From Microvirga sp. Mcv34 (lineage in GTDB: Bacteria > Pseudomonadota > Alphaproteobacteria > Rhizobiales > Beijerinckiaceae), in the NCBI RefSeq assembly GCF_024519725.1, contig NZ_JALJRK010000018.1:1-64000 (forward strand): 64,000 nucleotides of DNA, in the 5' to 3' direction. Below are positions 1 through 64,000 of this stretch, piece by piece. The position numbers and the translations under genes were made by a program. Position 1 is the stretch's first letter. Each line of letters opens with the position of its first letter. Below the pieces are notes generated by a model that worked only from the letters and a program-made list of their open reading frames with translations, made no database searches and was not told the origin of the DNA.

Positions 1-548
1 TCGGCCTTGTAGGCCTCGATCTCCTCCGGCCTGGCCCGGCGCCAACAGTATTCTTTCGCGGTCGCCCGCTCGACAAAGATGAACGCTTCGTGCGGGGGAT
101 TCGCGGTCCTGTAGACCAAGCCGGCCTGCATGCCTTCGCGGCGTCCGCGGGAGATCGCATATTCCTGGCGCTCCCACCGCGCGTGGCGGATTCGCGCCCG
201 GTCGGCCGCGCCGGCCGGGTCGTACAGGTCTTCGGCCTGCTCCCTCGTGATGTCGACGAGCTGGCCCTCCCTGACGACGGCGAAGCGGATGTCCATGCCG
301 CGCTGGTCATCGAGGGACCGCATGTAGATCGCGCCCTCCACGAGGGGGATCCGCCACGTCCGCACCCAGGCCCGGGCGTCGGCGCCGCGCTCGGTCTTCC
401 ACTCCACCTTTTCCATGGGGCCGCACGGCAGCCGTCCATCGTCGGCGACCATGGCGGCGTAGCGGTCCGTGGCGGGGTGCCACTTGGTGCGCCACAGGAT
501 GCGGTTGCGGGGCAGCGTGGCTTCGAGGACGGGGGCTTCGTTTGTCAT
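1..548 (-). CDS. Hypothetical element protein, C-terminus outside window
   Basis: An open frame runs from an ATG at 548 to the left edge with no stop, giving at least 182 residues (begins MTNEAPVLEATLPRNR). The translation is rich in Arg, Glu and Trp with normal codon use for this GC-rich region, whereas the opposite-strand frames here look like shadows. I recognise no domain. It is divergent from the Cro-like gene at 800, with the dyad-rich intergenic region between them, which suits an early gene of an integrated element. Function unknown. Confidence 0.6.
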   Translation of the reverse strand, partial: MTNEAPVLEATLPRNRILWRTKWHPATDRYAAMVADDGRLPCGPMEKVEWKTERGADARAWVRTWRIPLVEGAIYMRSLDDQRGMDIRFAVVREGQLVDITREQAEDLYDPAGAADRARIRHARWERQEYAISRGRREGMQAGLVYRTANPPHEAFIFVERATAKEYCWRRARPEEIEAYKA

Positions 549-675
549 GCCACCAGGATACCCGCTTCGCAGCATACCGCAAGATTAAATTAAGACATCC
601 TTATCGTCTGCGTCCTCGCGTCAACTCTGAACGCCAGATATCCAGCCATCCGTAAAGCATATAGGGAAATCAACT

Positions 676-708
676 TTGAACGGCGTTCAATGTAACCTTG
701 GGGTTACA
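676..708. promoter_or_regulatory. Two abutting operator-like dyads
   Basis: TTGAACGGCGTTCAA (676-690) is a perfect dyad of 7 bp arms around one central base. It is followed at once by TGTAACCTTGGGGTTACA (691-708), a perfect 7 bp-arm dyad with a 4 nt centre. They lie in the 251 bp between the leftward gene at 548 and the Cro-like gene at 800, where a phage-type switch would sit. The binding proteins are inferred, not known. Confidence 0.55.
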
Positions 709-799
709 TTTAGGTGTTCTCTTGTTGGTGCGAAATATGTCAAGGATAGTCTGGCGAATCCGCAAATCGGTGGTAGCATCTTCTTACGAGGAGCACCGC

Positions 800-1060
800 A
801 TGACATTACTGACAGCAGAGGACGTCCGCACCCGCCTCAAGGCCGCCTGCCAGGATGCCGGGGGCCAGGCCGCATGGGGCAAGGCGCACCGGGTCTCCGG
901 CGCGTACGTCAACGACATCATCCATGGCCGGCGCGATCCCGGGTCGCTCGTGCTGGGCCCGCTGGGGCTGCGCCAGGTCGAGCGCCTCTACGCCCCCGCC
1001 GATGAGACCTGGCACCCGGAGCACGCCTACGACGCCGCCGCGCTGAGCCGGGAGGACTGA
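800..1060 (+). CDS. Small Cro/CI-like HTH regulator
   Basis: An 86-residue protein. Residues about 5-55 have the look of a short phage helix-turn-helix: GGQAAWGKAHRVSGAYVND, then an HGRRDPG turn and an LGPLGLRQVERLY tail. I chose the ATG at 800 because GAGGAG lies just upstream; a longer frame from 698 adds an unlikely hydrophobic extension. It is the first gene of a rightward chain and lies directly after the double dyad, so an auto-regulating role is likely. Assignment is by pattern only. Confidence 0.55.
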   Translation: MTLLTAEDVRTRLKAACQDAGGQAAWGKAHRVSGAYVNDIIHGRRDPGSLVLGPLGLRQVERLYAPADETWHPEHAYDAAALSRED

Positions 1061-1062
1061 GC

Positions 1063-1323
1063 ATGTCGGAGCACTACGAGCACTACTCGAAGGCCATGGG
1101 CAACGGCGAGCTCGTCGACCAGTACAAGAAGCTCCTGCAGTGGAAGCAGGACTGCCTCGGGCGCTTCCTCGATCTCGAACACGAACTCGACAGCATGGAC
1201 GACGGCTACGAGGACCGGCACGCCGAACTCTGCAGCGAGCTCGATAGCCTCAAGTCCGACCTCTCCGACGTGCGCAAGGAGCTCCTGGCGCGCGGCCTGA
1301 TCAAGAAGAAGGAGAAGCGCTGA
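1063..1323 (+). CDS. Small charged coiled-coil protein
   Basis: An 86-residue protein dominated by heptad-like charged helices (residues about 20-80: LVDQYKKLLQWKQDCL, then ELCSELDSLKSDLSDVRKEL) and ending in a Lys-rich tail. It starts 2 nt after the upstream stop, and its stop shares a base with the next start, so it is translated within the chain. No enzymatic motif is seen. Such proteins are common in phage early regions; function unknown. Confidence 0.6.
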   Translation: MSEHYEHYSKAMGNGELVDQYKKLLQWKQDCLGRFLDLEHELDSMDDGYEDRHAELCSELDSLKSDLSDVRKELLARGLIKKKEKR

Positions 1324-1751
1324 TGGCCGGGTGCAAGATCCCCCGCGCCGTGCTGGAGCGCGCCCTGGCCGCGGGCGAGACGTATCGCGCCATCGCCGCG
1401 AAGCACCCCGGCGCCACGTCCGCTGACGTCCGCATGCGCTGCGAAGGCCTCGGCCTCGCGAAGCGGATGCCGGGCCGCAAGCCCGCCAAGTGGAACTTCA
1501 CGGACGCTCAGCTCCGCGCCGAGCTCGCGACGCCCAAAACCCTGCGCGAGATCGGCGCGATCCTCGGGTGCCACCGGACGACGGTGAGGTACCGCGCCAG
1601 CGTCCTCGGGATCCCGACGGCCCCGCACCTGCGCGAGGCCTACCGGCGCAACGGCGAGCACCTGAAGAAGCGCGATCCCGAGGCCGAGCTCATCGCGATG
1701 CTCGACCGTCTCGGCGGCCCGAAGTCCAGCAACAACCAGGAGGCAGCATGA
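1323..1751 (+). CDS. Protein with two predicted HTH segments
   Basis: A 142-residue basic protein with two repeat-like HTH segments. The first is about residues 8-40 (ERALAAGETYRAIAAKHPG) and the second about 68-95 (TLREIGAILGCHRTTVRYRA). The form resembles recombinase/Cro-type DNA-binding modules, so a DNA-binding role is inferred. Its ATG overlaps the previous stop by one base and its own stop overlaps the next ATG (ATGA), so expression is translationally coupled. Confidence 0.55.
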   Translation: MAGCKIPRAVLERALAAGETYRAIAAKHPGATSADVRMRCEGLGLAKRMPGRKPAKWNFTDAQLRAELATPKTLREIGAILGCHRTTVRYRASVLGIPTAPHLREAYRRNGEHLKKRDPEAELIAMLDRLGGPKSSNNQEAA

Positions 1752-2287
1752 CCATGAAGCCGCTTACGTCCTACGGAGCCCCCGATCCGGAGCTCATGGG
1801 CCCGCGCCCCCGCAAGCCCCTCCCGGCGCACTGTCACTGGTTCCGCGAGTTCCCCTGCCGCAACGGCTTCCAGATGGAGCAGCGCGGAGGCCTCTACGAC
1901 GACGGGCACGTCTACCGCTACCGCGTCACGCCGCCGGGTGAGCGGAAGGTCCCCGAGATCCTCACGCCCGGCACGCTCGTGCGGATGTCCTGGTGCGAGT
2001 GCTCCTATGTCGTCCTGTCGACCACCGGACCGTTCTGGTTCCACGACCCCGACAGCAGCAGGGTCTTCGAGAAGTGGTCGCTCCAGCTCGTGAGCCCGGA
2101 CGAGTGGGAGACCGGCCGCAAGGAGCCGACGGCATGGGTCAACGACCTTGTCGCCGTCGGCAGCCGCGTTAGGGCGCTGTTCGAAAACAACGACGACGAG
2201 ATCGTCGTCGAAGGCAAGCACGCGGCCGTGCGCAAGCCGGCGCCGAAGGCCGTCACGAGGCCCGTTCAACTGGAGATGTTCGCATGA
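1748..2287 (+). CDS. Hypothetical element protein
   Basis: A 179-residue protein starting MTMKPLTSYGAPDPELMG. The ATG at 1748 forms an ATGA overlap with the gene before it, and the 3' end overlaps the next gene the same way, which fixes the start. It has aromatic-rich stretches around residues 25-110 (HCHWFREFPC, LVRMSWCECSYVVLSTTG) but no motif I can name. Chain position suggests a phage-type accessory gene. Confidence 0.55.
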   Translation: MTMKPLTSYGAPDPELMGPRPRKPLPAHCHWFREFPCRNGFQMEQRGGLYDDGHVYRYRVTPPGERKVPEILTPGTLVRMSWCECSYVVLSTTGPFWFHDPDSSRVFEKWSLQLVSPDEWETGRKEPTAWVNDLVAVGSRVRALFENNDDEIVVEGKHAAVRKPAPKAVTRPVQLEMFA

Positions 2288-3117
2288 TCACCCACACCGA
2301 AATCCACCCGGCCGACGAGCTCGGCAACGTCCGTCTGCAGATCGCCGCGCTGCGCCTGAAGGAGCGCCGCCTCACCACAACCATCGTCGCCGACCGCGAG
2401 CTGCGCGTCGGCCAGGACAGCTACGCCGAGGTCTACGAGCGCAAGACCGCAACCGGTGTCGAGACCGTCGTCCTGTCGCGCTTGCTGCCGACGCTGGAGG
2501 AGTTCCTGATGCTGCTCAAGGGCGACCTGCTCATCATCCACACAGAGACCACGGGCCTATTCCCGGCGCGCGGTGACTGCATGCTGTCGCTCGGCGCCCT
2601 TCAGGCACACTACGGGTGGTACACCCTCATCGGGGTCCTGCACGGGTCTATTCGCGATGAGCGGCGCCTGAACATCGGCGAAGAGTACCTCAGGCATTTC
2701 AGCGGGGAGGGCCGCGCGTCATCCCCGGAGGCCTTCAAGGTCCACGGGATCACGGACGAATGGGCCGCCTCGAAGGCGCCGTTCTCGGTGCGGGCCGACG
2801 AGGTGATGGAGCTCCTGTGCCCGGAGGAAGGCGAGCGGCCTGTACTGTGCGGGCACAACATTCCCTTCGACATCGCCTTCATCAATGCGGAGCTCGGGCG
2901 CTGCGGATACAGCACGCTCGACAACCAGACCGTCGACACCCGGCTCATCTCGAAGGTCCTGTGGCCGACCGAGAAGGGCTCGCTCGATGCCCTGTGCGAG
3001 CGCCTCGGCGTCGACCGCGGCGACAGGGACCAGCGCCAAGACGCCCTCCATGACTGCCACCTGGTGGCGAAGTGCATCCCCGGCCTGGTCGCCGAAATCG
3101 AAAAGAGGCTCGCATGA
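2284..3117 (+). CDS. DnaQ-like DEDDh exonuclease fold with altered catalytic residues
   Basis: A 277-residue protein. Residues about 80-270 follow the DnaQ/RNase T fold in order: ExoI region IIHTETTGL (84-92), FKVHGITDE (151-159), ExoII GHNIPFDIAFINAE (190-203) and ExoIII RQDALHDCHLVA (251-262). In active members ExoI begins with Asp (DTETTG) and ExoIII has His five residues before the last Asp. Here these are His86 and Gln252, while Glu88, Asp196 and Asp257 remain. Residues 1-79 are a separate N-terminal region with no recognised motif. ATGA overlaps on both sides tie it to the chain. It is either a weakened nuclease or one with a non-nuclease role. Confidence 0.7.
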   Translation: MITHTEIHPADELGNVRLQIAALRLKERRLTTTIVADRELRVGQDSYAEVYERKTATGVETVVLSRLLPTLEEFLMLLKGDLLIIHTETTGLFPARGDCMLSLGALQAHYGWYTLIGVLHGSIRDERRLNIGEEYLRHFSGEGRASSPEAFKVHGITDEWAASKAPFSVRADEVMELLCPEEGERPVLCGHNIPFDIAFINAELGRCGYSTLDNQTVDTRLISKVLWPTEKGSLDALCERLGVDRGDRDQRQDALHDCHLVAKCIPGLVAEIEKRLA

Positions 3118-4010
3118 CTGAGTTCACCCCCGACGCCCTGGACCCGCTGCCCGGCGAGCTGCCGCGCCAGCACATCGCGCGCCTGCGCAAGTACCTCGTC
3201 GCCCTGCTGCACACGCTGGCCGAGGACGACGACGCCAGGACGCCGCTGCAGGCGGCGCTGGACGAGGTCGAGGCCATCCTGGCCGACGCCGCCCACCGCG
3301 CCGCGGGCCGGCTCCAGGCGGCCCTGGTCGCCCGCATGCAAGACACGGCGGCCGAAACCGTGGCCCCGGCCGACAGCTTCGAGCAGGTAGTCCAGGGCCT
3401 CGACGCCCCGCCGCATGACGCGCTGGACAGGCTCATCCCGTCGGACCCCGAAGAGAGAGCGGCCCTGAAGGCCTTCACCGAAGAGCTCATCGGGGACGCT
3501 ACGCCGGCGCAGTCGCAGGACGCCACGCCGGCCGAGGCCCCGGCCGTGAAGGCGCCCCCGCCGAAGTTGAGGCCGAACGTGCCGGCCAGGAGGACAGCAG
3601 ATGCAGGACAGCAAGGAAGTCGGAAGACTGAAGATCGTGCAGCTAAGCCCGCTGCTCCAGCGCCTCGCGCACCCCTTGCTCGGGGCCCAGGAGCTCGCCC
3701 TGCTGGAAACGCCGTCGCAGCGGCTGCCCGGCAACCGGCAAGCGCGCCGCCGGCAGGCCGCCCTGGCGCGGCGAGCTCGCTGAGCGGGCTCAAGAAGGCC
3801 TCCGGGCAGAACGAGCGCGCGGAGGGCCCCGTCGAGGCGGCGCCCGGGCGGCCGCAGCGGGAGCCGTACAAGCCTGGGCCGGATCCCCAGAAAGGGCGCA
3901 TGCATCCTGACGGCTGCTACGAGACCGCGAACACCATGCGGCTGCCGTGCGGCAAGGTCATCGTGAAACCGCCGCCCATGGAGCCCGGGGACTCTGAAAT
4001 TCCATGGTGA
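3114..4010 (+). CDS. Ala/Pro-rich low-complexity protein
   Basis: A 298-residue protein. The N-terminal 130 residues are acidic and helical (LPRQHIARLRKYLVALLH). A long Ala/Pro/Lys/Arg-rich disordered stretch follows (about 135-250). The C-terminal 45 residues are more conserved-looking (GRMHPDGCYETANTMRLPCG), with two cysteines. The start at 3114 makes an ATGA overlap with the exonuclease-like gene. No known domain recognised; possibly a scaffold or nucleic-acid-binding partner of its neighbour, by context only. Confidence 0.5.
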   Translation: MTEFTPDALDPLPGELPRQHIARLRKYLVALLHTLAEDDDARTPLQAALDEVEAILADAAHRAAGRLQAALVARMQDTAAETVAPADSFEQVVQGLDAPPHDALDRLIPSDPEERAALKAFTEELIGDATPAQSQDATPAEAPAVKAPPPKLRPNVPARRTADAGQQGSRKTEDRAAKPAAPAPRAPLARGPGARPAGNAVAAAARQPASAPPAGRPGAASSLSGLKKASGQNERAEGPVEAAPGRPQREPYKPGPDPQKGRMHPDGCYETANTMRLPCGKVIVKPPPMEPGDSEIPW

Positions 4011-4021
4011 GGAGACAGCAC

Positions 4022-4486
4022 ATGAAGCACGGTTACCAGCCCAAGAAGCCCTCGAAGGAGCCGAAGCGGATGCCCCGCGGTGGCTCCGCCGTGAAGCGTC
4101 CCGAGAGCACCCGGTCGTCCGGGGCCGACTTCGCCCGCACGCTCAGCCAGATGGCGACCAACTTCAGCAAGTGGGTCGACGACTATCAAAAGGAGAGCGC
4201 GCAGAACCGCCGGGAGCAGATCGACGAGGCGAAGCGCAAGCGGGCTGAGGAGCTCGGGTGCTCCGTCGCCCTGCTGGAGATCCTCGACGCACAGCGCAAG
4301 GAGATCTCCGGCCTCACGGGCAAGGTCGCTCAGATGCGCGAGCAGGTCGCCACGCTCTACCGCACCGTCGGCAACCTGTCGTCGCGGCCGCTGCCCGAGG
4401 ACCTGCAGGCCGTCCTCGCGGAGATCCAGGACCGGCTCGCCACGCTGGAGAAGGCCCAGCCGGAGGCGGCGGAGAGCCCGTCCTAA
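4022..4486 (+). CDS. Coiled-coil protein, last gene of the chain
   Basis: A 154-residue protein with a basic N-terminus (KPSKEPKRMPRGGS) and long helical coiled-coil character from about residue 45 to 150 (QRKEISGLTGKVAQMREQV). I chose the ATG at 4022 because GAGGAGA lies 8-12 nt upstream; the frame also allows 4004. It ends just before a strong terminator. Function unknown. Confidence 0.55.
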   Translation: MKHGYQPKKPSKEPKRMPRGGSAVKRPESTRSSGADFARTLSQMATNFSKWVDDYQKESAQNRREQIDEAKRKRAEELGCSVALLEILDAQRKEISGLTGKVAQMREQVATLYRTVGNLSSRPLPEDLQAVLAEIQDRLATLEKAQPEAAESPS

Positions 4487-4502
4487 AAGAATAGGAAAAC
4501 AT

Positions 4503-4528
4503 CGGATTCGGCCGATTCCGCCGTTTTT
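4503..4528 (+). terminator. Intrinsic terminator closing the left gene chain
   Basis: CGGATTCGGCCGATTCCG (4503-4520) folds as a near-perfect hairpin with one mismatch. It is followed by CCG and TTTTTGATTTTG. It sits 17 nt after the stop of the coiled-coil gene. Confidence 0.7.
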
Positions 4529-5053
4529 GATTTTGTTACGTTCGTCGACGCGCCAGGCGGTCAGTGGCGCCCCAGCATGCAAACACAGACATCCAGCATC
4601 CAAAGCATCACGCCATGAAGACCACGAAGACCACCCAAGCCAGCGCCAACCTCCAAAGCCTGGGCTACATCCGTTGACCTCGCCACGGGTTCGCGGCGTA
4701 GAAGGCGGCCATCCGCTCGTACGTCCCCATGACCGGGCGGGCGACCTCCTTGCGTGTCTCCTCGCGCTCGTTGGTGGCGTAGGGGGCAGCGCGGCCCGGG
4801 GAACGTGGCAGTCACCCGACCACGCCTACATGCTCGCCTGTGGCCCGTGCGGCTCCCGGTGGACGCCGCCGATGTAAGTGTTCCAAAGATCGTCTCCCTC
4901 GCGCCCGGGCTTGTCCTCGTCGAAGCAGGTCCAGGACGTTTCCAGCCAAGAGCTATCGGGCCATGCCGCGCTCGTCCGCATCCAGAAGAGTTTCATGGCC
5001 GGGACACTCACTGTTTACGCCTGCCAGCGTATAGCCTCCCCGGGGAGGCCTTC
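4529..5053. other. Region with only small or broken reading frames
   Basis: On the plus strand there is only a possible 20-residue peptide (4615-4677). On the minus strand a frame ending at 4665 reads like the C-terminus of a real protein (TYERMAAFYAANPWRGQRM) but meets a stop near 4806 with no good start, so it may be a gene remnant. The one better frame (4826-4996) is listed separately. Confidence 0.35.
4826..4996 (-). CDS. Possible small phage-type protein
   Basis: A 56-residue frame from ATG 4996 (MKLFWMRTSAAWPDSSWLE) that is Trp-rich and uses plausible codons. A GTG at 5011 would add five residues. Neither start has a clear ribosome binding site. No relation to a known family recognised; kept at low confidence because the composition is protein-like and nothing else occupies this stretch. 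Confidence 0.3.
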   Translation of the reverse strand: MKLFWMRTSAAWPDSSWLETSWTCFDEDKPGREGDDLWNTYIGGVHREPHGPQASM

Positions 5054-5257
5054 ATGCTCGAAGACATTAGGGACATCCAGTGGACGCTCGACCGTGAACT
5101 GCACGGGACCATCACTTACGTGACCGGCCGCAAGGTCGTCGTCATCGTGTCGGAGGATCGCGTCGCCGAGGAGCTGCCCGAGGCCTTCGAGGACGACGCG
5201 CAGCGCGACCGGATGGTCAAGGTCCTCCTCGTGGCGGAGGCTCAGGCGCAGGCCTGA
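5054..5257 (+). CDS. Small hypothetical protein
   Basis: A 67-residue acidic protein (MLEDIRDIQWTLDRELHG, then TYVTGRKVVVIVSEDRVAEEL). GGGGAGG lies 6-12 nt upstream of the ATG at 5054. The pattern of beta strands plus an acidic tail is protein-like, but I recognise no family. Its 3' end overlaps the convergent metallophosphatase by 16 nt. Confidence 0.45.
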   Translation: MLEDIRDIQWTLDRELHGTITYVTGRKVVVIVSEDRVAEELPEAFEDDAQRDRMVKVLLVAEAQAQA

Positions 5258-5787
5258 AGGACCTCCTCGTCCTCGGTGCCGTCCATGCGCTTGAGGATGC
5301 GGTCCAGGCTCACCGGCGCAAAGCCCCAGCAATCGACGCCCACGTCCGTGCTCTGCTCGTCGCCGCGCAGGCCCCCGTGCGAGTGGCCGTACAGGTGCAG
5401 GGCGCCCCAGTGCTGCTTGTTCCAGGTCCTCAGCGCATAGTGAAAAAGGATCAAGTCCTTATCGTCGACGGTGACTTCGAGGTACTGGTGCTGGGCGTCC
5501 CAAGCCAACCTCTTCCCCCTCTGCTCGTGGTTGCCCCAGATGAGGACCTTCCGCCCGCGCAGCTTGGAGAACACGCTCTGCGCATACTCAAGCGAGCACC
5601 GGTAGGCGAAGTCCCCCAAGTGAAAAACGGTGTCCTTTGGGCCTACCGTAGCGTTCCAGTTCGCGATCATCACGGCGTCCATCTCCTCCACGGAGCTGAA
5701 CACGAGATCCCGGCGGCAGTGCATGGATTCCTTCAGAAGTCCCCGATGCCCAAAATGGGTGTCTGCTGTGAACCACGTCTTGGCCAT
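5242..5787 (-). CDS. Calcineurin-like metallophosphatase, small phage type
   Basis: A 181-residue protein with the metallophosphatase blocks in order: TWFTADTHFGH (D-x-H, about 4-14), DTVFHLGDFAY (GD), KVLIWGNHEQ (GNHE) and HLYGHSHG (GHxH, near 130). These residues bind the two metal ions. The start at 5787 has GGAGG 7-11 nt upstream. Short versions like this occur in phages and integrated elements; the substrate is not predictable. It is transcribed leftward, opposite to the flanking genes. Confidence 0.8.
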   Translation of the reverse strand: MAKTWFTADTHFGHRGLLKESMHCRRDLVFSSVEEMDAVMIANWNATVGPKDTVFHLGDFAYRCSLEYAQSVFSKLRGRKVLIWGNHEQRGKRLAWDAQHQYLEVTVDDKDLILFHYALRTWNKQHWGALHLYGHSHGGLRGDEQSTDVGVDCWGFAPVSLDRILKRMDGTEDEEVLQACA

Positions 5788-6087
5788 GGTGCCCTCCTTT
5801 CGAGACTGAATCTTCAGACTCTCACACAGGATTCGCAGCTGCAATCAGCATGTTAGCCGTTCTTAGGACTTCTCTGGCCGGAGGGGTTGCCTGTGGATAA
5901 CTTGGCTTTGTCAGGGTCTCTTGCTTAGAGGACCTTGTGGCTTTCCCGCTGCGCCTTTTGTCAGGCGCACATGCGACCGATGTGCGCCTCTCCCGAGCGG
6001 AGATGGTTAACCGGGGCCTGTGGATTGGAAAGCATGACGGGCCGGATCGGTTGACCCGATTCGTCGGGATCTGCGAGTCTCGCACTC
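5788..6087. promoter_or_regulatory. Intergenic control region with a perfect 9 bp dyad
   Basis: A 300 bp divergent region between the metallophosphatase and the excisionase-like gene. It contains GGCGCACAT (5964-5972) and ATGTGCGCC (5980-5988) around a 7 nt centre, a perfect dyad, plus several CTGTGGAT-like motifs (near 5890 and 6018). No gene is seen. It probably holds the xis/int promoter and operator. Confidence 0.45.
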
Positions 6088-6543
6088 ATGAGCACGTATC
6101 AACTAATCTACGCCGAGTTCGACATCTCCGCGATCCACGAGGGCGCCAACGCTGACGCGGACGAGCCCCTCGACCTGGAGGCCGCGCAATACGTGCCCGA
6201 GCTCTGTGGGGCGTTCACGGTCCCCATGCTGCGGGCCGCAATAAAACGCGGCGACCTGCGCCCGGAGCGGCACGGCCGCCTGCTGTACCTGACCAGAAAT
6301 CTGATTGCCGAGTGGAGAGACCGTTGCCGACCGAGCCCAAGCGCAAGCGCGCCAGCAAGAGAAAGAAGCCCCGCACCCTCGGCGTCGTCCGCCGGGGCGA
6401 GCCGTACCTCTGGCTCCGCGACGGGCGGATTGGATCGGACGGCATCGAGCGCGGCGCCCTCTACATCATCATGCACAAGGGCAAGCAGGTCGCCGGCACT
6501 GGCTGCGGCCCTGGCCAAGAGCAGGAAGCTCTCGAAGCGCTAG
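6088..6543 (+). CDS. Excisionase-like MerR/HTH_17 protein overlapping integrase
   Basis: A 151-residue frame. Residues about 32-77 resemble an excisionase-type winged HTH (CGAFTVPMLRAAIKRGDLRP, then LLYLTRNLIAEWRDRC), as found just upstream of tyrosine integrases. The last 75 residues are Ser/Ala/Arg low complexity and lie over the first 232 nt of the integrase in another frame, so they look like read-through of the integrase coding strand rather than a folded domain. Recombination directionality is the inferred role. Confidence 0.55.
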   Translation: MSTYQLIYAEFDISAIHEGANADADEPLDLEAAQYVPELCGAFTVPMLRAAIKRGDLRPERHGRLLYLTRNLIAEWRDRCRPSPSASAPARERSPAPSASSAGASRTSGSATGGLDRTASSAAPSTSSCTRASRSPALAAALAKSRKLSKR

Positions 6544-7622
6544 AGGACTACAAGGCCTCGCTGCACCAGCCGGTCACGCTCAAGAACCAGCCAGCCCACA
6601 AGGTCGCCATCGCGGACGTGATCAGCCGCTACCTCGACGCCAAGAAGGGCCAGGTCAAGCGCATCGAGGAGTACGGGCAGCGTGCCGTCGTGCTGCTTGA
6701 GTGGTGGGGCGAGCGGACCTTGGCCGACATCGACTCCGTCACCTGTGCGGAGTACGTGGCGCACCGCGCCGGCACGCCTTGGAAGGCCCACGCCAAGCTC
6801 GGGACCGGTAAGGACGGCAAGCCGGCAAGGCGAGGGCACTCGCGCCCCGTGAAGGCCAGGACGGTGTCGGCAGCCGGCGCCCGGCGCGAGCTGGAGGATC
6901 TACGGGCGGCGGTCAACCTTGCCATCGCCGACGGCCTGACGCGCGAGATGGTCAAGGTTACCTTGCCGGACAAGTCCAACGGCCGGGAGCGGTGGCTGGC
7001 CCGGCACGAAGCTGCCCGCATGCTCTTGGCCGCATGGCGCAAGCGCGAATTCCAGAAGGGGCGCGAGACGGACAAGTACTGCGCCCGACACGTTGCCAGG
7101 TTCCTGCTCGTCGGCCTGCGAACCGGCACGAGGGCAGGGGCCATCTGCGCAGCCTCGTTCATCCCTGAGATCGGGAAGCCCTGGGTCGAGCTCAAGGTCG
7201 AGGGCGGCCGGCGCGTCGCCATCTTCCATCGGAAGGCGCTTGGGGAGACTGAGGCGAAGAACAAGCGATACCCGACCGTCCGGCTGCCGGACCGGCTCGT
7301 GGCCCACCTGTGGCGGTGGCATCACGTCCTCAAGCAAAGGTACGTCGTCGAGTGGCGGGGCAAGCCGGTCGGCACGACGCAGCGGGCGTTCTCGAACCTC
7401 GTCTACGAGCTCGGGTTGGGGGACGATGTGGTCCGCCATACGCTCCGCCATACCGCGGCGACCTGGGGCATGCAGGAGGGCGTCGACCTCTGGGAGCTGG
7501 CCGGCTATCTCGGCATGTCGACGGAGGTCCTGGAGCGTCGCTACGGGCACCATTCGCCGACCCACATGGAGGGCGCAAGGAAGGCCATGGGCGGGCAGGG
7601 TAGGAAGAAAAGGACGGGATGA
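6312..7622 (+). CDS. Tyrosine recombinase/integrase of the left element
   Basis: A 436-residue protein. It has a Lys/Arg-rich N-terminus, an SAM-like core-binding segment (about 95-140) and a C-terminal catalytic domain with LRTGTRAGAI (first catalytic Arg), HTLRHTAATW (H-x-x-R box) and LERRYGHHSPTH, which carries the Tyr nucleophile. It cuts and joins att sites. Its stop is 104 nt from the 3' end of tRNA-Pro on the opposite strand, the classic place for an integrase at the end of its element. The element therefore extends left, out of the window. Confidence 0.85.
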   Translation: MERPLPTEPKRKRASKRKKPRTLGVVRRGEPYLWLRDGRIGSDGIERGALYIIMHKGKQVAGTGCGPGQEQEALEALEDYKASLHQPVTLKNQPAHKVAIADVISRYLDAKKGQVKRIEEYGQRAVVLLEWWGERTLADIDSVTCAEYVAHRAGTPWKAHAKLGTGKDGKPARRGHSRPVKARTVSAAGARRELEDLRAAVNLAIADGLTREMVKVTLPDKSNGRERWLARHEAARMLLAAWRKREFQKGRETDKYCARHVARFLLVGLRTGTRAGAICAASFIPEIGKPWVELKVEGGRRVAIFHRKALGETEAKNKRYPTVRLPDRLVAHLWRWHHVLKQRYVVEWRGKPVGTTQRAFSNLVYELGLGDDVVRHTLRHTAATWGMQEGVDLWELAGYLGMSTEVLERRYGHHSPTHMEGARKAMGGQGRKKRTG

Positions 7623-7648
7623 CCGAACCTACGATCTTGGGAAGATTG

Positions 7649-7668
7649 TTTGGTCGAATGTTTGGTCG
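7649..7668 (+). repeat. Two direct TTTGGTCG repeats beside the tRNA-Pro end
   Basis: TTTGGTCG occurs at 7649-7656 and again at 7661-7668, a 12 bp period, between the integrase stop and tRNA-Pro. A related CTCGGTCGGGG follows. The position fits integrase arm-type binding sites; that role is inferred. Confidence 0.35.
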
Positions 7669-7689
7669 GGGAAAACTCGGTCGGGGCGG

Positions 7690-7732
7690 CCGACCATTCA
7701 AACCCTTATGGATCAAAGGTTTGAATGGTCGG
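7690..7732. repeat. 15 bp perfect inverted repeat spanning the tRNA-Pro 3' end
   Basis: CCGACCATTCAAACC (7690-7704) and GGTTTGAATGGTCGG (7718-7732) are exact reverse complements around a 13 nt centre. The right arm covers the CCA end and first acceptor-stem bases of tRNA-Pro. No T-run follows on the minus strand, so it is a poor terminator. It is a candidate core/junction site of the left element. Confidence 0.5.
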
Positions 7733-7802
7733 AGTGGCAGGATTTGAACCTGCGACCCCCACGTCCCGAACGTGGTGCGCTACCAGACTGCGCTACACTC
7801 CG
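7726..7802 (-). tRNA. tRNA-Pro (anticodon CGG)
   Basis: The minus strand reads CGGAGTG ... CACTCCG as a 7 bp acceptor stem, discriminator A and an encoded CCA. The anticodon loop is TTCGGGA (anticodon CGG) on a CCACG/CGTGG stem, with a GGTTCAAATCC T arm. The length is 77 nt including CCA. Its 3' end faces the left integrase, so it is the likely attachment site. Confidence 0.95.
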
Positions 7803-7951
7803 ACACCGAGAAATTCCCGGGAGGCCGGTCTTATAGCGGCGAGGCGGGAACGCCGCAAGGGGAGAATTCGGTCTTTCTTCGAGATATTCGACCTCACGCA
7901 AAACGCTGTTGCCAGCCGCCATCCGGCCGATTATGTACACGCCACATCTGT

Positions 7952-8026
<75 letters not shown>

Positions 8027-8088
8027 ACCTTCCATCTCTTGAAAAACCACTGCGAAATCAAAGCTTTGTACGGTAGGCCAGAGCCCCT

Positions 8089-8122
8089 GGTAGCACCGCA
8101 AGTAGCCCTGACGGTAGCACTG
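8089..8122 (+). repeat. Left arm-type repeats of the island integrase
   Basis: Three spaced decamers: GGTAGCACCG (8089-8098), AGTAGCCCTG (8101-8110) and GGTAGCACTG (8113-8122), with a 12 bp period. Two matching decamers occur near the other end (17521-17543). Repeats inside both ends of an island fit integrase arm-binding sites. The rest of 8027-8283 holds no gene that I can support. Confidence 0.55.
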
Positions 8123-8283
8123 AGGTGCCCCTGTGAAAAAGGGCCGTGAGGGTTCGATGGGTGACGACGTTGATCCCTCCTTCCATTTAGTCGGATCTCA
8201 TGCGGTGTCCGCTGCGACGGGCCTCGTCTAGGGAGCCGCGATGCAACGCCTGGCTCGTTCCCGAAGCGGAACGCCCTACGGGA

Positions 8284-9090
8284 TTACCCGTGCCGCCAGA
8301 CCTTCACGGCGGAAACAAGTAAGATCACGGCCAGGGCCGGGAGCAGGACTGCACTGGGAACTACGCCGAGCAGAAGACCGCCAATGAAGGTGCCAGCAAT
8401 CGAACCCGCAGCCATCACAAGCAGGAACGCGCGGTTGCGACCGAGAACCGAGAAGCTCTGGTCGCGGCTGTAGCGGGTGAACCCCACGAGCATCGTCGGC
8501 AAGCTCACGGCGAGTGACAGGCTTCCAGCGAGTTTGATGTCGGCTCCGAACAGCAAGACCAGGGTCGGGATCAGCAGTTCGCCCCCCGCCACGCCAAGTA
8601 GGGAGGCCACAACGCCGATCACGAACCCAGCAGCAATGCCAGCGACGAACTGCGCCCATCCCGTCAGGAGAGGTTGACCTGCGGTTGCATGATGACCGAA
8701 CACCAACACCCCGGCGATGACGACCAAGAGAACTGCGATCACTCGGTAGAGGGTCTCTGACTTGAGGCGTGTTGCCCATCCGGCCCCCACCCAGGCTCCC
8801 AGGAGGCTCCCGGCCAGCAAGTTGATCACGATGGGCCAATGGGCTGCGATCAACCCGAAGGGCACCGTCCCCGCTCGGAAGGGCAGGGCAGATGCGACGA
8901 CGACGAGGCTCGTGGCTTTGTTCAGGATCACGGCTTCCAGTGCCACGAACCGGAATAGCCCGATGAGCAGCGGCAGGCGGAACTCCGCGCCACCAAGGCC
9001 GATCAACCCGCCAAGTGTGCCGATGACGACACCACTGCCGAACGCGGCGGGAAGGTTCCGAGAATGGGAAGGCCCTTCTGGTGTCCGCAT
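8284..9090 (-). CDS. TauE/SafE-family membrane permease
   Basis: A 268-residue integral membrane protein with about eight hydrophobic segments and the family's two-fold repeat: GTLGGLIGLGGAEFRLPLL near residue 28 and GVVASLLGVAGGELLIP near 155. The family exports sulfite, sulfoacetate and other anions; the substrate here is unknown. I chose the ATG at 9090; the longer frame to 9216 runs through the arsR promoter and into arsR. It is divergent from arsR with only 46 bp between, so it may share control by ArsR and take part in arsenic or thiol metabolism (inference). Confidence 0.8.
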   Translation of the reverse strand: MRTPEGPSHSRNLPAAFGSGVVIGTLGGLIGLGGAEFRLPLLIGLFRFVALEAVILNKATSLVVVASALPFRAGTVPFGLIAAHWPIVINLLAGSLLGAWVGAGWATRLKSETLYRVIAVLLVVIAGVLVFGHHATAGQPLLTGWAQFVAGIAAGFVIGVVASLLGVAGGELLIPTLVLLFGADIKLAGSLSLAVSLPTMLVGFTRYSRDQSFSVLGRNRAFLLVMAAGSIAGTFIGGLLLGVVPSAVLLPALAVILLVSAVKVWRHG

Positions 9091-9100
9091 CAACTCACCC

Positions 9101-9129
9101 TTGACGGTTCTCTGAAATGTCCATAAGTC
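9101..9129 (+). promoter_or_regulatory. arsR promoter, apparently leaderless
   Basis: TTGACG (9101-9106), 17 nt spacer, TAAGTC (9124-9129). The arsR ATG at 9137 is only 7 nt after the -10-like element and has no purine-rich ribosome site before it, so the transcript probably starts at or next to the ATG. Confidence 0.45.
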
Positions 9130-9136
9130 TCGACAC

Positions 9137-9493
9137 ATGGAACAGACAGAAGCCATTCTCGCGCTCGCGGCTTTAGCCCAGCCCACACGGCTGGACGTGT
9201 TTAGGACGCTCGTCAAGCACGAGCCTCACGGGATGCCAGCGGGAGAAATCGCACGGGAACTCGCTGTGCCTCACAACACGATGTCCAGCCATCTCAACAT
9301 TCTCTCCCGCGCTGGGCTCGTCACCTCCGAACGTCAAAGCCGGTCCATCATCTACTGGGCCGACCTCGGCCAGCTCCAGAAGGTCGTGACGTACCTCCTC
9401 AAGGACTGCTGCGGTGGCCACCCCAGCGTATGTGCGCCCCTGCTGGATGCGCTGAACCCCTGCTGCTCCCCAAAGGAAACCGCCAATGGCTGA
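9137..9493 (+). CDS. arsR: ArsR/SmtB-family arsenic-responsive repressor
   Basis: A 118-residue protein with the winged HTH at about 15-75 (QPTRLDVFRTLV, then AGEIARELAVPHNTMSSHLN). Cysteines cluster at the C-terminus: Cys91, Cys92, Cys99, Cys109 and Cys110. C-terminal cysteines as the As(III) site are known in several ArsR lineages in place of the classical CVC in the recognition helix, which is absent here. It overlaps arsC by 8 nt and heads the operon arsR-arsC-acr3-arsH. It should repress this operon, and perhaps the divergent permease, until arsenite binds. Confidence 0.9.
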   Translation: MEQTEAILALAALAQPTRLDVFRTLVKHEPHGMPAGEIARELAVPHNTMSSHLNILSRAGLVTSERQSRSIIYWADLGQLQKVVTYLLKDCCGGHPSVCAPLLDALNPCCSPKETANG

Positions 9494-10319
9494 CGATAGC
9501 GTCACGATCCTCCACAACCCCGCCTGCGGCACGTCCAGGAACACCTTGAGCCTCATCCGAGGTGCGGGGATTGAGCCGGTAGTCGTCGAATACTTGAAGA
9601 CGCCACCGACGAAGAGCGAGCTTCGCGAGCTGATCGACGCGATGGGCGTCCCAGTTCGGGAGGTCGTGCGTGAGAAGGGCACCCCATTCAAAGAGCTGGG
9701 CCTCGATGCTCCTGGCGTGACCGATGACGACCTCCTGGACGCCATGATCGCGCACCCGATCCTGATCAACCGCCCCATCGTTTCGACCGCGCAGGGCGTG
9801 AAGCTGTGCCGACCCTCCGAGTTGGTTCTCGACCTCCTGCCGCCGGGATCGGTCCCAGACCTCGCCAAGGAAGAGGGAGCCCCGTTCCTCGTCGATAAGC
9901 AGGTTCCATCCTCGAAGGAAATGACTGACGCGCTCCAGGCCGAGGGTCTGCCTACGGACGATCTGGAGGATGCCGACCGGACCTTCTTCCAATACGACAC
10001 CCTGGGTGGCTCCCAGGTCGGCTACGGAGGCTTCGAGAGGTACGGGTCCGATGTACTTCTCCGGTCGATGGTTGTCCTGCCTGAGATGCGAGGGCAGGGC
10101 ATTGGTCGGAACATGACCCTCCTGTTGATGCGCCGTGCTTTTGATCAGGGCGCTCGTACCGCCTATGTGCTGACCACCTCTGCTCGCCCGTTCTTCGAGG
10201 CCCAGGGTTTCAAGGCGATCAACCGCGAGGAGGCCCCTGCGTCGATCCTCGCGACCCGTCAGGCGTCCAGCCTGTGCCCGTCCAGCGCCACTCTGCTGGC
10301 CCGACGCATCACCTTCTGA
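9486..10319 (+). CDS. arsC: Arsenate reductase fused to ArsN2-like acetyltransferase
   Basis: A 277-residue fusion. Residues 1-about 125 are a glutaredoxin-linked ArsC: VTILHNPACGTSRNTL with Cys14 as the attacking thiol, then INRPIV (Arg96) and GVKLCRP (Arg109). This part reduces arsenate to arsenite. Residues about 143-277 are a GNAT acetyltransferase of the ArsN2 type, with VGYGGFERYG, the acetyl-CoA loop MRGQGIGR (201-208), TTSARPFFEAQGF and the tail ILATRQASSLCPSSATLL. ArsN-type enzymes acetylate organoarsenicals or related toxins in known cases; the substrate of this one is unknown. Co-transcribed with arsR, with acr3 12 nt downstream. Confidence 0.88.
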   Translation: MADDSVTILHNPACGTSRNTLSLIRGAGIEPVVVEYLKTPPTKSELRELIDAMGVPVREVVREKGTPFKELGLDAPGVTDDDLLDAMIAHPILINRPIVSTAQGVKLCRPSELVLDLLPPGSVPDLAKEEGAPFLVDKQVPSSKEMTDALQAEGLPTDDLEDADRTFFQYDTLGGSQVGYGGFERYGSDVLLRSMVVLPEMRGQGIGRNMTLLLMRRAFDQGARTAYVLTTSARPFFEAQGFKAINREEAPASILATRQASSLCPSSATLLARRITF

Positions 10320-10331
10320 GGGTTCGACACG

Positions 10332-11399
10332 ATGTCCACGTTCGAGCGGTATCTGACCGTATGGGTGGCCCTGTGCATCATCGCGGGGATCGCCTTGGGG
10401 CACCTCATGCCCGGTGTCTTCCACGTCATCGCGTCAGCCGAGGTCGCCAATGTAAACCTGCCGGTGGCGGTCCTGATCTGGCTGATGATCATCCCGATGC
10501 TCCTCAAGATCGACTTCGCGGCCCTGGGCCAAGTCGGCAAGCACTGGCGCGGGATTGGCGTGACCCTTTTCATCAACTGGGCGGTCAAGCCGTTCTCGAT
10601 GGCTGCCCTCGGCTGGTTCTTCGTGGGCTACTTGTTCAGGCCGTACCTACCTGCCGACCAGATCAACTCCTACATCGCAGGTCTCATCATCCTGGCCGCT
10701 GCTCCGTGTACCGCGATGGTGTTCGTGTGGAGCAACCTGACGAAGGGGGAGCCTCACTTCACCTTGAGCCAAGTTGCGCTCAACGACGCGATCATGGTCA
10801 TCGCCTTCGCCCCCATCGTGGCCCTGCTGCTCGGCCTTTCCGCCATCACAGTGCCGTGGGGAACGCTCGTCCTGTCGGTCATCCTCTACATCGTCATTCC
10901 CGTGGTCGTGGCGCAGGTCCTCCGCAGGCGTGTCCTGGCATCCGGTGGGGAACCCGCCCTCGCTCGGTTGCTCGAAGTAATGGGGCCTGCGTCCCTGGTG
11001 GCGCTCCTGACGACCCTGGTTCTTCTCTTCGGGTTCCAGGGCGAACAAATCCTGGCGCAGCCGCTGGTCATTGCCCTTCTGGCCGTGCCGATCCTCATCC
11101 AGGTCTACTTCAACTCAGGTCTGGCCTACGTCCTGAACCGCTTGGTGGGTGAGAAGCACTGCGTCGCCGGTCCATCAGCCCTAATCGGCGCATCGAACTT
11201 CTTCGAGTTGGCCGTAGCGGCAGCCATCAGCCTCTTCGGGTTCCAATCTGGTGCCGCCCTGGCCACGGTCGTGGGTGTCCTGGTGGAGGTGCCCGTGATG
11301 CTATCGGTCGTGTGGATCGTGAACAGGAGCCAACATTGGTACGAGCGAGGGACCAAGCAGTCCCCGCAAGGTGTCGAAAGGATTGCAGCAGGTGAGTGA
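10332..11399 (+). CDS. acr3: ACR3-type arsenite efflux permease
   Basis: A 355-residue membrane protein with about ten hydrophobic segments, typical ACR3 length. It has the conserved [13 protein letters not shown] segment with the essential cysteine in TM4 (about residue 121), and family blocks [14 protein letters not shown] and [20 protein letters not shown]. It exports As(III) made by ArsC using the proton gradient. It overlaps arsH by 8 nt. Any relation to ArsB is excluded by these motifs. Confidence 0.93.
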
Positions 11400-12123
11400 C
11401 CTCCCGAACATCGACTACGATCAGCTTCGTATGCCAGACCTCCAGTGGCTCGAAGTCGGTCAGGTTTCGACGCACAGACCTCGCATCCTTCTCCTCTACG
11501 GGTCGCTCCGCCAGCGTTCCTACAGCCGCTTCCTGACGCTGGAGGCCGAGCGCCTGTTGCAGCACTTCGGAGCCGAGACCCGCGTGTTCGACCCGCATGG
11601 GCTCCCGTTGCCGGATGCGACCGCGAGCGATCACCCCAAGGTCCAGGAACTACGGGAGATGTCCCAATGGTCCGAGGGGCAGGTCTGGTGCAGTCCTGAG
11701 CGTCATGGGTCGATGAGCGCAGTCATGAAGGCCCAGATCGACTGGATACCGCTGGCAGTCGGCTCCATCCGACCCACGCAGGGGCGCACTCTGGCGGTCA
11801 TGCAGGTTTCCGGTGGATCGCAGTCATTTAACGCGGTGAACCAGTTGCGGGTGCTGGGCCGGTGGATGCGGATGATCACGATCCCCAACCAGTCCTCGGT
11901 CGCCAAGGCGTTCCAGGAGTTCGATGAGGAGGGGCGGATGAAGCCCTCATCGTACTATGACCGTGTGGTGGACGTGATGGAGGAACTGATGAAGTTCACG
12001 CTCCTGACCCGAGACCGCTCGGCGTACCTCACGGATCGCTACAGCGAGCGAAAGGAAACCGCGCAGAAGGAGGCCAAGCGATTGGCAGCTCTGGCCATGA
12101 GCCATGAAGTGGAGGGGACATGA
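11392..12123 (+). CDS. arsH: ArsH NADPH-dependent flavoprotein
   Basis: A 243-residue protein with the flavodoxin-like ArsH signature [16 protein letters not shown] (FMN phosphate loop) and the [20 protein letters not shown] core, followed by [20 protein letters not shown]. ArsH proteins oxidise trivalent organoarsenicals and reduce quinones or metals. I prefer GTG 11392, which overlaps the acr3 stop and has AAGGA 8-12 nt upstream; GTG 11371 is a longer alternative. It closes the ars operon, convergent with the polymerase-like gene after a 72 nt gap. Confidence 0.9.
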
Positions 12124-12195
12124 CATCTCCTCCTCTCGTTAGAGCTTACGGGTCCCTATAAAGGAGAGGGTGAAGATTACCTTATTGAGATGAGG

Positions 12196-13521
12196 CTATG
12201 AGGTAGCTGTGATGATGGCCTCCACTCCAACCATCTCATAGAACACTTCACTCATGACCTTCTTCGTGACCTCCTCCGCAGATGCACCAACGATCACAGC
12301 ATCATGCACAGGAAGACCAACAATCTCCTGATCCCGCAGGCGGAGGAGAACCTCAACCATCACTTCGCTCTCACGGTATTGGAGGTGATGTCCGATCCCA
12401 GTCTCGAAGTAATGGGCAATCGGTTGATGGAACTCACGTAGGCGCTCGACAAGGGTCTTGATGTTCTCCTTCGGGAGGAGGCTCTCGGTATCCTTCGGCT
12501 TCCTCTCCAGGGGCTTCTCAGTGAACAGGAGGGCATTGAGGAGTTTCTTGTACCCGTCGCGGAACTTGGCAGGGTCTCCAGCACCTGGGACCAAGTAGGC
12601 GTCGGTAGTCGGGGGCTCTGCACCGGCCATGCCGTAAAGTATCCGTGGCGTCATTTGGCCATAGTCGAGTTCGACAGCGTTCTCACCGCCGATGACGAGT
12701 TTTTTCAAACGTCCCTGCTTCTGCATGGTCTGCCACCGACCACCGAAGAGACGACCGCCCTTCTCAAATGAGCCCTGGGTGAAGAAACGACGAAGACGAC
12801 GGTCCCTTTCGTCCAGTTCGCTAAACGTGAGGTTTCCAGGATCGAAGATGTGGATGTCAGCTTGATCAAGCCACTCGTTGATCGTTTTGAGGCGCGACCG
12901 CATTTCAATCGTAGCTGCGGTATCGGCGTACTCGATCTTCTCACCCTGATGCCAGTAGCCCTCCTTGGCCTCCTTGAGGATGATGGTCTCCTCGTTCATC
13001 GACCAGCCGATGTCCCATAGTTCGATACCGCTCTCGACAATCCTATTCTTGAGGCGAGGACCGAGCGTGATCAGGGTCTTCTGGTGCCGGTTCGCGAGCG
13101 GGTTCTTGTAGCCCTTATCTTGCTTGATGAAGGCCATTTCAGGCGCACTCATAAGGTCGAGTACGTCGGGAAAGGTCTTTCCGAGCACGGGGGAGCGGTA
13201 TCGGGACTTAACACCCAACTCCCGAAACGACCGTGAAACTGCCAGACCTCCGGTATGTCCTTTCAGATGAGCGTGGGCCAAGTCGCAAACCACTGCCGCA
13301 ATGGTGGTCTCGAAGACCGTTTGGGCGCTCTTGGTACGTGCCCGTTCACGCGGTTTGCGATGGCGCTCATAGCTTTCCACCTGCCGGATTACGTCGGCTA
13401 CCAGGGCCTTCGCCTTGTCGGTTCGTGGGGCTCGCCAGGGCTCAAAGAACCTATCATCGGCGAGCTTGATCGGAGCCTCGTTAAGAGCCGAGGCCGGTGT
13501 GATCTTCTGTGCTGCGGTCAT
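12196..13521 (-). CDS. Compact polymerase-like (PolA/T7 palm-type) protein
   Basis: A 441-residue protein. The C-terminal half carries, in the right order, what look like family-A/T7-type polymerase motifs: motif A VELDYGQMTPRILYG (Asp286); a motif-B-like helix RDGYKKLLNALLF (Arg321, Lys325); LQYRESEVMVEVLLRL, as in the segment before motif C; and motif C LPVHDAVIV (His406, Asp407). Before motif A lies RRLRRFFTQGSFEKGGRLFGGRWQ (240-263; 24 residues, split as RRLRRFFTQG and SFEKGGRLFGGRWQ). No exonuclease domain is seen, and it is far shorter than Pol I. It starts within the stop of the upstream gene (TAATG), so the two are coupled. Polymerase activity is inferred from motifs only. A long in-frame extension to 13719 overlaps the partner gene and was rejected. 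Confidence 0.6.
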   Translation of the reverse strand: MTAAQKITPASALNEAPIKLADDRFFEPWRAPRTDKAKALVADVIRQVESYERHRKPRERARTKSAQTVFETTIAAVVCDLAHAHLKGHTGGLAVSRSFRELGVKSRYRSPVLGKTFPDVLDLMSAPEMAFIKQDKGYKNPLANRHQKTLITLGPRLKNRIVESGIELWDIGWSMNEETIILKEAKEGYWHQGEKIEYADTAATIEMRSRLKTINEWLDQADIHIFDPGNLTFSELDERDRRLRRFFTQGSFEKGGRLFGGRWQTMQKQGRLKKLVIGGENAVELDYGQMTPRILYGMAGAEPPTTDAYLVPGAGDPAKFRDGYKKLLNALLFTEKPLERKPKDTESLLPKENIKTLVERLREFHQPIAHYFETGIGHHLQYRESEVMVEVLLRLRDQEIVGLPVHDAVIVGASAEEVTKKVMSEVFYEMVGVEAIITATS

Positions 13522-14183
13522 TAAGTCAGGTCCGATACGGCTTGCTGAAACGATTTGACCTCTTGCTGACGAGCTTCCCAGTCGGCCTTCTCCAACTCGA
13601 CCAGCTTCATCCCAACCCCGCCGAGGACAGGGACAATCCAGCCTGCGATGACCTGGACAACCCGAGGAGGGAGCTCGCGGTAAACGCGGCGCATCTTGTT
13701 GGTCTTGTTGTCGTGCCACACACCCACGTTCACATCCGACAAGCCGCGAACACGGCGAACGAGCTGCGTGGAGAACGCATCATCTGACCGGAAACGCCTC
13801 GGCTCCTGGTAGAGCATGAGGTACATGGCGAGTGCCGTCACGATCACCTCTCGGGGCTCGACAGACTGACCGAGTTTCTTGACCTCGCTTGCCGCTCTGA
13901 CCTCGTGGCGAAGCCCAGGACGCCCGTTGTGGAACGCGGAGAGGATTGCCTCCGCTGATCGGGTCAACGCCAGCCAGCGGTCATCCAGCTGCGCCCAGAC
14001 GGGGTTGGCTGCGTTCTTCGCAATCCGCGCCTCCACGAGTTTCACGTAGGGCTCCAACTGGGCCTTCGTGACGCCCGCCTGACGGGGATCGCCATGACGC
14101 CGCATGACGGCCTTGTGGGTGGTGCAGTGGGCTCCGAACTTCGTGGTGGGCTCGGCGCATCCAGGGACGCGGCAGGTTCTCAA
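13521..14183 (-). CDS. Cys/His-motif protein coupled to the polymerase-like gene
   Basis: A 220-residue protein. The N-terminal 32 residues form a probable zinc site: CRVPGC, then HCTTHKAVMRRHGDP (Cys4, Cys9, Cys20, His23 and nearby), a pattern seen at the N-terminus of phage HNH and related DNA-associated proteins. The rest is helical, Arg/Lys-rich and without a recognised catalytic motif. It shares one base with the start of the polymerase-like gene, so the pair are probably made in fixed ratio and act together. Its promoter region contains a TCACGGACA 9-mer (14214-14222) like those at the recombinase. Confidence 0.5.
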   Translation of the reverse strand: MRTCRVPGCAEPTTKFGAHCTTHKAVMRRHGDPRQAGVTKAQLEPYVKLVEARIAKNAANPVWAQLDDRWLALTRSAEAILSAFHNGRPGLRHEVRAASEVKKLGQSVEPREVIVTALAMYLMLYQEPRRFRSDDAFSTQLVRRVRGLSDVNVGVWHDNKTNKMRRVYRELPPRVVQVIAGWIVPVLGGVGMKLVELEKADWEARQQEVKSFQQAVSDLT

Positions 14184-14360
14184 CTTGTGCTCCGTTTTAT
14201 TGCGCCCGTCCTCTCACGGACAGACACGAAAAGAAATGCGGCGGGGAGACGCGAAGGGATTGGCGTTGGGGCGGGATTGGCCGGTTAGTACGACAAGTGC
14301 AGTGACTGCACCGATGATTGGTGTCTTCGACGACACCTATCGGCTTCACAAGCCCGTACG

Positions 14361-14996
14361 TCACTGCCCCCAGGCCGCGAGGTTCGCCTCGGCCTCGACG
14401 GGATCGGCCTTGATCCGCAGTACGGTCTGCCTGGACAACTCGGTTGCCCTTCCAATCTCGCTCGTTCCCACGCCCTGTCCGAGGAGGTGCTGCACGGCCT
14501 GGAGCTGCTCGCGGCTATAGGATGGCTTGCGGCCCCTGTAGCGGCCTCCTTGCGCCTTCGCGTGTTCAATCCCGGCCCGCTGGGCTTCTTTCGTCGCCTC
14601 CGCCTGGGCCTGTGCGGTTGCCGCCATGAAGGCGATCAGAGCGTCCCGCACAGCCTGCTGCATCGGGTCCGTAGTCGCACCGTCGAACGTCATGCCGTTG
14701 ATGACCGTCTTCACCACGACCCCGCGCCGCATGAACTCACGGATGGTGTCGCTCACATCGCGGTAGTCGCGGCCCAGCCGGTCCACCCACCGGACCACGA
14801 GGGTGTCGCCACGGCGCAGTATGTCGAAAAGGCGCTTCCCCTCGGGCCTCTCCGCCAGTGCTGTGCTGACACCTGAGACCCCGTTGTCGGACACTACCTC
14901 GTCGATGGAGAACCCTGCGGCCTCTGCCTGGGTCTTCTGGTGGGCGAGGGTCTGATCAGTGGTGGAGACGCGAGCATAAAGGATGGTCTTGGTCAT
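14361..14996 (-). CDS. Serine recombinase of the resolvase/invertase family
   Basis: A 211-residue protein. The catalytic domain starts TKTILYARVSTTDQTLAHQK with nucleophile Ser11, followed by RRGDTLVVRWVDRLGRDYRD (Arg cluster, about 60-80) and the E-helix TAQAQAEATKEAQRAGI. The C-terminal HTH is about 155-200 (LGQGVGTSEIGRATELSRQ). It cuts DNA with a 5'-phosphoserine link. The 9-mer array just upstream (15009-15121) is a likely res site or operator. It may serve resolution or inversion of the island, or be a remnant of a transposon. Confidence 0.9.
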   Translation of the reverse strand: MTKTILYARVSTTDQTLAHQKTQAEAAGFSIDEVVSDNGVSGVSTALAERPEGKRLFDILRRGDTLVVRWVDRLGRDYRDVSDTIREFMRRGVVVKTVINGMTFDGATTDPMQQAVRDALIAFMAATAQAQAEATKEAQRAGIEHAKAQGGRYRGRKPSYSREQLQAVQHLLGQGVGTSEIGRATELSRQTVLRIKADPVEAEANLAAWGQ

Positions 14997-15008
14997 GGCT
15001 TCCTCGGG

Positions 15009-15121
15009 TGTCCGTTAGGGACTTGTCCGTAGATAAGCCTGTCCGTTAATCGAAGTCAACCCTTACGGACACCCTTTCGTCCACCGTATCGTCTGACCTT
15101 TAGAGCATACTCTTACGGACA
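15009..15121. promoter_or_regulatory. Array of TGTCCGTTA-type 9-mers upstream of the recombinase
   Basis: Forward copies: TGTCCGTTA 15009-15017, TGTCCGTAG 15024-15032, TGTCCGTTA 15040-15048. Inverted copies: TTACGGACA 15063-15071 and 15113-15121. Forward copies repeat every 15-16 bp. They lie between the start of the serine recombinase (14996) and the end of the TIR gene (15172). The arrangement of direct and inverted subsites resembles a resolvase res site, or the operator of a regulator; which one is not shown by the sequence. Confidence 0.6.
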
Positions 15122-15171
15122 ACAGCGTGGAGCCAACAATGGAAGTGGTCTACGATCTTAGCGAGGGGAGA

Positions 15172-15951
15172 TCAGTCTTCGTGGTTTTCCCACTTCTCAA
15201 GAAAAGCTCGTGTGATTGGTTCAGAGCGACAGCCGCAGGCTATGGACTGCCCACCACACGCCGGACACTCTTCCATGTCACAACTTCCAGCATGATACTG
15301 TCCTGGCAGCACAAAGCAGTCGTGACAGATCATCTTGGTGTGCAGTTGCTTACCTTCCCAGTACTTCTCATCACCGTGGCGGATGCGCTCGAAGGGACGA
15401 GTGATCAGGAACACTGGTTCGTGCTGTGCTTGCTCGATCTGTTCTGGCCAAAACCTTGAGACTTTGGTTCCGTTGTACTCGACGAAGTCACCTTCCCACT
15501 CGGGCGTTCCACCTTCGACTTCAAGTCCGGTTGCAGAGCGACCCATTTTCTCCAGCAGCAGTGCGGCGACTTCCTCGATAGTTGTGCTCCGCAAGTCCAG
15601 ATACCCGACGGTGGCATTGAGCCCAGGCAGGATAGTATCGTCGAGCCTGAGCGGCAGGATGTATTCTCTGTTGCTTTCAAAAGAGCGGGCCTGAGCTTGC
15701 TGCAACTCGTGTTTTGTCCAAGCCTTTCGAACATAGTGCTCTGAAACGAACACGATGCAGTAGGCGGCTTTATCCTTGTAGACCGATTGCAGGTGCTGAA
15801 AGAGGTCCTTCCCCCACAGGGTAGCCTTCGAAAACTCGTCGTAAAACACCTTCAAGCCGTGTCCTTTGACGATCTCGGCGAGATGATGTGCCTGCTGCCT
15901 GTCCTCTCCAGCAAACGACAGTGCTACGTCGAACTCATACGCCTCTGGCAT
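15172..15951 (-). CDS. TIR-domain protein with C-terminal cysteine-rich module
   Basis: A 259-residue protein. Residues about 5-135 are a TIR domain: YEFDVALSFAGEDRQQAHHL, KVFYDEF, AAYCIVFVSEHYVRKAWTKH and the helix ELQQAQARSF with the candidate NADase glutamate Glu82. Residues about 205-245 hold a cysteine-rich zinc-ribbon-like module (Cys209, Cys212, Cys224, Cys229, Cys232, Cys239, Cys241). Bacterial TIR proteins are often NAD-consuming effectors or signal makers in phage defence, and this one sits on an integrative island. No Thoeris thsA or other partner is next to it. I chose ATG 15951 because the TIR fold begins right after it; a frame to 16026 is possible. Confidence 0.8.
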   Translation of the reverse strand: MPEAYEFDVALSFAGEDRQQAHHLAEIVKGHGLKVFYDEFSKATLWGKDLFQHLQSVYKDKAAYCIVFVSEHYVRKAWTKHELQQAQARSFESNREYILPLRLDDTILPGLNATVGYLDLRSTTIEEVAALLLEKMGRSATGLEVEGGTPEWEGDFVEYNGTKVSRFWPEQIEQAQHEPVFLITRPFERIRHGDEKYWEGKQLHTKMICHDCFVLPGQYHAGSCDMEECPACGGQSIACGCRSEPITRAFLEKWENHED

Positions 15952-16046
15952 TACTGCTTCTCTGGGTGGGGTACGGGGGGAAGTGACCCGCCGCGCTGTT
16001 ACACAAGGTCTCTCAGATTTTTGCAACAGAATAGTCCGCCCTCATC

Positions 16047-17483
16047 TCAGCTTGTCGACGGGGCGAGAACACTGCCGCTATGGCTGTTCTGGTTGATGGT
16101 TGGCAAGCTGACGCCTGAGGGAAGACTGACGCTCTCCACCACCGTCCGTAGTTGCTCCATGAGCGGCCCCCCGCTGTAAACTCCAAGAGCCATCCCTGGG
16201 CGCTTGTGGCCGACCACGACCTCGATCAGGTGCGGCTGTTGTCCTGCCTGCTCGGCCTTGGTGACGAACGTCCTACGCCATGAGTGGAAGGTGACCTTGC
16301 TCTGTCGCGCTCCTTCCTCCCGGTCATCGACCCCGACTTGCCTGCGGTACGTCACGAACTCCTTGACGACCTTCTGGCTTTTCTCGATGGGGCTCCCCGG
16401 TTTCGGCTCCGGTAGTTCGGGCCAAAGGGTGTCCTTCGGTTTCCTCTTGTCAGTCCTCCGGGTGACGATCTCGGACAGGGCAGGGTGGATCGGGACTTGC
16501 CTGATACCCGCCTTCGTCTTCGCTGTGTGAATGTCAAAGTAACCGTTGGTCACATCCTCCACGGTCAACTTGGCGATCTCCTCGACGCGCATCCCGGAGA
16601 GGGCTGCAATGGTCATGAAGTCGCGTAGCATGGGGGACGGCTGGACCAGGGCAGGCTTTCTTCGTCCCACGGCCACGACCTTCCCGTTGAACAGGGTCTT
16701 GATCTCCTCATTGGTGAAGGGTCTGGGCTCCTCCTTCCTCCCTGCCTTCGGTTTGGGGAGGGACTGCCCTGACCATACATTCTCCTTGGCGATGCCCTTC
16801 CGCTCCGCCCACTTCCACAGGCTTGCAATGCAAGAGATGTCCTTGTTGGCCGTCCTCGGGTGGACCCCGGCGTTGGAGAAAGCCTCACTGACATACTGGC
16901 CAGCGATCCTTTTGGTGATCCTCTCGATTGCCTCGGGGTGCTTTCCGGCTGCGAGCCATGCGGTGAACTTGGCGACGGCTCTCCGGTAGTCGGTCTGCTG
17001 TCTCGGCTTCATGGGCCGCTCGGCGATCCACTGGTCGACATGGGCGCTGATGGGGTTGGCCTTCCCGATGGCGATGGCGTGAAACTCCTTCGCTCTGGTC
17101 AAGCCTTCGGCCTCCTCGATCTCCTCCGCTCGCTCCGCAAGGAGACTGGTAGTGATGTCCCATGCTTCCGCCTCGGGGTTGTCCCGGTCGTAGTCCTGGG
17201 CCTGCTGCAAATCCAGACGCCACTGCATCGCTTCTCGTATGCGCGACCCCACGGCCCTCTTGGTCTTCCCCCCGTGAACCCTCTCGGCCTCCTCGATTTG
17301 CTGCTTCAGGGCGTGGATGATCCCATGCTTGATCAGGTTCGCTCGGGCGAGGCTATCGGTCCCGGTGGTCTGCCGTAGGTGGGCCTTGCCGATGATCTCG
17401 CGGAGATGTGCGGGCACCTTCACGTTGACCAGATAGGTGGTCCCCCGTTGAATGAGGAAGCTCTTGTCCTTGCTCGCTGCCAT
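16047..17483 (-). CDS. Tyrosine integrase of the arsenic island
   Basis: A 478-residue protein. The N-terminal part (FLIQRGTTYLVNVKVPAHLR) is typical of large tRNA-island integrases, followed by a core-binding region and a catalytic domain with ALSGMRVEEIAKL (Arg I), VTFHSWRRTF (H-x-x-R), VVVGHKR and MALGVYSGG with the Tyr nucleophile. It lies 123 nt from the 17 bp attR repeat and points away from it. It should catalyse insertion at the tRNA-Gln 3' end. The two arm-like decamers sit between its start codon and attR. Confidence 0.92.
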   Translation of the reverse strand: MAASKDKSFLIQRGTTYLVNVKVPAHLREIIGKAHLRQTTGTDSLARANLIKHGIIHALKQQIEEAERVHGGKTKRAVGSRIREAMQWRLDLQQAQDYDRDNPEAEAWDITTSLLAERAEEIEEAEGLTRAKEFHAIAIGKANPISAHVDQWIAERPMKPRQQTDYRRAVAKFTAWLAAGKHPEAIERITKRIAGQYVSEAFSNAGVHPRTANKDISCIASLWKWAERKGIAKENVWSGQSLPKPKAGRKEEPRPFTNEEIKTLFNGKVVAVGRRKPALVQPSPMLRDFMTIAALSGMRVEEIAKLTVEDVTNGYFDIHTAKTKAGIRQVPIHPALSEIVTRRTDKRKPKDTLWPELPEPKPGSPIEKSQKVVKEFVTYRRQVGVDDREEGARQSKVTFHSWRRTFVTKAEQAGQQPHLIEVVVGHKRPGMALGVYSGGPLMEQLRTVVESVSLPSGVSLPTINQNSHSGSVLAPSTS

Positions 17484-17520
17484 GTCTCTGCTTTGCTTCT
17501 ATGCCGCCCGGTATCCCCGC

Positions 17521-17543
17521 AGTAGCACCGGCTGGTAGCACTG
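17521..17543 (+). repeat. Right arm-type repeats of the island integrase
   Basis: AGTAGCACCG (17521-17530) and GGTAGCACTG (17534-17543) match the decamers at 8089-8122 in sequence and orientation. They lie in the integrase promoter region, so occupancy could also control int expression. Confidence 0.55.
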
Positions 17544-17606
17544 GCAATCGATCGAAACCCTTGAAAAGCAAGGAATGTAAGGGGTTGGGTGTTAGTCGGC
17601 TTGTAT

Positions 17607-17623
17607 TCCTGGCGCCCCAGCCA
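17607..17623 (+). repeat. attR direct repeat
   Basis: TCCTGGCGCCCCAGCCA, identical to the last 17 nt of tRNA-Gln at 8010-8026. It marks the right boundary of the island; the following bases (TCCTCTT) are native flank. Confidence 0.85.
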
Positions 17624-18450
17624 TCCTCTTAAAATTCAGAACTCGTGATAAAGATCAGTGGGTTACCGTGAGGCACCCGGATCGTAGCGGCCCCGTGGCC
17701 GCCTAACCCGATTTTGGCCCGCTGCGCCGCGGCGCTTCTGACGCCAAGAATCCTATCGCCCGAGGTCTGAGGCTCCGTCCGCAATCTCAGTGTCGGACCG
17801 GTATTGAATCTTCACCCGCTTGGGATCCGAAAGCAGTTGAGAGCCTTTTCAGGGATCGTCCCAACAAGGCGCCCTCACGTCTGGCGCGGCCACGGCTGAG
17901 CCGCACCCGGGTATGGCAAGAGGGACATAGGCTTTATCCGCACCGTCGACGATGGGACTGAACGCTTTGTTTCCGACTTGGGCCGAGGCTCCATGAGTGC
18001 GGAATGTTCCGCGGCCTTCGGGGTCAAGATCGGGACAAAATCCTGATCTAGCGGGTGTCTAGATCAATACGTTTCAACACGTGAAGCAATCGGGCAGGCG
18101 TTCACGACGATGTGCCGAGCAGGATTTACCTCACGGTCGAGGGGAGAAGCACAATCAGCCTGTTCGTCGATGCCGGCTGCGGGTCAGTTTGTCCAATCAT
18201 CCAGAGAGGAATGACTTGGTTCACGAGGCACTCTGCCGTCGTACAGGATGAATCGTCGTGGCGAAGGCCTGTCCGTTCGGAGCTCGGACTGCAGGACGAC
18301 AATAGTCCGAAATCGTGCCGACGCCGAGGTGATCAGCGCATTCGACAGGATAGGACGACGTCCTGCGTTCCGAAGGCTGGACAAAATTCCAAATGTTCAT
18401 AGATTATATGCACTCAATAGGTTCCGTGGCTTTTTGACTGAGCGTGACCC
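17624..18450. other. Intergenic region between attR and nap operon
   Basis: 827 bp without a gene I can support. Frames of 60-96 codons occur on both strands near 18112-18499 but have no ribosome site and poor composition. An 8 bp perfect dyad, TGATCTAG (18044-18051) / CTAGATCA (18059-18066), is the clearest structure. No good FNR/FixK 14-mer is seen before napE; the nearest, TTATATGCACTCAA just upstream, misses two consensus positions. Confidence 0.4.
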
Positions 18451-18615
18451 ATGCGATCAGAACCACTGGACGACAGTAGGAAGAAGCGTGAGGCACTGAC
18501 GTTTCTCATTCTTGCTGTCCTGATATGGCCTTTCATTGCCGTCGGCGTCGTCGCGGGGTGGGGCTTTGTTGTCTGGATGTACTATATGTTTACTGGACCG
18601 CCCGGTCCCGTTTGA
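18451..18615 (+). CDS. napE: NapE, small membrane subunit
   Basis: A 54-residue protein, MRSEPLDDSRKKREALTF followed by one transmembrane helix (LILAVLIWPFIAVGVVAGWG) and the short tail YMFTGPPGPV, the typical NapE form. Its exact role in periplasmic nitrate reduction is unknown. It is the first gene of napEFDABC, 13 nt before napF. Confidence 0.85.
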   Translation: MRSEPLDDSRKKREALTFLILAVLIWPFIAVGVVAGWGFVVWMYYMFTGPPGPV

Positions 18616-18628
18616 CGAGCGTGCGCCG

Positions 18629-18922
18629 ATGAACGAGCCTCCGGATCTCAAACGGCGCAGCTTCCTCCTCGGCAGGTTTGCCGAGGTGCGCGAGTTCGAT
18701 GCTCCTCCCGTAGCCTCGATTGGCTCTTCCTGTTTTACGCAGCATGGGATCGCCTGCATGAGTTGTCGCGACGCCTGTTCGACAGGTGCCGTGCGGTTCG
18801 AACTCGCCCTCGGCGGAGCGCGCCCTTGGATCGTGAGCGAGGCCTGCACCGGCTGCGGCGCGTGTGCGCAATCCTGTCCCGCTAACGCCATTCGGATTAC
18901 CTCTGCCGAGGTCGTCTCATGA
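18629..18922 (+). CDS. napF: NapF-like ferredoxin, short form
   Basis: A 97-residue protein starting MNEPPDLKRRSFLLGRF. It has two iron-sulfur motifs: the region of Cys41-CMSCRDACS and the classical CTGCGACAQSCP near the C-terminus. NapF helps mature NapA in the cytoplasm. Usual NapF is about 160 residues with four [4Fe-4S] clusters; this one appears to keep only two. The start at 18629 is chosen because it gives the conserved N-terminus; an upstream frame overlaps napE. Its ATGA end overlaps napD. Confidence 0.8.
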   Translation: MNEPPDLKRRSFLLGRFAEVREFDAPPVASIGSSCFTQHGIACMSCRDACSTGAVRFELALGGARPWIVSEACTGCGACAQSCPANAIRITSAEVVS

Positions 18923-19176
18923 ATGGCGAATGTCACATCTCCAGCCTCGTCGTGCACAGCCGGCCGGATCAGGTTTCCGCGATCATCGAGCGTATTCGCG
19001 CCATCGAAGGGGTCGAGATTCATGGTGGGCAGGAAACGGGCAAACTGATCGTGACGCTCGAAACCGAAACCGAGGATCAGGTGGTCGAGCGCATCAACGC
19101 CATCCAGCTTCTTGAGGGTGTCCTCGCCGCCACCCTAGTCTTTCATCACTTCGAGCCTGTTCAAGAGCGGGAGTAG
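18919..19176 (+). CDS. napD: NapD chaperone
   Basis: An 85-residue protein with the NapD ferredoxin-like fold: [18 protein letters not shown], then [20 protein letters not shown] and [15 protein letters not shown]. NapD binds the twin-arginine signal of NapA and guides cofactor loading before export. ATGA overlap with napF; 4 nt before napA. Confidence 0.93.
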
Positions 19177-19180
19177 ACTC

Positions 19181-21700
19181 ATGGACCTTACGCGCCGCAC
19201 CCTCCTCAAGACACAGGCGGCTGCGGCCGCGGCCGCCGCGGCGAATGTCGCACTTCCGGCCAGCGCGCAGAACATTCTCACTGGCGAGGACCTCCAGCTT
19301 CAATGGTCGAAGGCGCCCTGCCGTTTTTGCGGAACAGGGTGTGGCGTGATGGTCGGCGTAAAGGACGGTAGAGTCGTCGCCACGCACGGGGACATGCAAG
19401 CGGAGGTCAACCGCGGCCTCAACTGCGTGAAGGGCTATTTCCTGTCCAAGATCATGTACGGTTCGGACAGGCTCACGCAGCCTTTGATGCGCATGAAGAA
19501 CGGACAATTCGCGAAGGACGGAGAGTTCCAGGCCGTCTCCTGGGATCGGGCTTTCGACGAGATGGCGAAGCAGTTCAAGCGCGTGCTGAAGGAGAAAGGG
19601 CCCGAGGCCGTCGGCATGTTCGGTTCAGGGCAGTGGACGATCTGGGAGGGATATGCTGCCTCGAAGCTGTTGCGGGCCGGGTTCCGCACCAACAATCTCG
19701 ATCCGAATGCACGCCACTGCATGGCCTCTGCTGCCGTCACCTTCATCCGTACCTTCGGCATGGATGAGCCGATGGGCTGCTACGACGACTTCGAGCATGC
19801 GGACGCCTTCGTGCTCTGGGGTTCGAACATGGCCGAAATGCACCCGATCCTGTGGACGCGGGTGACCGACCGCCGCCTGAGCCATCCTCATGTGCGAATT
19901 GCGACGCTCTCGACCTACGAGCACCGCACGACGGACCTGTCTGACATGGCCTTGATCTTCAAGCCGAACTCGGACCTCGCGATCATGAACTACATCGCGA
20001 ACTACATTATCCAGAACGGCGCGGTGAATCGGGAGTTCGTCGAAAAGCACTGCAATATCCGGCTGGCGAACACCGATATCGGCTACGGCCTGCGGCCCGA
20101 GAACGTGCTGGAGCAGCGGGCGCAGCATGCCAACGATGCCCAGGTATCCAATCCTTCGAGCTTCGAGGAATATGCGAAGCTCGTGAGCCAGTATACGGTT
20201 GAGAAGGCATCCGAACTCTCGGGCGTGCCGGCGGCTCGCCTCGAGGCCCTGGCGCGCCTCTACGCCGATCCGAAGATCAAGGTGATGTCGCTCTGGACCA
20301 TGGGCTTCAACCAGCATGTCCGCGGCGTCTGGGCCAACCACATGGTCTACAATCTGCATCTTCTGACGGGAAAGATCGCCGAGCCCGGCAACTCGCCTTT
20401 CTCGCTGACGGGGCAGCCTTCGGCCTGCGGAACGGCGCGCGAGGTCGGCACCTTCAGCCACCGGCTCCCTGCCGACATGCAGGTCAACAATCCGGAGCAT
20501 CGCAAGCATGCGGAAGAACTCTGGAAACTGCCGCACGGATTGCTGCCGGAAAAGGTCGGCTACCACGCCGTGCAGCAAGACCGAATGCTCAAGGACGGCA
20601 AGCTCAACGCCTACTGGATCATGTGCAACAACAATCTCCAGACGGCACCGAACACCAACAACGAAACCTATCCGGGCTACCGCAACCCGGCGAATTTCGT
20701 CGTCGTCTCCGACGCTTATCCGACCGTGACCGCGATGGCGGCTGACGTGATCCTGCCGGCCGCTATGTGGGTCGAGAAGGAGGGAGCCTACGGCAATGCC
20801 GAGCGGCGCACGCATTTTTGGCACCAACTCGTGAACGCCCCGGGCGATGCCCGTTCCGATCTGTGGCAGTTGATGGAGTTCTCCAAGCGCTTCACGACGG
20901 ACGAGGTCTGGCCGGCACAGATCCTTGAGTCCAGTCCGGAATACAGGGGGAGGAGCCTCTTCGATGTCCTCTTCGCGAATGGCGAGGTGAACAGATTTCC
21001 CGTGTCGGAGATCGACCCAGCCTATGAGAATCGCGAGTCGAAAGCGTTCGGCTTCTACGTGCAGAAGGGGCTCTTCGAGGAATATGCGAGCTTCGGCCGT
21101 GGCCATGGGCATGACCTCGCGCCGTTCGAGTCCTATCATCAGGCACGTGGGCTGCGATGGCCCGTGGTGGACGGCAAGGAGACGCTCTGGCGCTACCGCG
21201 AGGGTTTCGATCCTTATGTCGAGAAGGGCAGTGGGCTGCAATTCTATGGCAACCCCGACAAGAAGGCCAACATCATGGGGGCACCCTACGAGCCTCCGGC
21301 CGAATCTCCCGATGCCGAGTACGATCTATGGCTTGTGACGGGGCGTGTCCTGGAACATTGGCATTCCGGTTCCATGACGTTGCGCGTTCCAGAGCTTTAC
21401 AAGGCATTCCCCGGCGCGGTCGTCTTCATGCATCCGGATGATGCAGCCAAGCGTCACCTCAGACGCGGGCAAGAGGTGAGAGTAGTCTCACGGCGGGGCG
21501 AAATCCGCAGCCGCATCGAGACGCGCGGGCGTAACCGCGTACCCCCTGGGCTGATCTTCGTCCCGTTCTTCGATGCCAGCCAGCTCATCAACAAGGTGAC
21601 ACTCGACGCGACGGACCCGATCTCGAAACAGACCGATTTCAAGAAATGCGCGGTGAAAGTCGTCTCGGCGGCAACCGCCGATGCGGGAGAGCAGCCATGA
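19181..21700 (+). CDS. napA: Periplasmic nitrate reductase catalytic subunit
   Basis: An 839-residue protein of full family length. It has a twin-arginine signal ([13 protein letters not shown]), an N-terminal [4Fe-4S] site [13 protein letters not shown] with its fourth Cys in LNCVKG, the Mo-ligand cysteine in [10 protein letters not shown], and molybdopterin domains ending [16 protein letters not shown]. It reduces nitrate to nitrite in the periplasm with electrons from NapB. ATGA overlap with napB. Confidence 0.97.
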
Positions 21701-22170
21701 GGCATGGAGCCTTCCTCATCCTGGCGAGCATCGTGCCATGCCTGACGGCAGGCGCCATTCTCGCGCAGGACGCGCCGCGCCTTCGCGGGCCCGATCCGTT
21801 CACCAGAGAAATCCCGCCCCCGCCGATGCAGCGTCAGGTCACGGACGATGTGCGTGTGCGGCGCAACTATCCCGACCAGCCTCCCGTGATCCCACATTCC
21901 ATCGAAGGCTACGCGATGGATCTGAACGCGAATAAGTGCATGTCGTGCCATGCGCGCAAGTTCACGGAGCAGAGCCAGGCCCCGATGATCAGCGTGACCC
22001 ATTATCAGGACCGCGCCGGAAATACGCTGGGTGGATTGTCCCCGCGCCGCTATGTATGCGTGTCGTGTCACGTACCCCAGACGACGGCAAGGCCTCTCGT
22101 GGAGAACGTCTTCACCGACATGGACGCCATTTCGGAGCCTGAGCGGCAGCCCGAGCGGAGGACACGCTGA
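21697..22170 (+). CDS. napB: NapB di-haem cytochrome c subunit
   Basis: A 157-residue protein with a cleavable signal (ending [12 protein letters not shown]) and two haem-binding motifs, CMSCH and CVSCH. It passes electrons from NapC to NapA. The start at 21697 overlaps the napA stop; the end shares one base with napC. Confidence 0.95.
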
Positions 22171-22787
22171 TGGCGGCCGGAGTCGCGCGCGCTTGGGACT
22201 GGCTGCGGGGAAACCGCTGGGTCGCGACCGCGTTGAGCCCCCCGGCGTATCTCAGCCTGGCCTTCCTCACCCTCGGCGGGTTCGTCGCCGGCGTCATCTT
22301 CTGGGGTGGCTTCAACACTGCGCTGGAGATCACGAACACCGAGAAGTTCTGCACCGGCTGCCACGAGATGCAGGCCAACGTGTTCGAGGAACTAAAGGGG
22401 ACAATCCATTTCACGAACAGGTCGGGCGTGCGGGCCACGTGCCCCGACTGTCACGTCCCGCACAATTGGACGAATAAGATCGCCCGCAAGATGCAGGCCT
22501 CCAAAGAGGTTTGGGGTCACATCTTCGGTTCCATCGACACGCGGGACAAGTTTCTGGCCATGCGCAAGCATTTGGCCGAGCGGGAATGGGAGCGGATGAA
22601 GGCGAACGACTCACTCGAATGCCGTAACTGCCACAGCTCCGAATCCATGGATCTGACGAAGCAGAATCCGCGCGCGGCATCCGCACATGAGCGCTTCTTA
22701 TTCTCAGGCGAGAGGACCTGCATCGACTGTCACAAGGGCATCGCGCATCGCCTGCCCGATATGTCGGGCGTTCCAGGATGGCAGTAA
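22170..22787 (+). CDS. napC: NapC tetra-haem quinol dehydrogenase
   Basis: A 205-residue protein: one N-terminal transmembrane helix (about 27-50, [20 protein letters not shown]), then four CxxCH motifs (CTGCH, CPDCH, CRNCH, CIDCH). It takes electrons from the quinol pool to NapB. Typical length and order for the NapC/NirT family. Confidence 0.95.
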
Positions 22788-22791
22788 GCTC

Positions 22792-23340
22792 ATGACGATC
22801 CAGAAGCTTCTCGCGGCCGCTTTAATCCTCGCACTGGTGCTCCCCTGTCCGGTCCGGTCCGTCTGGGCGCAAGGGCAGGACGTACCCGGCTCGGCCCCGC
22901 AGGCCCGCTCCATTGAGCCGGAAGAGTTTCTGCGCCTCGCCTACAGCTCAGCGTCGCTCCAGGAGCAGGCCGCAAGGCTGGCCGCCAGCCGCGAGACGAG
23001 GCCGGAAGCCAAGAAATACGCGGCGGCTGCGGCGGAATTCCGGCTGGGACTTCTTCAGCGGATCGAAACTTTCGCACGGGAGCGAGGCATGCCGCTTCCA
23101 AGTGTGAAGGAGTTCGAACACCAGGTTATCCTCGAAAATCTGGAGCCCCTCGATTATCTTGCTTTGAGCCGGCGCTACGCGGAGATCCAGATCCAGGCCC
23201 TGGATCAGGAACTGGGGATTTACCGGGCCGCAAGCAGAAGTTCTCATAAGGATATAAAATCCTTCGCCGACCAGGTCATTCCTGAACTGGAGAAGCAACG
23301 CGAGGACGCTCGGACGATGTTCGATGCGATCAAGCCCTGA
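22792..23340 (+). CDS. Secreted DUF4142-like protein
   Basis: A 182-residue protein with a signal peptide (LLAAALILALVLPCPVRSVWA) followed by a helical region resembling DUF4142/ferritin-like bundles (FLRLAYSSASLQEQAARLAA, then LDYLALSRRYAEIQIQALDQ). It starts 4 nt after the napC stop, so it is probably read with the nap operon. Role in nitrate respiration unknown. Confidence 0.6.
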   Translation: MTIQKLLAAALILALVLPCPVRSVWAQGQDVPGSAPQARSIEPEEFLRLAYSSASLQEQAARLAASRETRPEAKKYAAAAAEFRLGLLQRIETFARERGMPLPSVKEFEHQVILENLEPLDYLALSRRYAEIQIQALDQELGIYRAASRSSHKDIKSFADQVIPELEKQREDARTMFDAIKP

Positions 23341-23373
23341 GCCAGTTCGCGAGAGATTCTACACAAGCAGAAG

Positions 23374-23394
23374 GGCCCGGGTGGGACCCGGGCC
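23374..23394. terminator. Hairpin between convergent nap operon and nirK
   Basis: GGCCCGGGT (23374-23382), loop GGG, ACCCGGGCC (23386-23394): a perfect 9 bp stem between two converging genes. No T-run, so the mechanism may need Rho or be mRNA 3' end protection. Confidence 0.55.
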
Positions 23395-23417
23395 AGAGGA
23401 TGTGCCTTGTGGTCGGT

Positions 23418-24527
23418 TCAGTGGCCGCCGGTCGACTGGGCTGATCTCTGCGGATTGTAGTCTTTGAAGATCGCCTCGTTTGCCGGGCCCTCGACCTGGA
23501 GGATGCCAGCCAGCCCGCGCTCGACGCGGCTCAGGGCATGATCGACCAGGATGTAGTTGCCTGGGACCTCGACCTTGAAATCCACCACGCTCGCTCCGCC
23601 CGGAGGCGTGGTAATCGTCTGGACGTTCTTCAAAGGCGAGCTGAGCGAGGCCATGGGATAGGCCTTGTCGAAGATCTCGCCGATCACATGGAAGGACGAA
23701 GTGTAGTTCGGGCCGCCGACGCCGAAATAGATCCGCACCGTCTCGCCGACATTCGCCTTGAGCGGGTTCTTCTTCAGGGCGTCGGTGCTGCCGTTGAAGA
23801 TAAAGTACTCGGGACGCTCGTTCAGGAGCTTGTCGATGCTCTCGTCCGCCAGCCCCTTCGTGCCATACACCTGCTCGGTATAAATCTCACCCTGCATCAC
23901 GTAGAACTCGTGATCCACCTTCGGCAGGCCATCCTCCGGCTCGACAAGGATCAGGCCGTACATGCCATTGGCAATGTGTTGCGCGACTGTCGGTGTGGCA
24001 CAATGATAAACATAGAGGCCGGGGTTCAGGGCCTTGAACTCGAAGCCGCGGGTCTCGCCCGGGGCCGCTTCCGTTGCCTTCGCTCCGCCGCCGGGACCCG
24101 TGACGGCGTGAAAGTCGACATTGTGCATCATCATGCTGCCATCGTCGTTCTTGAGATGCACCTCGACGGTGTCGCCGACCCGAACCCGGACGAAGGGGCC
24201 GGGAACCTTGCTGTTGAAGGTCCAGTAGTGATAGGTCGTGTTATCGGCGAGCTGCCCTGTCACTTCCGTGGTTTCGAAATCGACTCTGACCCGTTGCGGC
24301 GCGCGTTTGCCGATGGGGCCGGGCAGATCGGACGGCAAGCGCACGATGTTCACCGGGGCTGCAGCGGCGTTTTCTTCCGAGCCGGCATGCATGTGAGGGG
24401 TCGCCGCGGCGAGCTTGTCACCTGCCTGTGCAGTTAGGGGAGTGCCGAGCCACGCCACGGTGGTAAGGACGAAAACGGCGGCGGTCGCAAGGAGCGGCCG
24501 GTGTCCCGAGATCTTCAGAGCGTTCAT
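23418..24527 (-). CDS. nirK: Copper-containing nitrite reductase
   Basis: A 369-residue protein with a signal peptide and two cupredoxin domains. Copper motifs: MMMHNVDFHAV (type 2 and type 1 His), then YVYHCATPTVAQHIANGM with the type 1 Cys, His and Met, and SSFHVIGEIFDKAY in domain 2. It reduces nitrite to NO in the periplasm, likely using pseudoazurin encoded at 26091. I start at ATG 24527 because GGAGG lies 6-10 nt upstream; a second ATG at 24539 adds four residues. A FixK/FNR-like 14-mer is centred about 92 nt upstream. Confidence 0.97.
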   Translation of the reverse strand: MNALKISGHRPLLATAAVFVLTTVAWLGTPLTAQAGDKLAAATPHMHAGSEENAAAAPVNIVRLPSDLPGPIGKRAPQRVRVDFETTEVTGQLADNTTYHYWTFNSKVPGPFVRVRVGDTVEVHLKNDDGSMMMHNVDFHAVTGPGGGAKATEAAPGETRGFEFKALNPGLYVYHCATPTVAQHIANGMYGLILVEPEDGLPKVDHEFYVMQGEIYTEQVYGTKGLADESIDKLLNERPEYFIFNGSTDALKKNPLKANVGETVRIYFGVGGPNYTSSFHVIGEIFDKAYPMASLSSPLKNVQTITTPPGGASVVDFKVEVPGNYILVDHALSRVERGLAGILQVEGPANEAIFKDYNPQRSAQSTGGH

Positions 24528-24612
24528 TGTTGCCTCCATTGGGACCGCCTGGCGGATTGAATTTTACCCGTCATCGGATGGTCAATATGTACTCCTTTGC
24601 CGCAACGACTAT

Positions 24613-24626
24613 TTGCTGCAGCGCAA
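24613..24626. promoter_or_regulatory. FNR/FixK/NnrR-type box for nirK
   Basis: TTGCTGCAGCGCAA fits TTG(A/C)-N6-(T/G)CAA exactly. It is centred about 92 nt before the nirK start on the minus strand. Confidence 0.6.
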
Positions 24627-24721
24627 AGAGCCTGATGAAAGTGAAAGTCCCGGATGTTCTGCCCGATGCAATCATGATCTCTCGACGAGAGACGGTCGCA
24701 ATGATGGTGTCTTCAGACAAG

Positions 24722-24735
24722 TTGATGCCACGCAA
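24722..24735. promoter_or_regulatory. FNR/FixK/NnrR-type box for the CxxC gene
   Basis: TTGATGCCACGCAA fits TTG(A/C)-N6-(T/G)CAA and is centred 73 nt before the ATG at 24802. Confidence 0.6.
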
Positions 24736-24801
24736 AGAAAACCGTCGGAAACATGAGAGGCTTGATCCAGGCCCCACCTAACCATCCGCCTGGAGGCTGC
24801 T

Positions 24802-25050
24802 ATGAGTGTTGAAGCTACCCAAGTCGTGGACGATGTCATGCGACGCTGGCCTATGACGATCCGAGTGTTTCTCGACCATCGAATGTATTGTGTCGGGTGC
24901 CCGATTTCCTGCTTCCATACCCTCGCCGATGCCTGCCGCGAGCATGGCATCGATCAATCCGGATTCCTGACGGAGTTGAGCACCGTCATCCATGAACCTA
25001 TCGGGCACATGCACGGGAGCGCATCCGGGCAACCACAGGCGATGGAATAG
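24802..25050 (+). CDS. DUF1858-type small CxxC protein
   Basis: An 82-residue protein like the N-terminal domain of ScdA/YtfE-type proteins and stand-alone DUF1858 members: VDDVMRRWPMTIRVFLDHRM, then CVGCPISCFHTLADACREHG. The Cys pattern C-x2-C-x3-C suggests redox or metal chemistry. Such genes are often found with denitrification and NO-stress genes, as here. FixK/FNR-like box upstream; convergent with the Crp/Fnr gene 11 nt away. Confidence 0.8.
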   Translation: MSVEATQVVDDVMRRWPMTIRVFLDHRMYCVGCPISCFHTLADACREHGIDQSGFLTELSTVIHEPIGHMHGSASGQPQAME

Positions 25051-25061
25051 GGATGAGAGGA

Positions 25062-25760
25062 TCAGTGCGACGGAGCTTCCGCAAGCAGGAACAGCTTGTG
25101 GGGATTCTTGATTGAAATTCTCTGTCGCCCACCATTGACGAGGCCCTGATCTTCCCACGCGCTCAGAAGACGGCTCACGGTGTGGAGCGTGGTCCCTGTA
25201 ATCTCCGCGACGTCCTGCCGGGAGATCGGAAAGTCGATCTCAATGCCATCCTGCCCCTTTCGGCCTGCTTGTTGGGCAAGACGCAGCAGTGCATGGGCAA
25301 CACGCCGTTCGACCTGCTCGGTCGACATCTCGATGACCCGGGTGTGCGCATCCTGAAGGCGGTTCCCGACACTCTGCATGGTGTTGATCGCGAGAGATGG
25401 ATGCTTCGCGGTCAGTCGAGGCCATGCAGCAGCGGGCCAGACCAGCGAGATACTGTCGACGACGGCAAGCGCCGTCGCCGGGTACGTCGATCTGCCCATG
25501 GCGACGGCAATTCCAAAGATTTCGCCTGGCGCCACGAAGCGGACGACAATCTGCTGCCCGTCGGGTGTCACCTTCATGACCCGCAAATGGCCGTGAAGCA
25601 GGATGAAGAACGAGCTTGCCTCCTGGTCTTGCTGGAAGACGCTCGATCCTTTCGGGTAGCGGATCGACTGTGCCTCCCGGAGGATCTCGTCGAGTGAATC
25701 AGGCTCCACTCCGGCGAAGATGGGAAGGTCGGTTACCAGCGACTTGTCCAGATTCGACAT
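25062..25760 (-). CDS. Crp/Fnr-family regulator (Dnr/NnrR-like)
   Basis: A 232-residue protein with an N-terminal cyclic-nucleotide-binding fold (about 12-130) and a C-terminal winged HTH (FPISRQDVAEITGTTLHTVS). The N-terminal cysteine cluster of true FNR is absent, so it is more like the NO-responsive Dnr/NnrR or FixK groups. Its place between nirK, the CxxC gene and pseudoazurin, all with matching 14-mers, suggests it controls them. Exact subgroup not resolved. Confidence 0.85.
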   Translation of the reverse strand: MSNLDKSLVTDLPIFAGVEPDSLDEILREAQSIRYPKGSSVFQQDQEASSFFILLHGHLRVMKVTPDGQQIVVRFVAPGEIFGIAVAMGRSTYPATALAVVDSISLVWPAAAWPRLTAKHPSLAINTMQSVGNRLQDAHTRVIEMSTEQVERRVAHALLRLAQQAGRKGQDGIEIDFPISRQDVAEITGTTLHTVSRLLSAWEDQGLVNGGRQRISIKNPHKLFLLAEAPSH

Positions 25761-25919
25761 TCGGCGCTCCCTATCCCCGCTGCGGGCGTCCCGCCCTTCG
25801 CCATCTTCGCCTGTAGAAGATGGCTACGTCAGTCCACCGTATGAGACTCCGAGGAGGATTCTGGACAATCGCCGGATTTCCCCTTTGACATTCTCTAGCG
25901 CAATAACCGACCGCGCGAA

Positions 25920-25933
25920 TTGACCTATCTCAA
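25920..25933. promoter_or_regulatory. FNR/FixK-type box, divergent Crp/Fnr - pseudoazurin region
   Basis: TTGACCTATCTCAA fits TTG(A/C)-N6-(T/G)CAA. It lies about midway in the 330 bp between the regulator start (25760) and pseudoazurin (26091), so it could serve either. Apart from this site and the one at 25999 nothing else is seen in the gap. Confidence 0.5.
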
Positions 25934-25998
25934 CAGCATCGCTCGTCTCACGGGCTCCCCCAAGACTTGATGCCTCTCGGCCAAGAACGTCCACGAGT

Positions 25999-26012
25999 TT
26001 GTTGCAGCTCAA
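25999..26012. promoter_or_regulatory. FNR/NnrR-like box before pseudoazurin
   Basis: TTGTTGCAGCTCAA, inside the longer dyad GTTTGTTGCAGCTCAAAC. One position departs from TTG(A/C)-N6-(T/G)CAA. Centred about 85 nt before the pseudoazurin start, close to the spacing seen at nirK. Confidence 0.5.
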
Positions 26013-26090
26013 ACAGGACGGGAGCGACGGGGGATATGACTATTTCCAAGAGCCGCTCCGGCTCATCGGCATCACATCGGGAGAACGATC

Positions 26091-26546
26091 ATGCGGAAAG
26101 TTATTGTGCTCGGCGCTTTTGCAGCAGCCCTGGGGTTCATAGGCGGTGCCGGCGCCGCTGAAGTCGAGGTGAAGATGCTCAACAAGGGCACCGACGGCGT
26201 CATGGTGTTCGAGCCGGCATTCGTGAAGATCAATCCCGGTGATACAGTGAAGTTCATCGCGGCCGACAAGGGCCACAATGTCGAGAGCATCGAGACGATG
26301 ATGCCCGAGGGCGGCGGCGCATTCGCGGGCAAGATGAACGAGGATCTCGCGATCACTTTCGATAAGGCGGGCGTCTATGGCTACAAGTGCAAGCCCCACT
26401 ATGGCATGGGCATGGTCGGAATGGTCGTCGTGGGCGAGCCCATGAATGCAGACCAGGCGAAGGCCGTGGCACATCCCGGCAAGGCCAAGCAGGCCTTTGG
26501 CAGTCTCTTCGACAAGCTCGCCGCAACGAAGACTGCTGCGAAGTAA
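26091..26546 (+). CDS. Pseudoazurin (blue copper protein)
   Basis: A 151-residue protein with a signal peptide (ending GGAGAAEVEVK) and a cupredoxin fold. Copper ligands are the His in DKGHNVESI, and Cys, His and Met in GYKCKPHYGMGMVG. It carries electrons to NirK in the periplasm in known denitrifiers. The C-terminal ~25 residues form a helical tail. RBS GGGAGAACGATC before ATG. Confidence 0.93.
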   Translation: MRKVIVLGAFAAALGFIGGAGAAEVEVKMLNKGTDGVMVFEPAFVKINPGDTVKFIAADKGHNVESIETMMPEGGGAFAGKMNEDLAITFDKAGVYGYKCKPHYGMGMVGMVVVGEPMNADQAKAVAHPGKAKQAFGSLFDKLAATKTAAK

Positions 26547-26552
26547 CGGTGT

Positions 26553-26596
26553 GACTCGATTGCGGAAAGCCGTTTCCGAGGCAGGTGCATCGAGTC
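26553..26596 (+). terminator. Nested hairpin between pseudoazurin and nnrS
   Basis: Outer arms GACTCGAT (26553-26560) / ATCGAGTC (26589-26596) enclose an inner CGGAAA-GCCG-TTTCCG stem (26563-26578). It may end or attenuate transcription after pseudoazurin, lowering nnrS expression. No T-run. Confidence 0.45.
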
Positions 26597-26633
26597 GGCC
26601 ACACCTATTGATTCCATGTGAGGGAGACTGAAA

Positions 26634-27815
26634 TTGGCTCCGATCCCACGCCTGCGAGACTATTCGGGACCCGCGCTCCTTTCTTACGGCTTCCGGCCGT
26701 TCTTTCTGCTCGGCTCGTTCTATGCTGGTATCGCCGTTCTGGCATGGCTGCCGATCTTCTATGGAGAACTGGAGCTCTCTAGCGTATTCACGCCGCGCGA
26801 CTGGCATATCCATGAAATGCTCTACGGATATCTTCCGGCGATCATTACGGGATTCATGCTGACTGCGGTTCCGAACTGGACCGGGCGCCTGCCTCTCCAG
26901 GGACGGCCATTGCTCGTTCTGGTTCTCGTTTGGGTTGCCGGCCGCATCGCTGTTACCTTTTCCGCTCGGATCGGCTGGGAGGCGGCAGCTGTGATCGACA
27001 ATGCCTTCCTGCTGCTCGTCGCGGCTGCGGTGGCTCGCGAGATCGTCAAGGGGCGGAACTGGCCCAATCTCAAGGTTCTCGTGGGCGTGGGGATCCTCTC
27101 TGCCGGCAACATGGCCTTCCATGTCGAGGCTCATGTCCAGGGGAGCGCCGGATACGGCACCCGCGTGGGAATTTCCGCCACCATGATGCTCATCATGCTG
27201 ATCGGAGGGCGCATCATCCCGAGCTTTACCCGCAATTGGCTCGCCCGACGGAACCCGGGTCGCCTTCCGGCGCCCTTCGGGCGATACGATATCGTTTCCG
27301 TGGTCGCCGCTCTCGTGGCGCTCCTGGCTTGGATTGCCGTTCCGGAGGCGCGCGTGACCGGCCCAGGTTTGATCGCCGCCGGATCGCTCCAGGCCATGAG
27401 GTTGGGGCGCTGGGCCGGGGAGCGCGCGTGGCGCGATCCGCTCGTATTGATCCTCCATGTCGCATACGCGTTCGTACCGCTCGGCTTCGTGCTCACGGGG
27501 CTCGCCTCCTTGGGCATTCTCCCGACGGCAGCCGGCCTTCATGCGTGGACTGGGGGAGCGATGGGAGCCATGACCCTAGGCGTGATGTCCCGCGCGAGCC
27601 TCGGACACACGGGGAGGGCGCTCGTCGCCTCCGCGTCTGTTCGGCTGCTTTACCTCCTACTCGTCGCAAGTGCGCTCGCACGGATCTGTGCGGCCATTCA
27701 TCCGGCCTGGGGCGATACATTGCTGCATGTGGCGGGAGGCGCATGGGCTGCCGCTTTTATCGGCTTCGGGCTCGTCTATTGGAATATTCTCACCCGCCCG
27801 CGACTGGCATCGTGA
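26634..27815 (+). CDS. nnrS: NnrS family haem-copper membrane protein
   Basis: A 393-residue protein with about twelve transmembrane segments. It has NnrS-typical motifs LLSYGFRPFFLLGS at the N-terminus, DWHIHEMLYGYLPAIITGF, then AGNMAFHVEAH, GGRIIPSFTRNWL and TLGVMSRASLGHTGR. NnrS relieves nitrosative stress in known denitrifiers. The start is TTG at 26634 after GAGGGAGA; the conserved N-terminus supports it. Placed after pseudoazurin, completing the nitrite/NO gene set. Confidence 0.9.
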   Translation: MAPIPRLRDYSGPALLSYGFRPFFLLGSFYAGIAVLAWLPIFYGELELSSVFTPRDWHIHEMLYGYLPAIITGFMLTAVPNWTGRLPLQGRPLLVLVLVWVAGRIAVTFSARIGWEAAAVIDNAFLLLVAAAVAREIVKGRNWPNLKVLVGVGILSAGNMAFHVEAHVQGSAGYGTRVGISATMMLIMLIGGRIIPSFTRNWLARRNPGRLPAPFGRYDIVSVVAALVALLAWIAVPEARVTGPGLIAAGSLQAMRLGRWAGERAWRDPLVLILHVAYAFVPLGFVLTGLASLGILPTAAGLHAWTGGAMGAMTLGVMSRASLGHTGRALVASASVRLLYLLLVASALARICAAIHPAWGDTLLHVAGGAWAAAFIGFGLVYWNILTRPRLAS

Positions 27816-28015
27816 AACGGACCCAGCTGGAAACCCGACGATCGAGCCGATGAAAGGAGATACCGGACCGCAAAGGGTGAAATAAAGTTAAGGGAGAAGC
27901 AAAGACATCGGGCGTGAGAGGAAGAAGCCGTCCCGGCCTCTTGTTTTGGAGGGACCGGGAGCTAGTTCAGGTAGCAAAAGTTGACACCCGCTCATGACTT
28001 TCCGTCTCGCTCTCT

Positions 28016-28207
28016 ATGAGAATTCGTAAAACTCGTAATGTCTCGCTCACCCCCGAGCTTGAAGCCTTCCTCGACAGCAAGGTGACATCCGGCCGCTATC
28101 GCAGTGCAAGCGAGGTCGTTCGTGCCGCTCTGCGGCTCCTCGATGAGAGAGAGCGCCGAACCGAGCGGCGGCTGCAACCGGCCCAGGATCCTCCCGATGG
28201 ACGATAG
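28016..28207 (+). CDS. ParD/CopG-like ribbon-helix-helix protein without a toxin
   Basis: A 63-residue protein: RNVSLTPELEAFLDSKVTSG then RYRSASEVVRAALRLLDE, the RHH DNA-binding core of ParD antitoxins. ParD proteins usually have a longer C-terminal tail that wraps ParE, and parE follows. Here the tail is short and Arg/Pro-rich and no ParE is present. Instead its end overlaps the HWE kinase start by 11 nt. It may be a decayed antitoxin or a regulator recruited to control the kinase. Confidence 0.7.
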   Translation: MRIRKTRNVSLTPELEAFLDSKVTSGRYRSASEVVRAALRLLDERERRTERRLQPAQDPPDGR

Positions 28208-30557
28208 GCTGTCCAGCGAGCGAGAACTGATCGCGCTTGATTTCCTTTCAGGTGGTGGCGAGGCAGGTTCCCTCATGCGCGCGCGCGATTGGACGTCCTC
28301 GCCGCTTGGTGCGCCGTCGACCTGGCCGCAGTCGCTACGCTCCGTGGTCGGCTTGCTTCTCGGCTCGAAGTTTCCGATGTTCGTTGCCTGGGGGGCGGAA
28401 CTCGGATTCCTGTACAATGATGCCTATGCCGAGATCCTCGGCGCCAAACATCCCCGGGCGCTCGGTGGGCGCTTCCGCGACATCTGGTCGGAAATCTGGT
28501 CCGATATATCTCCCCTCATCGACGCGGCCCTAGCGGGTGAGGCAAGCTACCGAGAGAACCTGCCGCTCCTCATGAACCGCAAGGGTTTCGACGAGCAGAC
28601 GTGGTTCACCTTTTCCTACTCGCCGGTCCGCGACGAAACCGGCCGCGTGGCCGGCATGTTCTGTGCCGTTGCCGAAACGACGGGCCATGTCCTCGCCCAG
28701 CGGCGACAGGCTTTTCGCATCAAGCTCGAGGAAACGCTACGGACTCTCGCGGATCCACGCGACGTTATGGCGGCGGCCGTCGAGGCGCTCGGGCAGCATC
28801 TGGGCGCCAATCGGGTCGGCTACAGCGAAGTCCAGGCAGACGAAGAGACCATCGTCTGCGAGACGTGCTTCGCCAATGGCGTGGAACCCCTCGTCGGGAC
28901 CTATTCCCTTAGTGCATTCGGTCCGGACAGCATCGCGCGCCAGCGAAAGGGGCAGGTCGACATCTGCGACGACCTCACCGCTGATCCGGCCCAGGTCTAC
29001 GCGACTTGGGCGGCCATCGAAACTCGTGCCTTCGTGTCGGTGCCGTTGGTCCGCAACGGTCGCTTGACCGCATCCTTGTACGTGAACTTTCGTGAGGCGC
29101 ATCGCTGGTCCCCTGAGGAGGTGGAGCTGATCGAGGACGTCGCCGCGCGAACCTGGTCCGCGGTCGAGCGCGCACGGGCCGAAGCTGCGCTTGCAGACAG
29201 TGAGAAGCGGCTTCGCGCCTTCGTGACCGCAAGCTCCGACGTTGTGTATCGCATGAGCCCCGACTGGACCGAGTTGCGCCAGCTCGACGGACGGGGGCTC
29301 CTGCTGGATGCGGTCAGTCCGAACGGGGATTGGTTGAGCAGCTATGTTCATCCCGACGACCAGCCGCAGGTCACGGCGGCGATTCAGGACGCCCTCAGGA
29401 CGAAGAGCATGTTCGAGGTGGATCATCGCGTGAGGAGAGCCGACGGGACATTCGGCTGGATACACTCTCGCGCGCTTCCGATCCTACGTGAGGACGGTGA
29501 GATCGTCGAATGGTTCGGGGCCGCAAGCGACGTGACGGCCCGCCGACAAGCCGAGGAATCCATCGAGAAACTTGCGCTGCAACTTGCACAGGAGAGAACC
29601 CGTCTTGCGACGCTGATCGAAAACCTGCCTGTGGGCGTCGCCCTCGTCGACACGCAGGGAACGACGGTCTTGTCGAACCCGGCCTTTCGCCGTTACCGGC
29701 CGGATGGCGTCATTCCATCGAGGGTGCCCGATGACCGGGAAGAGTGGATTGCCCACGATGACCACGGCAGCCAGCTGCCGAAGAACCGTTATCCCAGCGC
29801 ACGGGCGTTGCAGGGTGAACAAGTTACCGGCATCGAGTTCCTGCACCGCTTGCCCGACGGTCAGGAGAGCTGGACCCGGGTGAGCGGAATCCCAATCCAC
29901 GATTCAGCCGGGCATGTGAGCGGTGCCCTGGCGGTGATTGTGGACATCGATGACATCAAGCGCAGCGAAGAGCATCAGCGCCTCCTGATCAACGAGCTGA
30001 ATCATCGCGTGAAGAATACCTTAGCCACGGTGCAGTCAATCGCCAGGCAGACGCTCCGCAACGCGCCGACGATGAATGATGCCAAGACCGCCCTGGAAGG
30101 ACGGCTGCTGGCGCTGTCTCGAGCGCATGACGTGCTCACCCTGGAAAATTGGGAGGGAGCGGAGCTGCGCGAGATCGCAGCCCAAGCAGTCGAGCCCTAC
30201 AGCAATCGCGGTGAGGACCGCCTTCACGTGAATGGGCCCAAGGTTCGTCTGCCACCTCGGATGGCATTGGCTGTAGCCATGGTCCTCCAAGAGCTTGCAA
30301 CGAATGCGGTCAAGTATGGCGCATTGTCCAACGCGACAGGCGAGATCAGGATGAGCTGGAGGGTCGAGGGGAGGGCACCTGGACGTCTTCGCTTTCGATG
30401 GGAAGAGAGCGGAGGACCGCCGGTCCGAACACCGACCCGACGAGGTTTTGGGAGCCGGCTGATCGAGCGAAGCCTTGCCCTCGACCTCGACGGCGATGTC
30501 CGTATCGACTTCGCTCCGACCGGCGTCATCTGCACTGTCGATGCTCCGATAGCCTGA
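28197..30557 (+). CDS. HWE-family hybrid-free sensor histidine kinase (PAS-GAF-PAS-PAS)
   Basis: A 786-residue soluble protein. Domains in order: PAS-like (about 30-165), GAF (about 175-325, DPRDVMAAAVEALGQHLGAN), PAS (about 335-460), PAS (about 485-590), then an HWE kinase core with the phospho-acceptor in LLINELNHRVKNTLATVQSI, an N-box LQELATNAVKYGALS and the W-x-E motif FRWEESGGP. No transmembrane segment, so it senses a cytoplasmic cue, perhaps light or redox through the PAS domains. No response regulator is adjacent. ATG 28197 is preferred; 28104 is a longer possibility. Confidence 0.88.
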   Translation: MDDRLSSERELIALDFLSGGGEAGSLMRARDWTSSPLGAPSTWPQSLRSVVGLLLGSKFPMFVAWGAELGFLYNDAYAEILGAKHPRALGGRFRDIWSEIWSDISPLIDAALAGEASYRENLPLLMNRKGFDEQTWFTFSYSPVRDETGRVAGMFCAVAETTGHVLAQRRQAFRIKLEETLRTLADPRDVMAAAVEALGQHLGANRVGYSEVQADEETIVCETCFANGVEPLVGTYSLSAFGPDSIARQRKGQVDICDDLTADPAQVYATWAAIETRAFVSVPLVRNGRLTASLYVNFREAHRWSPEEVELIEDVAARTWSAVERARAEAALADSEKRLRAFVTASSDVVYRMSPDWTELRQLDGRGLLLDAVSPNGDWLSSYVHPDDQPQVTAAIQDALRTKSMFEVDHRVRRADGTFGWIHSRALPILREDGEIVEWFGAASDVTARRQAEESIEKLALQLAQERTRLATLIENLPVGVALVDTQGTTVLSNPAFRRYRPDGVIPSRVPDDREEWIAHDDHGSQLPKNRYPSARALQGEQVTGIEFLHRLPDGQESWTRVSGIPIHDSAGHVSGALAVIVDIDDIKRSEEHQRLLINELNHRVKNTLATVQSIARQTLRNAPTMNDAKTALEGRLLALSRAHDVLTLENWEGAELREIAAQAVEPYSNRGEDRLHVNGPKVRLPPRMALAVAMVLQELATNAVKYGALSNATGEIRMSWRVEGRAPGRLRFRWEESGGPPVRTPTRRGFGSRLIERSLALDLDGDVRIDFAPTGVICTVDAPIA

Positions 30558-30679
30558 TGAGCGGTACGGTCCGGCAGGAGCCATCTCCCGTCGGACCGCC
30601 TTTCGCTTGGGCCTGGAGGCTCGTATTGGCGGAAACCAGATCCACCTTTTAGAATGGTGTACGGGGCTTTCGCTTTCGA

Positions 30680-30964
30680 TCAGAAATCGTCAGGCCCATC
30701 CGCGCAGCGATAGCCGACAAAACATTGAGGATTGTCATCACTGGGCACGTAGGCAGGCTGAGGATATTGGTCGACCTGGCAGTAGCGTGCGTCACGCACG
30801 AAGCGCCCATAGGTGTATTGGCCCGTGCTCAGGACAATCGCGCCTCGCGAGCTCACGAGGCCACGGTCGTCCGCGCAGGGCCGGCCTGTCGTTGACGGGC
30901 CGACCTGAGCCAATGCCCCCGTCGACAGGAAAATCATTGCGAGAGTTGAGGTCAGGCGAGGCAT
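30680..30964 (-). CDS. Small secreted protein with four cysteines
   Basis: A 94-residue protein with a signal peptide (MPRLTSTLAMIFLSTGALA) and a mature part with four Cys (RPCADD, ARYCQVD, NPQCFVGYRCADG), probably two disulfides. GGAGA lies upstream of the ATG. No family recognised; similar short exported proteins are common in Hyphomicrobiales. Confidence 0.6.
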   Translation of the reverse strand: MPRLTSTLAMIFLSTGALAQVGPSTTGRPCADDRGLVSSRGAIVLSTGQYTYGRFVRDARYCQVDQYPQPAYVPSDDNPQCFVGYRCADGPDDF

Positions 30965-31022
30965 GATGATCTCTCCATTGAGCGTATCGACGATCGGATC
31001 GCCGTGAGATGTTCAGTCGTCC

Positions 31023-32885
31023 CTAATCGTTGCTTGCCCGCACGAAGCGTGGCATCGCCTCAAGCGATTGCCTGGTCGCATTCGGCAGCACGATTTCGCC
31101 ATCTTTGAACGTGAACTGGCTTACAGGCACCGCTGTCATGTGCTCCCCAAGATTGAGGAAGCCGCCCGTACCAACAATGGCGTAGGTCGCCGTCTTGTCA
31201 GGCGCGACGATCAGGTCCGCGACATGGCCGACACGCTCGCCCTTGTCGTTGTAGATCTCGCGTCCAAGGATCTGATTCTTCACGCTGAAGCCGCTGTAGA
31301 GCCTCTGCACATCCGCAACGGCAACGGCGACCGTCGATGAGCCTGCGATCGGCCCCGTGCCTGCGCTGCCCGTCGTCATCGGAGTGCCGGCGCTCGCCGG
31401 ACCGGTCCTAGTCTGATCCGCCGCCGAGCGTTCTTCGACGCGTTCGACCATCGGTGGCTTCCAGGTGCCGTTCAGGATCGATGGGGTGGTCTCCCTGGGC
31501 CAGTACAGGCGCAGCATCAGGTTCATGTCGCCTTTCGGGGCTGGCAGCCAGTTATCCTCCTTGCCCGCGCCGGGCGACACGTTCTGGAGGTAGAGATCGA
31601 CGGAGCCATCTTGGTTCTGGGCGAGCCTGTTGCGCTCACTCAGCGTGTAGCGATTGAGAGGATTGTCTACGAAGAAGAACTGCGAGTCGTACATGGTCAG
31701 CGACCAGAAGCCGTCCACCGGAGGCAATTGCCCTTTGTCGAAATGAATGACGTATCTCTCGGTCCCCGTCAGCTTGCGCCCCGAAGAGTCGACGCTGGTC
31801 ATCGGATAGACGGCGTCCTGCGGCAGGTTGGCGCCCAGTCCGAAAGCCGCGACCGTGGCGCGCTTGGGATAGTCGGTTCCGTACCGTCCGAGCGTCGTGG
31901 CGACCATCCAGCCGTCTTGGATCTCGCCCATCGTGCGGACCCCGCCGGCGATCTCCTCCCAGCCAGCCCGATGAGCGCGTTCGACGCCTTTCGCAATCTC
32001 GGGATCGAGCTGGCTGGTGTCGAATGTATGTCCGGGGACGATGCCGATCTTCGCCATGCGGGCCAGCATCGGGGCATCCTCCGCCGGAGGCGGATTGTCC
32101 TTCATCAACTGCGCCACTAGGCTGAAGAACGGACCCGGCTCAAGACGGTTGACCTGCTTGCGCACCGCCGTCTTCATGTCGATGCCAGCATCCACCTTCC
32201 CGGCAGGCGGCGAGTACGTCTTGCCGTAGGCGCTGAGCGGGACGAGCTTGATCTGATCCTGAATCGCCCAGACAATCTCGTAGTCCTCCGGCGTTCCGGA
32301 AGAATAAATCCTGCCAAGGATCCAGGCCATGCTGGTGGGCGATTTGATCTCCTTGACTCCATTCGGCAGCGTGCCGCGCCAGTTCGGCCCTGTGATGGCA
32401 TAGGTCTGGGGTCCGGTACCCGTTGTGCGTTTGCCTGGACTGGCGATGACATCAGTCCAGGCGGAGAGCATCGGAAACAGGAAGTAGCGCCCGTTCATGT
32501 CGGGCAAAGACAACACGTAGGGCTCTTGGCCGACATCGACGAAGCCGGAAGTGTAGAGGGTATCGGCATTCGGTGCCGTCACATCCCTAAAGGCCGAAGT
32601 CGGGTACTCGCGCATGCTGACGAGCTGGCCCATCGGCGCGCGGGTTCCACCGGGCTGCGCGACATTCGTAACGACACGGCGGGTCATCTCCATGGTGACC
32701 AGCGGATAGCCGTAGATGTATGCGTCCTTGGCGATCGCGAAAGCCTCCTGCTCCTTGAGACTGACGGTGGATAGGCCGGGGCCCGCCTCGACGGCCTGTG
32801 CCCGGGCAGCTGTTGCACCTAGGGACGTCAGTGCGGTGGCCATCAGGGCTGCTGCGGCGATCCGTGAGAGACTGCTTCGAGTCAT
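31023..32885 (-). CDS. Secreted DUF1254/DUF1214 protein with C-terminal PRC-barrel
   Basis: A 620-residue protein. It has a signal peptide (LSRIAAAALMATALTSLGAT), a DUF1254 region (about 45-180, FAIAKDAYIYGYPLVTMEM), a DUF1214 region (about 340-460, GFWSLTMYDSQFFFVDNPLN), a Thr/Gly/Ala linker (about 490-520) and a PRC-barrel-like end (LGREIYNDKGERVGHVADLI). The DUF1254/1214 fold is common and of unknown function. The start at 32885 has GGAGGAG 10 nt before it. Combining it with a PRC barrel is less usual and suggests an envelope-associated role. Confidence 0.75.
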   Translation of the reverse strand: MTRSSLSRIAAAALMATALTSLGATAARAQAVEAGPGLSTVSLKEQEAFAIAKDAYIYGYPLVTMEMTRRVVTNVAQPGGTRAPMGQLVSMREYPTSAFRDVTAPNADTLYTSGFVDVGQEPYVLSLPDMNGRYFLFPMLSAWTDVIASPGKRTTGTGPQTYAITGPNWRGTLPNGVKEIKSPTSMAWILGRIYSSGTPEDYEIVWAIQDQIKLVPLSAYGKTYSPPAGKVDAGIDMKTAVRKQVNRLEPGPFFSLVAQLMKDNPPPAEDAPMLARMAKIGIVPGHTFDTSQLDPEIAKGVERAHRAGWEEIAGGVRTMGEIQDGWMVATTLGRYGTDYPKRATVAAFGLGANLPQDAVYPMTSVDSSGRKLTGTERYVIHFDKGQLPPVDGFWSLTMYDSQFFFVDNPLNRYTLSERNRLAQNQDGSVDLYLQNVSPGAGKEDNWLPAPKGDMNLMLRLYWPRETTPSILNGTWKPPMVERVEERSAADQTRTGPASAGTPMTTGSAGTGPIAGSSTVAVAVADVQRLYSGFSVKNQILGREIYNDKGERVGHVADLIVAPDKTATYAIVGTGGFLNLGEHMTAVPVSQFTFKDGEIVLPNATRQSLEAMPRFVRASND

Positions 32886-33411
32886 AGGAATGGCTCCTCC
32901 TGTCCCGGTCATGGCAGGACTGTCGGTCAGTGTGGCTGACAGGAAGCGGCTTGCTTGATCGATGCGGACAATCACTTGATATTTCACGACAGGGTGGTGC
33001 GTAGGCTCTCATGTGGGGCCACTGGATCTTACCCTGATAATCCGTTGACGAAGCATCGCGAGGCGCGCAACATATTGTTCGAGGCGAGGATGTGCCGCCA
33101 TGCTTGGCTGCGCAGATCAAGGCACCCCTCGTAGCTCCTGTGGTCCCCAATGTTGCGTTTGCCTGATCGGATGCCCGCCTGAGCGGGGTTGCGATATCCG
33201 GAGCCCGCCATGGACAGGAAGTTCAATCTTTTCACAAGTGTCGGCCGTGCCCCACAAGTGTGGATCGGCCGGGCCGGCGTGGCCCTGCCATGGCCGAGTC
33301 AGCCGTTCACGGCTTGCCCCGTTCACGGCCGCGGTGGCCCATCTGACACGGGTCTATAGCGCCAGCACAGACGCTGCTGATCCGCGAACGAAGATCGGAA
33401 GGAGGCTCAGC
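32886..33411. other. Divergent intergenic region
   Basis: 526 bp between the DUF1254 gene (-) and the sulfatase (+). No convincing gene. A frame continuing the sulfatase upstream to 33100 lacks sulfatase features and a ribosome site. No FixK-type 14-mer found here. Confidence 0.4.
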
Positions 33412-35787
33412 ATGATCAACGGACGAGACCACATCCAGCGCTCCATCCTCCCCATTCCTGATCGGACTCAGGTGCGGCTGACGACCTACGATGCCAAGGA
33501 CCCCAACACGAGGTTCGCCCCGATCGAGCCGCTGCGGCCGCCCAAGGGTGCACCCAATGTTCTGATCGTGCTGCTCGACGATGTCGGTTTCGGCGCATCG
33601 AGTGCCTTTGGCGGTCCCGTCAATACGCCCACGGCGGAACGTCTGTCCGCGACGGGGCTCAAGTACACCCGGTTCCATACCACGGCTCTTTGCTCGCCCA
33701 CCCGTTCTGCCCTTCTGACGGGCCGCAATCACCACAGCGTTGGCATGGGGTGCGTCACAGAAGGGGCGACCTCCGCTCCCGGCTACACCTCACTGCGTCC
33801 CAATACCAAGGCATTACTCCCTGAGATCCTAAAGCTGAACGGTTACGCAACGTCCCAGTTCGGCAAATGTCATGAGGTGCCGACTTGGCAAACCGGTCCT
33901 ACAGGCCCCTTCGATCAATGGCCCACGGGCGGTGGTGGGTTCGAGTACTTCTATGGCTTCATCGGTGGCGAGTGCAACCAGTATGAGCCGGAACTCTTTG
34001 AAGGAACCACAGCTGTCACTCCGCCTAAGACAGCGGAAGAAGGCTATCATCTAACTGAGGATCTCGCCGATAAGGCCATCAACTGGATGCGGCAACAAAA
34101 GGCACTGGCCGGTGATGACAAGCCGTTCTTCATGTACTTCGCTCCCGGGGCGACCCACGCACCTCACCACGTGCCCAAGGAATGGGCGGACAAGTACAAG
34201 GGGAAATTCGATCATGGATGGGATCGGCAGCGCGAGCTGACCTTCGCTCGCCAGAAGGAACTCGGCGTGATCCCGCCGGATTGCGAGCTCACGAGGCGCC
34301 ACGACGAGATTCCAGCCTGGGCCGACATGCCAGATGACCTCAAGCCGGTTCTCGCGCGCGAGATGGAGGTCTATGCGGGTTTCCTGGAGCACGCCGACCA
34401 TCATGTCGGGCGACTGATCAACGCCATGGAGGGTCTGGGCATCCTTGACGACACGCTGATCTATTACATCATCGGCGACAATGGCGCGAGCGCCGAGGGT
34501 ACGTTGCAGGGTTCGTTCAATGAAGCTGTTCTGCTCAACGGCATCAGCGGCATCGAGACACCCGAATTCCTGAAGGCACATATAGACGAGTTCGGGACGC
34601 CGGCAGCCTACAATCATTATGCCGTCGGTTGGGCTCACGCCATGTGCACCCCGTACCAATGGACGAAGCAGATCGCCTCGCATTGGGGAGGTACACGCAA
34701 CGGCACGATCGTGCATTGGCCGAACGGCATCAAGGCCAGGGGTGAGCTGCGCCATCAATTCAGTCATGTGATCGACGTCGCACCGACAATCCTTGAGGCC
34801 GCAGGTCTGCCCGAGCCCGAGATGGTGAACGGGATCACCCAGAGCCCTATGGAGGGCGTCTCCATGCGCTACAGCTTCGATGACGCCAAGGAGGAGGAAC
34901 GTCATGACGTGCAGTATTTCGAGATGTTCGGCAATCGCGGCATCTACTACAAGGGCTGGAGCGCGATCACCAAGCACAGGACACCCTGGGTCGTGACGGC
35001 TACCAGCACGATTCCTTTCGACGAAGACACCTGGGAGCTCTATGACGGGTCCAAAGATTGGACCCAGGCTCATGATCTCGCTCAGCAGATGCCGGAAAAG
35101 CTCAAGGAACTGCATCTGATGTTCGCCATCGAGGCGGTGAAGTACAACGTGTTCCCGCTTGATGACCGGCTCGTGGAGCGTTTTGATCCTGCGGTGGCCG
35201 GACGTCCTATTCTCGTACAGGGACATTCACAGACACTGTTTCCTGGTATGGGCAGGCTCTCTGAGCACTCCGTATTGCCCATGAAGAATGTTTCCTTCTC
35301 GATCACGGCGGAGATCAATGTCACGGATCACGCCACAGAGGGCATCATCATCGCCCAGGGTGGTCGATTCGGCGGCTGGAGCCTTTACACCCAGGACGGC
35401 AAGGCTACGTTCGCCTACAATTATTTCGGGCTCAATCTCTACCGAACGCAGGCTCAGCATTCGATTCCGGCCGGCACGCATCAGGTGCGGGCGGAATTTG
35501 CCTATGACGGTGGTGGCCTCGGCAAGGGTGGAACTCTCACGCTGTACTATGATGGCCACGAGGTCGGACGGGATCGCATCCCGCAAACCCAACCGCTGAT
35601 CTTCTCCGCAGAGGAAAGCACCGACATCGGATACGAAAGCGGATCCCTGGTTGTTCCGGATTATCCGGCGCGTGATGGGCACTTTACTGGAACGATCAAC
35701 TGGGTGCAGCTCGATGTCGGTCAGGACAACTTCAGTCATCTGATCAAACCGGAGGACAGGCTGCGCTTGGTAATGGCGCGCCAATGA
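33412..35787 (+). CDS. Large type I sulfatase (arylsulfatase)
   Basis: A 791-residue protein. Metal site LIVLLDDVGFG (Asp56, Asp57). Sulfatase signature LCSPTRSALLTGRNHH with Cys94 as the residue converted to formylglycine, then MYFAPGATHAPHHVPKEW and YYIIGDNGASAEG for the metal/sulfate site. The C-terminal ~200 residues form a beta-rich domain (FGGWSLYTQDGKATFAYNYF) found in long arylsulfatases. It hydrolyses sulfate esters. No signal peptide; start at 33412 is backed by GGAAGGAGG 8-15 nt upstream. Sulfatase-modifying enzyme not in the window. Confidence 0.92.
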   Translation: MINGRDHIQRSILPIPDRTQVRLTTYDAKDPNTRFAPIEPLRPPKGAPNVLIVLLDDVGFGASSAFGGPVNTPTAERLSATGLKYTRFHTTALCSPTRSALLTGRNHHSVGMGCVTEGATSAPGYTSLRPNTKALLPEILKLNGYATSQFGKCHEVPTWQTGPTGPFDQWPTGGGGFEYFYGFIGGECNQYEPELFEGTTAVTPPKTAEEGYHLTEDLADKAINWMRQQKALAGDDKPFFMYFAPGATHAPHHVPKEWADKYKGKFDHGWDRQRELTFARQKELGVIPPDCELTRRHDEIPAWADMPDDLKPVLAREMEVYAGFLEHADHHVGRLINAMEGLGILDDTLIYYIIGDNGASAEGTLQGSFNEAVLLNGISGIETPEFLKAHIDEFGTPAAYNHYAVGWAHAMCTPYQWTKQIASHWGGTRNGTIVHWPNGIKARGELRHQFSHVIDVAPTILEAAGLPEPEMVNGITQSPMEGVSMRYSFDDAKEEERHDVQYFEMFGNRGIYYKGWSAITKHRTPWVVTATSTIPFDEDTWELYDGSKDWTQAHDLAQQMPEKLKELHLMFAIEAVKYNVFPLDDRLVERFDPAVAGRPILVQGHSQTLFPGMGRLSEHSVLPMKNVSFSITAEINVTDHATEGIIIAQGGRFGGWSLYTQDGKATFAYNYFGLNLYRTQAQHSIPAGTHQVRAEFAYDGGGLGKGGTLTLYYDGHEVGRDRIPQTQPLIFSAEESTDIGYESGSLVVPDYPARDGHFTGTINWVQLDVGQDNFSHLIKPEDRLRLVMARQ

Positions 35788-35912
35788 CATCATGTCCAAC
35801 TCTATGGAGAGACAAGCGCGCACAGGCTGAAATGCCGCCCGGTAGGAATTGGGGCGTACCGGCGATCACTCGCATGCTTTCGTCGTGATCATATTCAGCT
35901 TGTGCGGCGCGG

Positions 35913-36329
35913 TCACTCCCGGCGGAAGCGCCTCAGCTCATCAAGGCTGACGTGCACTTCCTGGAAGAAGCGAAGAAGGGAAAGGCCAACAAAGGTGGTT
36001 GCCAAGAGAAACAACAACGCCGCTCCGTAGATATGTTGCAGTTCCAGGAGGGCGCCGAGGAATGCCAGCGCAAGAAGCAAGGTTGTGCAGAGCCCGCCCG
36101 CCAAGGACAGCCTGATTGCACTCAGTAGGAGCTGAGCCCGCTTCAGGAGATAGGCGCGATCATCCCCGATCTCCGGCTCACCTTTCCTCATCCGCTCCAT
36201 CACATCCGCAAGTCGCGACATGAGGATCGAAATGAATCCGGCGACGGCTCCCAGGAAGAAGGCCGGTGCGGCGGCCTCGCTGAAGACTTTCGACAATCTC
36301 TCCGCGTCAGGAATGAGTTCAATCAACAC
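35913..36329 (-). CDS. DUF2721 small membrane protein
   Basis: A 138-residue protein with three hydrophobic segments (AFFLGAVAGFISILMSRLAD; LSLAGGLCTTLLLALAFLG; AALLFLLATTFVGLSLL) and a cytoplasmic RMRKGEPEIGDDRAYLLKRA loop typical of DUF2721. Function unknown. Confidence 0.75.
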   Translation of the reverse strand: MLIELIPDAERLSKVFSEAAAPAFFLGAVAGFISILMSRLADVMERMRKGEPEIGDDRAYLLKRAQLLLSAIRLSLAGGLCTTLLLALAFLGALLELQHIYGAALLFLLATTFVGLSLLRFFQEVHVSLDELRRFRRE

Positions 36330-36818
36330 AACCCTCGCAATCGGGTGCGGCTACCACTCACCTTTGTGCAACATACGTCATCCGCGTTCTGAGAACAAAT
36401 ATACCTCTTACCAATACAGGATTCCAAAAGGATGGGGAGGCCATCAAAATCCACTACACCTATAAAGAGCGTTGAGGTGGGCTTGTGTAACCTGCAAATA
36501 CGGGTTTTTCTGCCCGTGTGATGTGATCAGTCAATGAGAGAGCGCTGGGTTCAGGAGTGCAAGGCAACTTCAGGCTCGATACGCTCGGCAGCCATGATCC
36601 GGGGGCTCCCATTGGTGATGCATGTCTTACAATGTCAAGGCACTGGCACAGACGGTCAAGCGGAGAAACCAGAGCAGATTATGATAGGTACAGACAAGTT
36701 GAGGGACGCAACAATGGCAATGGTGGCCTATCCTTGAGAAATGCTCGAGCTGGCTCACGGTTGCGCCTCAAGGGGCGAGCTATCTCAATGGATCTGCCCC
36801 AAACGAGGAGGGCAGCTC
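36330..36818. other. Intergenic region
   Basis: 489 bp, divergent promoter space between the DUF2721 gene and the small exported protein at 36819. Frames at 36534-36737 and 36557-36886 lack ribosome sites and protein-like composition. AT content is higher than around it near 36390-36470. Nothing else supported. Confidence 0.35.
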
Positions 36819-37151
36819 ATGCGCGGTGCACTTGTAACCTTGACCATTGCAGGGATGGTATCGGTCATCTGTCCTCGGCAGGCTGATGCTCAATCCAACA
36901 TTCAACGGGTCGATGAGGGACGCCCTCTCGCCTTGAGAGTGACGCCGCGCAGGTTCTATCGTCCTATCCCGGTCTATCGCACTGGGGTAACCTACGTGCC
37001 GACGAGCGCCTTCGATCCCGTCGCGCTCGCTCCACCGCTCGGGCCTTCGGCGAACAACATCGCGATCATTCTGCCGGTATCTTCGGCTTCTTGTCAGGTG
37101 ACCTCGATCAACGGAAGGCTGTTCGCGAGTCCTGGATGCCTCGGCCAGTAA
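36819..37151 (+). CDS. Small exported protein of unknown function
   Basis: A 110-residue protein: signal peptide (RGALVTLTIAGMVSVICPRQ, then ADA) and a Pro/Arg-rich mature part with two cysteines near the C-terminus (SASCQVTS, SPGCLGQ). ATG 36819 is chosen over 36741 because GAGGAGG lies 7-13 nt upstream and the signal peptide begins there. No family recognised. Confidence 0.5.
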   Translation: MRGALVTLTIAGMVSVICPRQADAQSNIQRVDEGRPLALRVTPRRFYRPIPVYRTGVTYVPTSAFDPVALAPPLGPSANNIAIILPVSSASCQVTSINGRLFASPGCLGQ

Positions 37152-37257
37152 TGACGAGAGGCAGGTTGCCTCATCCCATAGGGTCGCATCGAGAGACCTG
37201 CAGCGGAACGGATACGAAGATGATCCTCAATCAGATCTGCTATCGTTGCGGGAGATG

Positions 37258-38385
37258 TCACATTGCTGCGGCGGCTGTCATGCTGCGAAAACGCCATAAT
37301 CCTAGAGCGAGGAAGACGCCGCCGATGACGGCGACGATCAGAAACTCCGGCCAGACCACATCGAACCCTGCGCCGCGGTAAAGGATTGCTTGTGCGAAGC
37401 TCACGAAGTGCACAGTAGGTGAGATCTGGAGGATCGTAGCCAGCCAAGGCGGCATACTCTCGAGCGGCGTATTGCTGCCCGACAACATGGCCAATGGCAG
37501 ATAGACCAGCAGATAGAGAAGGCCGAGTTGCGGCATGGAACGCGCGACCGTTCCGAGAAAGATCCCGATGGCCGTGGCAAAGAAGAGGTAAGCGGCCACG
37601 CCGAGCAGGAAGAGTGGTATCGAGCCTGCAACCGGCACGTGGAGCACGCCTTTGACCACGACATACAGGGAAAGGCCCGCCGCTGCGATGATGATGAAGC
37701 CGTTCGCCCAGATCTTCGACATGGCAATTTCAAACGGCGTCAGCGGCATGACGAGGAGGTGGTCCAATGTGCCGTGCTCGCGCTCCCGCACGATAGCCGC
37801 TCCGGCAAGGATGATGGCGAGCATCGTGATGCTGTTGATGATGCCCATGACGCTGGTGAACCAGCCTGTCTCGGCATTGGGGTTGAAGGCGATGCGTACG
37901 ATGAGACCGACCGGGGGGGAAGGAGCCTTGTCGACGCGTGACAGGAAGGCGGTGATCGTGTTGGAGATGATCTGCTGCGCATAGCTCGATCCCAAACCGG
38001 CCTGCACCATGGCGGTCGCGTCCACATTCAGCTGTATTTCCGGCTGGCGCCCCGCGAGGATATCCGCTTCGAACCGCGGGGGTATGTCGATGACGAAGGT
38101 ATATCTGCCTGCGTTCATCAACGGTACAATGTCGCTTTCGGCAATCAGCTGCGGCATTTGAAAATAGGGAAGAAGAAATGCATGCCGGACGCTGCGCGAC
38201 AGGTTGGATTGGTCCTCGTCGACGATCGCAATCGACGCGTTGTGAACCTCCTGCGAGCTGCTTTGAGCTTGCGCTATGATGGCCAGAGAAAAGCTGTAGA
38301 TGACGAGGCTGAGCAAGACGACATCATGCAGGAAGCTTCGCAGTTCTTTCGTGCCGAGCCAGAAGATGTTCGAAAGCTTGCGCAT
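37258..38385 (-). CDS. yhhJ: ABC-2 type permease, YhhJ-like
   Basis: A 375-residue protein with the ABC-2 form: N-terminal helix (LHDVVLLSLVIYSFSLAIIA), a large periplasmic domain (about 45-165), then five helices, with REREHGTLDHLLVMPLTPFE after the second helix as is typical. It pairs with the RbbA-like protein 17 nt upstream. The complex likely exports a substrate across the inner membrane with the HlyD-family adaptor. Third gene of the operon. Confidence 0.85.
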   Translation of the reverse strand: MRKLSNIFWLGTKELRSFLHDVVLLSLVIYSFSLAIIAQAQSSSQEVHNASIAIVDEDQSNLSRSVRHAFLLPYFQMPQLIAESDIVPLMNAGRYTFVIDIPPRFEADILAGRQPEIQLNVDATAMVQAGLGSSYAQQIISNTITAFLSRVDKAPSPPVGLIVRIAFNPNAETGWFTSVMGIINSITMLAIILAGAAIVREREHGTLDHLLVMPLTPFEIAMSKIWANGFIIIAAAGLSLYVVVKGVLHVPVAGSIPLFLLGVAAYLFFATAIGIFLGTVARSMPQLGLLYLLVYLPLAMLSGSNTPLESMPPWLATILQISPTVHFVSFAQAILYRGAGFDVVWPEFLIVAVIGGVFLALGLWRFRSMTAAAAM

Positions 38386-38402
38386 GGCTGGCTTGTTTTA
38401 TC

Positions 38403-41165
38403 CTAATGCTCCTGTTTGCGGAGCAGCAGCATGGTAAGAGCCGTCAGCACCGGTACGAAAGCCACGAGAACGAGAATATCCATGTAGAGATCTCGGAATC
38501 CTAGTCCCTTGGTGAAGGTGCCGACACTGATTGGGAGGTAGTAACTCATAGGGAAGAAGCGCCCCATGATCTGTGCCATTCCCGTCAGAGATGAAACCGG
38601 AACGAGCATGCCGGCGAACATCGTCGCGGGAAGAACCGTGAGAATTGCCGTGCCGAAAAGTGCCGCGATCTGCGTCCGGGCGAAGGTCGAGACCAGCGTG
38701 CCGTAAGCTGTCGTCGTGACGACGTAGACCAAAGTCCCGAGAAGTAGTGTCGGGAAGCTTCCCTTGAGGGGAACTCGGAACACGAGTTGCGCCATCGTAA
38801 ACATGAGGGCGAAGTTGATCATCGCCAATCCAACATAGGGAACCTGCTTTCCGAGAAGGAACTCAAGGCGGGTGACTGGCGTCACGTAGAGGTTCGTGAT
38901 CGATCCGAGTTCCTTCTCGCGCACCACTGCGAGTGCCATGAGAATGGCAGGAAAGAGGGCCAGTTGCATGGCCAGTTGCGCCGGGACCATCGCGTAGATG
39001 CTGTCGAAATTCTGGTTGTACTTGAAACGGATCTGGACCAGTGCGGGTTCGTGCGTCGCTGTCTGGCTCGTCTTCATCAAGGGATCGCCGAGATAGAGCT
39101 GATGGAGACCTTGCAGATACCCACGGATCGTCTGCGCGATAAATGGCCGAGCCCCGTCGACCCATGCCGCGACCGCTGTGCTCTGGCCGCGCATGATATC
39201 TCGCCCGAAGCCTGGTGGAATTTCGATCGCGGCGTCGATCTCGCCGTCTGCGAGGCGCTTCTCCAAAGCCCCGTAATCTGCCAGAGGAGGCTTCTCTTGG
39301 AAGTAGGTCGAGCCTCGTAGTGCCTCGAGATAGGATCGGCTCTCGTGACTATGATCGTAGTCAAGGACCGCGAATGTCAGGCCATTGACGTCCGTGGAGA
39401 TGCCGAAGCCGAAGACAAGCATCAGGAACGTCGTGCCGAGGATGGCGAAACCGAGCCGGACCCGGTCGCGGGTCAGTTCCAGGGTCTCGCGAACCGTACA
39501 AGCGACAAGGCGCTCCAAACTGAAGCGTGATTTCATGCCACGGCTCACGGCCGGCCGTTGTACGAAACCCGCGGCTTTCTCCGCAGGCCTCAGTTCAGGG
39601 TCCGAATTCGGCTCTTCGGCACCAGAGCGAGCTCGTTCCGCATCTTCGAGATAATCGATGAAGGCTTCCTCCAGAGTTCCCGCGTGCCGAGCATGCATCA
39701 ATCCGGCCGGCGTGTCGGTCGCTAGGACACGGCCCGAATCCATGAGGGCGACTCGGTCGCAGCGCTCGGCTTCATTCATGAAGTGGGTGGAGACGAAGAT
39801 CGTTATGCCGCGGTTGCGTGCCAGATCCGTCAGAAAGCTCCAGAACTGATCCCTCGCAATAGGGTCGACCCCGGAGGTCGGCTCGTCAAGAATGAGGAGG
39901 TCAGGCTCGTGGACGATTGCGACGGCCAGCGAGAGCCTTTGGCGAATCCCGAGGGGGAGGTTCTGGGCTTGGTTGTCCATGTATTCGACCAAGTCGAAGG
40001 TCTCGACCAACTCGGCGATTCTTGCTTTCGCCTTCTGGGCTGGAAGGTGGAACAGCCGGGCATGGAGATCGAGGTTCTGGCGGACTGTCAGTTCGGAGTA
40101 GAGCGAAAATGCCTGGGACATGTATCCGACGCGCCTGCGCGCATCGAGGTCTCGGCCATCGAGAGGGCGACCGAACAGCCGCACTTCGCCCTCGCTCGAC
40201 GGCAGCAGACCGGTGAGCATCTTCATGGTGGTCGTCTTGCCGCAGCCATTCGAGCCGACGAAGCCGAAGATTTCGCCTTTGTTGATTGTAAAGCTGACGT
40301 GATCGACAGCCGTGAAGTCCCCGAACCGGCGGGTCAGTCCCTCCGCAATGATGACCGGCTCGGCGTTTTCGTTAGAGCGTTGAGGCGTTGAGATGGTTTG
40401 GGGGACCATACGCTCGTGCTCCGGAAGCAAGGCAATGAAGGCCTCTTCGACAGAGCAGGCCCTCGTGGCGCGTTCGAGTTGCGTGGGGGATCCGGTCGCC
40501 ACGATCTTGCCCGCATTGACGGCGGCGAGCCAATCGAAGCGCTCTGCCTCCTCCATGTACGCAGTCGCGACGAGCACCGAGAGATTCGGACGCCGCGCTC
40601 GGATCCGCTCGATGAGCCTCCAGAACTGTCGACGGGACAAGGGGTCTACACCTGTGGTCGGCTCGTCGAGGATCAGCAGGTCCGGATCATGAATCAGGGA
40701 ACAGCAGAGGCCCAGTTTCTGCTTCATCCCTCCGGACAGCTTCTTGGCAGAGCGATCAGCGAAGGGGGCGAGTCCGGTGCCAGCCAGAAGCTCGTCCATT
40801 CGAGCCTCCCGCTCACTTTGCGCCTCTCCGAACACCCGACCGAAAAATTCGATGTTTTCCCGAATGGTGAGATCTGGATACAGATTCTTACCGAGCCCCT
40901 GCGGCATATAGGCGATACGCGGGCAGAGCTCGGAGCGGACCTTGGAATCGGCCATGTTGCGACCCATGACATAGGCTTTGCCCCATTGGATCTGCCGGGC
41001 TCCGGCAATGATGGCGAGAAGGGACGACTTCCCGACTCCATCGGGTCCAATCAAGCCAGCCAAGCAGCCGCCGGGGATCGCAAGTGTGATGCCGTCAAGG
41101 GCGACGACCTTGCCATAGCGCAGTGCAATATCCTCGAGAACTGCGACCGCACCGTCTCTGATCAT
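38403..41165 (-). CDS. rbbA: RbbA-like fused ABC transporter (ATPase-ATPase-permease)
   Basis: A 920-residue protein. NBD1 is about 8-230 (Walker A GPDGVGKSS at 40-48, signature KLSGGMKQKLG, DEPTTGVDP). NBD2 is about 270-495 (GSNGCGKTT, DEPTSGVDP). An ABC-2 membrane domain is about 550-915 (RVRLGFAILGTTFLMLVFGF and VREKELGSITNLYVTPVTRL). In E. coli the RbbA name comes from ribosome-bound ATPase, but operon context with HlyD and YhhJ supports efflux. ATG 41165 overlaps the HlyD stop (ATGA); the longer frame to 41222 is not needed. Confidence 0.9.
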   Translation of the reverse strand: MIRDGAVAVLEDIALRYGKVVALDGITLAIPGGCLAGLIGPDGVGKSSLLAIIAGARQIQWGKAYVMGRNMADSKVRSELCPRIAYMPQGLGKNLYPDLTIRENIEFFGRVFGEAQSEREARMDELLAGTGLAPFADRSAKKLSGGMKQKLGLCCSLIHDPDLLILDEPTTGVDPLSRRQFWRLIERIRARRPNLSVLVATAYMEEAERFDWLAAVNAGKIVATGSPTQLERATRACSVEEAFIALLPEHERMVPQTISTPQRSNENAEPVIIAEGLTRRFGDFTAVDHVSFTINKGEIFGFVGSNGCGKTTTMKMLTGLLPSSEGEVRLFGRPLDGRDLDARRRVGYMSQAFSLYSELTVRQNLDLHARLFHLPAQKAKARIAELVETFDLVEYMDNQAQNLPLGIRQRLSLAVAIVHEPDLLILDEPTSGVDPIARDQFWSFLTDLARNRGITIFVSTHFMNEAERCDRVALMDSGRVLATDTPAGLMHARHAGTLEEAFIDYLEDAERARSGAEEPNSDPELRPAEKAAGFVQRPAVSRGMKSRFSLERLVACTVRETLELTRDRVRLGFAILGTTFLMLVFGFGISTDVNGLTFAVLDYDHSHESRSYLEALRGSTYFQEKPPLADYGALEKRLADGEIDAAIEIPPGFGRDIMRGQSTAVAAWVDGARPFIAQTIRGYLQGLHQLYLGDPLMKTSQTATHEPALVQIRFKYNQNFDSIYAMVPAQLAMQLALFPAILMALAVVREKELGSITNLYVTPVTRLEFLLGKQVPYVGLAMINFALMFTMAQLVFRVPLKGSFPTLLLGTLVYVVTTTAYGTLVSTFARTQIAALFGTAILTVLPATMFAGMLVPVSSLTGMAQIMGRFFPMSYYLPISVGTFTKGLGFRDLYMDILVLVAFVPVLTALTMLLLRKQEH

Positions 41166-42520
41166 GGCGTCACCGCCCGCAATGATTCCGGTACAGAGCC
41201 CGGGCGTAGATCGGCCGGCCATTCCGCCTTCGGGTCGACGCGCACATAGGCCACCCCCGGCAAGCCGCTTCTTACCGCGGATTCATAGCCCTTGAGCCGC
41301 TCCGGGTCGATCCGAATCCGGATTCGGAACATCAGCTTGTCGCGTTCGCTCTTCGTTTCGACGGCCTTCGGCGTGAACTGCGCTTCGCTGGCGACATACA
41401 CGGCCTTGGCCGGAATGGCGACGTGAGGGTAGGCGTCGAGAACGATGCGTGCTTCGCTTCCGATCCTGACCCGACCGGCATCCGCAGTCGGAAGGTAGAT
41501 ATCCATATAGACATAGGATGCGTCGAGCATGGTGAAGACCTTGCCGCCGGCCGGCAGAACCTCTCCTATATTGGCGATGCGGTATTCGATCGGCCCGTCA
41601 CGCGGCGCGACCAACGTATTGTCCGCGATGTTGACGTTGTAATACTCGACATTGTGCGCGGCCGCTTCATGAGCTTCCTCAGCCTGGCCGACCCTGGCGG
41701 CGGCGGCATCGCGCGATGAAATCGCCGCGTCGGCGTTGTGCCTGGCGGAGATGAGCGCTTGTTCTGCCGCGCTGACTCTGGCGGCCACTGCGCTCTGCAA
41801 CGCTATGGCAGCATTCAGCACCTGCCGGCGCTGATCCAGCAGCTCGACCGTAGCAATCCCCCTCGGCACCAATGCGGTGGTCCTGTCGAGCTCCTGCTGG
41901 GCCAGCTTCACCTGGGTCTGCTGCTGCAGCAAATTGGCCTTCGCTTCGTCCACGGTTTTCTGCGCCTGGACTGCTGCCGCCTGGGTGCTCAAAACGAGGC
42001 TCCGTTGCTGGGCCAGATTCTGTTGGGCTTCATCCACGGCCCGCTGCGCCTGAAGGGCCATCGCTTCGGCCTGCTTCAACTGAGCCTGGAGGTCCCGTGT
42101 ATCCATCAGGCCGACCACTTGTCCGGACTTCACCAGATCGCCCTGGTCCACGTACAGATCGAGGACACGTCCCGCGAACTTGGTGCTGATGTTGATCTCG
42201 TCCGCGTCCAATCTGCCGTTTCCCATGGCAAAGCCCGGCGGCAGCGTGGGCTGGCGTTGAAGCCACCAGTAATATCCGGCTCCTGCCACCGCGAGGAGTA
42301 AAAGGAGCCCACCGAACAAGGGCATGCGCCAACGCAGTCGTGCAGGTTGCACCACCGGAAGCTTCGATCTCTCGTCGGACTGAATGTCGTCGTGCCTCGG
42401 AAGTATCTGCCCTTGAACGGTGACGGCATTATTCGCCAAGGGGAGGGCGTCGATCTCCTCGCGCGCATCCGTCCTCGTGGCAGGATCATTCGGTCCTGGC
42501 TCTGTGTGCCCGTTGGACAT
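41162..42520 (-). CDS. HlyD-family periplasmic adaptor (YhiI-like)
   Basis: A 452-residue protein: cytoplasmic N-terminus of about 65 residues, one transmembrane helix (MPLFGGLLLLLAVAGAGYYW), lipoyl half-motifs and a long Gln/Ala-rich coiled coil (about 150-300), then a beta-barrel region (IADNTLVAPRDGPIEYRIAN). It links the ABC permeases to an outer-membrane channel; no TolC-like gene is in the window. The start at 42520 follows AAGGAT. A FixK/FNR-like 14-mer is centred 93 nt upstream. Confidence 0.9.
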   Translation of the reverse strand: MSNGHTEPGPNDPATRTDAREEIDALPLANNAVTVQGQILPRHDDIQSDERSKLPVVQPARLRWRMPLFGGLLLLLAVAGAGYYWWLQRQPTLPPGFAMGNGRLDADEINISTKFAGRVLDLYVDQGDLVKSGQVVGLMDTRDLQAQLKQAEAMALQAQRAVDEAQQNLAQQRSLVLSTQAAAVQAQKTVDEAKANLLQQQTQVKLAQQELDRTTALVPRGIATVELLDQRRQVLNAAIALQSAVAARVSAAEQALISARHNADAAISSRDAAAARVGQAEEAHEAAAHNVEYYNVNIADNTLVAPRDGPIEYRIANIGEVLPAGGKVFTMLDASYVYMDIYLPTADAGRVRIGSEARIVLDAYPHVAIPAKAVYVASEAQFTPKAVETKSERDKLMFRIRIRIDPERLKGYESAVRSGLPGVAYVRVDPKAEWPADLRPGSVPESLRAVTP

Positions 42521-42606
42521 CGGGATCCTTAACCCTCTGGAATGCGGTATGCCGCGCATTCCCCCACTCTTGGCAGGCAGGCTATACCGGCTGTCTCGCC
42601 GAGGGA

Positions 42607-42620
42607 TTGATATTGAGCAA
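42607..42620. promoter_or_regulatory. FNR/FixK-type box before the HlyD-RbbA-YhhJ operon
   Basis: TTGATATTGAGCAA fits TTG(A/C)-N6-(T/G)CAA exactly, centred about 93 nt upstream of the HlyD start, the same spacing as at nirK. Confidence 0.6.
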
Positions 42621-42713
42621 AGTCAGAAATTTTGCGCTGAACCAGGATGTGCTAGGACTGAGTTCTTAGATTAGGCTGCGATCAACCGTTCCAAGCCAAG
42701 ACGCTGCGACCAC

Positions 42714-43202
42714 TCAAGGTGTCGGTCCAAAGTTCTGGTTCCCGAACGGCGAATGGGTCGGAACCTGCACGGTAATAAAGCCCACACCGGCTGCTTGGTG
42801 GCATTGATTGCAGGCGTTCGTGACCTGCAGGAACGCTGCCTCGAAGCGGGAACCGTCCTTGTCTGAGACGGCTTGCCGCAAGGCCTCCATGGCTGGGTCC
42901 GTCTTTTCATGGATCAGGTTGGCCTGAGCGATCGACGATGTCGTCGGATAAAGCTTAACAATTCGGTCGATGGTCGTCTTGAACTGCTGCAGTTCGTAAC
43001 TGGCAAGAGGCCAGTTTCCGACCTTCTGTGCGTACCAAAGCTTGAAATGCCGCAATTGGGTCAGGAGCATGAGGTCCCCTAACGTGGGCCGGCCGGTGTC
43101 CTGCTCCTGTGCGACGGCTCTCATGGTGAAGCCACCTAAGAGGCAAATGACGATAGCGGCGATCAGAGACAGATAAAATCGGTAAGCGGAATATCTGTTC
43201 AT
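42714..43202 (-). CDS. Mono-haem c-type cytochrome-like exported protein
   Basis: A 162-residue protein with a signal peptide/anchor (FYLSLIAAIVICLLGGF), a helical body (LMLLTQLRHFKLWYAQKVGN, then FKTTIDRIVKLYP) and a single CNQCH haem site near the C-terminus (NACNQCHQAAGVGFITV). The arrangement resembles the four-helix cytochrome c'-like group. Substrate or partner unknown. Lies upstream of the HlyD operon on the same strand, 194 nt away. Confidence 0.7.
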   Translation of the reverse strand: MNRYSAYRFYLSLIAAIVICLLGGFTMRAVAQEQDTGRPTLGDLMLLTQLRHFKLWYAQKVGNWPLASYELQQFKTTIDRIVKLYPTTSSIAQANLIHEKTDPAMEALRQAVSDKDGSRFEAAFLQVTNACNQCHQAAGVGFITVQVPTHSPFGNQNFGPTP

Positions 43203-43572
43203 CGCATATCCTCTCAGCGCTGAAACGCATTCGAGCAATATTGTTCAAGCTGTCCGATTAGACTTCGTCACGAAAAGTGGATCCGGTCTCATATCTAATA
43301 CAGCTTCAGCCGCACTGCTCAGCGACTCAATGGCCTTTGGCGTCCCAGGCCGCTGCGTCCAGCGAGGGACACGTAGAATCGCCTGATTGTCTCGTCTAGA
43401 CAAGACACTCATTCGGGCCATGCCGCTGTCAATTGAGTCCGAATATGATGCGTTGCACGGAAGATCCTCAGAATGAAATCGGGCTGAACGAAGCGCCAAA
43501 TCTCTAACCCTCTAACAGGGGCGCCCGGCTGGGCCTTTCGCCGCCCCACGCAATCATGTGTGGTGAAGGATC
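43203..43572. other. Intergenic region with a dyad and a repeat fragment
   Basis: 370 bp. TTCGAGCAATATTGTTCAA (43230-43248) is a near-perfect dyad centred 37 nt before the cytochrome-like start. GAAAAGTGGATCCGGT (43272-43287) also occurs at 54673-54688, so it is part of a dispersed repeat. An 84-codon frame (43245-43499, -) is not protein-like. No ABC ATPase remnant is seen after the TMD gene. Confidence 0.4.
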
Positions 43573-44595
43573 CTAAAGTGTCTTCCGTTGCAGATCCTGA
43601 ACGGCTCCTACGATCCGGCGATACTTTGTCTGTGTGACCTGGAGATCCCGGAACCAGTTGACCAGATCGCCCCATGGATCATTGATCTGAGCCAAGCCTG
43701 ACAAGAACGCGACGATCGTCCCGACCTCTGTCTTGCCCTGGATAACCCAGTAGCCGCCAATGGTCAGGATGGCGCAGTTGCCGAGCTGATGCATGAGGTT
43801 CATGAGAAAGTTCATCGAGAATTTTAGCTTGTAGATGCCCATGTTCAGGCTGAAGACAATCTCGACCAGTGCGTTTTCCCTCAGACCCGGCGCAGAAATG
43901 TCCTTATACCCCCCGATGATCCCGATACTGACCTGACGTAGAGCTCCGATTCGGGCGCTGACCCGTCGGTTGATCGCCTGCTGCATGAGCGGAACGAAGA
44001 CGAGTTGAGGAGAGAAGACAAGGAGCGTGACGAGGGCCAGCAGCGGCTGCAGGTGGATCAGGTAGCCAAAAACGCTGATCAGAATCCCACCCTGAAGCAG
44101 CGGCTCAGAGATGCAGGTGCCTACGAAACCACCGATGGGGTCCGCCTCATCCATGATCAATGAAACCTTGATCCCATCTCTCATCGGTTGATGCTCGGTC
44201 TCCAAGTCGACGAGATCGGTCAGCAGCGAAGTCCGCAGCTGCCGCACGGCGCTTTCACCGACCCAGCTCCGATACAGGTTGAGGATGAGCTTGATCAGCC
44301 CTCCCGCGAGGGCAATCGCTACATAGATACCGGCCAGCCTCGCGATGTCACGGACGCTGTGGCTTCGGAGCGTGTCATTGATGATGCGCCGCTGCAGTTC
44401 GAGCGGAACGACCGCCATAGCGAAGGCCACGCCCGACAGGAGCGCCAGCCCTAGTTGATGCCAGCCGCTCGCCCGCATGATGAAGTCGAACAAGCGGAAG
44501 GGTGTTTCTCCGATGCTCTCCAAATCGGAGGAGATCGAATGGCGCCGTCTCCAATGGCTCGCCTGAGGCTCTGATCGAGACGGGGTGCTGCCCAC
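43573..44595 (-). CDS. ABC exporter membrane domain without an ATPase domain
   Basis: A 340-residue protein. It matches the six-helix type-IV (ABC_membrane) exporter domain: LALLSGVAFAMAVVPLELQR, VAIALAGGLIKLILNLYRSW, ILISVFGYLIHLQPLLALVT and a C-terminal QTKYRRIVGAVQDLQRKTL. It stops where the nucleotide-binding domain would begin; no Walker motif follows. GTG 44595 is the start of the frame; the exact start is uncertain. It is divergent from the ABC pair at 44765, with two FixK/FNR-like boxes between. It is either truncated or works with an ATPase encoded elsewhere. Confidence 0.75.
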   Translation of the reverse strand: MGSTPSRSEPQASHWRRRHSISSDLESIGETPFRLFDFIMRASGWHQLGLALLSGVAFAMAVVPLELQRRIINDTLRSHSVRDIARLAGIYVAIALAGGLIKLILNLYRSWVGESAVRQLRTSLLTDLVDLETEHQPMRDGIKVSLIMDEADPIGGFVGTCISEPLLQGGILISVFGYLIHLQPLLALVTLLVFSPQLVFVPLMQQAINRRVSARIGALRQVSIGIIGGYKDISAPGLRENALVEIVFSLNMGIYKLKFSMNFLMNLMHQLGNCAILTIGGYWVIQGKTEVGTIVAFLSGLAQINDPWGDLVNWFRDLQVTQTKYRRIVGAVQDLQRKTL

Positions 44596-44671
44596 TGCGT
44601 TCGCTCGTCGGTACGTGATGCTACAAGAACTTTATCCTGTCCGGTTCCGCCACGCTCCACATTGCGAAGGA

Positions 44672-44685
44672 TCAATCGATCTTAC
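44672..44685. promoter_or_regulatory. FNR/FixK-type box 1, divergent ABC region
   Basis: TTGCGAAGGATCAA fits TTG(A/C)-N6-(T/G)CAA. Centred 86 nt before the ATPase gene at 44765 and 83 nt before the TMD-only gene. Confidence 0.55.
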
Positions 44686-44697
44686 GAGGGTAGGTGC

Positions 44698-44711
44698 TTG
44701 ACGAAGATCAA
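44698..44711. promoter_or_regulatory. FNR/FixK-type box 2, divergent ABC region
   Basis: TTGACGAAGATCAA, nine of ten FNR consensus positions and an exact fit to TTG(A/C)-N6-(T/G)CAA. Centred 60 nt before the ATG at 44765. Confidence 0.6.
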
Positions 44712-44764
44712 TGTTCATTCGTCTGGCGAAACTCAAGATTATGTACGTACTTATGGGAGGACGA

Positions 44765-45595
44765 ATGGCGGTCTCGGACACCTGTCGTGAGCCGAAAGGA
44801 CCCGGCATCATCGAAACGCGTGCTTTGACGAGACAGTTCGGTGAGATCCTTGCCGTTGATGGCGTATCGCTGGAGGTGCAGCCACACGAGATCTTCGGCC
44901 TCATTGGCCCCAATGGCGCCGGCAAGTCGACCCTCATCAAGATGCTCACGACCCTGCTGCCGCCCAGCTCTGGAGCCGCCCGGGTGGCAGGATACGACGT
45001 GGAGCGCCAGCCCGCGAAGGTGCGGACTCACATCGGCTACGTGCCCCAGCTCCTATCCGCAGACGGTGCCCTGACGGCCTATGAAAATCTTCTGGTATCC
45101 GCGCGCCTCTATCTTGTACCTCGCAGCGAGCGGGAAGCACGCATCGCCTCGGCGCTCAAGCTCATGGGCTTGGAGGATGCCGCTTCGCGTCTTGTCGATG
45201 GCTTCTCGGGCGGCATGATCCGGCGACTTGAGATCGCCCAGAGCATGATTCATGAGCCGGAGATCCTGTTCATGGACGAACCGACGGTCGGGCTCGATCC
45301 CGTCGCGCGCCATGCGGTGTGGGGTCATGTGCGCAGATTACGAGAAAGGCTCGGCACGACGATCCTGATCACGACCCATCTGATGGACGAGGCGGATGAA
45401 CTCTGCGATCGCATCGGGGTTCTGCACGCGGGTCGACTCGAGGAGGTGGGCTCTCCTGCGGAGCTCAAGGGGCGGATGGGCCCCGACGCCACCCTGGAGG
45501 ATGTTTTCGCTCATGTGACCGGCACAGAGATCACGTCCGGAGGATCCTATCGTGACGTCAGACAGACCCGCGCCAGCGCACGCGCCCATTCATGA
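44765..45595 (+). CDS. ABC transporter ATPase, DrrA/NodI-like
   Basis: A 276-residue protein with Walker A GLIGPNGAGKSTLIKML, Q-loop YVPQLLS, signature FSGGMIRRLEIAQ and Walker B ILFMDEPTVGLDP, plus the H-loop ITTHLMDEADELCD typical of the DrrA group. It energises the ABC-2 permease, whose gene overlaps by 44 nt. Start ATG 44765 has GGGAGG 5-10 nt upstream. Substrate unknown. Confidence 0.9.
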   Translation: MAVSDTCREPKGPGIIETRALTRQFGEILAVDGVSLEVQPHEIFGLIGPNGAGKSTLIKMLTTLLPPSSGAARVAGYDVERQPAKVRTHIGYVPQLLSADGALTAYENLLVSARLYLVPRSEREARIASALKLMGLEDAASRLVDGFSGGMIRRLEIAQSMIHEPEILFMDEPTVGLDPVARHAVWGHVRRLRERLGTTILITTHLMDEADELCDRIGVLHAGRLEEVGSPAELKGRMGPDATLEDVFAHVTGTEITSGGSYRDVRQTRASARAHS

Positions 45596-46382
45596 GCCTG
45601 CAATCGTGGCCCCGATCGCGGGCTACATCACGCAGGTCTATGCCGTGGCCGATGCAGAAATTCAGAAGCTCAGGCACGATCCGAGCGAGCTGCTGACGCG
45701 GGCTCTCCAGCCGGCGATCTGGCTCCTCCTCTTCGGGCAGGTCATGGCCCAAGTGCGGGGGATTGCCGACGGTGGGCGCTACCTCGATTTCCTGGCGCCG
45801 GGCATTCTGGCCCAGAGCGTCCTGTTCGCAGCCATCTTCTATGGCATCGCGGCGATCTGGGAGCGGGATCTCGGCGTGCTCCACCGCTACATGGTCAGTC
45901 CGGCACCCCGAAGCGCGCTCGTCCTGGGCAAGGCAGGTTCATCCGGCGTGCGAGGCCTCTCCCAGGCGGTCATCGTCTATGGATTGGCTGTTCTGATGGG
46001 GATCGATGTCTCCTTCGCGCCCGCCCATATCGCCGGCGTCGCGCTCTTCATCGCCATCGGATCGGCCCTGTTCTCGACCTTCTCGCTGATCATCGCCTGC
46101 ATCGTGAAGACACGGGAACGCTTCATGGGCATCGGCCAGGTTCTGACGATGCCGATCTTCTTCGCCAGCAACGCCATCTATCCCATCGAGCTGATGCCCG
46201 GATGGCTCAAGGCCATCTCGTCCGCCAATCCGCTGACCTACGAGGTCGACGGCCTTCGGACCCTCATGTTGACCGGCGGCACGACGAAATATGGCCTTGG
46301 GTTCGATTACGCCGTGCTGATCGCTGTCACGGCGGGGCTCGTTGCCATAGCGGCCCGGATGTATCCCCGCCTGACGGGCTGA
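45552..46382 (+). CDS. ABC-2 type permease, DrrB/NodJ-like
   Basis: A 276-residue protein with six hydrophobic segments and family motifs LAPGILAQSVLFAAIFYGIA, AIWERDLGVLHRYMVSPAPR, MPIFFASNAIYPIELMPGWL and NPLTYEVDGLR. GTG start inside the ATPase gene. Partner of the ATPase above; exports a hydrophobic or glycan-like compound in known relatives. Confidence 0.88.
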   Translation: MTSDRPAPAHAPIHEPAIVAPIAGYITQVYAVADAEIQKLRHDPSELLTRALQPAIWLLLFGQVMAQVRGIADGGRYLDFLAPGILAQSVLFAAIFYGIAAIWERDLGVLHRYMVSPAPRSALVLGKAGSSGVRGLSQAVIVYGLAVLMGIDVSFAPAHIAGVALFIAIGSALFSTFSLIIACIVKTRERFMGIGQVLTMPIFFASNAIYPIELMPGWLKAISSANPLTYEVDGLRTLMLTGGTTKYGLGFDYAVLIAVTAGLVAIAARMYPRLTG

Positions 46383-46424
46383 GTCCGATGAATGGGAGCC
46401 GTCCACAACGTCTGGAGATTAATC

Positions 46425-47144
46425 GTGATTGTCGAGAATGTCATGACCGCTCCGGTCATCAGCGTCGAGCCTTCGACCTCTATCGGAGAGGTGGCCAAAA
46501 TCATGCTGGCGCACCGGATCAGCGGTCTCCCCGTGGTCGAACGGGTTGGCCGACTGGTCGGGGTGGTCAGCGAAGGTGACCTCCTGCGCCGAAGCGAGCT
46601 GGGCACTGAACGCAAGCGGCCATGGTGGCTGGAGTTTCTCGTTGGACCCGGCAAGATCGCGGACGAATACGTTCATGCCCATGGCCGCAAGGTCGAGGAG
46701 GTGATGTCCACCGATGTCGTGACGATCCGGAGCGATGCACCGCTCGACGATGTCATCGAGGCCATGAGCCGACATCGTATCAAACGGCTTCCGGTCATCA
46801 AGGACGACAAATTGATTGGGATCGTGACACGATCCGACATCCTGCGCGCCCTGGCACGGGCTCTTCCGTCTGCGAGCGCTGAGGAGGCGGTCAACGACGA
46901 GCAGATCCGCAATGCCATTGTTACGGAACTCGCCAGGCAGGACTGGGGCGGGCCTTTCATCAGGGTCAATGTGCAGAATGGCGCGGTCGAGCTCATCGGA
47001 TCAATCTTCGATGAGCGGGAGCGGATGGCTTCCCGCGTGATCGCAGAGAATGTCCCGGGCGTGAAGTCGGTCAAGGATCAGCTGATCTGGATCGAGCCGG
47101 TCTCTGGAATGGTAATCCTTCCGCCGGACGACAGCAAAAGATAG
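46425..47144 (+). CDS. CBS-pair and BON domain protein
   Basis: A 239-residue protein. CBS1 is about 3-60 (ENVMTAPVISVEPSTSIGEV), CBS2 about 92-145 (VEEVMSTDVVTIRSDAPLDD, then LIGIVTRSDILRA), BON about 165-225 (GAVELIGSIFDERERMAS). CBS pairs bind adenine nucleotides and BON domains bind membranes or partners. I prefer GTG 46425 after GGAG because the family begins right at that point; ATG 46392 is possible. It lies 42 nt after the permease and 19 nt before the mgtA-like gene, so likely one transcript. Confidence 0.85.
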   Translation: MIVENVMTAPVISVEPSTSIGEVAKIMLAHRISGLPVVERVGRLVGVVSEGDLLRRSELGTERKRPWWLEFLVGPGKIADEYVHAHGRKVEEVMSTDVVTIRSDAPLDDVIEAMSRHRIKRLPVIKDDKLIGIVTRSDILRALARALPSASAEEAVNDEQIRNAIVTELARQDWGGPFIRVNVQNGAVELIGSIFDERERMASRVIAENVPGVKSVKDQLIWIEPVSGMVILPPDDSKR

Positions 47145-47163
47145 CCGCTGCGGACCTCAGGGG

Positions 47164-49801
47164 ATGCTGCAATCGAATTCCGCATCGGATCGCAGGCAGG
47201 AGCGCGAGGGGCGCGCCGAGCACGGGCACGCGCCAGCGGATTCCGCTGATCGCTTTTGGGTCTATTCTGCGGAGGAAAGCCTTGCCCGCTATGGGACGGG
47301 GAAGGACGGATTGTCCGCGCAGGAAGCAACCCGGCGGCTGACGGACGTCGGACGCAATGTCGCCGTTGAGCCGACGCGGCGCAGGATCCTTGCGAAGATC
47401 GGCAAGCGCCTCGTCGAGCCGCTGATCGCCATCCTGATCGCGGCCGCTCTGATCTCAGGAGCTACCGGAGACTGGGCGAGCTTCGGCATCATACTGACCA
47501 TCCTGGGTCTTTCCATCGCTCTGGATGTCACGCAGGAGCATCGCGCCGAGACGGCCGCCGAAGCCCTCAGGCGTTCGGTGGCGGAGCGTTCGACCGTGGA
47601 GCGGGACGGCAAGCCGGTCAGCCTGCCGGTCGAGGAGATCGTCCCAGGCGATATCGTGCTGCTGCGGGCGGGTGATCTTGTACCGGCTGACGGGATCGTG
47701 CTCGACAGCAAAGCGGCCCATACGAACGAAGCCTTGCTGACCGGCGAGCCATTTCCGGTCGAGAAGCGGCCCGGCCCGAGCGACGCGGACACGCCGGCGG
47801 AAGCCTTCAATGCCCTGTTCGGTGGCACGGCGCTGGTGAGCGGCGAGGCCACCATGCTGGTGGCTGCCACCGGCGCCCGGACACGGTTCGGCGGCATTGC
47901 AGCCGCCCTGCGTTCAGTGGAGCCGCCCACCGCCTTCGAAAGAGGCCTGCACGCGTTCGGGATCCTGATTCTGCGGATGACCGCCTTCCTGGTGCTGTTC
48001 GTACTCCTCGCCAACCTGATGCTTCATCGGCCGGCTATCGAGTCCTTCCTCTTTGCCGTGGCACTGGCGGTCGGCCTAACGCCGGAACTGCTGCCGATGA
48101 TCATGACCGTGACCTTGTCGCGGGGGGCTGTCCGCATGGCAGACCGAAAGGTGGTGGTGAAGCGCCTGTCGGCGATCCATGATCTTGGAGCCATGGATGT
48201 CCTCTGTACCGACAAGACCGGCACCCTGACCGAGGCGAGCATCGCACTGGTCGCTCATCCGGGCCTCGATGGGGCGGATTCGGAGCGGGTGATCGAATTG
48301 GCCGCGGTCAACAGCCGGTTCGAGAGCGGCGTGAGGAGCGCACTCGACGATGCCATTCTCGCACATACGGAAAGTATATTCCTGGACCCCTGGCGGCGAA
48401 TTGCGGACGTGCCTTTCGACTTCGAGCGCCGGCGCGTCTCCGTTCTTGCCGAGAGAAAAGGAGAGCGCTTTCTGATCGTGAAGGGGGCGCCTGAGGAGAT
48501 CCTGGCGCGGTGCACCCATGTCGATCAGGGGGGCAGGTGTCGCGGTTCCCCTTGATGCCGATATGCGGGTGAGTCTGACACGCCTTCTCGACGATAAATC
48601 CGTTCAAGGGTTGCGCTGCCTCGCTGTCGCCTGGCGGAGCATGCCCGCGGAGCGCGACAGGCCTGCCGTCGATGATGAGCAGGACCTCGTCTTCGCCGGG
48701 TATTGCGTCTTCGTCGATCCGCCCAAACCCTCGGCGGCTCAGGCAATCGCACGGCTGGAAGCCGCCGGGGTGAGAATCAAGATCATCTCCGGCGATGCCG
48801 CACCGGTTCTGCGCCATATCGTCGAGTCTCTCGATGTTCCCGCGCGAGGATTGCTGACAGGAGCCGAAATTGCCAAGCTCAGTGATGAGGCGCTGGCTGC
48901 GCATGCGGCGAAGACCGACCTGTTCGCTCGCGTGTCACCCGATCAGAAGACGCGGATCGTCCGAGCGCTTCAGGCGCGGGGCCACACGGTCGGTTTCATC
49001 GGTGACGGCATCAACGACGCTCCTGCCATCAAGGCTGCGGATGCCGGCGTGTCCGTCGATGGCGCATCCGATGTCGCCCGCGCCGCAGCCGACATGATCT
49101 TGTTGGAGCATGATCTGGAGGTCGTCGCCGATGGGGTTGCGGAGGGCAGGCGAACCTATGCGAACATCATGAAATACATTCGCATGGGGACATCTTCGAA
49201 CTTCGGCAACATGCTGTCGATGGCGCTCGCATCCCTGTTCTTACCCTTCCTTCCACTGACCCCGATCCAGGTTCTCCTCAACAACCTGCTCTACGACGTC
49301 AGCGAAACCGGCATTCCTTTCGACAATGTCAATGAGCGCGAAATCGCTCGTCCTCATAGCTGGAACATGCACGAACTGTTGCGGTTCTCGTTGATCATGG
49401 GGCCCCTGTCGTCCGTCTTCGACATCGCGACCTTCGTCGTCCTGCTGCAGGGATTCGGTGCCTCGGCCGAGGTGTTTCGGACCGGGTGGTTCGTGGAATC
49501 CACGGTGACGCAGATTCTCGTCGTTTTCCTGATCCGCACGTCCCTGCCGGCTTGGGTGAGCTGGCCGAACAGGGTGCTGGTGGCGAGTTCGCTCGCGACC
49601 CTGGGCGTGGCTCTCCTCCTCGCCCTCTCGCCCCTGGGAAGTCGCTTAGGGTTCGGGGCGCTTCCGTGGCCCATCCTATCGATCATGGCTGCTCTCGGGG
49701 CAGGCTACCTCTTCATGGCTGAGATTCTGAAACGGATCGCCCTACCCAAGTGGCACTCGAGGGCAAGGCGCTATGGCAGGGGCTTGAAAGCTGCCGGCTG
49801 A
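47164..49801 (+). pseudogene. mgtA: MgtA-like P-type ATPase split by a +1 frameshift
   Basis: Two frames make one P3B-type ATPase of about 878 residues. The first (47164-48555) has the actuator LTGEPFPVEK, ion-path motif VGLTPELLPMIMTV and phosphorylation site CTDKTGTLTE. The second (from about 48518) has the hinge VGFIGDGINDAPAIKAADAG and the C-terminal membrane part (VNEREIARPHSWNMHELLRF), both MgtA-like. The shift falls in a run of six G at 48528-48533; five G would restore the frame (... CTHVDQGAGVAVPLD). Codon use is intact on both sides, so this is a recent mutation, a phase-variable tract or a sequencing error. If functional it would import Mg2+. Its end overlaps convergent ftsH by 31 nt. 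Confidence 0.85.
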
Positions 49802-51675
49802 ATGTCCCTTCCGCCCTTCGCACTTGGGATTTCACGGCCTGGTTTGACGGTTGTGGAACCGTCGGGCTGTCGCAGGGGCGAGAAGTCCTCCACAGTAATG
49901 GTTTCCTTGCTCAGAAGCAGGTTCGCACCGGCCTCGAGATCATTCCTTCGCTCCCGAAGGATGGTCACGGCCCGTTTGAAAGCCCGATCAACGAGGTCGC
50001 GACTTTCGACGTCGATCTCGCGAAGTGTTTCCTCGGACGCGTTCGGCCGCTCAATGGCGGGCGCGCCCAGGAAAGGTTGCTGCGGGGGAAGATAGGTGCG
50101 TTGGCCCGTCGTGCCGGCCATGCCGTAGCGGGTCACCATCTCGAAGGCGATCTCGGTCGCTCTCTGCAGGTCGTCGGCGGCTCCGGTCGAGACTTCTCCC
50201 GCAAAGACGAGGGATTCCGCGGCGCGTCCCCCCATGAGGACGGCGATCCGGTTCTGAAGGTCAGTCTGAGACAGGAGAAAGCGATCTTCGGTCGGTCGCT
50301 GGATCGTGTAGCCGAGCGCGCCGACGCCTCGCGGGATGATCGATACCTTCAGGACTGGATCGACCCCCGAGAGGCTCGCGGCGACCAGGGCATGGCCCAT
50401 CTCATGGTAGGCCACCCGGCGCTTCTCTTCCGGGTTGAGCACCCGGCTCTTCTTCTCGAGACCGGCGACAATGCGCTCGATGGCGTTCGTGAAATCGTCG
50501 AGCGAGACATCCTCGGCGTTGCGGCGCGTTGCAATGATCGCCGCCTCGTTCACCAGGTTGGCCAGGTCCGCGCCCGTGAAGCCCGTCGTCAGCCCGGCAA
50601 TGTCGTCGAGGCTGACGCTCGGGGCCAGCCGGATCTTGCTGACGTGGACCTTGAGGATCTCCACGCGGCCTTTTCGGTCGGGCCTGTCGATGAGAACCTG
50701 CCGGTCGAAGCGACCCGGACGCAGGAGGGCGGGATCCAGCACCTCGGGGCGGTTCGTGGCGGCCAGGAGAATCACGCCGCTCGAAGGGTCGAAGCCGTCG
50801 AGCTCGGCCAGAAGCTGATTGAGCGTCTGCTCCTTCTCGTCATACCCGCCCACGAGGTTGCCGACAGACCGGCTGCGGCCAAGTGCATCCAGTTCGTCGA
50901 TGAAGATGATGCAAGGGGCGGCCTTCCGGGCCTGTTCGAACAGATCCCGCACTCGTGCGGCGCCCACGCCGACGAACATCTCGACAAATTCGGAGCCGGA
51001 AATCGAGAAGAACGCGACGCCGGCCTCTCCGGCCACGGCGCGGGCCATCAGGGTCTTGCCGGTGCCGGGCGGGCCGATCAGGAGGATGCCTTTGGGAATG
51101 CGGGCCCCAAGGCGGCCATAGGCCTTGGGATCCTTGAGGAAGTTGACCACTTCCTGCAGTTCGAACTTGGCCTCGTCGGCCCCGGCCACATCCGCGAAGG
51201 TGACCTTGGTGTCCGTCTCGACATAGACTTTGGCCTTCGACTTGCCGATGGACATCAAACCGCCCAGGCCCTGGCGCTCCGCCATTCGGCGGAACAGGAA
51301 CGACCAGAGAAGATAGAAGACAAAGACCGGCAGAATCCAGGACAGGATCGTGGAGACGATGCCGCCGGAGGGGGCGCCCGTGACAGTCACGCCCTTGGCG
51401 GCGAGCTTTTCCGCCAGCTCGGGATCGACCCGCGCAGTCGCAAAATAGGATTTGCCGTCGTGGGTCGGGGCCTTCAAAGCGCCCGTGATGGTGTCCTGCC
51501 CCACCGTGACCTGGGCGACCTTGCCGTCGGAGACAAGCTGCTCGAACTGGCTGTAAGGGATGGTCTCGACCTGCCGGTACGTGGTCCAGAATTCCTGGAC
51601 GAGCAGAACACCGAGAGCCGCAGCGAAGATGTACCAGAGGGTCCATTGCTGCTTGCGAGCGTTCGGATCCGTCAT
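49771..51675 (-). CDS. ftsH: FtsH-type AAA membrane protease
   Basis: A 634-residue protein. Two N-terminal transmembrane helices (about 11-28 and 108-127) flank a periplasmic domain. AAA module: Walker A GPPGTGKT (201-208), Walker [12 protein letters not shown] (256-266), second region of homology around 303-325. Zinc protease site HEMGH (424-428). It degrades membrane and regulatory proteins. Probably a second, accessory FtsH, since it sits in an accessory cluster and is a little divergent (for example [12 protein letters not shown]). ATG 51675 follows GGAAGGAAAG. A FixK/FNR-like box is centred 68 nt upstream. Confidence 0.95.
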
Positions 51676-51736
51676 GCGCTTTCCTTCCTGGCCCCTCGGG
51701 TTGCCGGCCATCATAGAGATGACCGCTCGGAACGAG

Positions 51737-51750
51737 TTGAGGCACATCAA
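51737..51750. promoter_or_regulatory. FNR/FixK-type box before ftsH
   Basis: TTGAGGCACATCAA fits TTG(A/C)-N6-(T/G)CAA exactly and is centred 68 nt before the ftsH start. Confidence 0.55.
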
Positions 51751-51854
51751 GAAAGGCGGCCTGACGATCGCGACCGACAGACCAATGAATGGACTGGCAG
51801 GCGTTGGCAGGAGATGCCACTGCGCTTGGTGGACGGAAACATCCTCCCGTCAAA

Positions 51855-51897
51855 CGTCATAGGCGGTCGTGCGGGATGCGCACGACTGCCTATGACG
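51855..51897 (-). terminator. Strong hairpin between doxX and ftsH
   Basis: CGTCATAGGCGGTCGTGC (51855-51872) pairs with GCACGACTGCCTATGACG (51880-51897) around a 7 nt loop: an 18 bp stem with a single G-T type mismatch. It lies 13 nt after the doxX stop and probably ends its transcript; no T-run. Confidence 0.6.
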
Positions 51898-51909
51898 GAG
51901 CGTCAAGAA

Positions 51910-52347
51910 TTAGCCGACGCGGGGGCGCAGCGGAGCCGGGGAGCCGAGCGTCAGGGTGACAGGCTTCACGGCGAAGGCGCCGTCACCGATCAGGACATGG
52001 GCGAGGGCGGCGAGCGCCAGGAAGGCGGGGTATTCCCAGCCGCCGTTCGGCGCGTTGAACACCCAGCCGTTCGGGGCGTGCACGAGCAGGGCGCCCAGGA
52101 GGACGGGCAGGAGCACGACGGACACGGCGCGGCCATAGAAGCCCAGCAGGATGGCGGCACCGCCGATCAACTCGGCCAGGATGATCGGCCAGGCCAGGAA
52201 GGCCGGAAAGCCGGCCTGGGTGAGGAAGCCGGCGAAGCCCGGCACCGTGAAGATGGCGATCTTCAGATAGGCATGGGCGATGAACATGATGCCAAGAGCC
52301 GCACGCAGGGCGAAAGCACCATAGGGAGCAAGGCGAGTATCGATCAT
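51910..52347 (-). CDS. DoxX-family membrane protein
   Basis: A 145-residue protein with four transmembrane segments and DoxX motifs ALGIMFIAHAYLKIAIFTVP, WPIILAELIGGAAILLGFYG and ALAALAHVLIGDGAFAV. DoxX proteins are linked to quinone or thiol redox and membrane integrity; the exact role is unknown. A near match to the FixK/FNR box (CTGATGCAATGCAA, 52401-52414, one consensus mismatch) lies upstream. Confidence 0.85.
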   Translation of the reverse strand: MIDTRLAPYGAFALRAALGIMFIAHAYLKIAIFTVPGFAGFLTQAGFPAFLAWPIILAELIGGAAILLGFYGRAVSVVLLPVLLGALLVHAPNGWVFNAPNGGWEYPAFLALAALAHVLIGDGAFAVKPVTLTLGSPAPLRPRVG

Positions 52348-52514
52348 GGTGTTGTCTCCGGGACCCCTGTGGTCCGTGTGCGAAGAACCTGATCCTTTCG
52401 CTGATGCAATGCAATCGACCGTAGCGCAGGAAGATCATTGCTATAATGCAAGAAAGCCCCGCTTGGGCGAGGCCTTCTGGATCTCCCGTGTGCGGTCGCA
52501 GCCCTGAACGAGCC

Positions 52515-53534
52515 TCAGGTCGCCGGAGCCGTCCAGGGGGCCCGCCCTTCGACCGGATAAGCCGGGTCGTTGTAGCCGGGCGTCGAGGGATGGCCGGCCG
52601 GAACGAGGCTGTCCACGAGGGCTTCGTCCTCGGCGGTGAAGCGGTAGTCGAGGGCCTTGAGGTAATCGTCCCACTGCTCTTCCGTGCGCGGACCCGTGAT
52701 CACCGCCGTGACGATGCGGTTGTTCAGGACCCACCCCACGGCGAACTGGCCCGCCGTGATGCCGCGCGCTTCCGCATGGCGTTTGAGGTCCTGCGCGATC
52801 TGGAGCGATTCCGGCCGCCACTCGGTCTGCATCATCCGCTTGTCCTGGCGGCCGGCGCGGCTCGTCTCCGGCGGCGGCGCGTCGGGGCTGTACTTGCCGG
52901 TGAGGACGCCGCGCGCGAGGGGCGAATAAGGCACGACGCCGAGGCCATAGTAGTGGCAGGCGGGCAGGTGCTCGACCTCGGGCATCCGGTTCATGGCGTT
53001 GTAATAGGGCTGGCTCACCACGGGCCGGTCGATGCCGAGTTCGTCGCAGAGGCGGCAGATCTCGGCCACGCGCCAAGCCTTGTGGTTCGAGACGCCGAAA
53101 TACCGGATCTTGCCCTGGCGCACGAGATCGCCCAGGGCGCGGACCGTCTCGGTGAGGGGCGTCGAATAATCCTCCCTGTGGATGTAGTAGATGTCGATCC
53201 ACTCCGTGCCGAGCCGCCGCAGGCTCGCCTCGGCGGATTCGATGATGTGCCGGCGCGAGAGGCCGCGTTCGTTGGGGCCCTGTCCGGTCGGATTGGCCAC
53301 CTTCGTGGCGAGCACCCAATGGGAGCGATGCGCCGCGATCGCCCGTCCCGTGATCTCCTCGGAGACGCCTTCGTTGTAGACGTCGGCCGTGTCGATGAAG
53401 TTCACGCCCGCCTCGCGGGCCTTCGCGATGATGCGCCCGGAGAGCGCCTCGTCGGTCGGTCCGCCGAACATCATCGTGCCGAGGCAGATCGGCGAGACCT
53501 TGAGGCCGGACCGGCCGAGATTGCGGTATTCCAT
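52515..53534 (-). CDS. Aldo/keto reductase
   Basis: A 339-residue protein with the AKR TIM barrel: MEYRNLGRSGLKVSPICLG start, tetrad residues in FIDTADVYNEG (Asp, Tyr), LATKV (Lys) and DIYYIHRED (His), and the NADPH site NNRIVTAVITGPRTEEQWDD. It reduces aldehydes or keto sugars; the substrate is not predictable. ATG 53534 has GGAG 6-9 nt upstream. Adjacent to a ketopantoate-reductase-like gene, 49 nt away on the same strand. Confidence 0.9.
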   Translation of the reverse strand: MEYRNLGRSGLKVSPICLGTMMFGGPTDEALSGRIIAKAREAGVNFIDTADVYNEGVSEEITGRAIAAHRSHWVLATKVANPTGQGPNERGLSRRHIIESAEASLRRLGTEWIDIYYIHREDYSTPLTETVRALGDLVRQGKIRYFGVSNHKAWRVAEICRLCDELGIDRPVVSQPYYNAMNRMPEVEHLPACHYYGLGVVPYSPLARGVLTGKYSPDAPPPETSRAGRQDKRMMQTEWRPESLQIAQDLKRHAEARGITAGQFAVGWVLNNRIVTAVITGPRTEEQWDDYLKALDYRFTAEDEALVDSLVPAGHPSTPGYNDPAYPVEGRAPWTAPAT

Positions 53535-53583
53535 GTGAATCTCCGTCATGATGCATTCATCCGATGAGCAGGCAGGCGCCCGG

Positions 53584-54573
53584 TCAGCGTCTCGGTGATG
53601 CACCGAGAGCCGAGAGCTGCGCCTCGGCCTCGGTGACCGAGATCGCTCCCGGCTTGAGACCTTCCCGCGCCATGCGGGCGCCCAGCTCGGTGAAATAGGT
53701 GTTGGCCGGCACGGGCACGCCATGCAGGCGTCCGAGCAGCACGATCTCGCCGTTGAGGTAATCCGTCTCGATGGACCCACCGCCGCGCGCGAGGCTCTGC
53801 GTCGTCGAGCTGCCCAGGCGGTCGATCCCTGCAATCGGCTGCTGTTTCACCAGCTGCGCCCTGCGCGCATCGGCGGTGCCCACATCGAGCCAGGGAATGC
53901 CGGCCGCCCTGTAGACGGCTTCCGCCTCGGCGCGAACGAGGGCTTCCAGATGCTTGAAATCGGCATCGAGCCCGAGGGCGGCCTGCAGGATGTTACTCAG
54001 GTTGAGGATGAGCTTGCCGTACTTGCTCTGCATCACGTCCTGCGACACGAAGGCCGCGATGTTGGCCGCCTCCAGCGCCTCAGCGAGCTTCGCGTCGTGC
54101 GCGTTGCTGCCGTCGGGATAGCGCCCTATGTCGAAGATGCCGTGACGCGGCACGGAGTGTGCGGCGATCTCACCCGGCGCCGAGATCGCCGCAGGCATGA
54201 TCACCGTCACGCCATGCACTTCGGGAAACAGGCGAAGGGCCAGCCGCTCGTTCGTCACGCCGTTCTGGATGCAGAACAGCGGCTGCCCGGTGACGCCCGC
54301 GGCCCGCAGGCGTTCGAGTGCCGCGAGCGTGTCCTGCGTCTTCATCGTCAGCAGGATGGCATCGTCCGGGCGGAAGTCGATCTCCGTCGGGTCGGACACG
54401 CAGGAGAACCGGGCGCGCTCGGTCTTCTGCGGCGTGCGCAGAAGAAGTCCGTCGTCCTGGATCGCCTTGAGCTGGGCGCCGCGCGCGATGCCGATCACTT
54501 CTTGCCCCGAGAGCGTCAGGGCCGCCGCGACGGTCCCTCCGATTGCGCCGACGCCATAGACAATGATCCGCAT
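53584..54573 (-). CDS. Ketopantoate reductase-family (ApbA/PanE-like) protein
   Basis: A 329-residue protein with Rossmann start MRIIVYGVGAIGGTVAAALT, ILLTMKTQDTLAALERLR, IQNGVTNERLALRLFP and SKYGKLILNLSNILQAALGL with the catalytic Lys. The family reduces 2-oxo acids with NADPH. Because it sits with an aldo/keto reductase rather than pantothenate genes, another keto acid or keto sugar is as likely. Confidence 0.85.
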   Translation of the reverse strand: MRIIVYGVGAIGGTVAAALTLSGQEVIGIARGAQLKAIQDDGLLLRTPQKTERARFSCVSDPTEIDFRPDDAILLTMKTQDTLAALERLRAAGVTGQPLFCIQNGVTNERLALRLFPEVHGVTVIMPAAISAPGEIAAHSVPRHGIFDIGRYPDGSNAHDAKLAEALEAANIAAFVSQDVMQSKYGKLILNLSNILQAALGLDADFKHLEALVRAEAEAVYRAAGIPWLDVGTADARRAQLVKQQPIAGIDRLGSSTTQSLARGGGSIETDYLNGEIVLLGRLHGVPVPANTYFTELGARMAREGLKPGAISVTEAEAQLSALGASPRR

Positions 54574-54660
54574 GATGATCCTCGTGTGAAAGACGGATGT
54601 GTGGGGAGAGAGGCTCGGAAAACACCTTTAAGCGCGATATCCCACTTCTTCCAGCATTTA

Positions 54661-54708
54661 GAGCATCGTGCGGAAAAGTGGATCCGGTTTTCCGCAAGTA
54701 CGATGCTC
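54661..54708. repeat. Intergenic dyad repeat A
   Basis: GAGCATCGT ... ACGATGCTC outer arms (54661-54669 / 54700-54708) around GCGGAAAA ... TTTTCCGC. The central GAAAAGTGGATCCGGT also occurs at 43272-43287. Confidence 0.6.
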
Positions 54709-54720
54709 TCATCTAGAGAG

Positions 54721-54774
54721 AAAGCATCGGATCCAATCCCAAAAGTGCAAATCCACTTTTGGGTCCGATGCTTT
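54721..54774. repeat. Intergenic dyad repeat B
   Basis: AAAGCATCGGA (54721-54731) / TCCGATGCTTT (54764-54774) enclose CCCAAAAGTG / CACTTTTGGG. Similar in build to the adjacent dyad A; a common Hyphomicrobiales intergenic repeat type. Confidence 0.6.
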
Positions 54775-54836
54775 AGAGAGATTTTCGGCGAAGTGGTTCG
54801 GGGGCGCCATCAAGAGTGCGGCATGGCAAATCATTG

Positions 54837-54959
54837 TCCCTCTGCCCTCATCCTGAGGAGGATTGCGTGAGCAATCCGTCTCGAAGGAGGATCCAGTACG
54901 CGCTGGAACCTCCTTCGAGACGGTCGCTGCGCGACCTCCTCAGGATGAGGGCAGAGGGA
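54837..54959. repeat. Cloverleaf-like palindromic repeat element
   Basis: Outer arms of 25 bp, perfect (54837-54861 and 54935-54959, containing CCCTCATCCTGAGGAGG). Inside: a side hairpin GATTGC-GTGA-GCAATC (54861-54876), a 15 bp inner stem CCGTCTCGAAGGAGG / CCTCCTTCGAGACGG (54876-54890 / 54909-54923), and a second side hairpin GGTCGC-TGC-GCGACC (54922-54936). It fills the gap between the PanE-like gene and thuA together with repeats A and B. Confidence 0.8.
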
Positions 54960-55020
54960 GTAAGGTGCCGTGAGAGCGTCGTTCTCCGGGGTCGCACTCC
55001 AAGCTAAAAGGCGATTTGAA

Positions 55021-55665
55021 TCAGTCGCGCGCCGCCCACACCATGCCGCGCCGCAGGATGGTGCGCATTTCGGGCACGTCGAACTCCTTCGCCACGTGGC
55101 CGAGGGAGCTGTAGAAGACGCGGCCCTGGCCGTGGCGGCGCTTCCACACGACCGGCATGACCACACCGTCGATCCAGGGCGCGTGCTCGCCCGAGAACGT
55201 CGTCGTGGCGAGGACCTCGTTCGAGGGATCCACATGCATGTAGTATTGTTCGGAATGGTAGTCGAAATCGCCGATGCCCTGCATGACCGGATCGTCGGGC
55301 CGCGTGACGTTCACGCGGTAATCGATGATGTTGCCGGGATGAGCCACCCATTGGCCGCCGCACATGAACTGGTACTCGACCGCCTCGCGGAAGGCGTCGC
55401 CCATGCCGCCGTGAAAGCCGGCGAGGCCGGTGCCATCGCGGACGGCCTGGGAGAGGTTCGACACCTCGTCCTTCTCGATCTTCGACATGGTGAAGATCGG
55501 CACGATGAGACTCATCGTGGAGAGCTGCGGGCTGGCGAAGGCGCGGGTCGAGTTCTCCAGGTGAACCTGGAAACCCTCGTCCCGCAGCATCGCGGCCACG
55601 ATGGCGGCGCATTGTTCCGGCTCATGACCGGGCCAGCCGCCCCACACGATGAGTGCTTCGCGCAT
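55021..55665 (-). CDS. thuA: ThuA-like trehalose-utilisation protein
   Basis: A 214-residue protein with the glutamine-amidotransferase-like ThuA fold: ALIVWGGWPGHEPEQCAAIV at the N-terminus, GTGLAGFHGGMGDAFREA, and the C-terminal VFYSSLGHVAKEFDVPE. ThuA proteins take part in disaccharide breakdown through 3-keto intermediates in rhizobia. Last gene of the sugar operon, 34 nt after the Gfo/Idh/MocA gene. Confidence 0.85.
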   Translation of the reverse strand: MREALIVWGGWPGHEPEQCAAIVAAMLRDEGFQVHLENSTRAFASPQLSTMSLIVPIFTMSKIEKDEVSNLSQAVRDGTGLAGFHGGMGDAFREAVEYQFMCGGQWVAHPGNIIDYRVNVTRPDDPVMQGIGDFDYHSEQYYMHVDPSNEVLATTTFSGEHAPWIDGVVMPVVWKRRHGQGRVFYSSLGHVAKEFDVPEMRTILRRGMVWAARD

Positions 55666-55699
55666 CGTTCGTACTTTCTTTCTCTTGCTTCGCTCGATG

Positions 55700-56875
55700 T
55701 CAGGCGGCAGACGCCGTCTCCGGCAGGCCCTTCCAGAGAAGCGCCGCGTCGGAATCCTCCAGTACGGCCGGCCGTTCGAGTGACGTGGTGATCGCGCGCG
55801 GCTGTCCGGTGGCGGCTCCTTCGAGGATGCTGTGCATGACCTCGAGAACGTGCAAGCCGAGGCGGCCGCTCGAGCGGTGCGGCGTGCCGTTCAGCACGGC
55901 GCTGGCGAGGTCCGCGAGGCCGAGCGCGCGATAGTTCGCCTTGTTCGGAATGTCGGGGGCCCAGTTCGGCGAGCGCCAGTTGGGAGAGCCCAGCGGCATC
56001 TCGCTGGAATCCACCGCGCGCCAGTCGCCGCCGCGCTCGGTGATCTCCACCTGCCCGCCGAAGAAGTTGGGGTCCGGCACCCGCAGGGAGCCTTCCGCGC
56101 CGTAGATCTCGATGGCCGGATGGCCGTGCTTCCACACGTCCCAGCTCATGCAGAAGGTGACCTGCGCACCCGAGGCGAATTCGAGCAGCGACATCACGTG
56201 GGTCGGCGTCTCGACGGCGATGCGCTGGCCCTTGCGCGGCGACTCGGAGGTCACGATACGCTCGGGGTAGCCGATGCTCGACATGGCGACGACGCGCTGC
56301 ACAGGGCCGATGAGATTCACGAGGGCGCTCAGGTAATAGGGCGCCATGTCGAGGATCGGGCCGCCGCCGGGCTTGAAGAAGAATTCCGGATCGGGATGCC
56401 AGTGCTCCATGCCGTGCGACATCAGGAAAGCCGTGCCGGACAGGATGCGCCCGATCTTGCCCTCGTCGACGAGATTGCGGGCAAGCCGTCCGCCCGCGCC
56501 GAGGAAGGTATCCGGGGCGCAGCCGAGCAGGAGGCCACGCGCCTCGGCCTCATCCACGAGTTTGCGGCCCTGCTCGAAATCGACCGCGAGCGGCTTTTCC
56601 GAGAACACGTGCTTTCCGGCGGAGAGAGCCGCGAGCGAGACGCCGAAATGAGCCGCCGGGACCGTGAGGTTGACCACGAGGTCGATGTCCTCGCGGGCGA
56701 GAAGCTCATCGACCGAAAGGGCCTCGATGCCGTGCCGGCTCGCCTGGGCCTGCGCGACCTCGGGCTTCATGTCCGCGCAGGCGCGCAGGGTGAGGCCGCG
56801 ATAGGCCGGGATGTTCCGGAGATAGATGCCTGAGATGTTGCCGCATCCGATGATGCCGACATTGAGGGAATTCAT
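55700..56875 (-). CDS. Gfo/Idh/MocA-family oxidoreductase
   Basis: A 391-residue protein with the NAD(P)-binding start LNVGIIGCGNISGIYLRN, the EKP motif HVFSEKPLAVDFEQG (Lys in catalysis) and the C-terminal alpha/beta fold. Substrate likely a sugar or keto sugar. ATG 56875; it begins 4 nt after the isomerase-like gene, so they are co-transcribed. Like ThuB by position next to thuA, though this name is inference. Confidence 0.9.
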   Translation of the reverse strand: MNSLNVGIIGCGNISGIYLRNIPAYRGLTLRACADMKPEVAQAQASRHGIEALSVDELLAREDIDLVVNLTVPAAHFGVSLAALSAGKHVFSEKPLAVDFEQGRKLVDEAEARGLLLGCAPDTFLGAGGRLARNLVDEGKIGRILSGTAFLMSHGMEHWHPDPEFFFKPGGGPILDMAPYYLSALVNLIGPVQRVVAMSSIGYPERIVTSESPRKGQRIAVETPTHVMSLLEFASGAQVTFCMSWDVWKHGHPAIEIYGAEGSLRVPDPNFFGGQVEITERGGDWRAVDSSEMPLGSPNWRSPNWAPDIPNKANYRALGLADLASAVLNGTPHRSSGRLGLHVLEVMHSILEGAATGQPRAITTSLERPAVLEDSDAALLWKGLPETASAA

Positions 56876-56879
56876 GATC

Positions 56880-57647
56880 CTAGTCCTCGATATTGCGCAG
56901 GAAGGCGAAGCTGTTGCGGGCCGTCTGGGCCGGGTCGGCCGGCTTGTCGTGCTCGACGACCATCCATTCGGCGCCGGCGTCACGGCACACGCGCCACAGC
57001 TCGCGCCAGTTCAGGGTGCCGGAACCCACATCGGCCCAGCCGTCCTGGTCCTCGTTCCGGCCGGCGGGGGCGATGTCCTTCACGTGGGCAGCGGTGATCC
57101 GGCTGCGGTAGCGGTCGATCCATTCCCTGGGATTGGCGTTGCCGCGCACGAGCCAGGCGACGTCGACCTGCCATTCGAGGGGGCTCTCGCCGGCCGCCTC
57201 GAAGATCAGTTCGAGGGCGGTCTTCGCCCCGTCCTTCGGCTTCAGCTCCCAATGGTGGTTGTGATAGCCGAGGCGGATACCCTTGTTCTTGAACTGCTCG
57301 GCCATCTGCCCGAGCTCGCGGCCGAGGGACCGCCAGCCGTCGGCGTCCATGTCGCGTTCTTCCGGCGGGACGGCCGGCATGTAGAGATGCGTGAGGCCGA
57401 GCGTCCTGCACGCATCCACGATGGCATCGGGCCGCTCGCGCAGGGCCGCCATGCTCACATGGCTGGACGAGGCCTTGAGGCCGCGCGCGTCGAGCTTCGC
57501 GCGGACGTCCGCCGCCTTGTCGAGATGCGAGCCGACCGTTTCCACATGGCGATAGCCCGCATCCGCCACCGTATCGAGGATCAGGTCGAGATCCTCCAGC
57601 GATCGCAGGGTGTAGAGTTGAATGGAGAGAATATCCGTGACGCTCAT
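56880..57647 (-). CDS. Sugar phosphate isomerase/epimerase (TIM barrel)
   Basis: A 255-residue protein of the xylose-isomerase-like TIM barrel group: LSIQLYTLRSLEDLDLILDT, GYHNHHWELKP, WQVDVAWLVRGNANP and AAHVKDIAPAGRNEDQDGWA with metal-binding His, Asp and Glu. It probably isomerises or hydrates a keto-sugar intermediate. ATG 57647 is preferred over a frame to 57773 that runs back into the ATPase gene. Confidence 0.88.
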   Translation of the reverse strand: MSVTDILSIQLYTLRSLEDLDLILDTVADAGYRHVETVGSHLDKAADVRAKLDARGLKASSSHVSMAALRERPDAIVDACRTLGLTHLYMPAVPPEERDMDADGWRSLGRELGQMAEQFKNKGIRLGYHNHHWELKPKDGAKTALELIFEAAGESPLEWQVDVAWLVRGNANPREWIDRYRSRITAAHVKDIAPAGRNEDQDGWADVGSGTLNWRELWRVCRDAGAEWMVVEHDKPADPAQTARNSFAFLRNIED

Positions 57648-57717
57648 GGGGTCCTCAGGGTTCGTGGAAACGGGAGCGACGAGCCTCGCGTCGAGAGCTG
57701 TCGCGGTATTCGCGTTG

Positions 57718-58797
57718 TCAGAGGCGCTCGCCGGTCTCGGCCGAGAAGAGGGAGACCTGCGTAGGGTCGACATGGAGCGTCAGGCTCTCGCCCGGGATCG
57801 CCTTGCGGCTGCCGGTGGTGCGCACCTGCACCGAGCCGACGGGATCGCTGCACCAGACAATCGTGTCGGCGCCCATGGGCTCGACGATGTCGACCTTGAA
57901 GCCCGGCCACGCGCCGTTGCTTGCGATCTCCAGATGTTCGGGCCGCACGCCGAGCACGACCTCCTGGCCGGCCTGCGGCGCGGTGGCGAACGGATAGGCG
58001 GAGAGCGAGAGGCGGCGGTCTCCGGCGAGGAAGCTCAGGCCCTCACCGGTGTTCTCGATGCGGCCCTTGACGAAGTTCATCTGCGGCGAGCCGACGAAGC
58101 CCGCCACGAACAGGTTGGCCGGGCGGTGATAGATCTCGTCGGGCGTGCCGATCTGCTGGATCTTCTGCTCCTTCATGACCACGATCCGGTCGGCGAGGGT
58201 CATGGCCTCGATCTGATCGTGCGTGACATAGACCATGGTGGTCTTGCCCAGCCGGGCATGCAGCCGCTTGATCTCGACTCGCAGCTCGTTCCTCAGCTTG
58301 GCGTCGAGGTTGGAGAGCGGCTCGTCGAACAGGAACACGGCGGCATCGCGCACTAGGGCGCGGCCGATGGCGACGCGCTGGCGCTGACCGCCGGAGAGCT
58401 GGTCCGGGCGCCGGTCGAGGAGGGGAGTGATCTGCAGGAGCTCGGCCGCCTTGGCGACGCGCTTCTCGATCTCGGGGCGCGGCGTCTTGGCCATCTTCAG
58501 GCCGAAGGACATGTTCTCACGCACGCTCATGCGCGGATAGAGGGCATAGGACTGGAACACCATGGCGATGCCGCGATCCTTGGGCTCCTCCCAGGTGACG
58601 TTCTTGCCGTTGATCCAGATCTGACCCTCGGCCACGTCGAGCAGCCCCGCAATGGCATTGAGCAGAGTGGACTTGCCGCAGCCCGAGGGGCCGAGAAGGA
58701 CGATGAACTCGCCCTCGCTGATATCGAGCGAGAGGCCGTCGAACACCTGGACGGCTTCGAATGCGACGGTCACGTCGCGAACGGAAACGGACGACAT
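57718..58797 (-). CDS. Sugar ABC transporter ATPase (MsmK/UgpC type)
   Basis: A 359-residue protein. Walker A GPSGCGKSTLLNAI, signature QLSGGQRQRVAIGRALVR, Walker B VFLFDEPLSNLDAKLR, and a C-terminal OB-like TOBE domain (about 240-355). CUT1-family ATPase that powers sugar uptake. It begins 3 nt after the second permease stop. Confidence 0.95.
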   Translation of the reverse strand: MSSVSVRDVTVAFEAVQVFDGLSLDISEGEFIVLLGPSGCGKSTLLNAIAGLLDVAEGQIWINGKNVTWEEPKDRGIAMVFQSYALYPRMSVRENMSFGLKMAKTPRPEIEKRVAKAAELLQITPLLDRRPDQLSGGQRQRVAIGRALVRDAAVFLFDEPLSNLDAKLRNELRVEIKRLHARLGKTTMVYVTHDQIEAMTLADRIVVMKEQKIQQIGTPDEIYHRPANLFVAGFVGSPQMNFVKGRIENTGEGLSFLAGDRRLSLSAYPFATAPQAGQEVVLGVRPEHLEIASNGAWPGFKVDIVEPMGADTIVWCSDPVGSVQVRTTGSRKAIPGESLTLHVDPTQVSLFSAETGERL

Positions 58798-58800
58798 GCC

Positions 58801-59685
58801 TTATCCCTTCACAGCGCCGGCGGCGATGCCGCGGACGAACCAGCGTCCGGAGACGAAATAGACGACGAGCGGGACGAGCGCCGCGAGCATGGTCGCGGCC
58901 ATGTCCACGTTGTAGGCGCGCTCGCCTTGCGTGGAGTGAACGATGTTGTTGAGCTGCACGGTCATCGGCAGGTTCTCGCGGCCCGCGAAGGTCAGGCCGA
59001 AGATGAAGTCGTTCCAGATGCCGGTGACCTGCAGGATCGTGGCGACCACCAGGATCGGCGTCGACATGGGCAGGATCACCCGGAAGAAGATCGACCAGAA
59101 CCCGCCGCCGTCGATGCGCGCCGCCTTGAACAGCTCGATGGGCAGCCCCGCGTAATAATTGCGGAACAGGAGCGTCATGGTCGGCAGGCCGAAGATCACG
59201 TGCACCAGCACGATGCAGGTCAGCGAGTTGTAGATGCCTGTCATCGAGAAGATGCGCACCAGCGGGTAGAGAAAGACCTGGTAGGGGATGAAGGCGCCGA
59301 GCAGCAGGACGCCGAACATCACGTTCGCACCCTTCACGCGCCAGAACGACAGAGCATAGCCGTTGATGGCGCCGGCGACGATCGAGAGGATCACGGACGG
59401 GATCAGGATCCGCACCGAGTTCCAGAACCCGACGCTGATGCCGTTGCATTCCAGGCCCGTGCAAGCGGAGGACCACGCCTTGCTCCACGCCTCGACGGTC
59501 AGGGCGGCGGGCAAGGCGAGGATGTTGCCGAGCCGGATCTCGTCCATGGGCTTGAGCGAGGTCATGACCATGATCCAGAGCGGCAGCAGGAAGAACAGGG
59601 CCGCCGTCGCCAGGAAGGCATAGACGCCGACACGGCCGATGGTGAGATTCTGCGGCCGGCGGCCGCGAGGCACGAGGGTGCTCAT
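58801..59685 (-). CDS. Sugar ABC transporter permease 2 (MalG type)
   Basis: A 294-residue protein with six transmembrane helices and the EAA loop NYYAGLPIELFKAARIDGGG. Typical CUT1 MalG-like length. Start ATG 59685 overlaps the other permease by 4 nt (ATGA). Confidence 0.93.
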   Translation of the reverse strand: MSTLVPRGRRPQNLTIGRVGVYAFLATAALFFLLPLWIMVMTSLKPMDEIRLGNILALPAALTVEAWSKAWSSACTGLECNGISVGFWNSVRILIPSVILSIVAGAINGYALSFWRVKGANVMFGVLLLGAFIPYQVFLYPLVRIFSMTGIYNSLTCIVLVHVIFGLPTMTLLFRNYYAGLPIELFKAARIDGGGFWSIFFRVILPMSTPILVVATILQVTGIWNDFIFGLTFAGRENLPMTVQLNNIVHSTQGERAYNVDMAATMLAALVPLVVYFVSGRWFVRGIAAGAVKG

Positions 59686-60617
59686 GCGCGCCTCCCTTCT
59701 GCGCGGATGTAGCGGGCATAGACCCAGGGCGCGAGGACGATCACGACAGTGATCAGCATCATGGTCGCGGCAGCAGTGCCGAGGGCGATGTTGTTGCGCT
59801 CGAAGAGGTGGTCCATGACGAACTTCGCCGGCACTTCGGTGGCGATGCCGGGACCGCCGAGCGTCATGGCGACCACGAGGTCGTAGAGCTTCACCACGCC
59901 GGTCGCGAGGAGCACCACGGCGGTGACGATCATCGGCCTGAGCAGGGGGATGACGACGGAGGTGTAGACGCGCCAGGTCGGAATACCGTCGACCCGGGCC
60001 GCCTTCCACAGGTCCTTGTCGATGCCGCGCAGGCCGGCGAGCATGATCGCCATGGTGAGCCCCGATCCGTGCCACAGGCCCGCGATCACGATGGTGTAGA
60101 TCGCCATCTTCTGGTTCACGAGCCAGTCGAAGGTGAAGCTCTCGAAGCCTAGGTCGCGCACGAGCTTCTGCAGGCCGAGTCCCGGATTGAGGAACCATTG
60201 CCAAGCGACGCCGGTGACCACGAAGGACATGGAATAGGGATAGAGGAAGACCGTCCGGAAGAGGCCTTCGCCGCGTACGTTCTGGTCGATGAAGACCGCG
60301 AGCAGGAAGCCGATGATCAGGCAGCCCGAGATGAACAGGATGCCGAAGATGACGATGTTCTCCGCCGAGGTGACGAAGCGGTCGTTGACGAAGAGCCGGT
60401 TGTATTGCGCGAGACCGACCCAGTCGAGCTTGGGCAGCAGAGTGGAACTCGTGAACGAGAGCCGCACGGTCCAGAGCATGCAGCCGATATAGACGACAAG
60501 AACGACGAGCGCGGTCGGCAGGAGGGCGATGGCGGCCGGCAGGCGCGTTCGCATGCTGCGCCGGGTCTTCGTGCCGCTCGGGGCTACGCTGGGAGCGCGG
60601 ATCGAGATGGTTTCCAC
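59682..60617 (-). CDS. Sugar ABC transporter permease 1 (MalF type)
   Basis: A 311-residue protein with six transmembrane helices (first LPAAIALLPTALVVLVVYIG) and the EAA loop GLRGIDKDLWKAARVDGIP. GTG 60617 start with GGAG upstream; ATG 60554 is a shorter alternative. Confidence 0.92.
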   Translation of the reverse strand: METISIRAPSVAPSGTKTRRSMRTRLPAAIALLPTALVVLVVYIGCMLWTVRLSFTSSTLLPKLDWVGLAQYNRLFVNDRFVTSAENIVIFGILFISGCLIIGFLLAVFIDQNVRGEGLFRTVFLYPYSMSFVVTGVAWQWFLNPGLGLQKLVRDLGFESFTFDWLVNQKMAIYTIVIAGLWHGSGLTMAIMLAGLRGIDKDLWKAARVDGIPTWRVYTSVVIPLLRPMIVTAVVLLATGVVKLYDLVVAMTLGGPGIATEVPAKFVMDHLFERNNIALGTAAATMMLITVVIVLAPWVYARYIRAEGRRA

Positions 60618-60659
60618 CGGACAGGCTCCATGGAGAGAGTTCGAACCTCAGGCATGGGT

Positions 60660-60687
60660 GCCTCGCCCCGTGACGCCGGGGCGAGGC
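60660..60687 (-). terminator. Intra-operon hairpin after the binding-protein gene
   Basis: GCCTCGCCCC (60660-60669) / GGGGCGAGGC (60678-60687), perfect 10 bp stem with an 8 nt loop and no T-run, between the binding-protein and permease genes. Such hairpins commonly keep binding-protein mRNA more abundant than permease mRNA. Confidence 0.6.
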
Positions 60688-60697
60688 GGGCGACCGC

Positions 60698-61939
60698 TCA
60701 GGTCGCGTCCCGCATGGCGTTGGTGACCTTCTCCATGAAGGCGTCCGCCGACATGCTCGGGTTGTTCCAGTACTGGGTGACCGCGTCCTGCATGGCGCCG
60801 GAGAAGTTCGGCGTGCTCAGGATCTCCATGCTTTCCACCTGGTTGGCCGGATCGCTCAGGATCGCATGGGACTTCTGGGCGCAGACATCCATGGAGGAGA
60901 CGTCCACATCCATCCGCACCGGGATCGAACCCTTCTTCTTGTTGAACTCGATCTGCGTGGTGGGATCGAGCATGACCTCGATCAGCTTGTCCTGGACGGC
61001 GAGCTGGCTCTTGTCCTTCGTGGCCGGGAAGACGAACACGTCGCCGCCGATCTGGAGCTTCGGCTCCTGGCCGACGACCGTGCAGCCGTATTCCTTGCCG
61101 GCGGTCTGGCCGGCCGCGATGAACTCGCCCTTGGCCCAGTCGCCGTTGAAGTGCATGGCGGCCTTGTTGGTGATCACGAGGGCGGTGGCGTCGTTCCAGT
61201 TGCGTCCCGGGCTGCCGGGATCGACGAGAGCGCGCATCTTGCCGAAGAGCTCGACCGATTCCTTGAATTTCGGATCCTTGGCGATCTGCGGGTCGCGGGC
61301 GCCGTAGAGCTTGCGGAACATGTCCGCGCCGCCATGACCGACGAGCACTGCCCTGAAGAGGTTGTGCTCCCAGTTAGGCTGGCCGCCGAGCGCGATCGGG
61401 ATGATGCCCTTGGCCTTCAGCTTCTCGCCGGTGGCGACCAGCTCGGGGAAGGTCTTCGGCACTTCGAGCCCGGCATCGGCGAAGACCTTGGTGTTGTAGA
61501 ACATCCAGTTCTGGCCGTGGATGTTGACCGGGACGGCATAGAACTTGCCCTCGCGCACGGTGGCGTCCACGATCGGCTTGGGCATGATCTCGCGCCATTT
61601 GCCGGCTTTGGCGATCGCATCCACGTCGCGCACCAGGCCGTTGCTGACGAGCTCGTCGAATTGCTTGCCGGTGTTGAACTGCATCATGGTCGGGGGATTG
61701 CCGCCCACCATCCGGTTGATGCCCGCCGTGCGGGCATTGGCGCCGCCCGCGATGGCATTGTCGACCCAGGTGCCGCCGGCCTTGGTGAACTGGTCGGCGA
61801 AGACCTTGACCGAGGCGGACTCGCCCGCCGAGGTCCACCAATGCAGCACCTCCGCCTTCATCTGCTGAGCCATCGCTCCGGTGCTGCAGAAAAGGGCAAC
61901 AGAAAGGGTATACGCGGAAACGCGTGTCTTCATGCTCAT
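60698..61939 (-). CDS. Sugar ABC transporter substrate-binding protein
   Basis: A 413-residue protein with a signal peptide (AYTLSVALFCSTGAMAQQ) and a family-1 solute-binding fold: AEVLHWWTSAGESASVKVFA, MMQFNTGKQFDELV, NIHGQNWMFYNTKVF, AMHFNGDWAKGEF. Closest in look to glucose/mannose-type binding proteins, but sugar specificity cannot be read off. GGGAGGAAGCC precedes ATG 61939. First gene of the operon binding protein - permease - permease - ATPase - isomerase - oxidoreductase - thuA. Confidence 0.93.
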   Translation of the reverse strand: MSMKTRVSAYTLSVALFCSTGAMAQQMKAEVLHWWTSAGESASVKVFADQFTKAGGTWVDNAIAGGANARTAGINRMVGGNPPTMMQFNTGKQFDELVSNGLVRDVDAIAKAGKWREIMPKPIVDATVREGKFYAVPVNIHGQNWMFYNTKVFADAGLEVPKTFPELVATGEKLKAKGIIPIALGGQPNWEHNLFRAVLVGHGGADMFRKLYGARDPQIAKDPKFKESVELFGKMRALVDPGSPGRNWNDATALVITNKAAMHFNGDWAKGEFIAAGQTAGKEYGCTVVGQEPKLQIGGDVFVFPATKDKSQLAVQDKLIEVMLDPTTQIEFNKKKGSIPVRMDVDVSSMDVCAQKSHAILSDPANQVESMEILSTPNFSGAMQDAVTQYWNNPSMSADAFMEKVTNAMRDAT

Positions 61940-61970
61940 GGCTTCCTCCCAGAAGCGTTTTATCGATTTT

Positions 61971-61984
61971 TGTAATCGATTACA
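61971..61984. promoter_or_regulatory. LacI-type operator palindrome
   Basis: TGTAATCGATTACA, a perfect 14 bp palindrome centred on CG as usual for LacI-family operators. It lies 32-45 nt before the binding-protein start and 114 nt before the divergent lacI gene. Confidence 0.75.
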
Positions 61985-62097
61985 TCTTGTGATATAGGTT
62001 GTAGTGGCTTTTTAGATTAGTCAAGACACGAGTTGAGGTAAGTTATTTCCTATGACAGGAGGTAACATATATTGCCGCGGCCCCGGAGGTAACCTGC

Positions 62098-63168
62098 ATG
62101 AGCCGAAAAGGATGGCGCTCCGTCAAGGAGATACGCATCGCCGATGTGGCTCGACTTGCCGGGGTATCGACGGCGACCGTCAGCCGCGTTCTCTCGGAGC
62201 CCGGGAAGGTGCGGCAGAAGACGCACGATCTCGTGATGGAGGCGGTGCGCCGCAGCGGCTATATCCCCAACAGCACGGCGCAGAAGCTGCGCACCCGCCG
62301 CACCATGAATGTGCTGGTGGTGGCGCCGCGCCTCACCAACCCGGTCTTCGCGGAGATCCTCCGGGGCGTGGACGACGAGCTGACGCAATCGGGCTACGGC
62401 ATCATCATCGGCAATCTCGACAACCGTCGCGAGCGCGAGGCCCGCTATGTGGAGCTCGCCCTGTCGCGGCAGGTGGACGGCGTGCTCCTGCTGACGGGCT
62501 ACATTCCGGAGAACGGCACCCGCGACATGCGGGAATCCGGCCTGCCCATCGTGGCCATGTGCGCCGCCATCGACGACGACAAGATCCCGAACGTGGTCGT
62601 CCAGGATCGCGAGGCGACCCGCCAGGCCGTGGACTATCTGGCCGGGCTGGGACATCGCCGCTTCGGCTACATCTCGGGCACACCGACCTCGATCATCGAA
62701 CACGAGCGGTTCAAGGGATTTCGGGAAGGCATCGCGGCGGCCGGGTTCGGTCCGGAGGATTTCGTGCGCTGGGAAGGGCCCTTCGTGTTCTCGACGGGCG
62801 TCGCGGCGGCCGAATCGTTCCTGGCGATGAAGGATCGCCCCACGGGAATTTTCGCCGCCTGCGACGAGAGCGCCATCGGCTTCATCAAGCGCGTCCGGGA
62901 GGCGCGCGTCCGGGTGCCGCAGGACGTGTCCGTGGTCGGCTTCGATGGGATCGAATTCTCCGATTTCACCGAGCCGACCCTCACCACGTTCCGTCAGCCT
63001 CTGCACGAGCTGGGGCGCGCCGGGGCCGACGTTCTCATGAAGCTGATCCAGAACGCCATGACGCCCAATGACTGGAACATCCGGCTGCCGCTGACCCTGC
63101 TGGAGCGCGGCACGACCGGGCCGGTCCTGCACAAGGACTACAAGTCCCTGCGGCGCTCCTCGCTCTGA
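62098..63168 (+). CDS. LacI-family transcriptional regulator
   Basis: A 356-residue protein. HTH about 13-32 (IADVARLAGVSTATVSRVLS), hinge NSTAQKLRTRRT and a periplasmic-binding-type effector domain (about 75-340, LVVAPRLTNPVFAEILRGVD; VVGFDGIEFSDFTEPTLTT). It should repress the divergent sugar operon through the palindrome at 61971 until a sugar binds. GGAGGTAAC precedes the ATG; an identical GGAGGTAAC occurs 27 nt further up. Confidence 0.93.
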   Translation: MSRKGWRSVKEIRIADVARLAGVSTATVSRVLSEPGKVRQKTHDLVMEAVRRSGYIPNSTAQKLRTRRTMNVLVVAPRLTNPVFAEILRGVDDELTQSGYGIIIGNLDNRREREARYVELALSRQVDGVLLLTGYIPENGTRDMRESGLPIVAMCAAIDDDKIPNVVVQDREATRQAVDYLAGLGHRRFGYISGTPTSIIEHERFKGFREGIAAAGFGPEDFVRWEGPFVFSTGVAAAESFLAMKDRPTGIFAACDESAIGFIKRVREARVRVPQDVSVVGFDGIEFSDFTEPTLTTFRQPLHELGRAGADVLMKLIQNAMTPNDWNIRLPLTLLERGTTGPVLHKDYKSLRRSSL

Positions 63169-63214
63169 GTGCGCCGAAACGACGATCACGTTTATCAACG
63201 AGGAGGAGAACGCC

Positions 63215-64000
63215 ATGCAGCCGGTCCGTTGGGGGATCCTGAGCACCGCGAAAATCGGCCGGACGAAGGTGGTTCCGGGCATGATGAAGAGCCCGCTCTG
63301 CGACGTTGTCGCCGTCGCGTCCCGGGACGAGGCCTCCGCCCGGGCCATGGCGGAGGAGCTCGGCATCGCGAGGGCGTATGGATCCTACGAAGCGCTCCTC
63401 GCCGATCCCGAGATCGAGGCGATCTACAACCCGCTGCCCAACCACCTGCACGTGCCCATGACCCTGGCGGCGGCCGCCGCGGGCAAGCACGTCCTGTGCG
63501 AGAAGCCGATCGCCGTCACGGCCGGCGAGGCGGAGGAGCTTCGGCAAGCCGCCGCGCAGGTGCTGATTGCGGAGGCCTTCATGGTCCGCCACCATCCGCA
63601 ATGGCAGCGCGCCCGCGACATCATCCGGAGCGGCGAGATCGGGGAGCCGCGGGCGATCCAGGTCGCCTTTTCCTATTTCAACGTCGATCCGGGCAACATC
63701 CGCAACAAGGCCGATATCGGCGGAGGAGGGCTCCTCGATATCGGCTGCTATGCCGTCGTGACGGGGCGCTATTTCTTCGAGGCCGAGCCTCTGCGGGTCA
63801 TCACCCTGATGGACCGGGATCCCGCCTTCGAGGTCGACCGGACCACCAGCGCGCTCTTGGATTTCGGCGTCGGGCGGCAGCTGGCCTTCACGGTCTCGAC
63901 CCAGGCCGTGCCCTACCAGCGTGTCCAGATGCTCGGGACGAAAGGGCGAATCGAGATCGAGATTCCCTTCAACGCGCCGCCCGACACGCCGACCCGGATC
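63215..64000 (+). CDS. Gfo/Idh/MocA-family dehydrogenase, C-terminus outside window
   Basis: An open frame of 262 codons to the window edge. Start MQPVRWGILSTAKIGRTKVV (Rossmann), YNPLPNHLHVPMTLAAAAAG, EKP motif VLCEKPIAVT, GEPRAIQVAFSYFN and GGGGLLDIGCYAV as in glucose-fructose oxidoreductase-like enzymes. GAGGAGGAGAACGCC lies before ATG 63215. It follows lacI by 46 nt and likely adds to the same sugar pathway. Confidence 0.88.
   Translation, partial: MQPVRWGILSTAKIGRTKVVPGMMKSPLCDVVAVASRDEASARAMAEELGIARAYGSYEALLADPEIEAIYNPLPNHLHVPMTLAAAAAGKHVLCEKPIAVTAGEAEELRQAAAQVLIAEAFMVRHHPQWQRARDIIRSGEIGEPRAIQVAFSYFNVDPGNIRNKADIGGGGLLDIGCYAVVTGRYFFEAEPLRVITLMDRDPAFEVDRTTSALLDFGVGRQLAFTVSTQAVPYQRVQMLGTKGRIEIEIPFNAPPDTPTRI

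Follow-up and report, generated by a model that had tools for sequence, protein, structure and literature searches.

A gene for a compact, polymerase-like protein lies within a small integrated element of Microvirga sp. Mcv34 (contig NZ_JALJRK010000018.1), which raises the question of what such an enzyme does there. The stretch analysed, hereafter the window, is 64,000 nucleotides long. The initial annotation had described the 441-residue protein, together with a 220-residue Cys/His protein encoded beside it, as a candidate new system.

A polymerase gene and its partner in a tRNA-Gln island

The polymerase gene (12196-13521, minus strand) comprises 441 codons, from an ATG at 13521 to a stop codon at 12196-12198. 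The partner gene (13521-14183, minus strand) comprises 220 codons, starts with a TTG at 14183 and ends with a TAA at 13521-13523. The TTG start is supported by an ATG at the equivalent position in the homologous locus L032. The partner TAA and the polymerase ATG overlap by one A (TAATG). Both annotated reading frames and their junction were thus confirmed from the coordinates, and Asp286, Arg321, Lys325 and His406-Asp407 were found where they had been placed. Alignment, structural model, Foldseek and PHROG searches assigned the first gene to a compact, family-A-type polymerase of the divPolA2 family. The second, characterized by homologue profile, alignment and model, encodes a protein with an N-terminal C-x4-C...C-x2-H motif.

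ARAGORN identified a tRNA-Gln gene at 7952-8026, and its 3' end (8010-8030, plus strand), which forms one island end or att site, is repeated at 17607-17627 on the plus strand (17 nt exact, 20 of 21 nt identical). This second copy is situated just past a tyrosine integrase gene (16047-17483, minus strand; PF00589, 1.6e-13). Therefore, the pair lies inside a 9.6-kb island (approximately 8027-17606) integrated in tRNA-Gln; the integrative location proposed earlier now has both ends and an integrase. A small serine recombinase (resolvase) is encoded at 14361-14996 on the minus strand (PF00239, 8.3e-29; HTH_7, 3.9e-8).

The cargo includes genes for a TauE/SafE-family transporter (8284-9216, minus strand; PF01925, 3.6e-38), an ArsR-type regulator (9137-9493, plus strand; HTH_20, 1.3e-17; HTH_5, 9.7e-5), an ArsC-GNAT fusion (9486-10319, plus strand; PF03960, 6.6e-19, and GNAT domains), an SBF-family exporter whose role in arsenite export is suggested by its context (10332-11399, plus strand; PF01758, 2e-30) and an FMN reductase, of the ArsH type by context (11371-12123, plus strand; PF03358, 9e-34). 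A TIR-domain gene with an uncertain start (15172-15951, minus strand; PF13676, 4e-18) was also assigned to cargo. The arsenic-resistance block on the plus strand is convergent with the polymerase gene and lies downstream of it. No Rep, helicase, primase or relaxase gene was present among the ten assigned genes of the island. Additionally, no clean empty site was found in 48 same-genus genomes with either the arsH flank or the nap-side flank.

Conservation of the polymerase

We collected 85 homologous loci, 80 from genomes (80 kept of 118 relatives) and five from viral contigs. Alignment A3 contained 78 sequences, namely the window polymerase (P0001) and those of 77 of the 85 loci; broken frames (L055, L065 and L068), a duplicate (L078, of L077), truncated sequences (L095, L102 and L104) and a distant one (L115) were omitted. 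A more divergent set of 21 sequences formed alignment A1.

The initial annotation had singled out Asp286, Arg321, Lys325 and Asp407, and all four proved invariant in A3 (78/78). His406 was present in 77 of the 78 sequences, and Gly256, Arg257 and Trp263 in every one. Asp286, Lys325, His406 and Asp407 were also invariant in A1, in which Arg321 was kept in at least 90% of sequences. This conservation is far above chance. The protein might have become a catalytically dead regulator that keeps its polymerase fold just to bind DNA, but invariant catalytic aspartates, Arg321 and Lys325 would be needless in a dead fold, and we consider this highly improbable.

The nearest named homologues came from Microvirga species (74% and 71% identity). 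Twelve of 48 genomes of the genus contained the polymerase; across the phylum, 24 of 398 did.

Sequence searches gave little sign of a known family. Pfam gave no meaningful match for P0001 (best E 0.15), and NCBIfam none at E<=1. PolA (PF00476) was absent from its matches at E<=1 and from the best 25 of the 35 weak families matched by the 78 members; PF00940, the T7-type RNA polymerase family, was absent from the matches of P0001 and from the same best 25. PF00940 was found in just one of 150 genomes searched, which did not suffice for a profile. Profile searches of the PDB by sequence found no polymerase; the ten matches of A1 were flagellar, ribosomal and ATP-synthase-associated chains, which were taken as chance. 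Comparison by hhalign with 23 PolA proteins gave probabilities of 2.7% and 5.0%, which are not significant, and a control with 23 reverse transcriptase sequences gave 1.1% and 5.0%. Because both scores are at noise level, hhalign cannot choose between PolA and reverse transcriptase.

Predicted fold and active site

The AlphaFold2 model of P0001, built with the 78 sequences, reached a pLDDT of 91.1 and a pTM of 0.88, with residues 1-20 disordered. Foldseek returned 94 PDB matches with E<=0.001, of which the best 50 were family-A DNA polymerases by title (best E 4e-6, probability 1.00), with low TM-scores of 0.23-0.36. Among these matches, apPol and SFM4-3 were counted as members of family A. 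The palm fold sought by structure prediction and fold search was thus obtained as a predicted family-A-type palm, at a pLDDT of 91. Because sequence profiles do not reach PolA, the family-A placement rests on fold and motifs.

The model contains no exonuclease or proofreading domain, in line with the earlier statement that nuclease domains are absent. Residues 64-153 run helix-strand-helix-helix-strand-strand, which we read as a winged-helix-like order, a reading of the secondary structure rather than a fold match. In the model, the N-terminal domain appears unlike known thumbs and DNA-binding-like; it would replace thumb and exonuclease, and would be followed by palm and fingers.

Compared with Pol I and the Klenow fragment (PF00476), P0001 shares the palm, by Foldseek matches of low TM-score, and a D-Y-x-Q-x-x-x-R motif A, an R-x3-K motif B and an HD motif C, as judged against the known Pol I motifs and the PolA of its own genome. 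Its motif A, DYGQMTPR, resembles the Pol I motif. Unlike these enzymes, it is undetectable by sequence profile, has no exonuclease domains and lacks Glu both at the gate and following the Asp of motif C. Across A3, neither the position of Pol I E710 nor the one that follows the motif C Asp is ever Glu, a double absence that resembles single-subunit RNA polymerases. T7-type RNA polymerases (PF00940) also share an HD[A/S/C/G] motif C, a G-R-x-[F/Y] block and, with most of A3, a small gate residue. However, P0001 is much smaller, its motif A is Pol I-like, it has no PF00940 match, and no T7-type enzyme appeared among the best 50 of the 94 fold matches.

These likenesses allow for an RNA polymerase or primase of the single-subunit kind, initiating at the 24-bp motif described below, with its transcript driving genes of the excised circle or priming replication of the circle. 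We regard this as possible but doubtful, since the best 50 of the 94 PDB matches are DNA polymerases, motif A resembles that of Pol I, the E710 position of the divergent A1 set is often H, F or Y instead of a small residue, and PF00940 is missing both from P0001 and from the best 25 of the 35 weak families. The reverse-transcription-like system suggested at the outset found no support, as no reverse transcriptase was among the best 50 of the 94 PDB matches and the hhalign score was at noise level.

Phage relatives and the divPolA2 family

Among viral models, the top 11 Foldseek matches (E 1.3e-22 to 6.3e-17) were phage proteins of 400-450 aa, and that of Rheinheimera phage Barba31A is named DNA polymerase; named PolA proteins came after these 11. 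P0001 also matched the PHROG family phrog_4756, of unknown function (E 3.2e-35), as did Barba29A gp034 (3e-64), proteins of ICP1 (3.2e-163) and of an Aeromonas phage, and all four homologues tested from bacteria or viral contigs. These three phage proteins are 434-495 aa long. In a tblastn search of phage records with P0001, 245 of 50,697 records matched, mostly from Vibrio (118) and Rheinheimera (113) phages.

From its phage group, its size and a coexisting gene annotated as DNA polymerase, we infer that gp034 is the divPolA2 of Yutin et al. (2024, Virol J, PMC11348598). According to that article, 110 barbavirus genomes, as well as other phages, encode divPolA2 in addition to a regular polymerase; the palm of divPolA2 looks active, and the protein has neither a known thumb nor an exonuclease (PMC11348598). 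By PHROG profile and fold, the window polymerase belongs to the divPolA2 family. The suggestion of an undescribed system therefore does not hold for the polymerase family, since phage members are known as divPolA2 (PMC11348598). Among the literature matches listed, the name divPolA2 occurred in Yutin et al. 2024 and its preprint, and the present system was not recognised in the titles and abstract openings of literature on such polymerases in islands or phages.

The bacterial and phage proteins share the PHROG family, the fold, a similar size, palm motifs A, B and C, the lack of an exonuclease and an N-terminal domain of no assigned kind. In both settings, a regular DNA polymerase is also present; the genome of P0001 encodes a regular PolA elsewhere. 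The setting differs, since the bacterial genes lie in integrative islands with an integrase, a resolvase, a zinc-finger partner and a linked motif. Neither islands nor such a partner are mentioned in sections 13 and 14 of Yutin et al. (PMC11348598), and the annotated phage neighbours examined were unlike those in the window.

Islands at homologous loci

Of the 85 loci, some of which are cut by contig ends, 70 have an integrase or resolvase gene no more than 6 kb from the polymerase. ARAGORN detected 43 tRNA genes in 40 of these loci. For 23 tRNA genes, in 22 of the 85 loci, a second copy of the tRNA 3' end (at least 14 nt) was present, and the polymerase lay between the copies in 23 of 23 cases. 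The tRNAs involved were Glu, Thr, Ala, Leu, Asn, Gln, Ser, Pro and Met. In some Rhodobacteraceae, an integrase gene, or what appears by eye to be its 3' remnant, immediately precedes the polymerase.

To survey cargo, the nearest non-core gene of at least 160 aa was taken at 84 loci (L078 omitted as a duplicate), that is, 84 of 401 neighbour genes, and family tables of nearest genes covered the 25 most frequent of 93 and of 306 families. Among the matches listed, these nearest genes encoded a type I restriction R protein at six of the 84 loci, a TIR protein at two and a BglII-type endonuclease at two. Many of the nearest non-core genes were ordinary ones. The restriction, TIR and endonuclease genes, as well as the TIR gene within the window island, would fit an anti-phage defence part carried as cargo together with the partner. 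We consider this quite unlikely: defence genes differ between islands, whereas polymerase, integrase and resolvase recur; the main cargo of the window island is arsenic resistance; and members of phrog_4756 are found in lytic phages as well, for instance in ICP1.

The partner protein

A profile search near the polymerase in the 85 loci detected the partner in 43, upstream in 19 and downstream in 24, and did not detect it in the other 42. Its conservation beside the polymerase, as foreseen in the initial annotation, thus holds for 43 of 85 loci and fails, by this profile, for 42, and with both orders occurring the term fixed-ratio pair was not borne out. By eye, the partner stop codon overlaps an ATG in eight of the 19 upstream cases.

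Partner matches occurred in 11 of the 398 genomes of the phylum, eight of them strong (E below 1e-50). Given 24 genomes with the polymerase and 11 with the partner, most polymerase genomes have no detectable partner. The polymerase lay within 0.8 kb of the partner in seven of the eight genomes with a strong match. Four of the 11 partner genomes had no polymerase match, one with a strong partner (G091) and three with weak ones (G014, G331 and G296). In G091, partner, integrase and resolvase occur together, which indicates that such islands can exist without the polymerase.

In the partner alignment (A4, 40 sequences, omitting one fragment, L031, L094 and the near duplicates L041 and L097), C4, C9, H23 and R29 were kept in at least 90% of the sequences, and C20, H30, G31 and Q140 in all 40. 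The N-terminus had been called zinc-type, and the conserved C-x4-C...C-x2-H motif agrees with this. The window partner (P0002) gave no Pfam match better than E 0.064; among the weak matches of the 40 members are two cysteine-rich or zinc-finger families, each matched by five of them. The model is confident and helical (pLDDT 94.3), and Foldseek found no PDB match for it with E below 0.3.

A conserved motif downstream of the polymerase

Pattern and PWM scans revealed a conserved 24-bp motif, CTCTCCTTTATAGGGACCCGTAAG (core TATAGGGACCCGTAAG), downstream of the polymerase stop codon (12145-12168, minus strand), between the ars cargo and the polymerase and inside the island. The pattern GGGAC[CT]C[GA]TA[AT]G occurred 27 times on both strands of the 1,410,857 bases of the 85 loci. 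Of these sites, 25 were at the polymerase 3' end on the same strand, 24 of them within 195 nt downstream, and the remaining one, that of L032, overlaps the polymerase frame at its end. The others were in L072, beside a second, inverted polymerase fragment, and in L086, elsewhere. The strict pattern was absent from most of the 85 loci.

The PWM gave 53 sites in the polymerase-downstream zone versus seven elsewhere at a threshold of 15, although it was trained on matches that were then counted, so that the plain pattern is the cleaner count. At a threshold of 14.1, 47 of 100 downstream stretches contained the motif; these stretches are not independent, as several genomes appear twice (for example, L002/L082, L003/L048, L005/L108 and L007/L110). 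One upstream or opposite-strand control stretch scored 19.1 against this threshold. Three phage loci scanned with the PWM at the threshold of 15 contained no copy. In the same-genus genome G431, the 16-nt core of the motif is tandemly duplicated.

A search of 61 genomes for the 16-nt core with at most one mismatch gave three matches, two of them beside the polymerase, versus five for the reversed control. Therefore, the motif is not a dispersed promoter set, a result that speaks further against an RNA polymerase or primase that starts at it. A conserved hairpin at the motif was rejected because the best stems fell in different places. The motif was also considered as an island end, since homology with L186 and L187 stops there, but the tRNA repeat places it inside the island. 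In 29 usable pairs (of 30, one dropped for lack of sequence), homology ended -2 to +5 nt from the motif end in nine, beyond it in 18 and before it in two. The motif may be the site of action of the polymerase, a control element or a recombination point.

Probable exchange of the polymerase gene

Compared with that of G431, which represents another species of the genus, the window island has nearly the same resolvase (96.2% protein identity), partner (94.1%) and arsH (93.1% in DNA), whereas the polymerases are 59.4% identical. Identity falls from the polymerase start codon and climbs back gradually towards the stop. Meanwhile, L032 has a partner 76.8% and a polymerase 71.4% identical to those of the window, and the L031 polymerase is 73.5% identical. 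Because polymerase and partner point to different closest islands, exchange of the polymerase gene in place is most likely. The L031 partner was left out of this argument: its 53% identity is an artefact, as the frame is a fusion or a remnant in which 116 residues match at 77.6%.

In phages, polymerase genes are likewise replaced in place between conserved flanks (PMC11348598); the exchange suggested here would differ in taking place in bacterial integrative islands.

Upstream of the resolvase gene, a res-like site with repeated GTCCGTAA-type half sites was recognised by eye (14997-15121, minus strand). Window-G431 homology stops here, at 15121, and homology between L042 and L073 begins at the equivalent place. 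Such breaks would be expected if cargo is exchanged there.

The exchange also bears on the role considered for the phage proteins. Yutin et al. propose repair for divPolA2 and do not decide between this and a role as RNA polymerase (PMC11348598). A repair or translesion polymerase of general benefit to host or phage, which islands merely carry, would suit a model with no proofreading domain. We nevertheless judge it very unlikely, since the polymerase is tied to integrases and islands in the loci seen, is carried by only 12 of 48 genomes of the genus and appears to be swapped in place between islands.

Proposed role and implications

Taken together, we give about an even chance to the reading that a competent divPolA2 polymerase belongs to the core of a tRNA-targeted island and synthesises nucleic acid on the mobilised island. 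The core would consist of the tyrosine integrase, the small serine resolvase, the zinc-finger partner and the polymerase, with exchangeable cargo, such as arsenic resistance and a TIR gene in the window island and type I restriction in some others. Its N-terminal domain and the partner, perhaps together with the downstream motif, would guide the polymerase, which is presumably active. Judging from gene content, it may copy, prime or fill gaps on the excised or mobilised island, which would thereby not rely on the host replisome alone. Other tRNA-targeted genomic islands share the tyrosine integrase near a tRNA gene, the duplicated tRNA 3' end and the exchangeable cargo; the present ones differ in a dedicated compact polymerase and its partner, and the window island in having no relaxase or Rep gene among its ten assigned genes.

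A bolder version, which we think unlikely, would make these elements a self-sufficient island class. The miniature polymerase and its new-fold zinc-finger partner would start RNA or DNA synthesis at one cognate 24-bp site per island, the excised circle would be transcribed or copied independently of the host, and the polymerase gene would be swapped as the specificity part.

In Yutin et al., divPolA2 remained a second phage polymerase without an explanation (PMC11348598). The bacterial branch gives the family a repeated genomic setting, and its function therefore becomes testable. Islands of this kind may have a hitherto undescribed way of copying or reading their own DNA. If the polymerase copies or primes the island, small islands without Rep genes would not be passive passengers, and a very small family-A-like polymerase module would gain a biological role.

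Repeats and copies around the polymerase gene

Around several divPolA2-family polymerase genes, the surrounding DNA contains repeats. At locus L072, a 485-bp inverted repeat (229-713 and 8115-8599; copies 99.8% identical) is composed of the polymerase 3' end and the 24-bp motif, and it encloses the polymerase and genes that resemble type I restriction genes by eye. Versions of this inverted repeat were also found at L059 (235 bp, at contig ends) and L109 (42 bp). In L185, from a genome of the same genus as Microvirga sp. Mcv34, a tandem duplication of the motif's final 16 nt lies directly 3' of the polymerase gene (3908-3947). Rhodobacteraceae bacterium HTCC2083 carries two 5.2-kb copies (L077 and L078; 9815-15042) that are 99.87% identical and lie at separate chromosomal places, each consisting of the polymerase, an integrase and a transposase-like gene.

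Neighbouring genes and related loci

RNase HI-like genes, so named by eye in L113, adjoin the polymerase in L113 (1-549) and L043 (11456-11932) and lie near it in L110 (7874-8530) and L055 (13429-13884); the other three cluster with the L113 gene. Matches to the partner, resolvase and integrase are grouped in L222 (1592-9001), from a genome of the same phylum, where a polymerase match is absent. In L031 (9108-9992), the partner frame is joined to a serine-recombinase-like N-terminus, and the partner match is confined to the last 116 residues. In Vibrio phage ICP1, a gene listed as encoding a hypothetical protein (L028, 9200-10687) belongs to the divPolA2 family, although a Pol I-type polymerase is already described for this phage in PMC7145576.

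Flanks of the tRNA-Gln island

To the right of the tRNA-Gln island, genes resembling those for periplasmic nitrate reductase and copper nitrite reductase were recognized by eye (window 18536-24539). To the left, a second tyrosine-integrase gene (window 6312-7622; PF00589, E 1.7e-6) adjoins a tRNA-Pro gene (window 7726-7802). The tRNA-Gln island may therefore border directly on another island or integration site.
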